Assembly (NCBI GenBank): GCA_003194525.1
Contig: NBIV01000162.1
Location: forward strand, 101,189 to 165,188
Source: Gracilariopsis chorda
Lineage: Eukaryota > Rhodophyta > Florideophyceae > Gracilariales > Gracilariaceae
DNA: 64,000 bases
Direction: 5' to 3'
The position numbers were made by a program, and so were the translations under genes. This document shows, in pieces, positions 1 through 64,000 of this stretch. The notes beneath the pieces are model-generated. The model worked only from the letters and a program-made list of their open reading frames with translations, did no database searches and was not told where the DNA came from. Position 1 is the stretch's first letter. Each line of letters begins with the position of its first letter.

Positions 1-1542
1 TTCGAACATGAAAGTTCCGTATCTGCACACAAAGGTCGTCATCTCTTTGCAATCCTCAGACATCTTGACTTGCCAGTATCCAGAGAACAGGTCTAGCGTA
101 GTGAAGACACAGCAACCTCCAAGTTCGTCAAAGATCTCTTCTATGCGTGGCAAAGGCCAGCGGTCAGCTTTCATGACTCTGTTCAGCTCTCTGTAATCGA
201 CACAAAACCTTGCGCTTCCATCTTTCTTCGAAGCAATGACAATTGGAAACGACCAAGCAGAGGCTGAAGGGGTAATGATACCAGCTTCGAGAAGAAGATC
301 AATCTCCTTGCGTACGAGCTCGTTGTGCTTCGGCGACATCCTCCTGGCTCTGAAGTAGATTGGTTTGTCAACTGTCAACTCGAAAGAGTGAGAAACCGGC
401 ACATCGGCTGGGCGTAAGTCTTTCAATGACCAAGCGATTACATTCGAGTCCTTCAGACAAGAAACCAAGTCGTTTCTTTCATCCTCTGAAATGTGCGAGA
501 GTTTTGAAAAGAGTAACTTCTCGTGCTGCTCATCGGTAGTGATGTCCAATTGCGGGATCATTTCGGGAGTCTCGCCATGGTTCTTTTCTGTTAGAGCAAC
601 CACGAGTTGTTCGTCATCTTCAGAAGCAGTATCAGAGTCAATGGCGGCGTCAGAATCTGAAGTGAAGTCGTCGCTATCCGTCTGGAAACCCTCTTCGTCT
701 GAAATCTCGACGCGAGCATAGTCAAAGCCAAGTGTTACTCTTTTTCCATCAATATTCATCTTCACGTGCTGATTTTCGAGTTCAAGGCAGGCTTGGAACG
801 ATTCAAGTGTTGGACAACCCACAATTATGTCGAATGGCGGACCATCAATAACAAGAAAGCCTAATGGAACGGAGACGCCCCTGAAGGATATAGGGATATC
901 ATATAGTATTCCTCTGCACACGGCGCTCTGTCCATTGGCAACAGTTATCTTCTTCGTCGTATGCTTGGGTTCCAGTGCTAGCCTGTCACACAGCTTGGTT
1001 GACATAAGGTTTGGAACAGCTTCAGAGTCGAGCAAAGCTTCAGTCTCAGTCCCATATATCATAACGGGGACCGCCTTAAGACGTCTAGGCTGCTTACCGA
1101 CTGGCCCAACAAAAGGGCGTCGAACATTGCTTTTGCGACCGATGAGCTTACGAATCTCTTTCTTCGCATCATCTGCGTCTCCTCTGATAAGTTGTCCAAA
1201 GGATAGTCCGGAAGAGGCATTCGCGAGCTCAGTGAGAACGTTATATTTGCTTGCATGGTCTTGAAGACTCTGTTTCTTCGACTTCCTCTGTTTCGGCTTC
1301 TTGACTTTCTGTTCATGAACCTTAGGTCTCCGAACTCTCTCTTCGTATCTTGTTGGATTGAGCAAAAGCGGGATGGGTGCATCACCGTCTGAACGGCGCT
1401 GTTTAGGCAACGCTTCACCGTCAGCACTTCTCTTGGTTGTGGCGACTACATCAGCATTCCCAGCGTTTTCGGTGACAATTGATACGGGTTCGGATCCTTT
1501 CTGAAGATTAGATGCTAACTCTTTAGATTTCTCATTGGTATC
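1..1542 (-). CDS. pol: gypsy-1 pol: aspartic protease and reverse transcriptase (partial)
   Basis: I translated the minus strand from 1542 to the window edge and found one frame with no stop codon, about 514 codons, in the same frame as the upstream gag and separated from it only by a TAA (1543-1545). A linker rich in Lys and Arg precedes a retropepsin-like domain: residues ALLDSEAVPNLMS (around 1005-1040) and later FDIIVGCPTLES, which corresponds to the usual hydrophobic-Gly flap partner. The catalytic triplet is Asp-Ser-Glu where the family has Asp-Ser/Thr-Gly. An acidic Ser-rich spacer follows, then the RT fingers and palm: FPIVIASKKDGSARFCVDY and TTLDLFSGYWQVKM (about 250-60), typical of Ty3/gypsy RT. 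The YxDD box, RNase H and integrase are beyond the edge. Confidence 0.88.
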
Positions 1543-2286
1543 TTATACTTTACGGGTCTCTTCGGGTCGGATTCTTCGCCAACAAGTGATCTCTGAGTGT
1601 CCAATTTTCCCACAACGCGGGCATCGCGTATCTCGGTGCGGATTAGAGTCACATTGTGAGGCATAATGTCCGGGCTTCTTGCAGTATGAACAAACCTTTT
1701 CGTAGTCTCGACGCTCCGTCTGTGTCTTCTTAACCATTAATGACAGCTGAGCAAACTGCTCAGAGAGTTTGTCGACCCTAGAATCCAAAGCATGAGAGAT
1801 AGTTTCTTCAGAAGACCTGTGGTTTTGGACAATACGCTTAGGTGGGGTACTTAATAAAACGTAGTTCCCCATTGCTTTCCGGGCAGCATCGAAGGCTTTC
1901 AATTGAACCTTCAACTCATCATAATCATCAGCGCCACGGAAAACAACGAACTGGGCTAGATCAGCGTATTCCATTACAGCTTTCTTCAAAAGACCAAACT
2001 TAGCCTTAGCGTTGAATCCTGCCAAGAAGAGGTTGTCTATATAGGTCAAGGAACCAACCAAGTCTGCATAATCCAATTTAGCAGAAATTGCAAGGCGTAT
2101 ATCTTCCTCAGGCTCCTCGGCTTTTCCAAAACGATCGATGAAAGCTTGCTTAACGGAGCGGTAGTCCTTCGCTTCTTCCGAAAGTGAACCATTAACAGCA
2201 TAAGAATCATAGTAGAAATCAAAGGCTTTGTTCTCAAGGAAACCAAGCAACTCAAGTGCCATGTCCTCGTCAGTCTTTCCTCTCAT
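1543..2286 (-). CDS. gag: gypsy-1 Gag with two zinc knuckles
   Basis: A 247-codon frame. Its N-terminal two thirds resemble a retrotransposon capsid: EDMALELLGFLENKAFDFYY, then a helical region with AFIDRFGK. Two CX2CX4HX4C nucleocapsid knuckles lie near the C-terminus, CSYCKKPGHYASQC and CPRCGKIGHSEITC. The frame is open upstream of the annotated Met to about 2375, with capsid-like sequence (SIDVVKFFFYFENVTM), so the real N-terminus may lie upstream and the start is uncertain. It ends in TAA directly before the pol frame in the same phase, which suggests stop read-through or a nonsense mutation. The product would form the virus-like particle and bind element RNA. Confidence 0.85.
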   Translation of the reverse strand: MRGKTDEDMALELLGFLENKAFDFYYDSYAVNGSLSEEAKDYRSVKQAFIDRFGKAEEPEEDIRLAISAKLDYADLVGSLTYIDNLFLAGFNAKAKFGLLKKAVMEYADLAQFVVFRGADDYDELKVQLKAFDAARKAMGNYVLLSTPPKRIVQNHRSSEETISHALDSRVDKLSEQFAQLSLMVKKTQTERRDYEKVCSYCKKPGHYASQCDSNPHRDTRCPRCGKIGHSEITCWRRIRPEETRKV

Positions 2287-2395
2287 TGTAACATTCTCAA
2301 AGTAAAAGAAGAACTTTACGACGTCAATAGAAGAACCGTCATAAGAAGTAAATGCAGCGTTAGAGTCAGAAGAGCTCCCTCCTCAAGAGTACCAT

Positions 2396-2405
2396 GTGGG
2401 CACCA
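2396..2405 (-). other. Possible primer-binding site of gypsy-1
   Basis: The minus strand reads TGGTGCCCAC just downstream of the LTR. The leading TGG complements the CCA tail of a tRNA, as in many Ty3/gypsy primer sites. I did not identify the matching tRNA. Confidence 0.4.
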
Positions 2406-2416
2406 TCACGGGACGG

Positions 2417-3444
2417 TGACGCAGGGGGCCAAAAAGTTGTAATAGTAAAAGCCAAAAGGGTGCTCTTCGTAGCTAAAAGCCCCAAAACAAGTTGAAAACA
2501 GTGGGATCAAAAGAACTAAACCCACTCGATGAAATAAAACAACACTAGGGAGAGCAAGAGGCTCAATCCCCAAATAAAACTTCTTAACTTCTTGTTGAAA
2601 CGGCGCGCAACCCAAGAATTATGTCAAGGATCACTAAGGGTCAGACCCTCGGCTTCCGGTCAGACACTCCGGATGTGAAGTGGATTCTGCACCCTACCTA
2701 CCTCTGCACTAACCAGAAGCAGGCGCATACAATCCTTACAGGGCTTCCCGAGGAGAGCTACTAACAGCGGGATATGCTTTCACTCTATACCCAAGCTGGC
2801 CCTTTGCAGGAAAGGTTGCACGGCACGTCGCCTGCGGATAGCTTCCCGTCAAGTACTTCCGTCCAGAAATCACCAGGTCTTTCGACCGACACCGTTATCC
2901 GAGCAAAGCTCCGGTGGGGCTCACAGACGACAGAAACACCTTTGGTACACACCACCCATCTCCCGTCCACGCCTAAGGTGCTTCAACCGGTCTTAGCGAC
3001 GGTACTTCCCCACCCTATTGGACAACTAGCGGCACACGCCTCACTAGAAGCCCTTTTATCCAGCGGCGAACGCCTCACTGGTTGTTGATGATAGTTGAAG
3101 TGGCTGAAGGTTGATAGGGGGTGGGGCTTAGATGTTGGTCGATTGTTGAGGTGAGTTCAGACCGAAGTCCAAAGCTCAGAACCTCTTTTTATAGTGTTTA
3201 GAGGCACTACAAACGAGCCAAATACGCATTTCTACTTGCTAGTTATTCATGTGTGCGTCTAGGTTACTCCATTGGCTTCTAGAGACCTCTGGAGCTGCAC
3301 ACTAACCAATAATAAAGCGACAGTTTGCGCAAACATCACTAAAATACTGTAGTCTTTGCTGGGCCAACAAAGCGTGCAATGTGCTAGACACTACTGGAAC
3401 ATTCTACACGTGTGTTCCAGCAATGTCTGGCACATTCCGCAACA
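2417..3444 (-). repeat. gypsy-1 5' LTR (bounds tentative)
   Basis: On the minus strand the segment starts TGTTGCGGAATG at 3444 and ends CCTGCGTCA at 2417, giving TG...CA ends. It contains a TATA-like box and lies directly upstream of a possible primer-binding site and gag. The partner LTR is outside the window, so neither end can be confirmed by alignment. The 11-bp gap between the proposed LTR end and the primer site is longer than usual. No long ORF inside is credible. Confidence 0.5.
3182..3194 (-). promoter_or_regulatory. TATA box in gypsy-1 LTR
   Basis: The minus strand reads CTATAAAAAGAGG, a good TATA box about 250 bp inside the proposed LTR. It would place the transcript start near 3155, defining a U3/R boundary. 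This is inference from sequence and position only. Confidence 0.5.
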
Positions 3445-3630
3445 TTCGCGACCGACACCTTGTTTCGTATCCGGGCGAAGATTAGAAACAATGATTCTGT
3501 CTAAATTAGCCAGCACCATGGAGCTCCTTCAGGGCAGTAGATGTAGGAAGCATTACATGATGTTCATCATAGCTCCACTGAAGCTATGAATCTGACCTGC
3601 TTTGCAGGTCATAATCTTACGAGACGCTAA

Positions 3631-3645
3631 GAGCATCTCCACCCA
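3631..3645 (+). repeat. Left terminal inverted repeat of Harbinger-1
   Basis: GAGCATCTCCACCCA, preceded by TAA (3628-3630). It is identical to the reverse complement of 6992-7006. Confidence 0.9.
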
Positions 3646-4148
3646 TCTACCAAACTCCAAAAAATCGAAGATTTTGTAGTTTGAAGCTTTCAGTTCTGTC
3701 GCCACCGGTGTTGTAATCAAAAGTTTTTTGGAGACAAAAGTCCAATTCGCTTCGAGCGCGCTCCAAGTGGCAAGCTTGAAACTATTTTTGAAAACCAAAC
3801 CAACAAAACGCGCCTTGCAAGCATTCCTACCACTTTTGGCTGCCATTACCGCAACACTTTTGCCGCTGGAAAGTGTTTCCCGCCAAAGGAAGTGAACTCT
3901 TCTCAAATTCTTGTGCTCTAGATTCACACAATAGCGAATGAACAATACTTTTTTCGCGCCAAACAGACTACTGCAAAATAAATGAAGTGGCACAAGGCCA
4001 GAGCTCAGGCACAGCGTCCTGCAAGTTATTGTCTCGTTGGTGGATCTAAAACCATTTTTGAGGTACATAAACGTTAAAGTAGGACTGTCACAACTTTTCT
4101 ACATCTTTCCAACTGCCAACCAGATTTCCAACAGTAGAAGATATAAAC

Positions 4149-5075
4149 ATGGGGGCTAGAAAAGGATGGACAAGCGATGGAACAATAACGGCGTGTCGTG
4201 TATATGTTACGGCCTCAGAACATCCAAGGAAAGGTAACACGAAGAAGCGTGATGAGTTCTTTGCAGACGTATTGCAGTTTTATGAAAAAAAATTAATTTA
4301 TTGGAAGAGACATTCCACTCCTAAAGCGCACGGGGGCTGCTGTAGCTCAGCGTTATCGTAAAGCTCGTTGCGAGTGGTTTAAATTCGAGGGAGTCCTTCA
4401 AAAAATTAAAAGAAACCGACTGGGTCACCGACAGAAAACGACATAGAACGCGCTGCTTTGGCAGTTTACAATGGGGAAGGAAACATATCTGACATTTATA
4501 CGTTTGTGTCCCATAAGACTCTAACCACTGGGCTTAAACTTTTATTTCCATCGGTTTTAACGTTTTTGCGAGAAACCCACACTTGGAATATGATCCTATA
4601 ATCCCAACAAATTTTAGTGGGCCTAAGTTCTCAGAATCAGAGCGAAAAGGTTGGTCCAACTAGTGACCAGTCCACAATACCTGGCCAACAGCATGCAGGG
4701 TCGCAAGACTGCAGTACGGTCCACAGATGTCCGACAGGAACAAAGCGAGGGCTTGAAGTGTTCAACCAGGTTGCTGCATTGAACAAAAGAGCAGAAGAAA
4801 TTGAGAAAATGGCGGCGGCGTCAATGAAACGGACTAAAGTTGCTGAAGATATGCTTACTGTAGACAAACAGCGGGCGCTGATCGAATTCTTTTCAATGCT
4901 CGGCACGGATCCGCAACTGCGAGAAAAACTTCTGATGTTAAAGCAGAGAAAAGCTCTGTTGGAACTTGAGCAAGAGCTTCGTGAAGGTACGGCACTACAG
5001 AACACGGATGCGTTTGCATTGACTGCCGACAAAGAGGAACCTGTAGATGACGCAGGTCACAGGACCGAGCATTAG
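4149..5075 (+). pseudogene. Harbinger-1 Myb/SANT-like DNA-binding ORF, frameshifted
   Basis: The N-terminal piece (4149-4361) has a Myb/SANT-like helix pattern, KGWTSDGTITACRVYVTASE, followed by a Phe-rich helix. After shifts near 4340-4420 and 4560-4620 the similarity continues: a short piece containing ERAALAVYNGEGN (about 4450) and then a 152-codon frame (4617-5075). That frame has a Pro/Ser/Gln-rich linker, a Gly-Thr-Lys motif (CPTGTKRG) and a long charged helix. This is the layout of the Harbinger accessory protein with a NAM-associated C-terminal type domain, which in studied elements helps bring the transposase to the ends. At least two frame changes show it is broken. It faces the transposase gene. 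Confidence 0.72.
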
Positions 5076-5471
5076 CTAGTACTGCTTACAAAGTAAAGTA
5101 TATCAGTTGACAAGATCGGCAATATAAATGTCCTAGGGACTGAACATGGTCGTAATGAATTGTGCGGTGGTGCCCAAATTGATCTCGGACAGAGCGACGT
5201 TAGCCCAAAAAATGTCACTCAAGGTAAGGAAGGGAGTGGAATCTGTTTCAAAAGTATTGAGATGCGGACCGAAAATGGCTCCAGGGGCATATCTCAGACG
5301 AGCAACATCGCAAGTTTACTAAACTAGTACATAGTGTGTCTCTGTCACGCAGTTACACTCTGCAAGTCTTTGGCTCCTCTGCTGGCGCTTGGGAGAAAAG
5401 CAATGGTCCTGCGTATTCGAAAAGGTTATATGTGTTAATCGCCACATAGAATATGAATCATTCACATAAAG

Positions 5472-6907
5472 TCAGAACTCCGAGCCATGTGCGTTCCAAA
5501 TGTGCGAAGTCAGAGCAGAAAAGAGTCGGTCGTGCAATGCGCGAAGCATAATTCTATCACTGATAACTGTAGATGAATGTAATGATAGTAGTACATCGCC
5601 CGGCGCGGCCCGCTCCAGAACGATATCCGTAGTATCTTCGTCTTCATTAAATAGTGCCACTCACCCTCCTGCTCCATCACTTTGGTATGAATCCCTGCAA
5701 ATTTCTACAATCATATGTGCATACACATACAAGCGGTAGCAAGCCACTTCATCTTTTCCAAGGACCAAAACTCACTAGCAATAAAAAATAACTTGAAACG
5801 GCGGAACAAGACACCAAAAACCCTCTGAATACACTTCCTTATACCCTCCTTCCTACTCGTGTATAGTTTAGACCTTCTGTCACATGCAGAACTGATTGAT
5901 TTGACGAAGACTTTCCAATTGGGATATATGCCATCCGTAAGGTAGTAGAACTAGTTAAAAACTTGCCCAGCGATTGTGAACGTTGGGAATAAATGAAGGA
6001 AATCACCAGATAGCGCTCTGGTGAAATATTTGCTTACGTCTAGTATATTAAGATCATTCATAGCCCCTGGTAGCCCAAACTGGAACGACCATATTCATAA
6101 ATCGAGAGAACATATAACTTCCATTCTAACAGATGGTTGTCCTTCTTTTCCAATCATTATACCCCGTAAAGCCTTTGGACGGTTTTTTCATGTCCAACCA
6201 GCGCAGTCCAGACATCCAATGCATCACAGAAACCATGCTGAAGCAAAGCAACGTTCGATCCTTTGCAAATCTGCTTCGCATGGCAAACGCAAATAAAAAG
6301 GCGAAAATACTTTTGCCTCAATGATGCCAAACTCTTCGAGGCATTTTGCAGCAGTGGTTTCTGATACATCGAAGAGATCATCAGCAAGATCCGCAGGGAG
6401 TGCATACGCTAATTGAAGAAGTGCGCAAATGACTTTTAGAAGCGGTGTGATTCCCATTCGACCAGTTGCGTCTGGTCGCAAACCTTGTCGCATGTGGAAA
6501 GAGTTCATAGACACCTTTGTGGTCTATGTATTGAGGACAAATTTTGGCATTCTGAATCGCCTTTCAAACACCGATGAGGATTATTGCGTTCCCCTTTGAT
6601 TAGTTCCTAGTCTCATTTCTGTCTTAGACCAAAAGTATGTTACCATATAGTGATAGTGGGCGGCAACGTAGTCACGATGAAAATTTGGGGATTTTCCAGG
6701 CAGTGATCCCGCATGTTCGCGATTGAAATAAAGAAATGCGACTGATGCCATCTGCAACCAAAAGCTAACAGCAAACCCCTTGCTCTCATCGACATCAAAT
6801 AGAAGGTTGTGTTTTTCCGCCATTTCATGTGAAGGTTTGAGAGGAGCGGTAATGATGTTCCGCAGGCTGATTTGGAGTTGGAGTTTCCCGGTGGGAGCAC
6901 TGTGCAC
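5472..6907 (-). pseudogene. Harbinger-1 DDE transposase, frameshifted
   Basis: In three or more frames on minus, the parts of a PIF/Harbinger transposase appear in order. An N-terminal segment around 6740-6550 reads LPGKSPNFHRDY and, after a shift, RRFRM. The HTH-like region at 6514-6224 reads RPDATGRMGITPLLKVICAL then VSETTAAKCLEEFG. The first catalytic Asp sits in GSIDCMHW (about 6200) and the second in LPGAMNDLNILD (about 6065). DGIYPNWKVFVKSI follows near 5920. A degenerate C-terminal region near 5800 carries a Glu roughly where the third catalytic residue belongs, and the tail ends near 5472. Several stops and shifts after 5960 make it non-functional. It would cut at the 15-bp TIRs. Confidence 0.8.
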
Positions 6908-6991
6908 ATAACATGACTCACACTATTTGTGGATTAGATTCAGCCAATCACGCGTTGCCTGCTGCCACTCCTTGATTTGAAATTTTGTAAG

Positions 6992-7006
6992 TGGGTGGAG
7001 ATGCTC
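6992..7006 (-). repeat. Right terminal inverted repeat of Harbinger-1
   Basis: TGGGTGGAGATGCTC on plus, followed by TAA (7007-7009). It is the exact reverse complement of the left repeat. Confidence 0.9.
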
Positions 7007-7009
7007 TAA

Positions 7010-7868
7010 TGCATTTAACATGTTAATTTCTGCGAAGAAGTCCAGAATGGTCTGCAATAGAGCATTAAGCTATGCAACGCCCATTACAGTCGCTGCTGTA
7101 GCCACGCTCTACTGGGCATCCAGAAGGCAGGAAAGGGCTAAACTACACGGCGTAACTGTTCGGCATAAAACTCGTCGCAATAAATGTAAATCGTCGTTTC
7201 ATATTATCCACGGAATTGACGTTTTGCAGAAAACGAACGTTGGCATGACCAGTTCTCAACCACTCAGATGCCAACTCGTCCGAGATCCGTCACAGTTCCT
7301 CTCCGCACTCTGCAGACATAAATCTGCATGAGTTCAGCATCTGCTCACAGAGTTTGAATGTCATCAAGTGAGCAGATCTAACTTTACAAAGGATTCAACC
7401 ATATTCTTCCCGCCAACACTCAGACCAAAACACTTAACCTGCCAAACCCGCAAAAACTAACTAAAAGCGCTATTCAAAAAAACCTGCCACAACAAGAAAA
7501 ACTACTCAACTGTCAACCATCCTCCTTTCTAAACATACGCCAACCATGCAAACCAAAGTGTTCCCGATGACGCAAATTGCGTGTAAGACCATGCTCGATA
7601 AACTTTTCGCTCAATTAAGACTCATTGACACTCCAGGGAACCAGAACATCTTTCACCAAGTTCTATTGCTTTGCGGCCGGAGAATAATACCGAAAGATCT
7701 TCAATCTCCAGAACTTTCTGTGAAACATCCAGGTGCGTTGTAACCAAAGCACATCTGACGTACTCCACTATGTCCGCTCCTTTTTGCTCTTAGTATAGCC
7801 ACGAAAACCTTACAATAGGGCAAATCTCAGACGATTGCTGCTTAAGACATAGAACTCAATTATAACCT
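7010..7868. other. Unassigned spacer between Harbinger-1 and the pogo-like gene
   Basis: Two short frames lie here (7020-7331 and 7546-7743 on plus). Neither has a motif I recognise. The 7546 frame starts after an A/C-rich stretch (7380-7545) and lies upstream of the pogo-like transposase, so it could be its displaced N-terminus or leader. I found no terminal repeat that would mark the left end of the pogo-like element. Confidence 0.3.
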
Positions 7869-9378
7869 TTGGTTTTTTCAACGGACCGTTTTACAAAGAC
7901 AAACTGTGCACAGATGGAGAACAAATCCGTCTTTTTGTTTCACGATGCTATAATGTGGGCGGTGTGGGAGCAATTTGCATACCAAAAGCCCTTCAATAAG
8001 CTGGAAACTATTTACAACATCCCGGAAAGCATAAGCCGCTGGTACTATGCTTGGATGCGCACCTACCCATCACGGCAACCCAGATACCCGGCCAAAGTAC
8101 ACTTCCCATTGCGCCTTGTTGGTCGACCTACATCTTTACTGGATGAGGAGGAGAAAGAGATCGCAAAGGAGGTGTTATAATTCCGAAACAACAGCACTCT
8201 GCTCACGAAGGTTAGCATACAGGATCTGGTGCTGACTTTCGTGTTGTCAATGAACAGCGAAGCACAGCACCGTATTGGATTTTCAATGGCCTTCCAACGC
8301 TTGGTTGGCTAAATGGCTTCATTAGCCGCTGGGATCTGCAGTACAAACCTGTCCAGATAATGGAAGGGGAAACACTAAAAGCACTGGCTCCGGCAAAGGT
8401 AGTACGCCATATTCCTCTAATCCAAGGGTTGATGAAGCGTTTTTGCATTCATAGTCCGAAACAATGTTTCAACCTCGACGAGTCCGGAGCTTTTATTTCT
8501 AATCTGCTCGGTCGAAGCACGCACAAGGGGGTTGGGAGGTCAAATTCTGTCCAAATCCATAAAGCTGTGAGAACTAGGGGAGCTAGTGATCGCATTACCG
8601 TTATGCTCGTAATATCAGATGACGGTCGTGCTTGAAAACCGAGGACGGTATTCTAGGGCAAACAAGCACATTTTAGGTATGTTACTGGTGTGCTGCAGAT
8701 GTTGCCTGACTGCTTACCACCCTTTTACTTGTTCCAGAGACAGATTCCTGCCGTTGATGGAGCGATACCCTTCGATTGGGCAAAGTGTTCATTGAAGAAA
8801 CGAAGGAGGTTAGAAGGGGTGAGGACATTTTGCTGGTTATGGGTGGTTATGCAGCTCACTATCAGTTTCGCATATTGGACTTGTTTCGGAAGAATTGCAT
8901 CACTGTAATCGCCTTTCCATCTCACACTAGTTACATTTTCCAGCCTCTGAATGTGAGCATGTTTACCGCTTTAAAATCTTATCTGCTGTGGGAGGTTTAC
9001 CGCTTTGCTAGACTGGTAATGGTCATGGATGCCCTTGATATTGTGGATTGTGTCAATTTCGCGCTTTCTGAGGCCTTAACGGTTTCGAATATTCGAAGTG
9101 GATTTGAGCGAACGGGTTTGTGGGGACAGGATTCTTGGTATGGTTCATTGCAGCCTTTACATGATGTTATGTTGGGCGGAGATGATCATAAAGCAAATAA
9201 GGAGAGCTTGGAGTACTTATTTGAGAGGTATTATCTTCAGTCGCGCAGCTTGGTTTGCAATATTGATGTGGACGAGAGTGGGACGGTCAAAGTTTCTATG
9301 GTGTATGGTGCTCACTTGACGGCAAATACGGTGTTGCTGGCTTTGAAAGCTCGTGCACAACGAACTAATTCATCGTAA
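7869..9378 (+). pseudogene. pogo/Tigger-like DDE transposase, frameshifted and catalytically altered
   Basis: Three blocks in different frames make up the protein. At 7869-8180 there is an HTH region with PFNKLETIYNIPESISRWYY and a Gly-Arg-Pro hinge (VGRPTSLLDEEEKEI). At 8360-8635 the first catalytic Asp lies in CFNLDESGAFI, where pogo relatives have a conserved Asp-Glu. At 8776-9378 lie VMGGYAAH and IFQPLNVSMF followed by a C-terminal domain. The family has Asp at the fourth residue of the first of these and at the Asn of the second, so two of three catalytic residues are replaced (Gly and Asn). Frameshifts near 8180-8350 and 8640-8770 also break it. A pogo-type enzyme would insert at TA. 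Ends of the element were not found. Confidence 0.78.
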
Positions 9379-9943
9379 AGTGCAAGAGAGATTCAACATT
9401 TGATCGACTTAGCCCCGCGCCGAGAGCCTCTAATGAAACATCTCAACAACACTAGAGTGAAGCGTCGTCAAAGCGCGGCAGAGCGCACTGCGCTTAATCT
9501 GGCCATTTTGGCCATGGTGGAAATGGGAAGCACGGCGGACATTGAAGATCGTTCGGGTTGACGAAGTGTGTCAAAGAACCCAGAAAGGTTGGTCGGTGTG
9601 GCGCCTGTGGACGTCTGGCTGTGGTCGACTAAGGGTTCTTTTTGTGGATAGAAGGTGTGCTAGATTTTTGATTGGTTGTAGCGCTGTTAGCACGCTGCTG
9701 ACACGCCCGACGAATTTCATGGATATGCAAAATTGGAACCGTTTGACGCTGTCCAGTCTTCTTCTTCCCTCTTCTAAACCACTAAATCTTTTGCTTTGAG
9801 ACTTAGGTGCCTTGTTCTTTATTCAACACTCTTTTATATCATTATTCAAGGGAGCGAACTGGAGGACTATGAGCTGCGTTTTGGCCTCGGCGTTTTCGCG
9901 ATCAGTGGAATGGAGCGACTTTGACGAATTATATTCTGAACAG

Positions 9944-10145
9944 TTCGACAGTGTAGGCGAGTCAGCCCGCATTTGCAACAATAAAAAGAAGAAGTCAGCT
10001 GGCATGTGCCACGGTGGGCCGCACATGTGCCCATGCCAGTTAAGACCCTACTGTAGCCAGTTATATGCCCCTGTTTTGGATTTCAACCAGGAGATCCGCA
10101 GAGTCAGGGCATTTCTTCTATCTCTGTTCTCTCCGAGTGCCAATT
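9944..10145 (+). repeat. Inverted repeat, left copy
   Basis: About 200 bp, by eye roughly three quarters identical to the reverse complement of 17748-17962. Well-conserved blocks are AGTGTAGG, GACCCTACTGTAGCCA and ATCTCTG. Both copies can be read as similar peptides (SARICNNKKKKSAG here, AARICTNKKRESVG in the partner), so the repeat may once have been coding. Exact ends are uncertain. Confidence 0.65.
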
Positions 10146-10408
10146 CAGCACAACGTAAACTCGATTTTAAAAGAGACGAAGTTACCACTCGGCATCATCA
10201 AATTGTGTGGGAATGGCAGATATGTCATGCACTACGTACTCCTTTACAAGTTCCAAGATCCGTTTCCACGTTGCCGACTCCGTCTAGTTCGAAATCTTGC
10301 CCCTTGAAAACTGGAGTAGCCTATGGTTTTTTTTAAGCAACGGAACAAAAAGTAACGTATGACTACGTCAATATACTCCGATTACTTGAACTATATCACA
10401 TCTTTACG

Positions 10409-10867
10409 TTGTCTAAAGAGAATGTTGAAAAGCATACGCAAATTTCGATCAAAGAGGGCACTGCGAGTTCGAAAGTCCTTCTTGTGGTTGTGAAGGCTCA
10501 TAGAGATAGACTTCTGGTCTTCAAAGCCAAAAAAAAATCACCGATTGTTTTGATACATAGTTCAAGGCCTGATTCGCATATGTGTAGCAATTGTATACCA
10601 ACAACTGTGTTGAACATGTTACCTTCTGTTGGTGTGGAATTTACGTCGTGTTCTATTGAAAAAATGATCAAAAGACTATCGAAGACATACAAGAGAAAGA
10701 AGAAAAACCTAACAGAAGACGAAATTGAATTATTTAAGAATTGTTTTATATTCAAAATCAGTGGTAGTGCAGAGATATACACCATTTGTATCTCTTGTAA
10801 AACGTCCAACAGCTATTGGGTTGTTTTGGTAAGTAAACACGGAGTCATTGAGACGCAAAGAACCTAG
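10409..10867 (+). CDS. Unrecognised 152-codon ORF
   Basis: A Lys-rich frame with a charged stretch (KTYKRKKKNLTEDEIELF) and two Cys pairs (CSNC, CISC) that could bind metal. I do not recognise the family. It lies inside the segment bounded by the inverted repeats. It may be a remnant of a transposon gene, or chance. Confidence 0.25.
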   Translation: MSKENVEKHTQISIKEGTASSKVLLVVVKAHRDRLLVFKAKKKSPIVLIHSSRPDSHMCSNCIPTTVLNMLPSVGVEFTSCSIEKMIKRLSKTYKRKKKNLTEDEIELFKNCFIFKISGSAEIYTICISCKTSNSYWVVLVSKHGVIETQRT

Positions 10868-11231
10868 CAATGGACGCTTTGGTTTGGAGACAGTTTTGAA
10901 ATAACTATTGATCGAAAGATTCTGAATTTCTTCCCTTCCATATTTACCTTTTTCCTCACAGGGGATGAGGCGCTACGTGTGGTGATATCGAAGCAGAACT
11001 ACATGCTGCAGGTAAACGGTTATAAGCTTCAAAGCTCGCCCAGCTGTGGTTGCTATGTGGTTTAACTTTCACCATGTTCAGTACGGACCACAGCTGTATT
11101 CCGAAGCGAAGTGATGCCTCTGGGTACAGCCCGGCGTTACCTGAGAAGATTCGATGGATGCCGATTAGAATCCGATTCTATACATACTGATAGCGAAGGA
11201 GTTCTTCCAAACCGACATCGTTACTGAAACA

Positions 11232-12133
11232 ATGATTGTACGATTCTGTTTGGAGCATCGTGGAGAACTCCTTCGCATGTTAAAGGATGGTAAACAAAGG
11301 CAATGTAGGAAACAAAGGGCGGAGCAAAACATTGGGAAGGAGACTGGAAAGAAAGAAGAGGAGTATTTGAATACAGTTCTGAGAGAACGGGAAGCGGAAG
11401 AAGGAAATCTCATGGGTGTTTTGAACCACCACTGTAGAGAGGCGACTCTTAAGCCGATGCCCTTGGGTACGCATGAACTTGAGGCGCGTGCTATACGAAA
11501 AAGCCAGCAAAACAAAAAAAAACAAAGCTTGTCCATGAGCTGAACCAAAGCTCTGTTCCAAACAACAGGATGTTTCTACCCCTCAAGATTCGAATGAAGT
11601 GACAAGTGACGGTTTCTGATTCTGCCCCGGTTGCAGCGGACATTCTCAACACATTGATTGAGAAATGTGTCTCATAGTGCTCCGAATTGATGTATAAAGC
11701 GCGTGATGAAAAAACTGAAAGAGATTCTGGAGTAAGTGGAGTATCAGGTGTAGAAGAGGAGCTGAACGAGATTCAGAATGGAGAATTTTGTGAAGTAGAG
11801 AAAGAAAAATACGAACATTCACCAGCAAAGACGATGAATCCGACAGAGACACAGGGAGACATAGAAGCTGACGAAAGTACGAAGTAGACCGCGGCGCCTT
11901 CTGAGATGAACGCAAAAACTCAACAACAGACTGAAGAGAGGAATAAGGCTTCGGAAAATGGTGTTCAAACTCACGAGCTGAATGACGAGATGGAAGCCTT
12001 TTCTGGTGCTCAGTTACACGACAAGCCGGACATGGAGCTACGATCAAATAATATCTCTGAAGGACGAACTAAGATGACAGGGTCATGTCTTCAGGTTCAG
12101 ACAGATTCCAAGAGAGATTTGAAGACAATGTAA
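11232..12133 (+). other. Charged low-complexity ORF fragments
   Basis: Three adjacent plus-strand frames (11232-11543, 11687-11887, 11906-12133) are rich in Lys, Glu and Gln (for example GKETGKKEEEYLNTVLRERE). They could be pieces of one coiled-coil protein broken by stops. I see no diagnostic motif. They lie in the same orphan segment. Confidence 0.25.
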
Positions 12134-12139
12134 CGCGGT

Positions 12140-13200
12140 CAGGGGTGCACATGAAACTCCAGGACCGTGGTAAATGTCAGACAGAGCTTTTGACGCCAAT
12201 TAAGAGGCTACTTACAGCTTTGAGTAGTTTTAAGGAGGTCTTTGACCTCCGTGCACTGTTTGCCTACATCGCTAAGACCTTTGGATACTCCTATGGTTTG
12301 CAATTCTTCTCGGTTTTGCAGACGAAGAAGTTGAGGTCTTCTGCGCTGCTCACCGGAAACGTGCGGTGTCTGCAGCACAGTCGCAGTGCCATTTCAATAC
12401 TCGGGCAAAATTCTATCCAAAGGTGAGCTGTTGGATATTTGAACAAGACCTGATACACACGCCATCTTTCAACAGTTTCCATGCCCTGACGATGCTGTGA
12501 AAAGCAGTTCTGAGGGCATCCACTCCTCTTAAGCCTCCCTTCATCAAGAATGGGAAGAGCACATACGGAAATTTGGAGAACATGTAACTCTATTATGCGT
12601 ATTTTGAACCATATCTTCTTTCCAGGGAGCTGAGTTCTACACCAGCTCATCCTGCTACCTTCTAGAGCATTCACATGTACATTTATCTCAAAGCGATGCA
12701 GACACAGGTAGCGAAGATGATACGGCATATGATGACTCCAGTGGTGCTGAGGACTTTCATTCTCTCTAGTGTGTGTTATATAGCATGAAATGCCTTAAGA
12801 TGGGAGGCTTATTTGATTGTCGTGCTTCGGGGAAAGGGGTGCACAAACTCAAACCCGAGCTTTGGAAGAAATAATCTTCGTTATCAAAGGAAGGAGGTAG
12901 AGGTTCCAATCTACCGAGCACGCCACGGCAAGCACCTATCTTAGAGGAAGGTATCAGGAAAGGTAAGGTAAACGAGGTAAAATGCTTGGATGTACTGCTC
13001 GATAACGCTTTTTAACGGGGACAGTGGCGTTAGAGGCAATTTTGGCATTAGTGCTTTTGACGCTGGCCCCCCTGATACGTCTCTAGACTCATGAACACAG
13101 CCCGTGTTTGCGAATGCGATCGTGCAATTCACAGCGCTGTGAGCTGCGAACAAGGCTTAAAACGGAGTGAAGAGAATGAAGTGCTCAATATGAAAGTAGC
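12140..13200. other. No recognisable gene
   Basis: Short frames on both strands (for example 12291-12728 minus) with no motif I can place. A palindromic stretch, AAGGAGGTCTTTGACCTCC, occurs at 12231-12249. Confidence 0.3.
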
Positions 13201-13260
13201 ATATGCACAGCAAGTTTGAGATGTGCACAGCAAGTTTGAGATGTGCACAGCAAGTTTGAG
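13201..13260 (+). repeat. 20-bp tandem repeat, 3 copies
   Basis: Three head-to-tail copies of ATGTGCACAGCAAGTTTGAG. The first differs only by A for G at base 3. Confidence 0.95.
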
Positions 13261-15077
13261 ATGAAGACGCTTTGCTCATTCACAGATTCTCAGATGACGA
13301 AGGGAAGATTCCGTCATGCTTCTTCGAAGTTTATGATGGAGAAATCCTGAATCAAGAAGGATCAGAATAAAGGGTGAAAGAGTGCCTTGGAGAGAAGGAC
13401 GAAAAGTACTGGACAGGAGAGGGTGATGAAGAACTGGGAACGCAATCCGTCCAGAACCCGATACCAAATGAGAGAATTGAGGTGTACTTTAAATCACCTC
13501 TCCTAGCGTATCTGGAAGCCCTTCTTTTCCATGGTCCCGGTTCTGCAGTTCTGAAGGAAGTTCAATTTATCGCGGACTTCTTCTTGTACAGCTTTTTCGT
13601 AAGGAGTTCTGTATACTTTGGAGATCGAAAGAGATCTACAGATAAGACAAAGTCTCCGAAGAGTCGTGGTGCTGAACGTGGGAATAGAAGAGTGAGGGTG
13701 AAGAAGGGTATCTTGAAGTGAGATCAATACAATGCAAAGATGAGGCGATGCCTCTTCTGTATAACGATTAAGATGGAATATTCAAGTAAGGAGGAGGATA
13801 GTGTAATAATCTACGTGGCTAGTTTAAATGGATGTAGACATGGACATGGCCCCTCCGGGAGTTTGGGTATGAGACCTCTCAAGCCGCAAAGGCGTTCTAA
13901 AGCGATATATATGACCATCGATTTGCATATACCAGTGAAAATCCAGGATATGGTACAGGTATAGAAGTGATATATCATGAGAACATAAGTATGCTAAAAG
14001 GAGTAGAAAGTTTTGATATGGTAAAGATATGATAATAAGAAAATTTGGTTATTAGTCGATATGCACTAGATATGTATGCGGTATATCATTGATAGTGGAT
14101 TGAGGGGATTAGGAAAGCTTCTGATATGAGTCCAATATATTTCGAGATTTCGGTATCAAGAACTGTTGAAACTTACTTCATAAATATATCCAATATATAT
14201 ACACATCTTTTGTGGGGTCGCAGAATCATGGTGTCTGATTCGAGAATATACCGAAAAGATATCTGATGTACATTTAAATTTTATCAGTTCTACGTTAATC
14301 TTATCAAGTCATATCAAACTTATATCTCAGATTTCTACTGGGATGTGGGCTTTGGATACACGATTCGATACCTGGAAGACAAGTAAAATCAAAAGATAAA
14401 TTCGGTATTGGCGAGGAAGAAGTTGAGGTATGCTTCCTCTACAAGCACTCCCTGCGATGTGGAATGTGTAAGGTTGTGTGACCTGCTGTTTTCGTTGACC
14501 AAGGACGATGCAGAGTATAAAATATTCTTTTCTCCGGATGATTCGGGTAGGATTAAGTAAGCTTTTTGGTAGTTTCTAGAGTGGAGGCAAGAATAACAAA
14601 AGTTCGGCATTTTCCCGGGAGTATCTGTTGATTTATTGATTGTAAAGCCATTTCCAATAGATACGGCTCTCGTCTGGTCACCGTTAATGGAAGAGCCAAT
14701 GGTGGTCATGTGTTGACTTTTTTCATTGGTTACATGGGCTCCAAGACAGAAGGGGACTTCGTACGAATTCTTTTCTACTTCAACTTATATTCGCCGTCTC
14801 ACCGGCGATTGTAGTGATGGACCAGAACACTGCGTGTAGAAAGGCAGCTGAAAAGGTGTTCAATTCGTCATATATAAACCTCGACTAATTGCACGTGACG
14901 AAGAATCAGAAGACGAACGGTGCCAATTGGTGTAGTAAGACTGGTAGGATAGATTGGATGCATGATATGAAGAAAGACCTGTCCCACTCAGGACGTCATA
15001 TACGTCGGAAACATTTTTCAAAAGAAGGAGAATGCTAGAGTCCAAAGTACTTTTATGCTTGTGATGATCGTCTCCCC
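13261..15077. other. Unassigned, with an AT-rich GATAT-rich tract
   Basis: Frames at 13374-13721 and 13740-13964 (plus) have no motif I recognise. Between about 13900 and 14340 the sequence is AT-rich, with many scattered GATAT, ATATC and ATATAT words but no fixed period. This looks like decayed satellite or transposon interior. Confidence 0.3.
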
Positions 15078-15683
15078 GTGTGGCATAAGTACTTATACAC
15101 CTATAAGTCGCATAGGCTGGTGTCTTGCATCCAAAATGCGGCTATACCTACCGGCTACATGTTACCTACCCGATACGTGTTTCATAGCACCGGCCACACC
15201 GAATCTTCTAATTCTGCATACAAGAAGATCCTTATAGCGAAGAAGATTCCCTTTTGCAAGGTTCCTTTGGAGGTTTGGTGTATATCACAAAAACGAGCTG
15301 ATAATCGGCACGTGGAACATGTACGAACCTTATCTTCGCAAATTGGGACATATCGCAAGACAAGAGAGCTTGAGCAATTTCTACCTGCAAAAGTTGTAGA
15401 CAACTTGGTGCCTGAGTACACGAAATACGCTTTGGCGCACGTCGTAGATTTGAGCTTGAAGCCATCAAAGAACTACATTCTTTCCAGCTCAGAAGTTTTG
15501 GATTATTCACAGGATGCATGGCCGAAATCAATCAGAAACTTGGCAATTAGTTCAACCCCAGCAATCGGACCTTTACCTCGATATAAGTTAAAATGGGGAA
15601 GCCACCTGAGTGAGAGCAGGACTTTTTCGTTGCATGAAACGCTCATCACAAGAGACAGTTGTACAATTCTGAAGACGTTATAG
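15078..15683 (+). CDS. Unrecognised 201-codon ORF
   Basis: The longest clean frame in the 10-18 kb segment. It has a basic N-terminal half (YKKILIAKKIPFCKVPLEVW) and a mixed C-terminal half (KYALAHVVDLSLKPSKNYIL). No signal peptide, membrane segment or known motif is visible. Its context between inverted repeats suggests a transposon-borne protein, but I cannot assign a function. Confidence 0.3.
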   Translation: MWHKYLYTYKSHRLVSCIQNAAIPTGYMLPTRYVFHSTGHTESSNSAYKKILIAKKIPFCKVPLEVWCISQKRADNRHVEHVRTLSSQIGTYRKTRELEQFLPAKVVDNLVPEYTKYALAHVVDLSLKPSKNYILSSSEVLDYSQDAWPKSIRNLAISSTPAIGPLPRYKLKWGSHLSESRTFSLHETLITRDSCTILKTL

Positions 15684-15689
15684 GGGTCA

Positions 15690-17747
15690 GGGGATGGCGT
15701 AAGGGCAGAGTTTATTGGTGTCTGTTCCTGTGGGCAACCGTGGTCCGTTGGCTTTGCATGTCGTCAGATGGTTCAATGTGGCATAGTTTATCAGGACGAG
15801 CATCTGTGATTTCCTGAACTACGAAAAATAATAGGATTCTTCATACATCTGGAAGCGCTTTTGTATGCATACTGGAGAAAAGATACATCTGTCTCGACAG
15901 TCCCAAACATGACGAATCTGAGGTCAGATACTCGATACTTCAACATCGAGGAGATCAATTCCTGACTATGGCTTGTTTATGGGTCGAAGGAGAAATACCT
16001 TATTTCTCTTGAGTCATAAATACTTAGAACCAGTAGGGAGGACTCCGACGTAAATGGGACCAATACGTACATGGAAGGAAAAAACCTCTACGATTCTTTA
16101 CATTGACAAGCTATTGGAACTATACTTGTTGCGTGGAGTGGAGTTCTCCGTCTTTTGAGGAATGCCATAGCAGACATTCAGCAAGGAACGGCGACACATT
16201 TCGAAGCTATAGGTACCTTTGAAACAAGGTTAGCTTCATTAACAGAACACGCGGAACAAACAGAAAACACTGTCACTTTACTGCATCCATCTTGTTCTAC
16301 AAAAGCTTTCAGTTCCTCAGGAATCCGTCCGCAAAACAATGGACGCCAGAGGGCACAATGGAGAAAGAAAAGCTTCTTGTAGCGCACAAAATAGTGGGGG
16401 AACACAAGCCTGCATTCATCCCAGGAAGCATCTTAGAAACACTTTCATACACCTTCGACATATTTGAAACCAGCTGTGGCACCCTCAACTTTTGCAGCCT
16501 CTGACGTGCAAGACAAAGCACATAGAATTATTTCAAATTTTCTCGGGCACATCTATTTTCTGTAGCATTGAGCATGCGCATTTGATCACTTTCATCGTTT
16601 GATGATCTCGTTGGGCTTTTTCTCTTCTTCATAAAAGCCCAGGTTTCTTGCTCCCATCACATTTCAGTTGATCTTCGGATGCAAGGTAAAGAGCACAAGA
16701 AAATAAGTACTGTTCTGAATCAACAGATCTGAACGATTGCGTTACCCTCTCATAGAATTCCAAAGGGACATGTCAGCAACTAAGTCGATGTGTAGCTACT
16801 TGGAAACCTGTCATACCATGTTTTTCTCTCCTTTTCATATGGCACCGAAGCAGTTATTCTTCCAAAGAGCTCGTCAAAAGCATGTACAGCCAGGTCTGCC
16901 CTTCGCTTCTGGTCTTTACGTTTTTGCAAATCACGTACCAAGAACGTGAACCCGAAGTCTTTCCTATCACTCCGATCTAGCTTTCGAGTAGCAGCTGTTG
17001 AGTCGAGAAATCTCTCCAGAAATCCACCAGGTTGTCAATCTCTATATCAGAAATGTTTCCAACAAGGTAGGAAAATCATGTGCAGAAAAGAGTCCCCTCG
17101 ATTGGTGAGTTCGCTGGACCTGCGAATAACTCGATAATCTTTTCCTGGAGTATGATCTTCGAACAACTCGTCTCCATTTGAGCCTCATGCACAAAACTTT
17201 TGTAGTTGGGAGGTTTGCTTTCGTCATCAAGACTTTTCTGACCTTCACTTGCTGACAAACTAGCCTAGTACTCTTCCATCGCTTGTTTATCATTCCTCTT
17301 CAAAACCTGTTTGTTCACTAACTGTGAATTAGACGCAAGCGCTTTTGCAGTTACTTCATATCGTGATCTACAAGATGTGGGTTGGCAGAAAGTAGCTTTC
17401 ACACTTCCCAGGTCAGAAGCCTGTGTAGCTCCACTTGCAGTTTTTCTCAGAGTACTATAAACCAACCAAATAAAGACCCCACTAGTCTCAGCGGCCCCAC
17501 TAAAGAAGCTGATGACCCAGGCTGAAGCGTCACCAAAAAGCCACCAAAAATACCCGAGAATTGCCGGTTCCATTGTCTCTCTAGAGTTCTGCGCGGCCAA
17601 GCTTGACCAGACGTGAATCATTCTGATGGAACGAATGATTGCAGAGCACGATGATGATTTTCTATGCCTCCTCTTTCTCGGCTACGCTCACCAGTTTGCG
17701 AAACGATAGCGCCAAGTGGGAATTTTGACATTTCCGTTGTTATGACT
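15690..17747. other. No recognisable gene
   Basis: Only short overlapping frames on both strands (16155-16382, 16292-16504, 17042-17293 and 17265-17621 among them). None has a motif I can place. Probably decayed transposon sequence. Confidence 0.3.
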
Positions 17748-17962
17748 TGGAAGCCGCAGAGAGCAGAGATAGACAGAATATCCTGTTTCTGCGGATGTAC
17801 TGGTTAAAATGCAAAAGAGGGGCTTATAATTGGCTACAGTAGGGTCTCAACTGGAGCGCCCATATGTGCCCTCCATTATACGTGCCCACTGACTCTCTCT
17901 TTTTGTTGGTGCAAATACGCGCTGCCTCACCTACACTATCTATATCGGGGGGTTTAGCGCTT
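17748..17962 (-). repeat. Inverted repeat, right copy
   Basis: Reverse-complement partner of 9944-10145. The plus strand reads GGCTACAGTAGGGTCT near 17831. The two copies face each other across about 7.6 kb, as terminal repeats of one large element would. No matching target duplication was found outside them. Confidence 0.65.
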
Positions 17963-17969
17963 TCTCTCC

Positions 17970-20900
17970 AGGAGGCATCGGTAGCAGCACAGCATTGTGC
18001 CTGGCCACAGAAGTTCACGGATTTAATTGTTTCAAAATCTCGTTTCTATCTGAGCAGCCCATTCTGGTGGCGGAGAACGGCACGACAGTAACAAGCCCAA
18101 ATTAAACAAAGTATCACTTATTTCCTAACTGAATGTAGAGCACCAGCCACCAAGAAAGACCAACTGAGGGCCTTCAAACAACCAGATGCACAAAACATAA
18201 TAACAGCAAACGAGCAGAGAAAACAAGTCTCCGTCTTCGATCCAATCCGGAATGACAAAAATACAATTGAAGCAAAGCGGCTGCTCGTGACACACGTAAC
18301 ACCAGTAGCAGTCCTGCAACTCTCAGCAAGACGGATAGATTACAACACGGAGGGAATAGAACGAAACAAACTCTGACCTCTGAAAGAAAAGCACTTAAAC
18401 AAGAAACGAAACTAAAGCCAGTCCCATCTAATCACAGTTGGGCCAGACCCGTAAAAGAAAGGAACGGTTTTGATCGAATACCGCAGCAGAAGCTTGAAGC
18501 TTAGTAACAAAGTGCGGGGTTGAGTATAAAGTCACCGGGACCATATGCTGGCGGTAAAATAGGGTGGATTGTAGATGAATAATGGTGTCCGAATCCCACG
18601 GCCGGGAAGACAGGGACGGAAAACTGAACTGGTGACTGGGTTTTGGGGTTTGAGTCCAAACTGGGGGGGGGGGGGTGATTGCTGTAGAGCAATCCTTATG
18701 CGCATACCCTCTAGGCGAGGTAGATCATGAACGATTCCAACCTTCGTCGGGGATATCTAAGATATCTAGAATGGATGGACGCATGGTCAGCGCAAGGACA
18801 TTATTCATGGCTGGCATGATTCACACGTGTCGTGTTGCGCCGTGGCCAGCCATGCCGGTAAAAGACACAAACTTGTATACCACACGTGTGGCGCACTACA
18901 GTAGTAGTATTCTTAGTTTTATTATGACCCATAGGACTTAAGGGAAGACAGCCCTGCCATTTCACCCAAAATTAAGGCAAAGCCGTGATTTGGCTCTGCG
19001 TTTATCGCCTGTGCAAAGTGACCAACTACTTCGGGGTTTCACCGCGTCGGGTCTCGTTATCGTCACCCGCACAGTATCAACTAGAACCACTGATCTGTCA
19101 TACCCCGTGGATTCGCTTAATGCTCACTATTTTACCGTATTAGTTACTTTTTATTGTGAGAACAGATAGTCGGTCGACTCAGTATTGAGTTGTACCGTGC
19201 TGGATGAATAAGAAAAAGCCCCGCCGCGGGTTATCTTTTCGCTTTCCGCACCACCTGCCGGGTTGTGCCTTTTCCTTTGGTTCTTTCCCCCTTTTTCTTC
19301 TTTTTTTTTGGGATTCTCCGTCAACTGGAACACCGTTTACTTGTACCTCTGCACTACGTCGAACATCTGGTGGCCCGATTCTCCATAAGAACACCGTCAG
19401 TGTAGCCGGAAGCCATCTTGTTTTTACACCCGAACGTGTGGTACAGAGGGCTCTATCGCTATGCCTACTTCGCAAGAAAGTAAGCTCTTGAACAACTTGA
19501 TACGATCCCCCGCGTAGAGTTATTGCTCGACAGTGGCCAGAGGTGGAGCAAAAGCAAGCTTCCAGCACCTTATGCAGACAAAACAAATGGTGATGATGCG
19601 CTGCAATTGCATAGTGCTGTAGACTGCCAGCTTGGGAGTAAGAAACTGGTCAGTAAATGATTACCGTGACGCGACAAAGCGCAAAAGGCTGTGACGTAAC
19701 CAAAAAAAAGTTGAAATATGGGACACGCGTACAGCCTCTGTCAAAAGAAATACATTCTATGGCCAGTATAGTTCGTTTATTCGCCACTGCGACTCAAAAT
19801 GTGTCGTCACCACTTTCACAATACCTTCGAGAAATTGATTCTGGATGCATGAGTGTGTGTGTTTTTACGAGCTGGTGTCTCTAATACCGAGGCCTTGGTA
19901 TTAGTTTTATAGGAGATATAGAAGGCAAATAATCTATTGGAAGGCGAAATTTCCCAAGTACACTCAATCAAATCTATGTTTGGCTGCCCTATCCGCCACA
20001 ACTTCAAGGTGAAACTTTGGCCGTGTGAAACTTTGATGGGCGAAACTGTATGTGTTCTCAGCGGTAGTCGCCAGTACCTTGCCATAATCTCTCACCAGGG
20101 CATTGTGACGAACTACAGAACTTTTTCTTACAGAAAACTAGGGTTCGATAATTTTGGTTTACTCCAAGACAAGAAGATCTTTGTCGTGCCGTAAATGAAC
20201 TACGGATAAACACACAGAACACTATGTCTGGATACCGCCATACAAATGGCAGCCTGCGCAGCGTTTGGGTGATAGACGAACTATTGCTTCTGTTCTGGGT
20301 TCGAGCCACTCACGTACAGGCGACAAGGGCTACAGTCCGCTCTTCCAGAGAAAACCTTCTGTGGGTACGGTATTGGCCTGTTCTGTGGGAGTATTTTTGC
20401 GGTTCAACAGACGGTATAACATGATAGAGCATGACGTGCATGTCTTCGAAACTGTGACGTAGTGTCTTCAGCGTTTTAGCGGCGACTCTGAGCTCCTTCC
20501 AACGTAACTGCGCATCTAGGCCATTGCCCGTTCATTCCAGCTGCTCGCGACCGGTAATAGGGTCTCAGAAGCGATAACGAATCCCAACGTTACCACAGTG
20601 TCAAGCGTTCTGTCGAGGGGGAACTTGCGCCTTTAGTTATAAGCTTCCAGTGAAAGACATTATACAAACGTTCGAAGGCAAGCGGATTCCAAATGTTCCA
20701 TTCGCAACAGGCAACTTCGGTCTGATTGCTAACATAATTTATTTAAAAAACCTGAGTTCTTTTTGAGTGGAGTCAAACTTGCTCATACTCCATGGACAAT
20801 CATCACGTACTCAGGGCTCGTTTCACTTTGGCATGTCCGGCTAAGTTGAAATTCATACTTTGAAAACACCACGCAGAACGAACTCCATTGTTCCTCACTT

Positions 20901-21400
20901 TCAACTAAATTATCTCACAAACCTGAACATCCCCCGTATTGTAATGATTTTATTGAACATGAGGGGAGGGTGTTGTTGATGAACGGGAGGCGCGGCGCCA
21001 AAAAATCTCCATGCAAGGCCACTTGTGCGCATGCAATTTCTACTTTGGCGCAACGCCTGCCTGCAACTTAAAACTTTCAGCAGCAGCAGCACCGACGCTC
21101 ACAGCCTATTGGCTGCGGCTGCTTCTTGACTGCCCTTGCTGCAAACTGGCTTGCAGTACAGGAGTGCAAACTGCTCAGCAGTAGAATGGCTGGCACTGCA
21201 GTCATTTGTGTATTGCCAGCCAATTGCAATCAAGTGCACTTAGACCAACACTTGTCTGTCAGAATTTACTCAAATTTAGAGTTTTTCCTTTACTATCGCT
21301 TCGAATCCATCAACCAAAATTTGGCTCTGGCGCAGCATTAAAAATCTTCTTTGCTGCGCGAAAACCAAGGATGGATCCGAAGGCATATTCTTGTCTCTCT
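17970..21400. other. Unassigned intergenic stretch
   Basis: No known domain found. A plus-strand open stretch without ATG at about 18115-18377 (CRAPATKKDQLRAFKQPDAQ and onward) looks protein-like but has no family I recognise. A pyrimidine-rich tract lies at 19275-19315. The region 20980-21250 is dense in short TGCA/CTGC complementary words, including a GGCGCGGCGCC palindrome (20990-21000). Confidence 0.3.
18663..18675 (+). repeat. Run of 13 G
   Basis: Homopolymer. Useful mainly as a place where assembly length may be unreliable. Confidence 0.9.
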
Positions 21401-21402
21401 CA

Positions 21403-21880
21403 CTTACCTAAAAATTGCTCTAACCACGAGTGCCATCCTTTTAAAAGCTTACTAAAAGACATAGGCGGAGCCATTTGGCGAGTCCACGTATCTTGTAACC
21501 TATCTAAGCATCTCTGCGACAACGACCTTCGCTCCCCTTAAAAAAATTGTAAAATGCACAATTTGATTTTTTGGCCCAAACTGCGCTAGCACTCGAAGGA
21601 GTGCTTCACGTTAATTCTTTGAATGATTTTGGTGTGCCAACTCTTTGCACCAATGATAATCAAACCTTTGAGACATCCAAAACGTTTGATCATCAGTAGT
21701 ATCTTGAGCGCACACCGCCTACGGTTCTCTAGCCTCAAGCTCCGGCCCTACCACGGTTTCCTGCAGGCAAGCTGCAGACGTCACAACTGCAGGAGAGAGT
21801 GGTAGGGCCGAAGGCCCTTCTTACCCTTGTCTAACTTATCTAAGGATTTCTCGAACAACGAGCTTTATGACCCCTTAGAA
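21403..21880 (+). repeat. Structured repeat family, copy A
   Basis: Contains three diverged copies of a roughly 48-bp motif (21403-21449, 21496-21548, 21832-21880) of the general form TATCTAAG-ATT-CTC-ACAACGAG followed by CCCTTAAAA. Between them lie hairpins: TTGGTG/CACCAA (21629-21653), an imperfect ATCAAAC...GTTTGAT stem (21659-21690), and a perfect 12-bp stem CGGCCCTACCAC/GTGGTAGGGCCG (21743-21754 with 21799-21810). A relative with the same order lies at 27455-27739. Confidence 0.7.
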
Positions 21881-22502
21881 TACATGCATAAACGCAAAAT
21901 TACTTCCCTCCAAACGACTAGCCAATGGTAGTCAAACGATATGCTCTACTCGCGTAAATAGATCGACCTCGTGCAAGATCTGGCACTCTCGAAATCCTCA
22001 ATTTCTATCAGCATCGTCAAACCCATCTCACAGGTGGCTATTTCTAAGGGCCAACGAACAGGCAAATCCTTGCTGCGTCCAATCAGGTGGTAGTCTTCCT
22101 ATTCCGTGTGCACGGTGTCGATCTTCGGGCCATCCGAGCACAAAATCATTTCCAAAAAAGTAATTTAAAGTGCCACGGAGCACCTCAATTTGCTTCAATA
22201 CAGGCTGTATTATGGACAACTTTTCCAATCATGTGCACAAGCGCGGTGCAATAGAACGTTTAAGGTGGCACAAACGGCATTGTTGAAGTTAGCGAACCTC
22301 GGTTAAGGATATATCGGCTGTAGCACTAGATGATAGTTGAAACAAAAAGGCAACTAAAGTGAAATATGTCGTAGATGGCTGCTGGAAGAAAAGCTTAATC
22401 TAACTTTAGGGTGCATTCTAGCTTATATAGAAAATCGTCAGCACATTAGATAATAGGTAAAATGGAAACTTATCCTATTCAAACAAGAAATTAAATTACG
22501 TA

Positions 22503-22706
22503 CAGTACTGCCTCCTTATACCATGCTAACAAAAGTAGTTAGAGTCTACGTAGTGCATACGTAGGCCGCACAGTACTGCAAACGAATACCCTTCTAACAA
22601 AAATAGTCTTAATCTATGTAGCACATACGTAGGCCACACAGTGCTACAAACGTAGAACCCCCTAACAAGAATAGGAATTACCTATACGCGGCTTATGTAG
22701 GTAAAA
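22503..22706 (+). repeat. 68-bp tandem repeat, 3 diverged copies
   Basis: Units begin at 22503, 22571 and 22639 with CAGTACTGC, CAGTACTGC and CAGTGCTAC. Each contains CTAACAA-A-TAG in the middle and ends near CATACGTAGGC. The exact 68-bp spacing is seen directly. The last unit is the most diverged. Confidence 0.9.
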
Positions 22707-23435
22707 TCGTCCGCGATATTTATTGACGTCTGAAACCAATACTAAATAGAAATGCATTCCATATGTACTTAGTAAAGTACTTCGTACGTAAACTATCAAT
22801 TTACTGCTGGTATTGGGAACATCTTGAGACAATGAGTGCAATAGTTATACGTATATTTCATGCAAGAAACTATTTTACAGCGCCAGTTCTCTACTAAACC
22901 GACAGAGACGGTACATATTCCATCGAAAGGTGATCACCAAATCTCTCAATCTCTGTCCTGTTCCTGCAATCCAACATGAGTTTTTCTTGGCATTGAACGC
23001 CAGCACGACGTGGTGGACCCCGGTCGGGAGCAGGCCGTCGTCCAAGAGATAATATACGGCCCGTGCATGATCGAGACAAAACGAATGAGCTTGCGCGGGT
23101 GGAATTAAGAACTAGAACCGAACTTCCCCAAAGTGTTATGAAACCTCATTACCCTGAAAAGATGTACTTGAACTCCTCTCATTCTTCCGGCATTCCACAG
23201 AAACAAGAAAGGACGGTTATGCGGTTTGCTGGGAGACCTCTTCAGGGCATTCACTATGGAAAATAAGTCTGGGATGCAAGGGCAGAAAATATTCGTCAAG
23301 GCCATGCGCTTCGACGTTCTTCACATCGGGAGTGCCAACCAATCAATTGCACTTTTGTAACGTGTTGCGAGACGTGCGCTGCAAACGGTCATCGAGCAAC
23401 TCGGTTTCCTCTCGGAGATTCGGCGTGGGTGCTTT

Positions 23436-23602
23436 TGATTCATATGTGCAAGTGTTGTGGCGCAGTTTTGCTTGGTGTGGAGACGGAAAAAACATGCTTT
23501 GGATATAAGAGCTTCACATGGTTTGGAGTTTCTTTCAAACGAGTGCATATCAATTCGCAGCTTGAAGACATATATCGCTTACGTTTTTTTCAAACGCTAT
23601 GA
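23436..23602 (+). pseudogene. Helitron N-terminal Cys-rich fragment
   Basis: A plus-strand frame reads HMCKCCGAVLLGVETEKTCF. Helitron Rep-helicases usually carry a similar Cys-x-x-Cys-Gly-Ala finger upstream of Rep. A stop follows at about 23600. From 23.6 to 24.7 kb similarity is weak and split among frames (23697-24239 and 24082-24471). Confidence 0.5.
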
Positions 23603-24766
23603 ACCCACTTAAATGTGATAATTGTAACCGTTGTCACTTTCGTGGATATGAAGCACGTTCGGCGTAAAGTTCCGCCATTTCTTTGACATCAAGGCAATGT
23701 TTCTCTTTCTGTTCCAGGCCATGACGTTTGTTACACATATTTGTAGTCGGACGGTTCTCCCAGTCCTAATTCATGGCATTATTCTTGTTCTTTCAAGAGA
23801 AGAATGGTATCTAACCCGAATTTTCGATACTTGGTTCCAAAGCTATATGATCTCTTGCAACCAAGACCAGAAATTGTCCGACAGAGGTATAGAAATCGTT
23901 CAGACGATACGAAAGTGTTCGGAGGAGATCAAACGCGGACGATTCTACTCTGAACATCTCTGCAGTTGCTGCTTAGGAAGTAATAGTTGTCCGAAATTAT
24001 CAAGGTGCCCATGGAGCCTGAGTCGAGATGAGTTCTGGTGCAGGACCCTTACCAGAAGACAGCTGAGGCAGTCCTCTTGCAATGAAAGCTTACGTTATGG
24101 ATCCAAGTGCACTGTTCACGTCGTCAGCCACAGCTACCCAGCTGGTAAGGGCAAGAGAACCTCATCACATTTCAACCGGAAATCTTCGACGTCGAGTTGT
24201 CAATTACAAGCATTTGAAGCGTGGTTCAATGGACGCTGAGAAAGGGGCTTTTCTACTGCTCAACTGTTACGGTGCGATTCATGCTTCGTATGATACAGAA
24301 ACATATATTACATCCAAGGATGCGAACAACCGACACGAAAGTAGTCTAGCATGGACAGAACGCTCTAGGAGAAGACTGTATACCGATAATGTGCTGCTGA
24401 ACTCTGGCGGTCTTCTTCAGCAATGCTGGTTTCGTACCAGCACAAACATTGAAAACTTGAAACGTCGTTAGTTGGAAACAGAACAGACTAGAAAGGTTGA
24501 ATAACGGGAGCTGCGGGCTGTAACACATACCAGAAAAATGTACTCGCCCCTACCGGTAAACTCTCCCTTCCAGGAAATCAAAAGAACTCTCTAGCGTACT
24601 GGAGACAAAAACGACTGGATATGCAAGCAACGGTTGCCCGACTGGGCTCCCCGACGCTTTTCATTACTGCTACAATGAACATATGGCGGGAAGAGATAAA
24701 AAGGCTTAGAATGGACACTTAATACACCGGAGCATATTCTCCACAGGGAGACAGAAGCCGTCCTTC

Positions 24767-25945
24767 TGATAGGCCAGATCTGATCCCAAAAGTATACCAC
24801 CAATACGCAAATTCAATCATGAAGGATCTACAGAATAATTCAGAGAAGCTCTTTGGCTTGAAATGTATTGTTATTGCCGCCAACTGTGAGTTAGAACTGC
24901 TCCACATCATCACATTCTTCTTTGGGTGGACGGGGGCGTAACTGAAGATCCTGAGATCATTGAAACTTTGATCAAAACCGAACTGCATCGGGGTAGCTCG
25001 TCTCAAGACCAGGAACGCCGACAATTGGTAAAGAAATTGAATCAACACAGACACTCTCCATTCTGCCTTGGTCATACGTTAGACAGGATCTGCCGATTTG
25101 GGTATGATCGACGAGAAATTGTCGCTGAATCGACGATTAATGAGCACAAAAACCGAATGACCTATCGAAGAAGAAGAACAGAAGATTTGAAAGTGGTTCT
25201 GTGCAATCTGGATCTCACAATTAAGTACAAGGCTCACATCAATGTTGAAAGAGCCCAAGGTAGCAGCTATGTAGCATACCTGATGAATTATGCTTTCAAG
25301 AGTACCAAGAAACAGGATTTGGTTGTACCAAGCCGAACGGAAAGCCACTCAGTTGCAGAGAGCGACATGCTTCAAAATGAGATCAGGGCGTACATGAAAG
25401 CGAGAATGGTGGGCGCGGTTGAAGCTGCATGGAACACATTTGAGTTCAGGCATGTTTGCATCAATCTAATTGTACAGGCAACTGACGTACATCTCCGTGG
25501 AGAGTGACAGTTTTTGATTAGAAATGTAAGACTGCATTGGCATCTGAAGCTTTCCCTGCCTGAAAGATATTTCAAACGCCCCTCCCAGTACATAGATTTG
25601 GACTACATGAAATATTACGAGATTATAATTGTACAAGATAAGCTACCACGAAGTGTACCACAGTCTGAATCTAATGGAAATGGAAAACATTCACGAATGT
25701 ACGTCGTGCAACGACCCGAAAAAAATCGAGCTGTGACTCGAATTAGATTTGCTTCTCCTGCAAATCCCAAACTATTCGCGCTCCGAATATTGCATATGAA
25801 CTCTGCATTCAGCTCCTTCGATGATCCGAAAGGTGCTGGGAGCGAATCTTACTCAACTTATAGAAGAGGGGCAGTAGCCGGTGGACATCATTTCCATGGT
25901 GACGAGTACGAAACGGCTTTTGATGAGGCAGTAAGATACCATTAA
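24767..25945 (+). pseudogene. Helitron Rep (HUH-type) domain, broken
   Basis: The block starts near 24767 with DRPDLIPKVYHQYANSIMKD, the usual lead-in to the HUH motif. The HUH site itself reads CELELLHII (about 24885), where the family has Gly-Leu-Pro-His-x-His-Ile, so the first His appears to be Leu. After a shift, 24926-25507 gives TEDPEIIETLIKTEL, HRHSPFC, CRFGYDRREIV, MTYRRRR, KYKAHINVE and YLMNYAFKSTKK (region of the catalytic Tyr), then NEIRAYMKARMVGAVEAAWN. A stop at 25505-25507 separates the next frame, 25514-25945, with RPSQYIDLDYMKYYE and SRMYVVQRPEKNR, matching the Rep-helicase linker. Rep nicks and joins DNA in rolling-circle transposition. Confidence 0.82.
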
Positions 25946-26748
25946 ACTCCTGCTGAGCTGCGTTATTGGTCTTCACTTCCTTTCAAGAAGGGGTAAATCC
26001 TAAAACTGTGAATGAAAAGCACAAACGAGCTCTAACTCTAGATATAACCAAGGGATACAGAGAACAAAAAGGGAAGAATTATTCCGAAGAATCATTGCGA
26101 TTTTGGACAGACATGGCGGTAGACTTATCAGAAATGGTTCCTTCTTTCATCATAACTTATCATTACTTAATCTGAGAGAGAGCCAACTGCAATTAGCAGA
26201 GGAACGAGATTTAATACGTAGCAGCTATTCTTCCAGGTCCAGGCTAAGGTTAAAAGAGTGGTATGATGACATGAAAGAAGATGAGAAGCGCGTTTCGGAC
26301 AAAATAATGAGAGAAATACAATACCGAGAGAAAATGGGAGAATATGAAAGACTCAGCACACGCGGAAGCATTTTCTTCTCACAAGAACGACGACGAATAG
26401 AGACGACTTATCTCGTCTATTTGCTGAGAGATACTGTTGAGCTCGAAGTGCTATTGGTGCAGATAGCAGCAAAGAGAGGTATTGCTGCTGAACTACATGA
26501 AAGCAGAAGAACTTTTCATAGTTGCCAACGGTTTGCTCAACCCTGGCCGTAGGACATTTCCAGCATTGGCAAGGCTTCCACTCATGTCTTTATCAAAATT
26601 ACACGAAGCATAGAAATCACTGTAGAAATATTTTACAACACGAAAGGAGGAAGATGTCAAGCTCAACCGATTGATTGTTGCGCCAACAAATCAATTACTG
26701 TAGGAACGTAACCAGAACACATTGGAATATTTCCCATGAAGGTTTGAC

Positions 26749-27240
26749 TTGAAGTATGCAACGACAATGGTTCCCAATCGAGGTCCATACGGTGAAAGCT
26801 TTCACACAAATAGTATCATTGGGCCTGAATTGGCGTATAAATATGCCCCAGCTGGACTCCTGCACCATCATTTGAAACCAAAGTTGGGTGTTCCGGTTAT
26901 GGTGCTTCGAAATGTATCCCTCCCACTTGCTGCTTGCAAAGATGTTTATCGTTACCAGCATTTCTCGCAGAGTGATTTGACTTTCGGACATTTAAGAACA
27001 TGGGGAAGTTCAGCAAAACATTTTGTTGCACCGCATTGTCCTTTTCTTTGAGTTTGCAGATGTGAAAATCAAACGTCGACAGTTTCCCATTAGAACGGCA
27101 ATTGCAGCAACTGTGCATACAGTGCAAGGAAAAACGCTGAAGAAAATGATAACTGACTTTCGAAGAAACTCTTTGTCGCCAGCTCAAGTCTTTGTTTGAC
27201 TTTGGCGTGTCAGAAGATCTGATGTTGTGTTACTGCGTCA
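26749..27240 (+). pseudogene. Helitron Pif1-like helicase, C-terminal motifs only
   Basis: The frame at 26749-27051 contains GLLHHHLKPKLGVPVMVLRN, matching the conserved Pro-x-His-x-Leu and Leu-Arg-Asn region of Helitron helicases. A second frame near 27065-27200 gives KRRQFPIRTAIAATVHTVQG (helicase motif V) and a degenerate motif VI (WRVRRSD) near 27205-27225. I do not see a Walker A motif between 25945 and 26740, so the N-terminal half of the helicase seems lost or scrambled. Confidence 0.72.
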
Positions 27241-27454
27241 TAGTGAAGAATAAACCCCCCACCATGCGCACGGTTTCTATCCGATGCCGGTAAGAATCAA
27301 AAACCCTGTTTAAAAAGAAGCTGTAGACTTTGTAGAGGGGCGTCATTAATTTGACATAATTGAGATTACGCGTGAACAAAACTTTGTGCGGATATCTTAT
27401 GCAAACTCTCGGCCGCGGCGCGAAGCGCCACCTGCCACTGAAGGCCGCTTTTAC

Positions 27455-27739
27455 GTGTTATCTACCTAAGCATTGCTCTCAAAACAAGTGGCCACCCTTT
27501 AAAACTTTATTACACGACACGGACAAACCCCTTCTGATGCGCCTACGTGGCATGCCGGAATGCCCACACAGCTAGATCTAACGCAGTTTTGGGACTTCCA
27601 AAACGTTTGGCCCACGGAAATCAAACGTTTTGGACGTCCGAGAACCACGCTAACGGGCTTCGCACACCATCATTGTGTGTGTCGAAGCTGCGCGTAGCAC
27701 AGTGGTACGCCGAGTGCAGCTAGGCTACACGCAGCTTCG
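27455..27739 (+). repeat. Structured repeat family, copy B
   Basis: Begins with the same ~48-bp motif as copy A (27455-27508). A perfect 13-bp hairpin TCCAAAACGTTTG/CAAACGTTTTGGA with a 12-nt loop follows (27597-27609 with 27622-27634), then a 15-bp stem with one mismatch, CGAAGCTGCGCGTAG/CTACACGCAGCTTCG (27683-27697 with 27725-27739). The order motif, GTTT-type hairpin, longer hairpin is shared with 21403-21880 although loop sequences differ. Confidence 0.7.
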
Positions 27740-27749
27740 GCCTGCGCAA

Positions 27750-28723
27750 CGATGCCCGTATTCAAATATGCCTCTACGCTTCGCTTGTCGTCAAAGGCTA
27801 TGCTGTGGGTGACCAAAGGCCGCCCTTCTTGTATTATGCATAATTATCTCTGTTCGTCCTCCACAACAAATCCAAACGCACTCCTAACAACCTCCGCTAC
27901 GCGTTTTGCTTCTACTTTTTCCACCATGGTAATGCCCAGTTCAACTTCATTCATTACATCCAAACGCACTCGTAATGACCTCCATCATAGTGCTGGGCGT
28001 CTACCGTCATGAGCATCTTAACGCCGAATTTTCTGATCATAAATTGCGTCCAAACGCATTCAAACTAAATTCATTCAGCTCCGCGTTCACTAACTTACCC
28101 ACTCTAATGCTACCTGTGGACCTCAGCAATTACATGCGAGTGTACTCACATTAACTCCCGTTTTACCGGTGCACTTCTACTATGATCATTGTCATCACAT
28201 GTCTCTGTCAACTTTAGCCCCTACAAACCCCTTCCCATCAGCACATCTCACCCGCGTTAGAGCGTGATGCCTGCACTAGCAGTGAAGCCTGCAAACGCCA
28301 TATACTCCGGCAACTATCTTCCTTTTTTCGCTTTTGACGAAGTGCAAAACGTTCTTCTACAGTAAAGGTTCGGATAGAAGTGATATAAAGTGTTTGCATA
28401 CGTTACGTTGTCACCCCTTATGCCTCGCAGAACTCTGGTAGAACCACTCCCCGACTCTTGTTCGTTGCGGAGCGAATCATGCTCTAACTGCTTTTTTAGA
28501 TGAAGTACCATTGGTAACGCCCTTAAAAATGGGAGCTTAGAGTAGGTACAAGTTGATTGACAACAAAAATCATACAGAAAATGATCGAAATATCCTCTAC
28601 ATTTCTTGAACTGAATGCGTCAATTGACCGTTCTCTTTGAACATATTTCCTTGAGTGTTAGCTTCCATGCCAGACACCCAATCGAAGAAAACAACTTCCT
28701 ACCTGTATGACGTCTGTTAATTC
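27750..28723. other. Unassigned, with a short repeated word
   Basis: TCCAAACGCAYTC occurs three times (about 27871, 27959 and 28049), each followed by C/T-rich sequence. A minus frame at 28314-28511 has no motif I recognise; it may be flanking sequence of the disrupted CACTA element. Confidence 0.35.
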
Positions 28724-28905
28724 TGACGAAGTATGTGACTGGCAGAAAGCACAGATTGCGCTGCTGGCCGCGCCTTTATAGAATCTATCTTCTAATTTTT
28801 TGTTAGCCTAATTTTGGGAGAGTACCGAATGCAGTCTCAACTCAGAGTTGCATTGTAATTTAGAGAATTACAATGCAAGTCTCTTTAATTCTACATCTCA
28901 CACCA
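28724..28905 (-). repeat. copia-1 LTR (3' LTR in element orientation)
   Basis: 182 bp, TG...CA ends. Contains a minus-strand TATAAAGG at about 28773-28780. Aligns end to end with 33979-34160, with about 21 differences counted by eye. Confidence 0.88.
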
Positions 28906-29167
28906 TCCTTCGCAAACAACTCTAGATGTTTTGCGTTGGAAACAGAGAATAAAAGATAATAACTATGCTACAGTGTGTAGCTTAACGGCTACAGTTAAAA
29001 AACTCTTGTACAAGTAAAACCCTAGTAGGAAAAAAATCTGGGCACAATACGAAAAGTTATAGCCTTTGCTTAGTTTGATTTTCTTAAGGTCATTTTCCAT
29101 AAGTTTTGCAAACTTTCACAACCCAAAAAAAGGGAAAAGCATAGGTTAGAAATGTAGTAAAAAAACA

Positions 29168-30623
29168 TTATCTCAAACTGCAAAGGATAGTAAGCTTATA
29201 TGAGTGGTCTTGAGAAACAGCTTTCCTCATAATGTCCACTGGTTGAACTTCGCTTCGTATCTGCGAGATACTTAGGATCCCAGACTTCACAAGTTCCCTA
29301 ACATGATGCAACTTCAGTGCAATATGTTTGCTCCTTTCAGAAGTCTTGGACGCATTCACAACAGAATTTGCAGTGAAGCGGTCGGTACTAATACAAATTC
29401 GATACATGTCATTCGGTTCATCTTGAAGAATGGTACCATTTCGAATCTCCCAAAATAGTCTTTGTAACCACGTTAGCAGCTTTCCACAATACGAGAGTGC
29501 AGTGTATTCAGCTTCTCCAGAAGACAAAGCAATGATTGCTTGCTTCTTCGTCGTCCATAATACGGGTCCACCATGCACCTTCACTAGTATGCCAGTTGTA
29601 GATTTTCTAGTTTCGCGACAACCAGCCCAGTCAGAATCACAGAATGCTTCCATCGGAGCACGACTCTCTGCTGGGAAGTAGAGACAAAGGTTCTTGGTGC
29701 CTTTCAAGTATCTTAAGACGCGTTTTGCCAGTGCAAGGTGCCTCTGACAAGGATTGTGTACCTGTCTCGCCAACATTGATGCCGCCAACATAATATCAGG
29801 CCTCGATGCCACTGCCAAGTGTATCAGGTGACCAACCAATGTACGGTATTTTGCTTAAAGCAATGATGGAAGAATTGGTTCACCATGACCTGTCGCTGAA
29901 ACAGTACAAGGAGAGGGTAATGGAGTCTTTGCCGCGTTTGCATTGCAGAGATTGTAATCCCGAAGTAGGTTTTCCACCTACCTCTCTTGGCTTGCACGAA
30001 TGCCATTCTTATCTACTTTTAGTTCCAGACCAATGAAAGACTTGGCCTCACCAAGAAGTTTTACCTGAAACAGTTTCTTCATTTCGGCCTTAAAGTCTTC
30101 CAAGAGAGACTTTGAATCAAACAGAGTGAGAATGTCGTCTACAAAGACGATAATAATTATTGTGCCACTTCCTGACCTGTACATGTACAGCCTCCTGTCC
30201 GTCTTTGACTGCTTAAATCCCAGTCGAACTACCTCTGTTTGCAAGAGGGATACCCAAATTAGTCTCACTTGCTTTGCACCGTAAATGGATTTCAACAGTG
30301 AGCAAACTTTACCAGAAACATAGGAAGAGCCCGAGGCATTCTGGGGTTGCTCCATTATCAACGGATCTTCTAGGTCACCATAAAGGTAAGCGTTGCTTAT
30401 ATCCATTGTACCCAAAAGCAGTTTCTGTGTGGCTGCCTTGTCTTACGCTAGTCGGGAATGTTTTGAGCCGAGCCACAGGTGCGTACAGATTGTCAGGATA
30501 GTAGTCCGAATATGGTGTTTGCATGTCGCCTCTTACGACACATCGAGTTTTGGGGAGAATTTCTGCAGGACTTATTCTTATGTGTTTCCCGCTAAAAGTC
30601 CACAGAAATGGAAGGGGTTTCAT
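29168..30623 (-). pseudogene. copia-1 reverse transcriptase and RNase H, frameshifted
   Basis: The piece at 30375-30623 gives the RT fingers region. The piece at 29978-30415 has MDISNAYLYGDLEDPLIMEQP, YGAKQVRLIW and the active-site box IVFVDDILTL. The piece at 29168-29839 has ASRPDIMLAASMLARQV, KRVLRYLKGTKNL, SDWAGCRETRKSTTG and SSGEAEYTAL, the standard copia RNase H. The catalytic Asp and Glu of RNase H are present. Breaks near 29840-29980 and 30380-30420 prevent a single product. Confidence 0.88.
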
Positions 30624-30647
30624 TCCTGTCTTCCTGCCAATGAGTCT

Positions 30648-32297
30648 TCAAGTTTTTCTTTCAACGAGAGCATCGTATTCCCTGTTGATTGCTTCTGCCC
30701 ATACGGGAATATGTCTTGCTTCCTCGAAGTTATTTGGTACCTTAAACGAGTCATTTCCATCTTTCGAGCGAGAGTGTGCAACAAAGCAGTGCACGAGAGC
30801 GACGTCATAGTACTCCTCTTTTTCTTCATCGAGTCGCTGCTCAGAGTCTGTTCGGTCCAAGGACGAGAAGTCAAGTAGCGTGTTGATGGATGGTAGATAG
30901 TCCTTTGACCCCTTGAAGTCCTTTTGCCTGACCATGATCACCTTCTCTGTGGAAGGGATGTAAACTCTGTATAGCGTTTGAGTGCTTTGCATTCCAACAA
31001 AGTGTCCCTTCAAAGATCGGGGTAGTAACTTCTTGTTCGCTGCAGATTCAGAACGATATATATATGCATGACCTTCTTGTCCAAACTTAAGTAGAGTGGA
31101 GAGAACTAGGGCTTTTTACCAAACCATTCCGTGTAAGGAATCTTCATGCCAATTCTGAAATTTGATAGGCGGTTCCGTATCCAATTTGCATGGGATATGG
31201 CTTCTTCCCAAAGCTGTAAAGGTACTTTGGATGCGTTGAGAAGTATTCGAGCCGTCTTCCATAAATCCTGGATGATTTTCTCAGCCGCGCCGTTCGACTC
31301 GTGTGTATAGGGTGGTATGTATTCAATGATTATTCCGTTTTCCAATGCATAAGTGACAAACTCGTTTACTTTATTCTCGCCAGCTCCGTCAAGGCGAACG
31401 CGCAAATAGACGGTTCCTTGGTTGTTCATTTTCCGCCAGAGCCTTGTACCACTTTATGGAGACGAAGAACTGTGATTTAGTCGATAGGAAGTAAAGCGAC
31501 GATGCTCTTGTGGCGTCATCAAAGAGTACCTGCATGTACTTTGATCCTTGTAATGACGGTGGGGTAATGGGACCAGTTAGGTCTGTGTGCGTGAGCTCCA
31601 GTGGGGACGTCGCTAAGGATGAGGATCGTTGTAGTGGAGCACGTCTCGATCCCGCTTCCAAGCATGATGTGCAATGGATGTTTTGAACATCGGATTTCCA
31701 CAGATCGGGTACACCGTTGGACTGGTGGACGGGGCAGAGTAGTCGTTCTTTTCCAGGATGTCCTAGTTTTTCGTGCCAGTCTTTTGCTGTATCTCCAGGT
31801 GCTGTAGAACTGGCCTGAGGGCGAAGCGGAGGAATTGGGTTTGGTAGTGGATAAAGCACATTCTTCGCTATGCATTGGTGAAGCAGTGCTTGGTTTCGAT
31901 GATCCTTTATGATAAACCCGGTAAAGGTATTATCACTGCTGAATGTGATAGTAGCGTAATCTGCAAGTAATGATAGAGAGACGAGATTGGAATCAAATGA
32001 GGGAGTGTGTTTTGCAGGTAAAGAGATTCCATCGCCCAAAGGCAGCATGATCGTTCCTGTCCCTTTTATGTCAGACTCTCTGTAACATGTACGCACTGAT
32101 TCATTCTCCACGGATTTATAATTCCATAAGAGGGCTCTATCGCTAACTAAAACATGACTAGCGCTGCAGTCCAGCCACGTAACTGCCTCATGTTCGTGAA
32201 CAGATAGTTTTGCCTGTGTTATAGCAACAAACCCACGAGGTTCGGTGTTCTGTTTATCGTGGTTGGGCTTGCTGAGTTTCTTCCGTTGGAGTCCCAT
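30648..32297 (-). pseudogene. copia-1 protease and integrase, frameshifted
   Basis: The frame 31389-32297 starts with a protease whose active site reads TWLDCSASHVL (around 32163-32186); copia elements have Asp-Ser-Gly here, so the triplet is degenerate. The integrase zinc region follows (HEKLGHPGKERLL, then CTSC) and the catalytic core begins THTDLTGPI and LFDDATRASSLYFL. The frame 31106-31429 carries LRVRLDGAGE and YTHESNGAAEKIIQDLWKTA with the catalytic Glu in its second half. The frame 30648-31013 holds the integrase C-terminal end (YRVYIPSTEKVIMVRQKDF) and the lead-in to RT (PNNFEEARHIPVWAEAINRE). Shifts separate the three frames. Confidence 0.85.
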
Positions 32298-32377
32298 TCC
32301 TTTGATCTGGACTTTTTATTGCGCAATAGATTTGAAGATCGTTTCAGGTAATCCTCGTTTGGCTTGGATTGCTCTCT

Positions 32378-32662
32378 CTAACGACACTCGGACCGAACAT
32401 GGCCTAGTCTTCCACAATGCCAGCATCCAACCGTTGTGAATCTTCTAACTGGCTTTAAAATTGCGGTTTTGGACTTGCGCGCTGCCATATGGTGGTATTG
32501 GAAACCACTTTGTATACCAGCAGTTTTGATGCTACTATTGGAATAACGGTGTTTGCGGCGATCCATTTCAGATCTTATCAACGAGACAACCTTGTCGTGG
32601 TCCATGTTATTGGCATCCGCGAGTAATTTGATCGCCATTAATGAGTTTGATAAGATTCTCAA
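32378..32662 (-). pseudogene. gag: copia-1 Gag C-terminal part with zinc knuckle
   Basis: A frame with DHDKVVSLIRSEMDRRKHRY and a CX2CX4HX4C knuckle (CWHCGRLGHVRSEC) near its end. Further capsid-like sequence continues upstream to about 33000 in broken frames (ILEHLHDMEKYS near 32740). The leader between gag and the LTR contains a G-rich tract on plus (33880-33917). Confidence 0.75.
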
Positions 32663-33962
32663 TAAACAAGCTGTCCGCTCCTTGTCAATTAGTGGATCTC
32701 CTAGACAAGCAAGCTCCAGGAATATTTTTCCATATCATGGAGATGTTCGAGAATGTTCCCGTCATCCTTGAACGCAAGAATGTTGAGACGTTTTCGAAGA
32801 TCCATCTTTGTTTGAATGTTGTCCTTTTTTTAAGTAGTCTCAAGCTTGGTCCAAACGTCTAATGCAGAACATCACGGTCTTTCCAGAAGCTCTGACATGG
32901 GAACAATTAGTTGAGTACCAAGTTTCTGCACAATATGTGATCTTGCTTTTCAATCCGCGTGATCCCATCGGCGGCGAGTTTGGGCAGAGCTCTCACTTTC
33001 CAATACGTGGGCATCCGTTAATATAAAGAGAATAGGTCAGCGTTTATTATGTATGGAACATATATTCTCCATGTTTAATAGTCCGCTTAACTCTTAAAGC
33101 GTGGGATTGTTCTCTTGTCTTCTTATCTACTTCCACTCATTTGTTTGGATTAAGAGTGAGAGGAGGGTGATGAACTCTGGTTATCAAGGCTCTTTTTGAT
33201 AGTCTGCTTGACCTCTAGCTACCAAGGTTCCTTTCTGGAGTCTTCTTTTGTTCGGGCGCACTGACAGGACAAACTACATCTACGACCCTACAGATTTGAC
33301 CTCTGTACCCGGGTTACTCTATTCCGGTGAGTCACGACTTTCTGCAGCCTGCCAAGCTCTGCAATAACAAGAGCCAGATGTGTTTAATCTCTATGGAACA
33401 TCCAGGGGAGGTTACTTACTGAACATAAGTTTTCACCAGTTGACCCCTTCTAATTCATTGCAAGACTCTAGCACGGCTTTTTTGGTTAGTAAAGGAAAAG
33501 GCATATTGAACAGCTCGGACCGAACGACGACAAACCGTGTCACCAAAACAGACAGAGCACAATCCAGCTGAGCCGGTTTTCTAGTTTGATATCAAGTCCT
33601 AAGGAATTTTTCAAGTGCCCAATCGAGTCCCTTTTTGGTACTCGGCTTGCGAGCTGTTCAGACTCAGGTTGAAAGTCGTGGTTGAATGACCAAGGTAGAA
33701 ATTAAAATTAAAAAGCTCAGTAGTAACGACCAAGATGAGCTTGTGGGATTCGAGTCCGAAAATAAATTCCACGATCTCCAGAGAGGTTGGTTGGTATAAA
33801 TGAGATGCGCGTTGCGGAGCTCCGTTGAGGAGAGAAATACGCGGTTGATTTCGAGAGGGAAGGCTTTCGAGTGGCGGTGGTGCGGGGGGGGGGGGTGGTG
33901 GTAGAGGTGGGGGGGTTGACGTAGAAAGAGGGATAGTTTGGGGTTGCGGTCGAGGGATGGGT

Positions 33963-33976
33963 GAGCGATGCGACCA
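33963..33976 (-). other. Possible primer-binding site of copia-1
   Basis: The minus strand reads TGGTCGCATCGCTC two bases after the LTR end. The TGG start suits a tRNA CCA tail. The tRNA was not identified. Confidence 0.35.
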
Positions 33977-33978
33977 TG

Positions 33979-34160
33979 TGATGAAGTGTGTGGCCGGCAG
34001 GAAGCACAGACTGCGCCGCCGGCCGCTCCTTTATAGACTCTATCTTCTAATTTTTTGTTAGCCTAATTTAAGGAGAGTACCGAATGCAGTCTCAATTCGG
34101 AGTTGCATTTTAATTTAGAGAATTACAATGCAACTCTCTCTAATTCTACCTCTCACACCA
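33979..34160 (-). repeat. copia-1 LTR (5' LTR in element orientation)
   Basis: 182-bp partner of 28724-28905, ending CTCACACCA on plus. The minus strand carries TCTATAAAGGAG (34028-34037), a TATA box that would drive the element transcript. Confidence 0.88.
34028..34037 (-). promoter_or_regulatory. TATA box in copia-1 5' LTR
   Basis: TATAAAGG on minus, about 125 bp from the LTR start, conserved in the other LTR. Confidence 0.5.
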
Positions 34161-34499
34161 ATGATCACATCTTTCCATAAGATCTATCCTTAGTTCAAAG
34201 TCAAAACTCATCGGAATACATCCATGGTAAACCTCCACGCCACTTGCACCCGTCATCTCGCAAGCAACATAGCAGTTGTGTCGCAATCGAGAGGCAACCT
34301 CTCGAAAAGTGCCTGTGGTAAGTTTAGTACTAGCGGTCTGCACTTCTTTTCCATTCCAAAATCACGATCAAGACTCAAATCCTACGTCAGAAGCCTCCTC
34401 CAGAATTAGCAATGCTTTTGATAATGCCAGTCTATCGTTCTTTTGCATAAGGGGGCTCGTTAGGCACGTGGGAAGTACATGATCAAGAAGCCGATCTGC

Positions 34500-36100
34500 T
34501 CCAGCTAAGTATCGGTAGCGTTGACCGCGAATGTTATACATCTGAACCATTTTTGTTCATCATTTCTTTCCGGTGTATCTCTGAAGAGTAGCTTTTGGGC
34601 ATCAACGAACTTTGCATCATTTAACAATGATCACGAAGCCAGTTTACGAGCGTTCATATGGCTTAGACTCCAACCTATATAGCAATCTATCCAGTACTGA
34701 GAATAATTGACAGGGGCACATCACTCTACGACGCGTTTCACAAGATGAAGGAGTAGATGAAATGGGTACTTTCACATTATCAAACGATCGAAATCGCTTT
34801 TGAAATAGTACTGTTCACAGTGCTGATAAAACTGCAGACATACATGCAAAGCTTCCCTAATTTGACCTCTGCTAAAATAGGACGCCAGCAGATGTCAACA
34901 ATCTTCACGAATTCTGTCCATCCTAATGGTAAAGCTTCGCATGGATGCTCATCCAATACGAGCAGACTGTAAGAGAAAATTAAATCCTTCACCTCAGCAG
35001 AATCCCACTTGGAAAACCCACCTGAGCGTCTTCGACGGCACTCCAACTGGCTTGCTGTACAATTCCCATACTATACCAGCTTTATATCAATAGCACTGAG
35101 CGATAATTTGCTGATGAAGTACGATTCCTCACAACTACTAATCCAGGAACGGATGATGTCCTTCAAAATGTTATAGAATAGATGCATTATATCAATAAGA
35201 AAGGATCTATATAGCACAATGCTTGATAGAGTGAACAACAGACTCCCTTCACTGATCTCTGTCTCAGTTTGAAGCAGTGCAGTTTCGTGGCCTCTCATCC
35301 ATAAAAGTTCCTCAATGGTGTTCCTACTTTGTCATTCTGGGCCAGACAGAAGTCTTGAAGGATGAAAGACCTGGCGAATACCCTCGGAGGTCCCCACATA
35401 ACATGGAAAGTAATAATGCCTGTGAGAAGCGGATCACACCCCAGACACCATACAGTACCGACAAGAAGCCTTTCCATGGTGACCGTTGACTCCCGGGACA
35501 TTTTCCACGGCCGGAAGATCCCCAGTGAACCGTAGTATGTGCACCCTAACATCTTCGTGACCCATCGTAGAACAGGAATTCTTTGCCCAATCCTTCGTTT
35601 TCTTATTCTTTCACTTCCTCAATGAGAGTTCCAAGAATGGACTGAAGATCTTCATGCTCGGTTGGGCCCTGTATGTAAGTAAACGGCATGAAGTTTCTCA
35701 TAAGGAAGCGTTTAGAGGGATGTAAGTTGCATGTTATCACTGCAATAGGCCAAATGCTGTGCGTCTGCATCTGAAATGCTTGAAACCCGTCCTTCGAGAG
35801 TGTGATGAACACGTCGTTCTTTACAACTTCAGCCCCACTATACTTGTCTGCTATTCTTCAGAACGACTGGGTATGGAAAAGTCACACGCTACATTTGTAA
35901 TGTCGTGCAGCCCGGAATGAAAGTACTTGTACATCTGCTGGCATTGAGTTCTGTCACGTAGAATTGATGCCAGCCGTCCACGGAGTGGGAACCCATGATA
36001 TAAATGAGGCCTTTTTTATCTTCAGTTTGTGGCCGCATGTTTCCACAGACTGAGAGGCGTCCTGAATTTGTACTAAGTCATTGGAATCTTCATTGAGATT
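34500..36100 (-). pseudogene. CACTA/EnSpm-like tnp2 transposase remnant
   Basis: The frame 35603-35812 reads FITLSKDGFQAFQMQTHSIW then QGPTEHEDLQSILGTLIEEV, matching the tnp2 core (leucine-rich lead, Asp-Gly-Phe, Trp-Pro-Ile, Gly-Pro-x-Glu/Lys). The frame 35071-35298 contains VLYRSFLIDIMHLFYNILKD, the tnp2 His-Leu-Phe block. The frame 34780-35046 has FSKWDSAEVKDLIFSYSLL, the downstream helix block. Fragments on minus up to about 36448 may be the N-terminus. Many stops break it. No CACTA termini were found, and copia-1 abuts the low-coordinate side at 34160. Confidence 0.7.
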
Positions 36101-36767
36101 GTTTTGATTACTTTATGTTCTCAACACACCAGCAACGTCTTCAACTAGAGAAGTTTCTACTAATGCTTGGTGATGTGCCCTGACAGCCAAGCTTTCGGTC
36201 TCGAGAGGACCGCAAGGAAAACTTCCGGACAATCCGCAGCACAGTAGACGGACATTTGCTATCTTCCTATGACTTACCGCAGTGTTTTGATTTACTTTTT
36301 CCTCTAGAGTAGCAGCGACAGCCGTACTGAGGAAACATACATGCATCGGCATCATATCTGGTTCCTGGAGCCAGCATACCACGAAGCAATCACTAGAGAT
36401 CAAAACGTGCATTGATAAAATGCAGAACGATGTACATGTCGATGCCATGGAGCCACATTTATATATTCGGAGGTAAGGATGGAGTAGATGCGTTTCATAG
36501 CGGCAGCAAAGACAAAGATTCTAGAAAAGGATTCCCTCTTCTGTTTCATCTTTCGTACATGACATGCTGTTTCATATCGTTTCATCTTTCCATTATCAGT
36601 TAACTCGCGTTAAATGGTGAACGCAAAGCACCTCTGCAGCAAACAAAAGGCCAATGCATAAACTTTGTTTCCCCGCTGCGTACTAACCTTCTTCCTACTA
36701 CATTCCCTTTTCGGTTACCTTCCTTGAGAATTCATTACTTTGAAGTCCGTATTGCACCAAGTACCGC

Positions 36768-37085
36768 ATGGCATCTTCGATAAGGGATACACCACTTGGG
36801 CGATTTCTTCAAGAAACCAAAGAGGACATAATCTGCACTTGGAGAGAGGATGTCGCGAAGATCAACAAGAGATTAGATTCTTTGAAGCCAACCGCCCGGC
36901 GTCTACCAATTCCAAGTGTGGTACGTGGTAAACACTTTGTGAGAGAGAGTAATATATCAGCACTGATGAGAGCTGCAACTGAGTACCATAATGCACTGAT
37001 TCTTGCGGGGAATAAGAAGTACATACAGTTTCCTGCTAAGGCTTCTGACGAAATGCTCAATTTGAAGCAAAGAATGCTCTTGTGA
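36768..37085 (+). CDS. Unrecognised 105-codon ORF beside copia-2
   Basis: An amphipathic, Lys/Glu-rich frame (GRFLQETKEDIICTWREDVA and KASDEMLNLKQRM). It ends 43 bp before the left copia-2 LTR. It may be a second ORF of the neighbouring DNA element that copia-2 interrupted. No family recognised. Confidence 0.3.
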   Translation: MASSIRDTPLGRFLQETKEDIICTWREDVAKINKRLDSLKPTARRLPIPSVVRGKHFVRESNISALMRAATEYHNALILAGNKKYIQFPAKASDEMLNLKQRMLL

Positions 37086-37127
37086 GCATTGTGATTGAGA
37101 AACTTGGAGCAAGCTACGTCTATGAAA

Positions 37128-37402
37128 AGTTGGGCAGACCAGTAGTAAGAATGTCTACGTTTTAGTAACACAAAAGTGTCCAGGAACGTAGTTTATCTCG
37201 TCCGCGATCTCTATCCTGTTCTCCCCCTTCCCTGTAACAAGTGGACGGATAATGTACCCGCTTAAATACGCATAGTGAACCAAAGCGCAAAGGAACGGAC
37301 ACTAGGCCAAGTGAACGTACAGACAAGCGCTGTATCGAAGTACACTAACAACAATATTGGGTGTACCAAGACTATCAGCGGCGGGAGCAATATCGATACT
37401 TA
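37128..37402 (-). repeat. copia-2 LTR (3' LTR in element orientation)
   Basis: About 275 bp, beginning AGTTGGGCAGACCAG on plus and ending near CGATACTTA. It aligns along its whole length with 42113-42386. Confidence 0.88.
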
Positions 37403-37441
37403 ACTTTCAAAATCTTCCCATTTTGTAGAAACCAGCAAACG

Positions 37442-38299
37442 TCAAAATAACGAAAACGATACCACAGAGTCTATTAACCCGTGTCTACTCGGTAGGCCGA
37501 TTGGATGAACGGGAATCGGAAGTGGTGGGGTCGAAAGGGAGTTTGCCAGAAAAAGCAGCAGTTCCAGAGCTTGGTTGAGAGGACTGTTAAGTTTCGTGAG
37601 CGAGTCGGCGAGGTTACAGTTTGCAGGAACCCAAACCATATGATTGACGTTTTGATTCTCAAACTCATAACGGATAACGCTAACGGCAGCACGAATAGAG
37701 CGGTCCAAGGCATTACGACATGTAGAAAGAGTGTCAAACAGGTCTGTAGAGTCCACTATCACAGATAAAAACACGTCCATATTGAACAACTTCGTGAGTG
37801 CTTTGACCAGCCTCTTACCTTCGTCAATAGCAGCACCAGCTGCAAGTATCTCGGCGGATCCAATAAACTTAACGGGGCTTCTAGATTTCCGAGAGGACCA
37901 CAAAAGCGTATGTAAGACAGAGTCCGAACGAATATCACCAAATAACAGTCCATAAATGTAGCCAAGCTGACCGTACTCGCACGGGCGACTGGCATCAGCA
38001 AACACAAGTACAGATACATTGAAGCTTCCTTTCATCGGCCGTGCGTAGAAAATGCATGTGTAGTACTTCTTTAGGCTTCGTAGTGTATTTATCTGACAGA
38101 TCAGATCCTTTACTTGCACAGAAGGGCCTTTCTGCTGAAGAGTGCTCGAAGCGATAGCGCAAAAGGGGGATATAGCTATACCAAGCCATCCGATAGAGCT
38201 GTTGGGGGAGCGAAATGCTGCAAGCTCCACATCGTTTAGCGATTCATCGTACTGCCTACGTCGCGTACGACCGAGAGGGAATGGTTGAAAAGAGTTCAA
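37442..38299 (-). CDS. copia-2 RNase H (open 285-codon frame)
   Basis: The RNase H fold begins with VLVFADASRPCEYGQLGYIY (first Asp), then GSAEILAAGAAIDEGKRL (Glu) and SVIVDSTDLFDTLS (second Asp), then WVPANCNLADSLTK, the standard last block with Asp. All catalytic acids are visible. It ends just inside the polypurine tract and the 3' LTR. The RT frame stops 65 bp before this frame opens, so a shift separates them. Confidence 0.8.
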   Translation of the reverse strand: MNSFQPFPLGRTRRRQYDESLNDVELAAFRSPNSSIGWLGIAISPFCAIASSTLQQKGPSVQVKDLICQINTLRSLKKYYTCIFYARPMKGSFNVSVLVFADASRPCEYGQLGYIYGLLFGDIRSDSVLHTLLWSSRKSRSPVKFIGSAEILAAGAAIDEGKRLVKALTKLFNMDVFLSVIVDSTDLFDTLSTCRNALDRSIRAAVSVIRYEFENQNVNHMVWVPANCNLADSLTKLNSPLNQALELLLFLANSLSTPPLPIPVHPIGLPSRHGLIDSVVSFSLF

Positions 38300-38363
38300 T
38301 TTGTCATCGCCGGGGATAATGACTTCGAAGCCGTTGGTTTCACTGATGGCAAGGCCGTAGTAC

Positions 38364-39251
38364 TCAAAACAACCCAGTCCAATTTACGATGGTACCGAGC
38401 TCGTAAGAGCGTTGTATCTTAGATATTATTTGATCGATAAGATAGCGAGGTCCTACAAACAACACGTCATCCACTACTCTGACAGCAGCCATTTTCACAG
38501 CAGTTTTGTTGATGCGGTAGAACAGTTGTGGCACATACACAAGCTGGATGAATCCAAGAGAACTTAACAGATTATCACTCAACGCCTGCCACTTCGCTGA
38601 AGCGTTGACCAGTCCGTAAGCGGAAGCCAAAAGCAACCAGTAAAAACGATAGCGTATAGTACATTCGCGCGGCAGGACGACATAAACATCTCTGGTTGCG
38701 TCTCCTGTCTGTAGAAAGGCACTCTCGAAATCGATTTTTGCCAAGATCCATTTGTTAACAAGGGCAAGTGAGAGTAAAAGGCGAATCCCAGTAAGGAGAC
38801 AGGTGGCAGAGTCGGTTTTCAGAGATAATTTGTCCTTGTCTTCGTTACCGTGTGGAGCAATACGGGCTTTGAGAACGAGGGAATAATCGTCGCACTTCTT
38901 GAATCGGTAAAAGACGTGGCTGTTGATGACATTTGCCCCTTCAGGGATCTTTGAGATGGGAATTTCTAGCACAGTTTTCTTCAAAGCCATTTCTTCCTCG
39001 CGGTAAGCGTTCTCCGTTACAAACGATGGTAGGCCATGAGCTTGGTGTAACATAAACTCCTTACACCAAAAAGCTTCGTAAAATTCGCGAACATAGTTTT
39101 GCTGGATTCTATCAGATTCTTGGTTGGGTGACACCTGGACTTCGTTGCTTTGAACAGGATGAACAACGGGGGTTACCATCGGTGGCGGAGGCAGTATTGG
39201 AATCTTCAGAGGACTGCTTGGAAATGGTCGGAGAAAAGGAGTTAGGGCCAT
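38364..39251 (-). CDS. copia-2 reverse transcriptase (open 295-codon frame)
   Basis: After a Pro-rich N-terminal stretch the RT begins. HVFYRFKKCDDYSLVLKARI is the fingers block, KIDFESAFLQTGDATRDVYV is motif A with its Asp, FYWLLLASAYGLVNASAKWQ is the primer-grip side, and RVVDDVLFVG is the catalytic Asp-Asp box (usually Tyr-Val-Asp-Asp in copia). The frame has no internal stop. It overlaps the Tudor-containing frame out of phase, so a frameshift lies upstream. Confidence 0.8.
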   Translation of the reverse strand: MALTPFLRPFPSSPLKIPILPPPPMVTPVVHPVQSNEVQVSPNQESDRIQQNYVREFYEAFWCKEFMLHQAHGLPSFVTENAYREEEMALKKTVLEIPISKIPEGANVINSHVFYRFKKCDDYSLVLKARIAPHGNEDKDKLSLKTDSATCLLTGIRLLLSLALVNKWILAKIDFESAFLQTGDATRDVYVVLPRECTIRYRFYWLLLASAYGLVNASAKWQALSDNLLSSLGFIQLVYVPQLFYRINKTAVKMAAVRVVDDVLFVGPRYLIDQIISKIQRSYELGTIVNWTGLF

Positions 39252-39264
39252 ATGTGGTGTACCT

Positions 39265-39411
39265 CGATTTCTCTTTTTCCAATTTCAATGCTTCTTTCCC
39301 ACCATCATCGTATGTAATAGTGTACTTACCGGTACGGGCCATAAATTTATCAGCAGTTCCAGGGTAGAAAACCTTATCTAGTGGCCAAAAGACTTCGATG
39401 TTGTCCCCAAC
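39265..39411 (-). other. Tudor-like domain in copia-2 polyprotein
   Basis: Residues 18-66 of the minus frame 39462-39112 read VGDNIEVFWPLDKVFYPGTA then GKYTITYDDGGKEAL and LEKEK. The pattern (hydrophobic-x-Val-x-Trp-Pro-x-Asp-x-x-Tyr-Pro-Gly-Thr, Tyr-Asp-Asp-Gly, Glu-x-Leu) is that of a Tudor-type domain, as in MSH6- and PDS5-like proteins. It lies between integrase and RT. In gypsy chromoviruses a chromodomain at the integrase end steers insertion; a similar role here is inference. Confidence 0.6.
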
Positions 39412-39683
39412 ATTTGGCAAATCGGGAGTCAGGAATGGATGTGGGGTACCTGAGGAAGGCAAGACGGGAGGGGTGGGAGCCTAGGTAGGAGGGGCGCGAT
39501 TGTGAGAAGATGAATCAAAAGGAGGGAACAAGTTTTCTGTATCACTACTTGCTGAGTGGGGATACTCGGGGGTATGCTGGTTTCCACGGAATTAACTTCG
39601 TCCAACGTGTTGGACAATGAAACGTCTAATGCATCAATAGCTTGTTGCAGGGCAGTAGCTAGCTTGTCATGGGAGATGGTTGG

Positions 39684-40061
39684 TCATAGGTCTTTCAACG
39701 CAGCAGATATAGTGCTTCCGTTGTTTCCAGGAACAGTAACTGTGTGGGAGGAATGATCAAACGAAAAGACAGGCCTCGGAGAGGACGAGCGACCCCTCTT
39801 CTCGTGCTGTTGCTTCCAGAATACTTGCATCAAATCACCAACTGCTATAGGAATATCCTGAGTAGCGTCTGAACGTAGGATGAGCGTAAGCTTACGTTTC
39901 GCAACTATTGATTCGTTTGCTGTTGCTAAATCATCAGGTATGGGAGCGGGAAAGGAGCGCGATAGTATGGGTCTCGAGAACCCTTTTGCCAGCTTGTACG
40001 CAGACAGAATATCTTTACCGTACAAGGCATTGGATATCTGTAGCGCTTGTTGAATTAACAA
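39684..40061 (-). pseudogene. copia-2 integrase C-terminal segment
   Basis: This frame continues from the core with LAKGFSRPILSRSFPAPIPD and a small beta-rich region GDLMQVFWKQQHEKRGRSSS ending VTVPGNNGSTI. It resembles an integrase C-terminal SH3-like fold by pattern only. It precedes the Tudor-like segment. Confidence 0.5.
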
Positions 40062-41044
40062 AAAGTGTTTGTGGGGACTCTGAATGTGAGAGTGCGCCTT
40101 TTAGTCCTAGAAAGATGTCTCTGATAATCTTTTGCTTAGATTCCAAAGCATTTTTTTTGTGTCTACAAGGTGGTATCGGGCGGGCTTGTACATCATGGTT
40201 GGATAAATAATTGACGAAGATAGAGTTTTTGACCGCATGATCAAAGATTACAGCATCCGGAGCCCAAAATGGAGAGATCCAATTTGACTCAAATGCCACA
40301 ATGGCATGTGTCATGAATGTATCCGGTACAGAGATACCAGAAGAGTATCTCGAGACCGAGTCCATGGCATGAAATACGCACATCTCCTCCAACCAAAAGT
40401 GGTCGACACACACAAGTTCGTGAAAAGAAAGGGACAAAGAATGAAGAGAAACTTTGCGTGGTGGCATGGGACGTGCAGTAGTTGAACAATTAGTGCACTA
40501 CTCCAGTGTTATTGCTAGGTACTTGTCTATGCCATCGCTCCAAATACCATTACGTTGCAAAAGTAGCTTAACACCCGTATATGACCCGTGTCCGCATATA
40601 TAATGATGCACTTTGTCCACGACGCGTTTGAGGTCAGCGCAAGAGCGCTCTGTAGCAGCGTTGGAGATCGAAGCGGTAGCACAATATAAGTAGCGAGGCG
40701 TTTTGAGATGACAGCGGTGTAGCAGAAGCGGTGAAAGCTTCGGGGGGTATGTAGCTGTGCATATGATGGTCAATTAGAGTGATCTGCCCTTGGTTAGCTC
40801 CAGCAGGAGTCTTGGGAAGTTGGAGGGCATTTGCACCGTCACGCAAAATGTTACAGTGCTTGGAAACGTTTCTTCCAGCAACCCACTGTGAAGAACCTTT
40901 GATAACCAGGTGGCAAATGTGCACAAGAGTGTTATTATCCGAGCACAGGTTTAAAACCGTCGAGTCAATAATCGGCCGTGCATCGCAAGAATGTTCACCT
41001 GTACCATACTGCCAATAAGGAGTACTGACGACTAACGGGGGCAA
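40015..41044 (-). pseudogene. copia-2 protease tail and integrase, frameshifted
   Basis: The frame 40634-41044 has GSSQWVAGRNVSKHCNILRD (end of protease). The frame 40498-40773 contains KVHHYICGHGSYTGVKLLL, the integrase zinc-binding region. The frame 40015-40467 begins with HSLSLSFHELVCVDHFWLEE, where the Asp is the first catalytic residue, then AMDSVSRYSSGISV, VIFDHAVKN (second Asp) and ALESKQKIIRDIF (Glu). The DDE triad is therefore present. The core carries an unusually His/Phe-rich first block. Shifts lie at about 40640 and 40490. Confidence 0.75.
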
Positions 41045-42102
41045 AGGATCATATATGCCTTCCCACGCAGGGCATAAATATGCTTGATTAGAAAGATTTC
41101 TTTCTTTTCGATACCTAAATAGGGAGCACCATCGTCTAACAACGGTCCCAGAGTAGTGAAACTCAAAAACGGAAGACTACCATGTGGAAGAGAAAATATA
41201 TTGAAAACAAGAGCCTTTCTGTCGTGACGCTTTTCTTTAGGAGCATCATAAGTTGGCATACCGCTTTTAAAAGTACCATCAGCTTCATGATCATTGGACC
41301 AATGTCCGTATTTGGTACATGTGGCACACTTTGATCGAGATTTGAGATCAGCCAGTTGCTCAGGAGAAAATCGGTTCTTTTTCTTATCTAGATTTGTTGG
41401 TACGCGTTTAGATCCATACGCAGAGCTCGCCGTGAGGGCAGTAGATTTAGAAGCAGTAACAGTAGATTTTTTGCACTGACGGAGAACTGAGGCAATAGAA
41501 TCGCAAGAAACCGCCTTCAAGTAGTCGTCAGTAGAAGGGTTGACCGAAACGTTTCTGTGTTGGTGGGCAGAGTTTTCCAAGACAGAAATCCGTTGGGTAC
41601 CATCTATATCGGCGTTAGCTAGTACCCTGAAAGCCAGAACCGACTCGGAGAGTTTGACTTCGGTACCATGTGAATGTAGCTTTGGGATTTGGGCTTCGAA
41701 TCGGGATTCAAAATTCTTGAAAGTTTCGTTGCTGCCACCTTTGGTGACAAGAAGAGCCGAGAAGTCTTGATATACTTGGGATAGCACAGCCAAAGGATCC
41801 CGCTTGTAAACCTTATTGACGATGGCAGCGAATCCTTCTTCTCTTCCAATTATATCAGGCGGGATAGATTTTCATAGATCCCGAGCGCGCCCAAAAACTT
41901 GGGATTGTAAGATTAGTCCCTGTAGATCTCTGGGATCTTTGTGGCTTTTTGTATCTCCAAGACGATCTTGAAACGCCTTCCACTGCGTCACTGCGTTGGC
42001 ATAAGGATTTTGGTTGCCTATGCCATCCGTCCAGGGCACATTCCGTATGTCCCAAGTAAACAGAGGACGCGAAGGTTTCTCAAACGAGCTTTCTGGGCCC
42101 AT
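41032..42102 (-). pseudogene. gag: copia-2 Gag-protease, one in-frame stop
   Basis: Translation can start at the ATG inside the primer site (42102-42100). The first part (PRPLFTWDIRNVPW-like, then NPYANAVTQWKAFQDRLGD) runs to a stop near 41878. The same frame continues to 41032 with FKNFESRFEAQIPKLHSHGT, a variant knuckle CATCTKYGHWSNDH (last Cys replaced by His) and the protease site GPLLDDGAPYLGI (about 41115-41150). Asp-Asp-Gly takes the place of Asp-Ser-Gly, but Asp and Gly are kept. One stop is the only visible break, so the copy is fairly young. Confidence 0.72.
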
Positions 42103-42105
42103 AAC
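42093..42105 (-). other. copia-2 primer-binding site, half-tRNA (initiator Met) type
   Basis: The minus strand reads GTTATGGGCCCAG seven bases after the LTR end. This complements CTGGGCCCATAAC, the anticodon stem-loop (CAU anticodon) of eukaryotic initiator tRNA-Met. Drosophila copia and yeast Ty5 are known to prime from this internal region of a cleaved tRNA. The gag start codon lies inside the site. Confidence 0.75.
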
Positions 42106-42112
42106 TATGAAA

Positions 42113-42386
42113 TGTTGGGCAGACCAGTAGTAAAAATGTCTACAATTTAGTAACACAACAGTATCCAGGGAAATACTTTCTTTCGTCCGCGATCTCTATT
42201 CTGTTCTCCCTCTTTCCCGTAACAATTGGGCAGACATATTACCCGCTTAAATACGCATAGTGAATCAAAGCAAAAAGGAACGGACACTAGGCCAAGCGAA
42301 AGTACAGACAAGCGCTGTATCGAAGTACACTAACAATAATATTGGTGTACCAAGATTATTGGCGGCGGGAGCAATATCGATACTTA
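42113..42386 (-). repeat. copia-2 LTR (5' LTR in element orientation)
   Basis: Begins TGTTGGGCAGACCAG on plus (the 3' end of the LTR on minus) and ends near CGATACTTA. On minus a TATTTAAG box lies near 42244-42254. Confidence 0.88.
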
Positions 42387-42389
42387 CGT

Positions 42390-43918
42390 TTAACAACTTC
42401 TCTCTCTCATCGGCTATAGCTTTGAAAAAACGCATTTCGCGCAGTGCGAGAGGGTTGCACAAAGCACAGCGTTATCTGCAGGCCTTCTTTCCTTTAACCA
42501 GAGCCGCAACTTCTGGAGTATTCTCTGACCAACCTAGCAAATGTGGAAATCGAAAGAACGGCGACCAAAAGCCAGTAAAAGAAGGTCAGAGCAGCAGATG
42601 ACATTGACAGGTCCCATTTCAAACAATAGGTTTCGGAAAGTGTTGTATAATACAGCCAGCGATTGCGCGTCTGTCGCTGAAATAGGCTTGCAAATGTGCC
42701 ACGTCTACTGTCTTCTGCGCAAATGCGTTCAGCATTGCGATAGAGCATACCGTACTTAATTGTATTGGTTGCGCGATGATAGCAATATCTTGTATCTTCA
42801 ATAGCCTACGTCAGGCTGCGCAAGCTATCGTTTTGTCGAGTCAGTGTCAACTGACTCGGCGGGTGCTTATAAAGGCCATCCAACTTCTCGGATGGCCACT
42901 TAAGAGAGGAGGCAACTCTCGTTGAGTGTACCCACTGTTGTTCCCCTGCGCTCGTCACTACAGCATTTGCACCCTTTTCGTGGCATCTTTCACCGTATTG
43001 CCTGCCGTTTTCGTTCTTTTCAGAACCGTACTGCAGTACTTAACAACAGGAAGAAAGAGACGAAGTATATAAGTTGTTCTCAGAGCGCTTGCGCTTGAGC
43101 TTGCGCTTGAGCTTGCGCTTTGACCGGTGTTCATGCTTCCCACTTAGTTCGTCGTGGTGCGAAACTGCGGCAAACAGGTCATACGGCAACCGGTTATCCA
43201 TGACCATAATCTATTCCAATATCTTTAGAAGGTCGTGAAATCGGTCGAAACGAGTGTCAACTACGTCACTAATTGGGGCAGGTTGCTCCAAACGTTCCAT
43301 AATTAAGTTGATGTAGGACCGTAGTGTATGGAGATTCTCTGTCACTGTCTTTGCAGGAGCTTGTTTCACCTCCTCACGGAGGGCTTTGAATTCTCCAACA
43401 AAGGTGTCGTGAGTGGACCACAGGACGCAGATCTGGTGTTCTAGAGAAGACCCCTCGGAGAGCAGTGTCCAGGGCGTTTCAACACCGGGTAGTTTAGAGG
43501 TACTGAGATTCCCGGGGTGGGTTTAAAGTCCTCGACGAAGCCTTCCACGCTTAGATGTACCTGATTCGAAAAGAGATGGGAGGGAAAAAAGTAAGTAACA
43601 TAAGGATTATCTCGTCCACCTTGAATGCACATACACGTGACCTCAGCTTTCGCCTCGGAGGGTTTAATTGAATGGGAAATGTACTGCTATGAGTAGGAAA
43701 CGACAAAACGTCTAGGAAACACGGCAAAAAGCAACGAAATCACGAAAGAATTAAACACAAAAACCGATTGTAGCTCTGGAGATCTTTTCGCCTTGCCATA
43801 AACGGAGCAGGAAACACCACGAAGACGTTTGTGATCTTCCTTCATTGAAGGGAACCCTGCAATAGAGCCCATCTGGGGTTGACACGACTGAGCCGGGTGT
43901 AAAACCGAGGCCAGCACC
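42390..43918. other. Unassigned stretch between copia-2 and 43.9 kb
   Basis: No motif recognised. Short frames occur on both strands (42541-42759 plus, 43441-43632 minus). A simple repeat lies at 43086-43121. Confidence 0.3.
43086..43121 (+). repeat. 12-bp simple tandem repeat
   Basis: About three units of CGCTTGAGCTTG. On minus it encodes Ser-Ala-Ser repeats in a short frame (42958-43143). Confidence 0.85.
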
Positions 43919-44521
43919 TTGCGGCTTGTGCAGGAAGAGGGAGATAAAAAACGGTTATCCGCGGGAGCAGTATGTCATACTGTCTTAAAGACGCTGCTTC
44001 AAAAAGACTACAACCCTCAGGCCATTGGATTCCCTGAAGATTTTCTCCGCGCTCCGGTCGGACAACAGGCAGTAATTCCGGTACCAGCCCCGTCTGTTGC
44101 GCCATCTGTTGCGCCAGCGAGAGAATTCCACGTAGTCCAAGCCCCGGAGGTATCCATAAATCCATTGATTCCGCACCCCTCTGCGTCCCTGACAGTGTCT
44201 ACTCCTTTGGTCGCTCCTCCTCCTCATGCCTCGGTCATCTTTGAGGCCATTACTATGGCTCTTGATGCTCTGAAGAAGTTCTGCGTGCCCGTTGATAACT
44301 TTGAACCCACTGGTATAGTGGAGGCTCTCCGTGCTGTCGAGGCCTGGGTTTGCCGGGCCCCACGGTACCAATTGCTGGTTCAGCGCAACCAAGAGGTCAA
44401 TGAAGCATTAGCAAACATCTTGGAGGATAACTCTCAGGTTTATCCGAGCGCGTTGCCACGGACCTGGACAAACGGTTCGGCCCAAACCTTTCGGATACGG
44501 AGTCTTCGGGTGGTGCGTTGA
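43919..44521 (+). CDS. Unrecognised 200-codon ORF, gag-like composition
   Basis: This frame has a Pro/Val/Ala-rich middle (VIPVPAPSVAPSVAPAREFH) and a helical C-terminal half (NFEPTGIVEALRAVEAWVCR then YQLLVQRNQEVNEALANILE). Composition resembles the N-terminal part of a retrotransposon Gag or a plant/algal transposon ORF1. No pol follows on plus. The reverse frame in the same place looks worse. Function unknown. Confidence 0.35.
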   Translation: MRLVQEEGDKKRLSAGAVCHTVLKTLLQKDYNPQAIGFPEDFLRAPVGQQAVIPVPAPSVAPSVAPAREFHVVQAPEVSINPLIPHPSASLTVSTPLVAPPPHASVIFEAITMALDALKKFCVPVDNFEPTGIVEALRAVEAWVCRAPRYQLLVQRNQEVNEALANILEDNSQVYPSALPRTWTNGSAQTFRIRSLRVVR

Positions 44522-44529
44522 CCAATTCG

Positions 44530-45130
44530 ACTTAGAGTCCAGCTCATACGCGTGCCCGCGTAGGGTCGTTTTGAACAGCAGCCTCATCCTAGTAGTATTC
44601 CTTCCGTGTAAAGGCTCTTTGTAAACTCTAATGTTCAACTGTGGCCCCTTTTATGCCTATGCCCGCTTGCGATCTCGTCAGTCTTTACTGTCTTCCCTTC
44701 GGACTTGGCATACCCGTAGGTCGGTTCCGAAACATATTTGTGAGGTTTTGTTGCACTACCCCTGTAGGTCAGAGGTCTGCGCTTCATTCCCTTGGTGTTC
44801 GGCCTCAACGGCCCAAAGTCTTCTGGTTTATCTGAAGTTCTAGTCGGCCTTTATTGCGGCAAACCTCGGGAGAAACTCATTTTGGACCAGTGAGTGGAGG
44901 CACGCAGGAGGTGGTTACTTGATCGTCGTGGCCACAAAGTCGGCTTTTATTGGACGGTGGTGGGTTAGGCACGCGTTGGCACAAAATTTTGGTCACGAAT
45001 ACCACCCCTTCCTTACGTTCGTGATCCTTGCTAGCTGTTTTGGACCAGTAGCGAGTTATAAAAGTATCAGAGATGGCTTACCGTGGGAGCCAGGTATCAT
45101 CCTTTGGCTCCTAGCCAAACCCCCGGAATT
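44530..45130. other. Possible 3' LTR region of gypsy-2
   Basis: Non-coding sequence directly downstream (minus sense) of the gypsy-2 integrase tail. I could not match it to the region 51310-52160 where the 5' LTR should be, so no LTR pair is claimed. Confidence 0.25.
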
Positions 45131-45131
45131 T

Positions 45132-46855
45132 CTATCTCACTTCTCTTTCATTGTTCATCCCAGCGGAAACGATGAAATCAATAACATAGTCCCATTGTTC
45201 GTCTAATCTGGCGTCCTCTGGTAAATACATTTGGCCCAGAGCACTGTATCCGTGGGTGTCCGAGGAAAGAGCGTCGGGGGTTTGCAGAGCGCAGTATATG
45301 GAGTCAGATATTTCCTTGGGATGTAGCATGTCAGGTAGAGAGCCGTAGAAAACTGGGGAAAGGCCTTCTGGATCTGCCGAGACGTGCAGTTCGTTACGGA
45401 CCGTAGGGTTAGTAACCAGGGGTTCCGGGGCGGTGGCAGGCTGGGTTTGGGATCCACGGCGAGAGTACGAGTCCCATGGGGCATCCGAATGTGGGCGTGA
45501 GGCCAGGGTGATTCTGTCAATGGTGACTGTGTCCTGAAGCCCATCGAGGTCAATAGTAACCGCGTGTCCTTGGGACTTGAGAACCTTGAAGGGCCCAGCG
45601 GACGTAGGTAACCGTTTGATGGTGATGTCCTCGGCTTCGTTTTTCTACTTCGGTATTCTGTCCAAATGGACATAGTCTCGTATGGCTATCTGCGCCATAA
45701 ACCAAACGAATCTATCAAAGTCAGCCCTACATTGTGGCTGCGCTTCTTCCAATGTGGTTTTCGCACCTTTACGGAAGGCATCAATTCGCTAACACGAGTA
45801 CTACTTGGCCTGGACGGGGGTCATTTCTCCCGTTCTATCCTGAGGTGTGGAGGTGTCCTGCCGGTCAACTATGTACGGCGTTGGGGCAAGTATTAGGGTG
45901 AGGTCGAAGGGAGTAATACCAGAGCATTTATGCACTTAGGTGTTGTATGCATAGACCAAAGGCTAAACATAGTCATCCCAGTCCAGTTGGGGCTCGGAAG
46001 CGTAACAAAGTAACGTCGTGACCACGGTTCTGTTCATTCTTTCGACTTGTCTATTGGTTCGCGGGTGATAGGGTAATACGCAGTGGTAAGGAGCTGTTTT
46101 AGGCCTACGGCTGAGCACAAGTGCTCGAAGAACGTAGAGATACACTGAGAGCCATTGTCCGTAAGAAGGTAAAGCGGTATTCTATAAGGATATATCAAAT
46201 GGACAAGAAAAGGTATGGCGACGTCCATTGCGGTTGTGGATTCAAGCGGAACTGCCCAGGTTAACTTGGTAGACTGGTCGGTAATCACCAATAGATACCA
46301 GCTACCATGGATAGAGTTTGGAAATGGCCATAAGATGTCCATCGCGATGAACTCCAAAGGGCCGGCCGCTGGGATTAGCTTTAATTTTTCTTGGGTTAAC
46401 GCTCTTGTCCCTTGAAGTTTTGCGTATGCTGCACAAATCCTTGCCGTTGCCATCACATCATTGGCCACAAGTGGCCAGTAGAAATATTTCTTGAGGTTGT
46501 GGTACATCTTCGTACTTCCAAGCTAGCCAACTAGTCTCGGGTAGTGAGCGAGGTAAAGCAGGCGTGCTCGCGAGACCTTGCGCACCTCCCTTTGTATGGT
46601 CCTATCAAATGGTGATCTGCGACATAATATGCCTCGGCGGTCATAGTCAAATAGTGACCCAGGCGTTCCTACTTTCTCTCCTATCTGGACATAATACCCG
46701 TCCTGTTTCTGGGCCTGAAGGATTTCTTCGAGTAGTATCGGCGTGAGATCCGGGCTTTTCCCCTGGGCCAGATGGACACAAAACGGCGGTTCTTCCCAGT
46801 CCACGGTGCATGAGGTCGCTGCGCCGTATAAGTCTGTCCATTCGGTCGACCTCAC
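45132..46855 (-). pseudogene. gypsy-2 integrase, broken
   Basis: The frame 46855-46523 holds the N-terminal part and the frame 46507-46034 the zinc and core regions. The zinc motif reads ICAAYAKLQ where gypsy-3 has FCSECAKNR, so the second zinc Cys is Tyr. LEFIAMDILWPFPNS carries the first catalytic Asp and LLTDNGSQCI the second. The last block (NRQVERMNRTV with Glu) is in the frame 46145-45963. The C-terminal part near 45673-45132 aligns with the GPFKV block of gypsy-3. Confidence 0.78.
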
Positions 46856-46992
46856 CTACGCCTTCAGGAGTCCTTTGCCTTCGTCCTCTATGTCTTGTGG
46901 TCCATTCCAAATGATGGGAATCTCGTCGACTAGTTGACTTTGGTCTGTACCATCGGTCACAATGCGTGACAACGCATCTGCGGCTTGATGTT

Positions 46993-47589
46993 TCAGTCCA
47001 GGCTAAAGGTCACTTCGTAATCAAAGTTGGCCTGGCGTAATCTCCTTCTGGTCAGGCGGGACGACACGTCTGTCATTTTCAGTAGCCAGCGGAGAGAGCG
47101 GTGATGTGTCTTAATGGTAAAGCGAGTGCCAACCAAGTACGGCCGAGGGTGGGACATTGACCACACAGTGGCCAGAACCTCCTTCTCCGTCTTGCTGTAG
47201 TTACTTTCGGCCTTCGTCGGGGACCTACTCCAGTAACGTACTGGGCAGTGGTCATGAAAGGACACTTGCTTTTGGAGAAGCGCGCAGCCCACTTAGGTCG
47301 CAGATTCATCTGTATCTAATATGTACGACTTATTGGCCCTGGATAACCCAAAGAGCGGCGGATTATCCAAATGATCCTTTAGGTTTTCCTAGGCATTATA
47401 CTGCTCGTACTTTAGGTCATCAAACTCCGATGGCCCTTTATTCAGCATCTCACTAAGAGGGGCTACTATTTTTGCAACCCGAGGGACAAACCTACGGCAA
47501 AAATTACACAGGTCCAAGAAGGAGCTCAATTCCGTACGAGTCCTCGGTGGCCGCGCTTCACGCATAGCCTTAGTTGTGGTCTTGCCCAC
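46993..47589 (-). pseudogene. gypsy-2 RNase H, broken
   Basis: The piece 47589-47389 has PRTRTELSSFLDLCNFCRRF (RT connection). The piece 47292-46993 has VRYWSRSPTKAESNYSKTEK, EVLATVWSMSHPRPYLVGTR and FTIKTHHRSLRWLLKMTDVS, the RNase H block. The Asp of the usual Thr-Asp-His is a His-context variant (KTHHRS), so a catalytic acid appears lost. Confidence 0.7.
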
Positions 47590-47690
47590 TTGGGGAATTG
47601 TCCCGGCAGGAACACATGGCTAAGATAGTTCATAGAGAGATGAAAAAAGAAACACTTCTTCAGTTTCAACTTGACGTCCGCCTGTTGGGG

Positions 47691-48604
47691 TCACCCAAGG
47701 ACTGACTTCACATGTGTGAAGTGCTTCCGAAAGGACCTGGAAAAGAAGAATACATCATCTAAATAGACCAAGGCGAACTTCCGTTTGGCCATGCATAGAA
47801 TGATACCCACTGCCCGTTGGAAAGTCGCTGGCGGATTCATGAGTCCAAAAGGCATCCATGTATGCCGGAACAGTCCTTCATGGTTCGTGAAGGTAATCAG
47901 TGACTTAGCCTTGTCATCCGTGGATACTTGCCAATAGCTGCAGTTGGCATCCAAGGTGATGATAATCAGTGCGTTCCCGAGGGAATCCAGGCGGTCGTCC
48001 ATACGAAAGATAGGGTAAGTATCCCTCTGGGTCACGGTATTTAGTCTAGGGTAGTCAATAAAAACCCGTGGGGTCCAGTTTTTCTTAACCAAAAGAACGA
48101 ATGGGCTCACCCACTAGGCTTCGTTCAATGGAGCCCGTTCAATCACCTCTGCAGACTTCACTTTTTCACTTCCTAAGCTACTAACTCGCGTACTTTTAGA
48201 CCTGTAGGGTACGGGTGCTGATATTTGGGCGTAGCCCCGTCCTTAAGGTCAATGCGATGCTTTGTGGCATCAATTTGCTCCAATCATCCACTACACATGC
48301 CAGCGAAGTCATTGAGAAGGTCAATGACTTGTGCCCTATAGGCATCAAAGTCTTTGGCCGGGTTGATGTCGTTTTTCCAATCGGCCGGGGGATCACTCCC
48401 GAGCGTCAACTTCTCTGGGACAACCCCTATAATGGCCACAGGTGCGGGCATAGATATTCCTTCCACTGCACCCTTAGGTAACCTCGTAGGCATGTCACGG
48501 AAGTTGCTCATGTGGACTGCAAATGGTCGATTGGGTACCACGTTCATGAATCCATTGGCCACGAGAGCTAGGTGTTTCGTTACCAACTTGGGATGGTTTT
48601 GCAA
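47691..48604 (-). pseudogene. gypsy-2 reverse transcriptase, broken
   Basis: The frame 48604-48284 is the pre-RT linker (VANGFMNVVPNRPFAVHMSN). After a degraded stretch, 48110-47691 gives the RT core: PFVLLVKKNWTPRVFIDYPR, IITLDANCSYWQV (motif A), MPFGLMNPPATFQRAV and the active-site box ALVYLDDVFFFSRS. The catalytic Asp residues are kept. The downstream thumb region is shifted. Confidence 0.82.
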
Positions 48605-48623
48605 CTAAAAAAGGCCTGAGGAT

Positions 48624-49129
48624 TCACATACCACTGTAGCGGCCACGGGAGTCATAGGCGGTATGACTATCGCCTTGGCCAGTCTGACCCTGTTGGGTAC
48701 CGTGTTTGTGGGAAGCTTGGCTTTGGCTGGGGCAGCTTCGTGTCCAGGGCGTGAGCCACCAATTGAAGGGTGGCCCCCAATGGAAAGCGACCCTCTTTTG
48801 GCGAGGATAGAATGCTTTTACATATCTATCAATGAAGCTTGTCGCTAGGATCCCTTCCGCCCCAGGTTCAGACATGCAAGAAACCCGGTCCTGACCTTTA
48901 GGTGACCCAATTGGATCTAGAGTGGGAGTACTTCGCGAATGTCCATTGTTCGACAGGGTGCGTCTGCTAACTTTAGTGATTTTCTTTCCTGTACCATCCC
49001 TTCCCAGCCCAATGGCAAGGCTTTCGGATGTACAAAGTTGGGGCCTGCACCGGTGCCCAACACGTGCACTCGTGCCCAATACGGACGTAAATGTCTTTGT
49101 GGTGTTCGTATACAATCCCGAAGTTCCAT
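48624..49129 (-). pseudogene. gypsy-2 protease, catalytic Asp replaced
   Basis: The frame 49129-48917 reads VHVLGTGAGPNFVHPKAL. The family has Asp-Thr-Gly-Ala at this site (gypsy-3 shows LDTGAGPNF), so the catalytic Asp is Gly here (codon at 49057-49055). The domain then breaks by frameshift into 49115-48624. Inactive as a protease. Confidence 0.7.
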
Positions 49130-49311
49130 TAACTATATTTTTGTCCTTCCTGAGGACACAGAAAGCGCCCTATAGGTCCTCCCACCGGTCACAGCGTACA
49201 CTCGACTCGAGACTTTTGTCATGTTGGCATTTGGTTCCTTTTTATTCTTCTCCTCTGGGGCTCGCGAGTCCAGTCATTTCAGCCGGCAATTCCGAGAGAG
49301 AGGACACGGCT

Positions 49312-51302
49312 CTATGCATCCTTCTGGTTGTATTCCTGCGGTATCGGCGCTACAGGATCTCCCTGTACGTCCAGGAGCTCGACGGTATCCCGTGAGTCTT
49401 CGACCATGTTTACCTGAAGTAACTTAACCGGTGTGATCAGGGGGGTCACGTACTTGGAGATCACTAGAGTTCCAGTGTTCTTCGGAGGAAACGTCCGACA
49501 GAAACAACCCTCGGCTCGGCACACCTGATAATTGGCTTCCCTTCGCCCCATAACTTTCTTTCGGATGTCCTCAGGCATGAACTCTATGCAGTCACATGGG
49601 CGGGCCATAGAAAGGCAAATATAACAGCCCTGATTGCACTTCGTAATGACGTCCTTCCTGCAGGCAATTAAGGAGTACCGGGGCGTAGCTGGGGCCGATG
49701 GGGTTGTCGTTCCTGACGAAGAGGCCGAAGTCGCTCCTGACGCAGCTGAGGAGAAGCTTACAGCGAGAATGTCTCTGCTGTCAGAATAACCCACGGCCGA
49801 GTCTGGTTCTGGTGCAGACACTACCATGTGGGTCTTCGCTCCTTCAGTTAGGGGCTTAGGGCGACCCGTGGTATCTGCGTCACCCGGCGGACGGGAAGTA
49901 CTATAGGTCTTGCCGTATCTCTAAGCATACTTCACCAATTGACGCAGCGGTAAATCAGGGTGGGAAGTATTGTGGTTTCGGACATGAGTCTGTATCTCTG
50001 GGAGTAGCCTCGTAATAAAATGCCGCTTAAGTCCCGCACCTGCGGGCTCCAACCCAGAGTTGGTTCGCGTAGTACATCTCGGACATGTCAAAACTCTGGT
50101 GATAACCAATTACGTCCTCGTTGGCATCCATTATGTGATAGTCAGTTGCATACGTTTCCAACAAGTAATGGACAACCTCTGGGTACGTCCACACGAGTTC
50201 CAGATCCCGGGCATCGATGGGGTTAGCCAAGCCGGAGATCTTGGCGACCACTTGGTCTTTCGCCTGTCCACTCAGGTCAAACTGGAAAATATAAAGCGCA
50301 GCTCCCTCATGGACTCCATTTTTGGTCACAGGCCACCTGGAACGAGTTCAGAAACTTAAGGATCGTAATGGGGTCCCTTCCGAAGAATTTTTCCGAGATA
50401 TTCAGTTGCATTCTCTTCGCCCACCTGGCTATCTTTTTGGCTACCGAAACGATGTACCGCGTAGAGCAATTCATCAAGCGCTACGTGTTCACGCCTTCGA
50501 CGTTCTGGAAAATCTCATTAGTCCTGACTGGATGTTTGAGGCCCTGAACATCCGCCTCATCCGTATCGGTGTCGCAAGAATCCGACGACTCTGAATGGTC
50601 ATCGCTCGAGTCCGAGTGGTGCCTCTCCTGATGGTTCGTTCTCGACTTCTGCCATATGTTACATCTTTTCTTCCTAGGGGTCTCGGTATTTACGACATGC
50701 TGTTGGGCGAGCTCTTCATCGTCCTCAAGGTACTCATCTGCGTATCAAACGCCGTGCCGTCTATTGCCCTTACCTCCCGCGCGACCTCTCTGCCTCAAGA
50801 GTCTTTCTTCTCCTGGCGGTATGCAACCCAATGAGCCTTCCCGTGATGCACTCAGGCGAGAAGCTAGGCCTATAGCTGCTCTCTGAGGTTCTGTATATCC
50901 AATGGTAAACTTTGAGAGACAGCCCGAGGGCTGTAAAGTTTGCCTGCCTGCCTGCCTGGTGATTTCCCCTTGAATGGTCATGGCAAAAGACTCCACGAAG
51001 ACGAATTACTGGACAACCGGAGAGATCAACTGGTATGCCAAAGAGGAGAGGCGTTCCCGTAGTCCCCTATCCAGTTCATCGTTGAGGATTTGCTCTACTT
51101 TTCCCTGGCACCGAGAGCAAAGTTGCGGCCATACGAGACCGGTGACATCGTCTACCATACGTGGGGTGGATGCGGTGGCAGCTACGTCCTGAGGCTCTTC
51201 TGCATCATTCCTTACACCTTGCAGAAGACTTAGCTGGTTCATTTTCTTGCGGAAGCGAGTCACGAATTGCGAATCTCTGGTTATCCTTTCCGGATTGTTC
51301 AC
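49312..51302 (-). pseudogene. gag: gypsy-2 Gag, broken
   Basis: Pieces at 51302-51006 (N-terminal, QFVTRFRKKMNQLSLLQG), 50996-50745, and 50329-50027 (YIFQFDLSGQAKDQVVAKIS then YPEVVHYLLETYATDY) follow the layout of gypsy-3 Gag. Ser/Asp-rich low complexity lies between them. The frame 49827-49312 contains a degenerate knuckle (GCYICLSMARPCDC) aligned with the intact CHLCYAHGHTSPQC of gypsy-3. At least four frame changes or stops. A (TGCC)4 microsatellite lies inside at 50941-50958. Confidence 0.75.
50941..50958 (+). repeat. (TGCC)4 microsatellite
   Basis: Four tandem TGCC units plus TG, inside the broken gypsy-2 gag. Confidence 0.9.
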
Positions 51303-51309
51303 AGGGTCT

Positions 51310-52160
51310 GTAACGCGTCCACCATAGGGACTGGTGGTAATTCAGTGGTCACTATTATTGTACGACAGGTCGACCAATGGAGTGAAAACGTCTGTGGGTG
51401 GTGCAGGCGCACCTCGGGTTTCTTCTTGGTATTCTTTTCTGAGCATGGAGGGTTGTCCATACTGGCGTTGTTGCTTTTGATCCAGTTGCGTCAGCTAGTA
51501 CTCAAATAGTAGAGTTCCTAGGCGGTACGATATTTTTTTAAAGTCCAAAACGGCTGTTCCTCTAGGCGTCTAGGTCAGCAGACCAGTTGCAGTAGAATAA
51601 TATGTTCTTTGCCAAACTAGGATAGTAGTGCACTGAGGGGTAGTAGCGGCAGAAAGCCAGTTACTGAGGTAGTAGTCCACTGCGTCTAATGGTGACGCGG
51701 GCACTAACTGGCCGTGACGCGCAATGAGCAGGGGCTATCTCAAGTCCCTACAGGTTGGGAGAATGGTAGTGATGGCTCGGAGGCTATGGCATCTACTAGC
51801 TGCATACGGTAGCAAGAAAAAAGAGATGGTGCTTGTCTTTACTCTTCGCAGTTCGGTGGCACTCAAGGCAACCTATATGGTCGACGAGGTGCTCTGAACC
51901 GCGGCAACTACTTCAAACATTTCATTAAAATTACTACATAAACCTGAGACCATTACCTTCGCACTCGGGAGTTCCCCTGGTATCTGCTTTACTGGCACCC
52001 GACTTTGCCACATGGAGCAGACGAGCCACCAATGATCCGAAATCTGTCAGCTCAGGCCACTGGTTCTTTCAGACTACCTCACTTACCCAATAGTCATTCT
52101 CCTACACGAAAAAGCTATTCACAAGACCAACGCATATTTCTGCAAAACTAAGCTGACTGC
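51310..52160. other. Unassigned; expected site of gypsy-2 5' LTR
   Basis: No gene. Several TAGTAG words between 51620 and 51690. I could not define LTR ends or match a partner. Confidence 0.25.
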
Positions 52161-52169
52161 CTCATTCAA

Positions 52170-52870
52170 AGAGAAATCGTTTACTTGAACCCAGCTTTCT
52201 CGTGGACGCCGTCCCACTCATCGTTCCGAAGCCAAGAATAAACTGCTTACGACTCACTCTAGACCTCCGCCACGTTAACGAATTCACTGTCTAGCACCAG
52301 TGCTCCATGCAAACAGTGAAGAAGAACTTTTAACGCACGCTTGATCGGAACTGTTTGCCACAGTCCACCTCACGCATATCTACTGGCAGTTCCCGCTTAG
52401 TCATGGCTCTCTGGCGCTTCAGACGTTCATTACTTAGTACAACAAATTCGCTCCAACGCAAGTCTTACATGGGACAACGAAGGCGAGAACACACCTCCAG
52501 CCAGTGCTCGCTGATATGTTTTCAACACATCTCCGTGAACTTCTCTTTTACTGGCAAAAAGACACTCTGCTGCATAGTAAGGCTGTTTAGAACCTCTTGC
52601 AAGAAATCAAAAAGCTGTTCATGGTGTGCCCCACATGTCCCATCCGCCTTCATCTAAAGAAGTGCATTCTATTTGCAAGTTCGTAAGGAGGTGTTACCGA
52701 ACTGTCTCCGTGTTTGGAGGAAGGTCTGATGTGACAAAGTTAGATGGTCTATTGCGAATGAAGCTCCCATTCCATGGAGAACACTTACAGCAGTTCTTAG
52801 GCAGACCGCAATGGGTTAAGATGAGTATCTGAAACTTCTCCAACCGTGCCCTCTCTTAGCACCCGCTCCT
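52170..52870 (+). pseudogene. Relic reverse transcriptase of another gypsy lineage
   Basis: In one plus frame with several stops the sequence reads VPLIVPKPRINCLRLTLDLR, then VNEF, HIYWQFPLSHGSLALQTFIT, QVLHGTTKARTHLQPVLADM and FYWQKDTLLHSKAV. It ends with LHLKKCILFAS. These are RT blocks in order (fingers, motif A, B, C). The motif A Asp reads His (ATVHLTHIYW) and the Asp-Asp box reads Gln-Lys-Asp, so it is long dead. It is distinct from gypsy-1 to -3. The rest of the element was not found. Confidence 0.7.
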
Positions 52871-52879
52871 CCAGAAAAG

Positions 52880-53776
52880 ATGCTTGAACGCCGGCAAACG
52901 TACAAAGAGTTGAGTGGCGAACGCGGAGTTAAGTGCCATTCAATGGTCAGAATCAGAGGAGCAGGCCCTTCAAGCAGGCAAAGAAGCACTTGCAACTACC
53001 GTCACCCACGAGCAACAAGACGAGAGCCACAGGCTTGTCGCATACCGGGATGCATCTTAAGCCACCTGGTTGGGAATCAATATGCAATTGCAGCCATCCG
53101 ACCTCACCGAACCACATGAAAAGCAATGGAACAGTCCTTTTTCCTTTTGCCCTGGTTTGTTCAACTGGCACGCATATGTACTGCTCTGTAATGTAAATGG
53201 AGGGGGTTTCAATCCCGACCACTCTACAGAGGGTGGAATGCCTCGTTGCGACATCATCCTATTTCTACCTGTACACTGACCACAACAATCTTGAAGACCA
53301 CGTCCTGGCAGAGGGTTGTTTTGGGACTCTATAGTTTCTTCCAGTTGCAATGGAGACTCATATATGTTCATACATAAATTTCCCCTATACGGATTGGGCC
53401 ATTTGTAAGTCTTGGTAGGCCCTACACGCCAGTAGTAAATGTGGGACACGAGGTCTTTGTGGCACTTGTGGGCAAGGATCAGTAGGCAACGGATGGTAAC
53501 AGTACATTTATTTATTTATATAATTATTAAGTTATCACAGTAAAGAAGCTACACTACTTAGGGGCGTTCTACGAGTTGATGTGGCTGATAAACAAAAACA
53601 GGAAAGTTAGTCTAGACCAATAGGAAGCATCCACGTCTCAGAAGATTATTTCAAAGTCTTCATCTTGTCGGCAGGGCGAAGATTTCCGCCGACAAGGAAA
53701 CAACGGCCGTTGCATTGCATAAACCCTCTGACACCGAAAGAACTCCAGTTGTGTTCTTCCTGTCGATAAGAGGGCA
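52880..53776. other. No recognisable gene
   Basis: Short frames on both strands with no motif. An AT-rich run (TTATTTATTTATATAATTATTAAG) lies near 53510. Possibly the 3' side of the relic gypsy and the edge of Harbinger-2. Confidence 0.25.
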
Positions 53777-55147
53777 ATGAATGGCTCACAAGCGCAATAT
53801 CACAACTCGAACGCTCGGTCAAAATCTGGACACAACCAAGACAATGTTTTGAGCCACAACGCCGGTAATGTCACCCCAAACACCGACCCTCTCCATGCCA
53901 ATCAAACCGTACATCCCACTACCCGTCATAAAACAGTTTCTGAAGCATTTCAAATGCTCACTGATGCTTCCTTCGACAACAACCAATGCAAGCAAGCACT
54001 AAAAGCAATGAAAACTGTTGGAGCTCACAACGCGAAGCTTGATACAAAGCGAAAGGTGATAGCTCAGAAAATGGTACAGAAGCATATAAAACTTAAGGAA
54101 GTGAACGATTTGATAGCATCAAATGCCGCTAATGACAGCAATATTACCGTTTTTCGTCGACTTCAATCGACAACAGTAAGAATACGACGAGCGGAAGACA
54201 AACCTGAGGTCATAGAATACATACTAGGAGACGCACCAAATACTGTTGATGGAGAATATGTGATGAATAGCTCAAATATAAGTGAACCACAGCCGACATT
54301 GAGCGTATCAGTGAATGGAAGGCGTCCTGCTTTTGAAGTCGCCGAATTCTGTAGACTACTCCATGTTCTTGCAAACACAAGAATGACAGGTACGCGAAAG
54401 AAGTTAATGCAATGCTACGATCGGGAGTAACTTGATCATGAGATAACCGATCCGTGGACAGAAGAAATTGCTCCTCTTTTTAATGATTGCCAGTTTAAAC
54501 CAAGGGCAAATACACGGTTATCGGGAGGTGTGACACTGAGTGATATTTGCAATATTAATCCTGCACTAAGACCTCATTTACGTGATGGAGGTGTCTTGAA
54601 AAGAATGCTTGGGGAATTCAAGAGTTTATATGGCACTTGTATCTCTCGATATGAGGCTTCTGGGCAAGGAGATCCTGAAGCGTTTCCAACATTTGCTAAC
54701 GGGAAGTCATATATTTTGTATGCATTTTGCTCTTTAAAACAACACCCGATTCTCCAGCCACTCGCAACAAGGGCATTGGATAGTGAGGCACAAAGGGAGG
54801 AAGGAGTTGGTCGTGGATTTGGTGGATATGGTTTTGGGGGTCCAGAGTTTCGAGCGCACAACAAAAGAAGGAAGTCAAACAATCAGGAAATTAATGTAGT
54901 GGGAGTGGGTAGTCTCGTGTAGGCATTGCGGCCTCCTGATGGTAGCATTTCGAGAGAGCTACAAGTTGCGGAGAGAGATAAGATGCGATTTGAGGCTCTT
55001 GACGGACAGGCGCGTTCGGCGTGTTCTACGCTGAACGCTATTCCAAGGACGAAAGAAATGCTACAGCAGGTATCAAATGATGATGACAAAGCAGTGTTTC
55101 AAAGAGTGTTGAAGAAACTTATGGGTAATTTGGGTTCAACAGAGTAG
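53777..55147 (+). pseudogene. Accessory ORF of Harbinger-2, two in-frame stops
   Basis: One reading frame of about 457 codons is cut only by TAA (54428-54430) and TAG (54920-54922); three segments in the same phase join across them. It has a polar N-terminus (Asn/His/Ser-rich), a helical middle (KLDTKRKVIAQKMVQKHIKL) and a Gly-rich stretch (GVGRGFGGYGFGGPEF) followed by basic residues (NKRRKSNN). The C-terminal helix reads ERDKMRFEALDGQARS. It diverges in layout from a transposase on minus, as Harbinger accessory genes do. DNA-binding role is inferred from position and the basic patch. No clear Myb motif seen. Confidence 0.5.
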
Positions 55148-55949
55148 ACGTATCATCGTAAAGTACCTGGGAAAGGTTATGGAAGGGGAGGTTGACACTA
55201 TGAGGCTTCGATTGGCGCGGGAGACCGACTTTGCGGAAGCAGGCTGGCGGTGAACAGACGATGGTATGCTAGTTGGGGATGAACAAGGGAAGAAACATGT
55301 CCGTGAAGACGAGCATAGAGCAGTGAACAGCGAAGAAGTGTATCTGTTGTACTTTTTGATGAACGCTGCACAATTGTGCGGTAATGATGGGGCTCTTGTT
55401 GGTGTTTAACTGGCAGGTCTAAAGGGAAAGGTAACACCCGTGAGCGATGCAGGTGCAGCTATGGCACGAGTCACTGCGAAATTGGGCCCAAAGAGGGTGG
55501 CAGGATTGCGACCCTGCGCCAAGGTGCATGGTTTGATCGATGCAGAAATGGCAGTGTACATTTCTCATACCGGAGCTTGTAGATTGAACAAGTGATGTCA
55601 AGCAATACTATTTGCCTTGTCAACGGAGCTCTGCGACAAGAGCTTGACATATGATGTTGAGGAGTTGTCTAAGTCACAGGAAGCGAGTGCGATATGAAAA
55701 GTGGGAGGTTGGAAGGTCGCGACGGTTGTTTGGCGAGGGAAGCATGTTGCTTGAGAACAGTGGGGTGGCCGGAACAGCCTGAGAAATGGAGGTCAGAGGA
55801 AGAAGGCATGCGGCAACAAAGGTAGAAGCTTTTCGGTCGCGCTGGAACGCGACGCCAGGAACACAGAGAATAGCAGAACGGAGGCAACTCATGGAGTTAC
55901 ATGTTGTCGCGATTCTGTCTCTTGCGTACAAAACCTAGTCTGCAAAGTT

Positions 55950-56640
55950 GTTCAGCGAGAGAATCTCTAATCACACTGGTGTCTCACCTCCACTGTCGTG
56001 ATCGTCTGTTATCTCTTTCAGTGTGTAGCATATCTTGAAAGTGAACTATTGGGGAGCCTCTTACACTGCTCAGTTCATGAGTTGGTATCATATCAAACAG
56101 TGACCCGTCGGCATTGTCGATTAGGAAATTGTGCAGCTTTACTGCCACCATAATTATAAGTGTAAACTTCGCAATGGGATACCGTAGTGCCGATCAAAAT
56201 ATTCCAAAGCGAGAAACTAACATGCCGAATGCTTGCTCGGCACAAATCCGACAAGAAGCATGATAATAATTGAATGCATCTTGATTCCCAGTTAGTCCTT
56301 TACCAGAATATGGCGTTAGAAGTCTTCCATCATTAGAGTACGCATCGTCTGCGACCACGGTGGCCCAGAGCGGAAGAAAATCACTTTTTAACAAGTCTTA
56401 AAGCCGTATAGCAGCCAAAGCAGTCGAATCGTCCGTACCCCCCGCGTGCCGAGCGGATATAAGTGAAAACTTGTAGTTTGCTTCTACTGCTGCTTGCACA
56501 ACGATGGCAAAGAATCCTGAAGTGCAACGCCCTCAGGGAGGGATTCTAGGTACTTGAACGCTTTCCCGATATTATCGGTTGTGTAGTGTGTATATGAACT
56601 ACGCCCCACAATGGTGGGTATGGACACGTGGGACACGGTT
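55950..56640 (-). pseudogene. Harbinger-2 transposase, C-terminal part, truncated by gypsy-3
   Basis: On minus the sequence reads SGFFAIVVQAAVEANYKF, then LISARHAGGTDDSTA (second catalytic Asp region), VVADDAYSNDGRLLTPYSGK, DAFNYYHASCRICAEQAFGM (catalytic Glu) and KFTLIIMVAVKLHNFLIDNA. This is the C-terminal half of a HARBI1-type DDE transposase. A stop lies in the middle (about 56400). The N-terminal half with the first Asp is missing on the high-coordinate side, where gypsy-3 starts at about 56674, so it probably resumes beyond the window. Confidence 0.8.
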
Positions 56641-56673
56641 TTGGGTCAATTGGCGGTTGGCCACAGTAGTGGA

Positions 56674-57324
56674 TGTTGCCACGGAATGTGGAGTATTTTA
56701 GTTAATTTTATTTATTATTTTCACACCCATTTCTGGGAAGCTAGTACTTAGTGCGACGGCGCACTGCCGTCGCACCAGTAAACCTTCCCCAACAAGGGAC
56801 CCCAACCTGGGGAATTGGCTCTGAGCTTTACCGCCTCCGCGTGTTCTCAACTCCTCCTTGGAGGGAAGCACCGTAGTGTACGGAAGTTCACCCCCCTTGC
56901 ACATCTAAAGGAGACCCATCATTGGGAGTACTAATTGTTCCAATCATATTGGTGTTTCGCCCTGTATAGGGAGTCCTGTCCACCGGCATTGCCGTATCTA
57001 CTCGTCGCTCTCGCGACCCACTCGTCCTTCCTCTTTCCCCTTTTTAGGGTAGCACCTCCCGCTATCCGCGGCCCTCGTGTGCGCATCCGCTCACACACCC
57101 CCACTTACGTGGAAACATACCTCTACTGAGGATCACGCCCCGCTCACGCGGATACCGATTCTTCGCCTTCACCTCCCTGCGCGAGTCGCGACAGGTGTCC
57201 CTGGTCTTACAAACCGGCTTCGCCGTGACACCTCTGGGAGGGCTCTACCCAACTGGGTTCACCTCGTGAGAGGAAGATCCCGGACGTCTTTCGGTGTTTT
57301 TCCCCTTTGGGGCATTGCACCACA
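56674..57324 (+). repeat. gypsy-3 5' LTR (bounds tentative)
   Basis: Starts TGTTGCCACGGAATGTGG, like the gypsy-1 LTR start (TGTTGCGGAATGTG), and ends ...TGCACCACA before a TGG primer-site candidate. Contains a 10-bp perfect hairpin GTGCGACGGC/GCCGTCGCAC (56752-56776). The partner LTR is outside the window, so ends are not proven. Hairpins continue across the proposed boundary into the leader. Confidence 0.5.
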
Positions 57325-57327
57325 AAG

Positions 57328-57340
57328 TGGTCTCCTGACT
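57328..57340 (+). other. Possible primer-binding site of gypsy-3
   Basis: TGGTCTCCTGACT three bases after the proposed LTR end. The TGG start suits a tRNA CCA tail. The tRNA was not identified. Confidence 0.35.
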
Positions 57341-57429
57341 TAGAATCGGTTTTTGCTTTCCCTCTTACGAGGTTTGTTTTCATTCACCGGAAGTTCCGTG
57401 ATCGTTTCCCGTCGTAACGGTATTTTCTC

Positions 57430-59604
57430 ATGTCGAGAAATCCCTCCGACGCGGAGCCAGTGGTTACGCGTAGTCGCTCCCGCGACAACGCGGACACTTC
57501 CGAAGTTCGGTTCGTACCCCGTATCCCTATACGGACAAGTTCCAGCCGTGCTGGCGCCGCTTCATCGCGGAATGATACCCCCGACCGGGAACCCCGGAAC
57601 CTCCTTTTGCCCTCGTTATCACCCCCGCAGGGGAATGCAGCATCGACTCCGGCTGTTGCCGCAGTGCCCCAGGCACCCCGGCCTGCTCCCGCTGTCGCGG
57701 CTTCAAGCCCCCGTGGAACGGGCGATAACACCCCCCAGGGGACTTCCCTGGAATCCCAGGTCCGCGCTCTGTGGACCGCCCATGACACCCTTGTAGGGAA
57801 ACTAAAATCCCTCCAAGAGGTGGTCTCGGCAACCCCCGTAGAGGAGGTCGCCGAGGAACTCCGTATTTTACGGTCTAACGTCAACTCCGTGTTGGAGAGT
57901 TTGGGACAACCCGCCGCCTTCATCGAAGGAGTTGAAGCCCGATTTGATCGGATTGGTGCCCGCCTGGAGACGCTGGAGCAGTTCGTCCTCATGGACAAAC
58001 CATCCCCGGGTGATCCGGTAAACGAGGCATCGCACAACGACCAGGTTGCTGGGAAGAAGAAACGCCGTCACCGACGGAAACACCACCGAAAATATTCGGA
58101 CTCCGATTCTTCGACATCGTCGGACTCATCCCGAAACCATTCGGTTAGCTCGAGCTCCTCGGACTCCGACTCGGAGGACGAGAAGCGAGGCTACTCCTCC
58201 CGCTCGAAGCGGTCATCGGCCACTGAAGGTGTGGTCCGAACCCGCCAGAAGGGGAGAAGACACCCCGGTCTCCGGGAATTGAAACCGACAAACCCGGATT
58301 ACCGGAAGCTTTTATCATACCGGTACTACCGGCTTGAAGATTCGTCACTTGGACGTACGCCCCGTGGTACGGGAAAGGTGCGAGAATGCATTAAGCGAAT
58401 GCAGCTCTCGCTCCGCAACCAGTATTTTACTGGAGAGGACCCAGTCCTAGTACTGGATTTCCTATCCCGCTTTGTAGCGGAGGCCGATATCCTCGGTATG
58501 AATGAGGGACAAGCCTATTTGGCTTTACCGTATTTCTTACGGGGAGTGGCCGAGGACCAATACACCTCTGTCCGAGGATCTTCTCGCGCCTCCGAGGGAG
58601 GAGTTACTTGCTGGCCGGAGGCTGTGCAGTATCTTCTGCGCTCCTACGCCACCAACACCGCTATTCAGCAGGCTATCCTCGCTTTGCGAGATACACGCCA
58701 GCGTGCTGGAGAGACCGAGACCGATTACTCGGTGCGCCTTAACAAGGCTTTCCACAGATGTGGTAACGTATACCCCGCTGGGGAGCGCAGTACCATGTTC
58801 ATTGATGGTCTTGACCCGGCAATCCGGAGTTTAGTTACCCGTTATCGGGAGGACAAGCGAAGGATCACCTACCTCGAGCTGGTCCAACACGCTCGAGCGG
58901 AAGGGGATGCACTTCGTGCAAGAACTCCGAACAATCGGTCTAAATCCGCCAAGGCGTTGTTGCTGGAAAGCGAAGCTTCCTCTCTCCCGCTCACCGCGGA
59001 TGGGAACCCTGGACAGGGATTTGATACCGTGCATTTAGCGCAGGGGGATGGTGTGTCGATACCCACCAGTGAGTTACCGTCAACGACGGAGATGAACCAT
59101 GATACGGGAACAGAAGATCCCGTTCTATACGGTGGTAACAGTCGGGTTCAACCCCAACGACTCCCGTTTTCAAACGGTCAATCCCGTTATCAACGGCCTG
59201 GATGGACTGACACCCGCCCTGCGGTTCGCTTCTCCGATACTCGGAATAATAATCCGCGTGTCGCGGTGCTGGCTCTCATTTGCCACCTGTGCTATGCCCA
59301 TGGACATACCTCTCCTCAGTGTATTTGTTCACTGAAGGATATGGCCAAGGTGGTGGCAAATTATGAGGCCCTCACTCCAGAGGAGAAACGTTCCGTCCCG
59401 ACGGCTTCCTACCTCCGTGCTAAAACGGACTTTTCTCACGCCCTACCACAGACCCCGCGTGCGCAGCAAGCTTCATACACCCCGATTCGGGAGATCACGC
59501 AACCATCCGTTGCAACCCCCGCTTATGCGGATAGAAACCCCCGTCAACGGGATGAAGCACTCGTTGTCGAGGAAACCAACCCACCGCCGAAGGCGGAAAA
59601 CTAA
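57430..59604 (+). CDS. gag: gypsy-3 Gag, intact 724-codon frame
   Basis: The ATG lies inside a perfect hairpin (TTTCTC ATGTC GAGAAA). The N-terminal 190 residues are Pro/Ala/Ser-rich with a helical stretch. Residues ~200-260 are a basic then Ser/Asp-rich tract (KKKRRHRRKHHRKYSDSDSS onward). The capsid region follows (residues ~300-500): ECIKRMQLSLRNQYFTGEDP, AVQYLLRSYATNTAIQQAIL, ERSTMFIDGLDPAIRSLVTR and ITYLELVQHARAEGDALRAR. The knuckle CHLCYAHGHTSPQC lies near residue 620. It ends in TAA (59602-59604). Large for a gypsy Gag. It assembles the particle and binds RNA. Confidence 0.9.
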   Translation: MSRNPSDAEPVVTRSRSRDNADTSEVRFVPRIPIRTSSSRAGAASSRNDTPDREPRNLLLPSLSPPQGNAASTPAVAAVPQAPRPAPAVAASSPRGTGDNTPQGTSLESQVRALWTAHDTLVGKLKSLQEVVSATPVEEVAEELRILRSNVNSVLESLGQPAAFIEGVEARFDRIGARLETLEQFVLMDKPSPGDPVNEASHNDQVAGKKKRRHRRKHHRKYSDSDSSTSSDSSRNHSVSSSSSDSDSEDEKRGYSSRSKRSSATEGVVRTRQKGRRHPGLRELKPTNPDYRKLLSYRYYRLEDSSLGRTPRGTGKVRECIKRMQLSLRNQYFTGEDPVLVLDFLSRFVAEADILGMNEGQAYLALPYFLRGVAEDQYTSVRGSSRASEGGVTCWPEAVQYLLRSYATNTAIQQAILALRDTRQRAGETETDYSVRLNKAFHRCGNVYPAGERSTMFIDGLDPAIRSLVTRYREDKRRITYLELVQHARAEGDALRARTPNNRSKSAKALLLESEASSLPLTADGNPGQGFDTVHLAQGDGVSIPTSELPSTTEMNHDTGTEDPVLYGGNSRVQPQRLPFSNGQSRYQRPGWTDTRPAVRFSDTRNNNPRVAVLALICHLCYAHGHTSPQCICSLKDMAKVVANYEALTPEEKRSVPTASYLRAKTDFSHALPQTPRAQQASYTPIREITQPSVATPAYADRNPRQRDEALVVEETNPPPKAEN

Positions 59605-60491
59605 CTGAGGGAGTCTCCCCTTTGGGAGAGGCGTCCTCAAAAACGAGGCTGTTGGCGCCCGAGGCGTCCTCGCCTCGCTCCCCGGTGAAAGTCCTCTCGA
59701 GGAAAGACACCGCTGACGCGGACTCTGCGCACCTCGGTGTGTTGCGTCGCCCGTGGATACGGAGTAAAAATCCCCGGATTCCCGGTAGAGTCTTGGTCTT
59801 GGCCAAGCGCAATTATAAGGTCTATGCCGACCTTGGCCTTGACCCCCAGTTTATGGTGAGGTTTCTCACCGTCCTGGATACAGGTGCAGGCCCCAACTTT
59901 GTCGTGGAATCATTATTACCCCCGCTTGTGCGGTCGCGTATCCGCTCTGACGCGGTCCCCGACATTTCGGATGCGAACAACAATCCGTTACAAACGGTGG
60001 GCACAGTGGACCTCGTCGTGAGACTTGGTACATCTGTGGTGAAGTTGGACTTCATCGTTTGCCGTTCACTGGCAGCACCAGTCATACTGGGATGTGATTA
60101 CTGCGACAGATTTGTCGACGCAATCAGGCCCCGCCTCAGGCGTGTAGAACTTGACGACGGATCGTCGGTTCCGATTGTTCGCCGCCCGCTAAAGCGGTCC
60201 TCTCGGAAACAAGTTCCGCTCCCTGCTGCGCAGGAACCACCGCCCGCGTCCCGCGAGTCCACCAAGCTCCGCGTCGCTGCCTCGGTTTCTATACCGGCTG
60301 AGTCCCAAGTCTGGGTACAGGTAAATTCCCGTCAACACGGTCTTCGGGTTATACAACCCCTCGCCTCGTTGTACGAGAAATCCCAGCTGGCGCTGGCTAA
60401 TGGAATTGTCTCCATTTCCCCGGATGTTCCTTTCCGGATATTGGTTGCCAACCTTGGCAAACACCCCAGTATCTGGTCAAACACCAAGTAA
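59605..60491 (+). CDS. pol: gypsy-3 protease and pol N-terminal region
   Basis: This frame is open in the -1 phase relative to gag and overlaps the gag end, so a -1 ribosomal shift could join them; the first Met is at 59622. The protease site reads FLTVLDTGAGPNFVVESLLP (about 59860), with an intact Asp-Thr-Gly, and later APVILGCDYCDRFVDAIRP, the second conserved block. A C-terminal linker (QVWVQVNSRQHGLRVIQP, then FRILVANLGKHPS) leads toward RT. A shift at about 60488 moves the frame. Confidence 0.85.
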
Positions 60492-60514
60492 TTGGGAGTG
60501 TAACCCCCCATCCT

Positions 60515-61721
60515 ATGGGAATGCTGCCAACGAAGATGACAGCCGCCGATGTACTCGGAGTTACCACCTCTTCTGAGGAGTTCACCCGCCGTCCGAAGAC
60601 GTCAAGTCTAAGGAGGGGGAGGAAACCGCTACTTCAGCGTCGAACATACCGAGTAACTCGGAATTGCGAACCACACCTGTTCCACAGGACAATGCTCCAT
60701 CGAACAATGACCGGATTGATCCGGAAAAAGCACTTGAAGCGCTGGACTTCAGCCACGTGCCAGAGTCGCACCGCGACAAACTCCGTACTATGTTACGGGA
60801 ATTCACCACAATGTGGGATGGCTCGCTTGGCGAGATTGACGCAACGGAACACCGGATCGATTTAATCCCCGGTGCGCGACCGGTTGCACAACCCCCTTAC
60901 AGGGCAGGTCCGAAAGCTCGGGAAGAGGAGCAGTCCCAGGTGGACAAGATGCTCCGCGCAGGTGTGATTGAGCCCGCTCAATCGCCCTGGGCATCCCCAG
61001 TTGTACTGGCTTTAAAGGCTGACGGAACCTGGAGGTTCTGTGTCGACTACCGCCGGCTCAATGCCGTGACTGTTAGGGACACGTACCCCATCCCTCGTAT
61101 GGACGAGTGCATTGACTCCCTTGGAGACGCCACCGTGTTCACGGCCCTTGATGCCAATTGGGGATATTGGCAAGTACCTGTCAGACAGGAGGATCGCGAC
61201 AAAACCGCATTCACCTGCCATGCAGGAACGTACCGCTTCAAGCGGATGCCATTTGGGTTAACCAACGCCCCGCCACCTTTCAGCGTGCAGTAGATATTCT
61301 ACTCAACCGCTTTAAGTGGCGGAGTTGTCTGGTCTACCTTGATGATATTATCATCTTCTCCAACTCGTTAGACGACCATCTCACTCACGTCCGAGACGTG
61401 CTGACCGTACTCCGCGATGCGGGAATTACCCTCAAGTTGAGGAAATGCGAGTTTTTCACAGATACTGTGAAGTATCTGGGTCACATTATCCGTCCTGGAC
61501 GGTTAGCGATCGAGAAAGCTCGAGTCAAATCCCTCGTTGAGGCGAAAGAACCCCGTACTCAAACGGAACTGCGCTCCTTTCTGGGGCTGGTCAACGTCTA
61601 TCGACGGTTTATCCCGAACTTTTCGGATACTGCAGCGCCCCTGAACGCGTTGTTGCGAAAGGGGAACCCCCAAAACTGGGAACATTTACGCCCGAGCAAT
61701 CGGAAGCTTTTAACTCCTTAA
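60515..61721 (+). pseudogene. pol: gypsy-3 reverse transcriptase, frameshifted
   Basis: 60515-60865 and 60664-61293 overlap in different phases (shift near 60590). The second holds the RT fingers and palm: PWASPVVLALKADGTWRFCV, VFTALDANWGYWQVPV (motif A), KTAFTCHAGTYRFKRMPFGL. A shift near 61270 in a C-rich run moves to 61158-61721, with TFQRAVDILLNRFKWRSC and the active-site box LVYLDDIIIFSNSL, then KYLGHIIRPG and RSFLGLVNVYRRFIPNFS. All catalytic residues are present; only phase changes break it. Confidence 0.88.
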
Positions 61722-62338
61722 AGGAGGCTGTCACATCAGCACCAATCCTACATCTCCCAAAACTTGGGTTGCCATACTCCGTAGATACGGACTCGAGCGA
61801 CTACCAAGTCGGGTGTGCTCTTTTTCAAACCACCCCGAGGGGAACGACATCCAATTGGTTATTGGTCACGTTCGCTCAATGTTCATGAGCGGAACTACTC
61901 CGTATCGGAGAAAGAGTGCCTCGCTGTCGTATGGGCGATGACCACTCTGCGCCCTACCTTATGGGAATTCACTTCACCTTGTACACGGATCATTCCTCAT
62001 TGAGGTGGTTGATGAATATCTCCGACCCGTCGGGACGCCTCATGCGCTGGAGACTCCGCCTCGCGGAATATGACTTTCAAGTCATTTATAAAAAGGGTGC
62101 GCAGAACACTCAGGCCGACGCTTTATCGCGGTTACCCACAAGTGGGGAAGCACTCCCAACGGAGGATGATGAAGTCCCATGCTTCATGGCTATAGACCCG
62201 GATGATCCGGAACATGCCGTCGAGGCTAGGCCAGAAACCTGGGACGAGGATGCTGATTTTGACGAACTACTCGCATCGCGAGATAAATCTGAGAACCGTT
62301 ACCGGGAAACTTTGTACCGGTATCACCGGAAGAAATGA
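61680..62338 (+). pseudogene. pol: gypsy-3 RNase H, frameshifted
   Basis: After a shift near 61680 in a GGG run the frame reads TFTPEQSEAFNSLKEAVTSA and [20 protein letters not shown] (first Asp). Shifts near 61845 follow, then [20 protein letters not shown] and [11 protein letters not shown] (Glu). Near 61960 another shift leads to [20 protein letters not shown] (second Asp), DFQVIYKKGAQNTQADALSR (third Asp) and an acidic tail. The domain is complete apart from phase changes. Confidence 0.85.
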
Positions 62339-63530
62339 TCCGAGAACAATTCGGCGACCCATTCTGTACGAGAATTCGTGCCCGTATCAACGGTGGTGAA
62401 GATCTCCCTTTCGGGGTAAACGACAAAGGCTACCTCGTAAGAAAGGTCGAAGCCCGCCCACAGATTGTGGTACCACATTCCCTGCAATCGCGGGTGTTAC
62501 ATCTATCACACTACGCCCCCATTGGAGGTCACCCAGGTGGGAGGAAACTCTACTAACCCTGCGAAGGGATTTCTATTGGCCCGCAATGGCGGTGGATTGC
62601 TACGCAACTGTGCGGTTTTGTAGCGAATGCGCGAAGAATCGCGTCAAAACTCCGCAAAAATGCGAAGAAGATGAAACTATTCCCCGCAAGGGCGCCGCTC
62701 GAGTTTATCGCGATCGATATTCTCGGACCATTACTCACCACGAAACGTGGAAACAAGTTTCTACTTGTCATTACCGACCGCTTTTCTAAGCTGGTACGGA
62801 CTGTCCTCTTCGGAGGATAACCGCTCTCACGGTGGCCCAGGCTCTGGTGACGCACTGGATTTTTGTCTACGGTCCCCCTGTAGAGGTGCTCTCTGACAAC
62901 GGGAAGCAGTTCGTGAGCAAGTTTCTTCCAGGATGTTTGTCGCATCCTGGATGTCAAGAACTTGTTCACGACTACCTACCACCCCAGTGTAATGGGCAAG
63001 TTGAACGGTTTAACCGGACGTTACTCCGCGGCGTTACGTTCCTACGTCGCTGACCACCCAACGAATTGGGATCTCTACGCTGATGCGGTAACCTACGCGT
63101 ACAATACGCAGGTACACCGGACTACCGGAGTTTCGCCATTCGAGTTAGTTCTATCTAGAACACCCCCGCCTGTGGCGCTGGAACCCCAAGCTACTTGGAC
63201 AATTTCCCATCTGTGTATCTACCGGCAGCAATGGAAGCGATGGCTTTCCAAGCTGGTCCCCGCTGCGCGGAAGTCTATGGCACGGCCAAGCCGCTTACAA
63301 GCGGGATTTTGACGCTCGCGTGCGAGGAAAACCATCCCCGATTCGGGCAAATAAACTACGTCTTCATCAGGAAGGAATACTACAACCCGAACGGGAGAAG
63401 CGTCACAAAACTCTCGCCTGTGGCGGATGGACCCTTCAAGGTGATCTCTGTTAACACCGACACTGTCGTGGTAGAGATGGGACACGCACGAACGGATTTC
63501 CCGTGATCGTGTTGTCCTCGCCCCTCCTCC
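62335..63530 (+). pseudogene. pol: gypsy-3 integrase, frameshifted
   Basis: 62335-62556 is the N-terminal segment (FGVNDKGYLVRKVEARPQIV then SRVLHLSHYAPIGGHPGGRK with the zinc His residues). 62586 onward has RFCSECAKNRVKTPQ with both zinc Cys. The core begins LEFIAIDILGPLLTTKRGNK (first Asp, about 62700-62760), then VLSDNGKQFVSKF (second Asp, about 62890) and NGQVERFNRTL (Glu, about 62995). 62962-63312 gives SYVADHPTNWDLYADAVTYA and RTTGVSPFELVLSR. 63195-63506 holds the C-terminal SH3-like block (VADGPFKVISVNTDTVVVEM). About seven phase changes. The triad is kept. Confidence 0.82.
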
Positions 63531-64000
63531 CTCGTCAGATGTAGTCCTGGATCCAGGCAACCCCGTTTCTACGGACTCCGCTACACCGGAACAATCCGGG
63601 AGTACTAGACCTACGGTACTACCACACCCCAGCCGGGACTCTCAGACCTACCGACTCTGTCGGACTCACCGGCTCAGCCGGGTAATTCGGGCCCCTCAGC
63701 GCCCGCCCCTACCACGTCTGCCCCACTGGCGCGCATCTATACCGCCAGGCGGGAATGTTATCCCTTATCCCGCGCTCCGTCTAAGGAGGGAGGAGAACAC
63801 TCGTTTTCGAGGAACGATATCACCGTCGCAACGGGAAACACACTGTAACATACGGAACACTGACCGTGGAGCACGGAGTATGTCACGCGACACTAATCCC
63901 CCGTTCCCGGGCAGTGCTGTGCAACAGAACCAGACGCACAGGCCCTGCAAAAGCGGCAAATACACCGTTTGTCCCGGGAAAACGAGAAGCCTCACTCCAA
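63507..64000 (+). other. gypsy-3 Pro-rich pol tail and 3' region
   Basis: After one shift near 63508 a plus frame stays open from about 63513 into 63840 (APPPSSDVVLDPGNPVSTDS, then Pro/Arg-rich sequence). It is a plausible C-terminal extension of integrase. The hairpin pattern continues, including CCTGGATCCAGG (63546-63557). The polypurine tract and 3' LTR are not recognisable before the edge. Confidence 0.5.

Follow-up and report, generated by a model that had tools for sequence, protein, structure and literature searches.

The end of the window (by which we mean the whole 64,000-nt stretch of Gracilariopsis chorda DNA analysed here) raises the question of why a retrotransposon should be spelled as a chain of short perfect hairpins, and what, if anything, reads them. 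The chain in this element, gypsy-3, suggests that a mobile element can carry along its length a structural signal of a kind not yet described.

The element and its parts

The element is a Ty3/gypsy chromovirus, that is, one of the Ty3/gypsy elements with a C-terminal chromodomain. Its 5′ LTR occupies 56518..57324 on the + strand, as do all features below, and not the region from 56674 onward, where the initial annotation had first seen the element; its ends were read in the sequence, it matches over 807 nt, at 99.6% identity, the 3′ LTR of another copy (contig C57), and the two together supply the pair of TG..CA long terminal repeats. A probable primer binding site (57328..57345), assigned by position, begins with TGG just 3′ of the LTR. 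The gag frame (57430..59604) encodes 724 aa; Retrotrans_gag (PF03732) was matched by 11 of 21 aligned gag proteins, gypsy-3's own not being among them, and 6 of the 41 gag homologues came from Agarophyton chilense. The gag translation contains a basic stretch followed by a Ser/Asp-rich one (KKKRRHRRKHHRK..., 58054..58215), a candidate nucleic-acid contact, and a CX2CX4HX4C motif (CHLCYAHGHTSPQC, 59281..59322) that we take to be a zinc knuckle and consider a candidate hairpin reader; across the 21 aligned gags C621 and C631 are invariant, and C618 and H626 nearly so.

A segment of pol carrying the reverse transcriptase domain (RVT_1) lies at 60664..61293. The pol of this copy is broken across several frames, and a 982-aa open frame is found at three of seven other-copy loci. 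RVT_1, RT_RNaseH and Chromo were found in open frames of another copy, where the two frames scanned gave no match to an integrase core; families B, D, E and F (see below) were detected through integrase matches. The contig ends at position 64000 and the element continues beyond it, to a full length of ∼11.5 kb as extrapolated from another copy. Rfam gave no match up to E 0.1 within 56000–64000.

Hairpin excess against shuffled sequence

The visible part of the chain (56518..64000) holds 247 non-overlapping stems of at least 4 bp, where 30 shuffles gave 93 on average (∼30/kb, with ∼12/kb by chance). From 56674 to 64000 there were 242 such stems with loops of 2–5 nt, covering 3082 of the 7327 bases, and stems of at least 5 bp with loops of 3–8 nt numbered 141, against 37.4 ± 6.1 in 30 dinucleotide shuffles. 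By the same shuffles the classes in excess were stem 5/loop 3 (61 vs. 6.2 expected), stem 4/loop 4 (77 vs. 22.7) and stem 4/loop 3 (58 vs. 23.6), stems of at least 6 bp being less numerous (29 vs. 10.5). The chain of perfect stems proposed from the sequence is thus borne out, as is its presence in coding and non-coding parts and in all three codon phases: counted piece by piece, there were 28 in the LTR itself, 3 in the leader, 76 in gag and 138 in the rest, with controls of 12 in the 1 kb upstream of the LTR and 52 in 50001–55000, and in the C57 copy the chain goes on to the 3′ LTR. Within the LTR, the stem 5/loop 3 hairpin CCCCA-ACC-TGGGG (56800..56812) is identical in the divergent LTR of locus L063 (84.6% identity), and a 10-bp stem with a 5-nt loop (56751..56775), the longest of those listed, is identical in both divergent LTRs aligned. 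L063 was rejected as a full element, since the integrase next to its LTR is unrelated and lies on the opposite strand; its supposed body, L078, is largely another family, also on the other strand.

The excess survived shuffles that fix protein, codon usage and dinucleotides, stems of at least 5 bp numbering 46 vs. 13.7 in gag and 76 vs. 18.0 in the pol of another copy (L002). Together these shuffles show that the excess is due neither to chance nor to base composition, dinucleotides, codon usage or protein sequence. When the window was scanned in 2-kb segments with 15 shuffles each, the four segments of 56–64 kb gave z of 7.9–11.3, and among the remaining 28 one reached 4.4 and the others at most 1.8.

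Hairpin size, stem letters and families

Hairpin geometry peaks at 12–13 nt, namely 4–5 Watson–Crick pairs and a 3–4 nt loop; the loop range of mostly 2–5 nt first given for these stems is to be narrowed to mainly 3–4 nt. Strict hairpins (CC..GG ends, 12 or 13 nt, all Watson–Crick inside) numbered 100 in 56518–64000, against 4.3 expected. The estimate of fewer than ten CC/GG stems by chance and many dozens seen proved sound, the four core classes in gypsy-3's own family giving 123 CC-ended stems vs. 6.9 expected and 7 GG-ended vs. 6.0. Positions inside a CC..GG frame were complementary at 0.49–0.60, against 0.25 expected, stopping at the 3–4 nt loop; a GG..CC frame showed no comparable internal pairing.

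We denote gypsy-3's own family A, its subfamily A′, and sister gypsy families of the same genome B, C and D. In the initial annotation the other elements of the window were unlike gypsy-3. This is true of its remainder, as well as of three copia loci; across the genome it is not, B, C and D having the trait: for stems of at least 5 bp under codon- and dinucleotide-preserving shuffles, z was 10.7–14.0 for gag and two copies of pol in family A and 4.3–5.7 in B, B2, C and D. The excess was absent from all three copia elements and all four kinase genes examined, and gypsy family F had at most a trace.

The hairpin size of A recurs in B, C and D, as well as in one metagenome-bin relative (L087), while the families prefer different letters at stem positions, as dialects of one form. 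Stems of A and C have CC..GG; B has the same preference one pair further in; D has a closing G–C (stem 4/loop 4, 50 vs. 8.4); and L087 has the size without CC..GG or any other clear stem-letter preference. L087 was badly placed in our tree, probably as the matched domain lies in a frame other than its longest, and its placement was not used. Metagenomic relatives comprised 1813 reverse transcriptase proteins at E 0.001. No relative was confirmed among viral contigs. L044, of a distant gypsy lineage (integrase 24–31% identical to the others), was dropped as an independent origin of the trait because most of its hairpins fall within the final 1.3 kb, which is a distinct sequence adjoining the integrase.

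Wobble pairs, folding energy and strand

Folding energy is merely mildly low, and alike on both strands: in 61 stretches of 120 nt mean z was −1.40 sense and −1.23 antisense, the values for family F being −1.12 and −1.24. Among hairpins at −3 kcal/mol or lower, those containing G.U numbered 18 (12.2 expected) and those with Watson–Crick pairs throughout 116 (17.1 expected). In mid-stem, by counts pooled with L044 included, G.U occurred 330 times vs. 320 (1.03 of background) and A.C 383 vs. 380 (1.01), every mismatch being at background. With G.U wobble earning no place as a pair, and folding energy lowered so little, what selection acts on does not appear to be RNA stability as such.

A strand preference appears beside the stems. 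Sense-strand flanks in A (gypsy-3 in the window, tail and A′ summed) avoid wobble extension, with 31 G.U vs. 58.5 expected and 76 A.C vs. 78.5; over all eight sets, again including L044, the counts were 84 vs. 116.4 and 140 vs. 143.6. Flanks of L087 were opposite in sign (G.U 16 vs. 10.4), and those of B and D neutral. An apparent antisense enrichment in G.U vs. A.C was traced, position by position, to the outermost and innermost pairs together with this flank preference.

Conservation, turnover and origin of the hairpins

Between A and A′ changes were found at 82 of 792 stem sites (10.4%), 69 of 296 loop sites (23.3%) and 339 of 1896 linker sites (17.9%; P = 2e–7 and 5e–7), a stem divergence of 0.58 the linker rate and 0.45 the loop rate; the reverse comparison gave a similar outcome. 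The LTR past its first 208 nt behaved likewise (stems 18 of 200, loops 19 of 78, linkers 64 of 317), and in those first 208 nt stems were no better conserved than the rest (4 of 54, 2 of 22 and 7 of 132). With stems diverging more slowly between subfamilies than either loops or linkers, selection maintains the pairing, and the stems, judged by these substitution patterns, are under purifying selection and the loops not. Such selection for structure along the whole element, one of the explanations first offered, is upheld by the conserved stems, the freer loops and an excess that codon-preserving shuffles fail to reproduce. In one direction 14 of 396 stem pairs had changed doubly to another Watson–Crick pair (1.7 under independence), the other direction showed no clear excess (3 of 402 vs. 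1.7), and most pairs, 334 of the 396, were unchanged.

Between families individual sites turn over, and size and density stay. Hairpins of A recurred at the same place in B for 21 of 95 (6.6 by chance) and in C for 23 of 96 (7.4 by chance). Third codon positions were significantly better conserved in stems than in linkers in three of six family comparisons (A–C, B–A and C–A) and not in A–B, B–C or C–B.

The hairpins are not inserted palindromes: those in the pol frame of A overlapped alignment gaps in 4 of 97 cases against B and 3 of 95 against C, no more often than random 13-nt stretches (5.1% and 6.5%). At the reverse transcriptase active site the hairpin GATGAT-ATT-ATCATC lies on the YLDD codons (61341..61355), having arisen there through substitution and codon choice rather than insertion.

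What might read the hairpins

We tentatively favor, as possible rather than probable, the explanation that the chain is a selected array of redundant fixed-size sites, most likely read by the element's own Gag. The element's nucleic acid would hold hundreds of redundant sites of 12–13 nt, whose effect would depend on how many there are and not on where they lie. The reader contacting them would be specific to the family, Gag with its zinc knuckle and basic region being the likeliest, and the element's own RNA would thereby be gathered and condensed into its particles preferentially over that of the host and of sister elements. If the excess reflects a mutation–selection equilibrium (log enrichment ∼3.2), each CC..GG hairpin would be under weak selection only, as in codon preference. 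A reader is favored over other explanations because size is fixed while stem letters vary by family. Several observations count against this explanation: G.U in mid-stem behaves as a mismatch, a strictness not required of a reader of RNA; A alone has a strong strand signal; L087 lacks a clear letter preference; the first 208 nt of the LTR show no extra stem conservation; and third-position conservation was significant in just half of the comparisons. In addition, yeast Ty1 and Ty3 can transpose without most of their internal sequence if the proteins are supplied in trans (PMC4974528).

The main rival is a structural shield without any reader, in which dense small hairpins cut down free single strand and leave less hold for small RNAs, nucleases and antisense, their stems kept short since ribosome and reverse transcriptase must melt them. 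It would suit the cover of coding parts, non-coding parts and LTR, the redundancy and turnover of sites, the selected stems with free loops, and gaps in A that are most commonly of 5–14 nt (97 of 219), yet 57 of the 219 gaps are of at least 30 nt (the longest 97), leaving many siRNA-sized stretches open. A shield also needs no letter preference, such as the CC over GG ends of A, should not so neglect G.U-containing hairpins of equal predicted stability, and is one that the copia elements and gypsy F of the same genome manage without; we consider it rather unlikely. Less likely again is a function in single-stranded DNA, where G.T is no pair, the hairpins compacting or protecting minus-strand cDNA or strong-stop DNA in the particle, or guiding strand transfer by NC. 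The strict Watson–Crick pairing on either strand and the hairpins of the LTR agree with this, as do the 3–4 nt loops, which suit DNA hairpins; the flank preference of A, being specific to the sense strand, does not.

A factor binding each stem had been proposed as a host factor, and of this the binding factor is compatible with, and favored by, the fixed size and family-specific letters. A host protein or machine (in RNA export, editing or defense against transposons) would explain a size common to several families of one genome and a relative from another sample with that size in other letters, but family-specific letters and the absence from copia and gypsy F fit an element-encoded reader better, and we think a host reader distinctly unlikely. 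Least probable of all, and in our view very much so, is a mutational process of no benefit, with template switching by reverse transcriptase or quasi-palindrome correction perfecting imperfect stems. The stems are indeed strictly perfect, double changes exceed independence in one direction, and mosaic subfamilies imply that copies recombine; however, neutral correction predicts equal rates and mostly double changes, whereas stems, in the LTR as elsewhere, diverge less than their neighbors, most pairs being unchanged, and terminal letters and size are specified. A copying quirk alone is insufficient because stems diverge less than loops or linkers; template switching, proposed as the source of these stems, thus finds no support as what maintains them, and may still help hairpins arise.

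Known systems compared

We know of no chromovirus with a hairpin chain, and among the matches listed in the open-access literature (titles and abstract openings) no chromovirus or other LTR element with such a chain was described; gypsy-3 is like other chromoviruses in its LTR TG..CA ends, gag, RVT_1, RNase H and chromodomain and differs by the chain. Some organelle genomes likewise contain many dispersed short palindromes, held to be inserted copies, unlike those of gypsy-3, which arise by substitution inside open reading frames. In the genome-scale ordered structure (GORS) of some RNA viruses, structure also spans the whole genome beyond local signals, but is recognized by excess folding energy; in gypsy-3 that energy is mildly low, to a similar degree on either strand, and what stands out is a small module repeated many times.

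Closer are the packaging signals of single-stranded RNA viruses, described as multiple sequence–structure signals that are scattered along the genome and have a recognition motif in common (PMC6281560). Many stem–loops with a shared motif, conserved in their stems, are what the strict hairpins of gypsy-3 also present; measured against that account gypsy-3 differs in being an LTR retrotransposon, in its density, near-uniform size, strict Watson–Crick pairing and sister families with different letters, and in that binding by a capsid protein is here putative. Ty1 and Ty3 are likewise LTR elements whose Gag selects genomic RNA; their cis-acting sequences lie at the ends, nt 429–4979 of Ty3 being dispensable in trans, and the passages on cis-acting RNA in that source describe no element-wide hairpin array (PMC4974528).

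For the question of how LTR elements choose their own RNA and avoid mobilizing relatives, the gypsy-3 lineage offers a distributed structural signal that is legible in the sequence alone, lends itself to quantification hairpin by hairpin, and allows comparison between dialects. The fuller idea is that an entire lineage of retrotransposons writes, through coding and non-coding sequence, a hairpin code particular to each family, and that Gag of the element itself reads it, whereby sister elements in one cell would distinguish their RNAs; it is suggested by the sequence comparisons and seems to us doubtful at present. Over many kilobases, a single structural rule can shape both the LTR and the choice among synonymous codons, a point of importance wherever selection is inferred from synonymous sites. 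Should a capsid reader be found, the idea of dispersed packaging signals would extend, in extreme form, to retrotransposons, and gypsy-3 would then count among their carriers.

Hairpin excess in gypsy-3

The initial annotation had described a short perfect stem every 20–40 bases of the retrotransposon gypsy-3 over window positions 56674–64000, and the count bears this out: taking all perfect stems with a 3–8 nt loop, we found 141 of at least 5 bp, against 37.4 ± 6.1 in dinucleotide-preserving shuffles. Relative to the same shuffles the excess is confined to a few shapes, namely stem 5/loop 3 (61 vs. 6.2), stem 4/loop 4 (77 vs. 22.7), stem 4/loop 3 (58 vs. 23.6) and stem 5/loop 4 (28 vs. 5.9), with stem 5/loop 2 (19 vs. 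5.8) and stem 4/loop 5 (33 vs. 17.0) as minor contributors. The first four (core shapes) total 229 in the visible element vs. 57.9, the highest of 200 shuffles reaching 76. Non-overlapping stems of at least 4 bp number 247 in 56518–64000 vs. 93 after shuffling; a 1-kb control stretch had 12, and a 5-kb one 52. When the window was scanned as 32 segments of 2 kb, z was 7.9–11.3 in the four covering 56–64 kb, 4.4 at 4001–6000 and at most 1.8 in all others. Core-shape hairpins are mildly in excess (24 vs. 16.1) in the 4001–6000 segment, a region without an assigned element. The window's other elements, another gypsy element with protease, RT and zinc knuckle, and copia pieces, both on the minus strand (1–2286; 31389–39251), lack the hairpin chain, in agreement with the initial reading that they look different.

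An unbiased approach, in which all CC..GG pairs were sorted by distance and their inner letters then tested for pairing, gave 111 CCN8GG (48.6 expected) and 124 CCN9GG (48.8 expected), with milder counts of 74–87 at distances 5–7 and 10 and background at 11 or more. Inner pairs 1 and 2 of CCN8GG are Watson-Crick in 60% and 59% of cases (25% expected) and pair 3 is at background, while all three inner pairs of CCN9GG are Watson-Crick at 49–56%; GG..CC pairs tested alike showed no comparable inner pairing. Fully paired CCN8GG and CCN9GG occur 54 and 42 times (vs. 2.6 and 0.7), and the fully paired CC..GG forms of 56518–64000 total 100 vs. 4.3, with a maximum of 12 in 500 shuffles.

Protein sequence and codon usage are not the source of the excess. 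With protein, codon usage and dinucleotides all held fixed, as the initial annotation had proposed, stems of at least 5 bp number 46 vs. 13.7 in the gypsy-3 gag at 57430–59604 (z 10.7), and 76 vs. 18.0 (z 12.9) and 72 vs. 16.3 (z 14.0) in the pol of two other copies, L002 and L006. CC..GG hairpins use all three codon phases (8/11/11 in gag, 18/14/11 in L002 pol), and the hairpin GATGAT-ATT-ATCATC at 61341 sits on the reverse transcriptase YLDD codons. Among other gypsy families of this genome (gypsy-3 belongs to family A), the codon test gave z 4.8 for C, 5.6 for B, 5.7 for B2 and 4.3 for D, the last from one locus, with two further D loci looking alike. Family E reached z 2.3 (core shapes 0.4–0.7), and family F stayed at or below 1.2. 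None of the copia elements (three) or kinase genes (four, answering the proposed comparison with host genes) exceeded z 1.1, although one copia class reaches 2.3 under a simpler synonymous shuffle. A trace of hairpins may be present in families F and E, since their representatives score z 1.1–2.8 and 1.9–3.9, respectively, against dinucleotide shuffles alone.

Identity and copies of the element

With 1 kb of pol as query, 40 of 1112 candidate places were scored, and all 40, the window's own among them, match at 96–100%. The LTR (TG..CA, 56518–57324) shares 99.6% identity with its 3′ counterpart in a copy on contig C57, which measures ~11.5 kb from match positions, its 5′ end being extrapolated rather than read. 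The hairpin chain extends through the part of the element missing from the window. Open frames of the C57 copy matched RVT_1, RNase H and chromodomain, with no match to the integrase core, and these domains make the element a Ty3/gypsy chromovirus. Its gag contains a CX2CX4HX4C knuckle; Retrotrans_gag was found in 11 of 21 aligned gag relatives, the window's own gag not being among these. The window's pol is broken over several frames, and a 982-aa open frame is present in three of seven other-copy loci. An RT piece is 92% identical to an Agarophyton chilense protein across 53% of its length, and 6 of 41 gag homologues come from that species, which makes a gracilarialean red alga the very likely host.

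Copies of gypsy-3 are mosaics: near-identical upstream, they divide from window position ~61950 onward into two types up to 29% apart (loci L003, L006 and L007 vs. L002, L004, L005 and L008; also L076 vs. L086), then are 97–100% identical toward the 3′ end, which suggests recombination between gypsy-3 subfamilies. Two tandem arrays were also seen in the genome. On contig C183 (74551–127225), 11 Retrotrans_gag matches on one strand, spaced ~4770 bp apart with one double step, form an array of a retroelement or its parts; on contig C383 (36202–50459), six copia reverse transcriptase matches on one strand repeat every ~2680–2790 bp.

Selection on stems, and turnover

The subfamilies A and A′ are mosaics of each other and differ by 5–29% per 250-nt window over 3 kb (L076 vs. 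L086). Hairpins were defined in one subfamily alone and changes then counted in the other. For A hairpins, A′ had changed at 82 of 792 stem (10.4%), 69 of 296 loop (23.3%) and 339 of 1896 linker positions (17.9%), stems differing from loops at P = 2e–7 and from linkers at P = 5e–7; the reverse direction gave 88/808, 64/287 and 338/1889. The 87 hairpins of A fared as follows in A′: the stem was unaltered in 58, four or more pairs were retained in 7, compensation was complete in 2, and 20 were broken. Both bases of a pair had changed to give a different Watson-Crick pair in 14 of 396 cases vs. 1.7 expected by independence (3/402 vs. 1.7 in the other direction). The LTR of one more subfamily (L063, 84.6% identical) gave, past its first 208 nt, 18/200 stem, 19/78 loop and 64/317 linker changes (reverse 8/171, 13/66 and 80/358), as in CCAAT-CAT-ATTGG vs. 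CCAAT-TGC-ATTGG; in those first 208 nt, stems, loops and linkers did not differ in this way when counted in the first direction (4/54, 2/22 and 7/132). A 10-bp stem in the LTR (56751–56775), longer than the other listed stems and unchanged in two divergent LTRs, may be a separate signal acting locally, in polyadenylation, dimerisation or the start of packaging.

Between families (66–70% protein identity) the same comparison, made at synonymous third positions, gives a weak signal: of the six directed comparisons among A, B and C, stems differed significantly from linkers in three (A–C, B–A, C–A) and not in the other three (A–B, B–C, C–B). A hairpin of B coincides with 21 of the 95 in A (chance 6.6), one of C with 23 of 96 in A (chance 7.4), and one of C with 19 of 86 in B (chance 6.6). 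Single hairpins are thus under purifying selection, yet turn over. A purely mutational origin of the hairpins would leave the slower divergence of stems unexplained.

Hairpin size and letters

Hairpin size is fixed across these families, and the letters vary. Terminal CC is over-represented, at 123 vs. 6.9 in A and 36 vs. 1.7 in C, and is shifted one pair inward in B and B2. Family D favours stem 4/loop 4 (50 vs. 8.4) and stem 4/loop 5 (26 vs. 7.6); of its 50 stem 4/loop 4 hairpins, 31 close with G-C and 27 have A as the first loop base. A metagenome relative (L087, RT 68% identical), in a bin named Robiginitomaculum and presumably eukaryotic contamination of it, has stem 5/loop 3 in excess (21 vs. 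3.1, one contig), with the CC..GG form at expectation (2 vs. 1.9). Core shapes were absent from seven other loci of that scan (L088–L094, 35–57% identical), and four more from the same two genomes (L097–L100) showed no clear excess; L095 and L096 are the same places as L087 and L088. Locus L091, whose bin is labelled gamma proteobacterium symbiont of Bathyaustriella thionipta, carries 45 stems of at least 5 bp vs. 23.7, partly of 6–7 bp and unlike the core shapes. The last 1.3 kb of locus L044 (integrase orientation), adjoining an unrelated integrase, is rich in 12-nt hairpins, mainly stem 4/loop 4, and may represent another hairpin family's LTR and leader.

Which molecule, and what might contact it

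Were a stable RNA the goal, G.U pairs should be accepted, and they are not. Among A hairpins at –3 kcal/mol or lower, 116 are all-Watson-Crick vs. 17.1, and only 18 contain G.U vs. 12.2. Mid-stem mismatches pooled over eight sequence sets, L044 included, are at background (G.U 330 vs. 320, A.C 383 vs. 380, like-with-like 726 vs. 723, others 724 vs. 690), and stem changes between A and A′ do not favour G.U over A.C (8 vs. 10; reverse 14 vs. 18). Mean folding z in 120-nt windows (sense/antisense) was –1.40/–1.23 for A, –0.44/–0.59 for B, –0.51/–0.74 for C, –1.12/–1.24 for F and –0.18/0.01 for a kinase. Pairing so strictly Watson-Crick favours DNA or, alternatively, a reader (a factor contacting the hairpins) that requires a regular helix. 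The flanks of A point to the sense strand: bases directly outside the stem avoid G and T there, so that extension by G.U is rare (31 vs. 58.5) and by A.C as expected (76 vs. 78.5; window, tail and A′). L087 flanks are opposite (G.U 16 vs. 10.4). We lean, without certainty, to sense RNA with a reader. In the window's A element, linkers under 5 nt number 21 where random placement predicts 41.8; this shortage, not seen in B or C, would be in keeping with a footprint.

The hairpins would then be sites contacted by an element-encoded protein, for which Gag, with its knuckle and basic stretch, would be the natural candidate. An element-encoded reader fits because hairpin size is fixed, letters are family-specific and sites redundant, and because LTR, leader, gag and pol are all covered while neither copia nor gypsy F in this genome has the chain. 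Coverage and redundancy would equally follow if the hairpins shielded the element against small RNAs, nucleases or antisense pairing, but a shield leaves the letters unexplained, and 57 of 219 gaps span at least 30 nt; these long gaps lower its probability, and we consider it rather improbable. If a capsid reader were shown, the hairpin chain would be an extreme variant of dispersed packaging signals.
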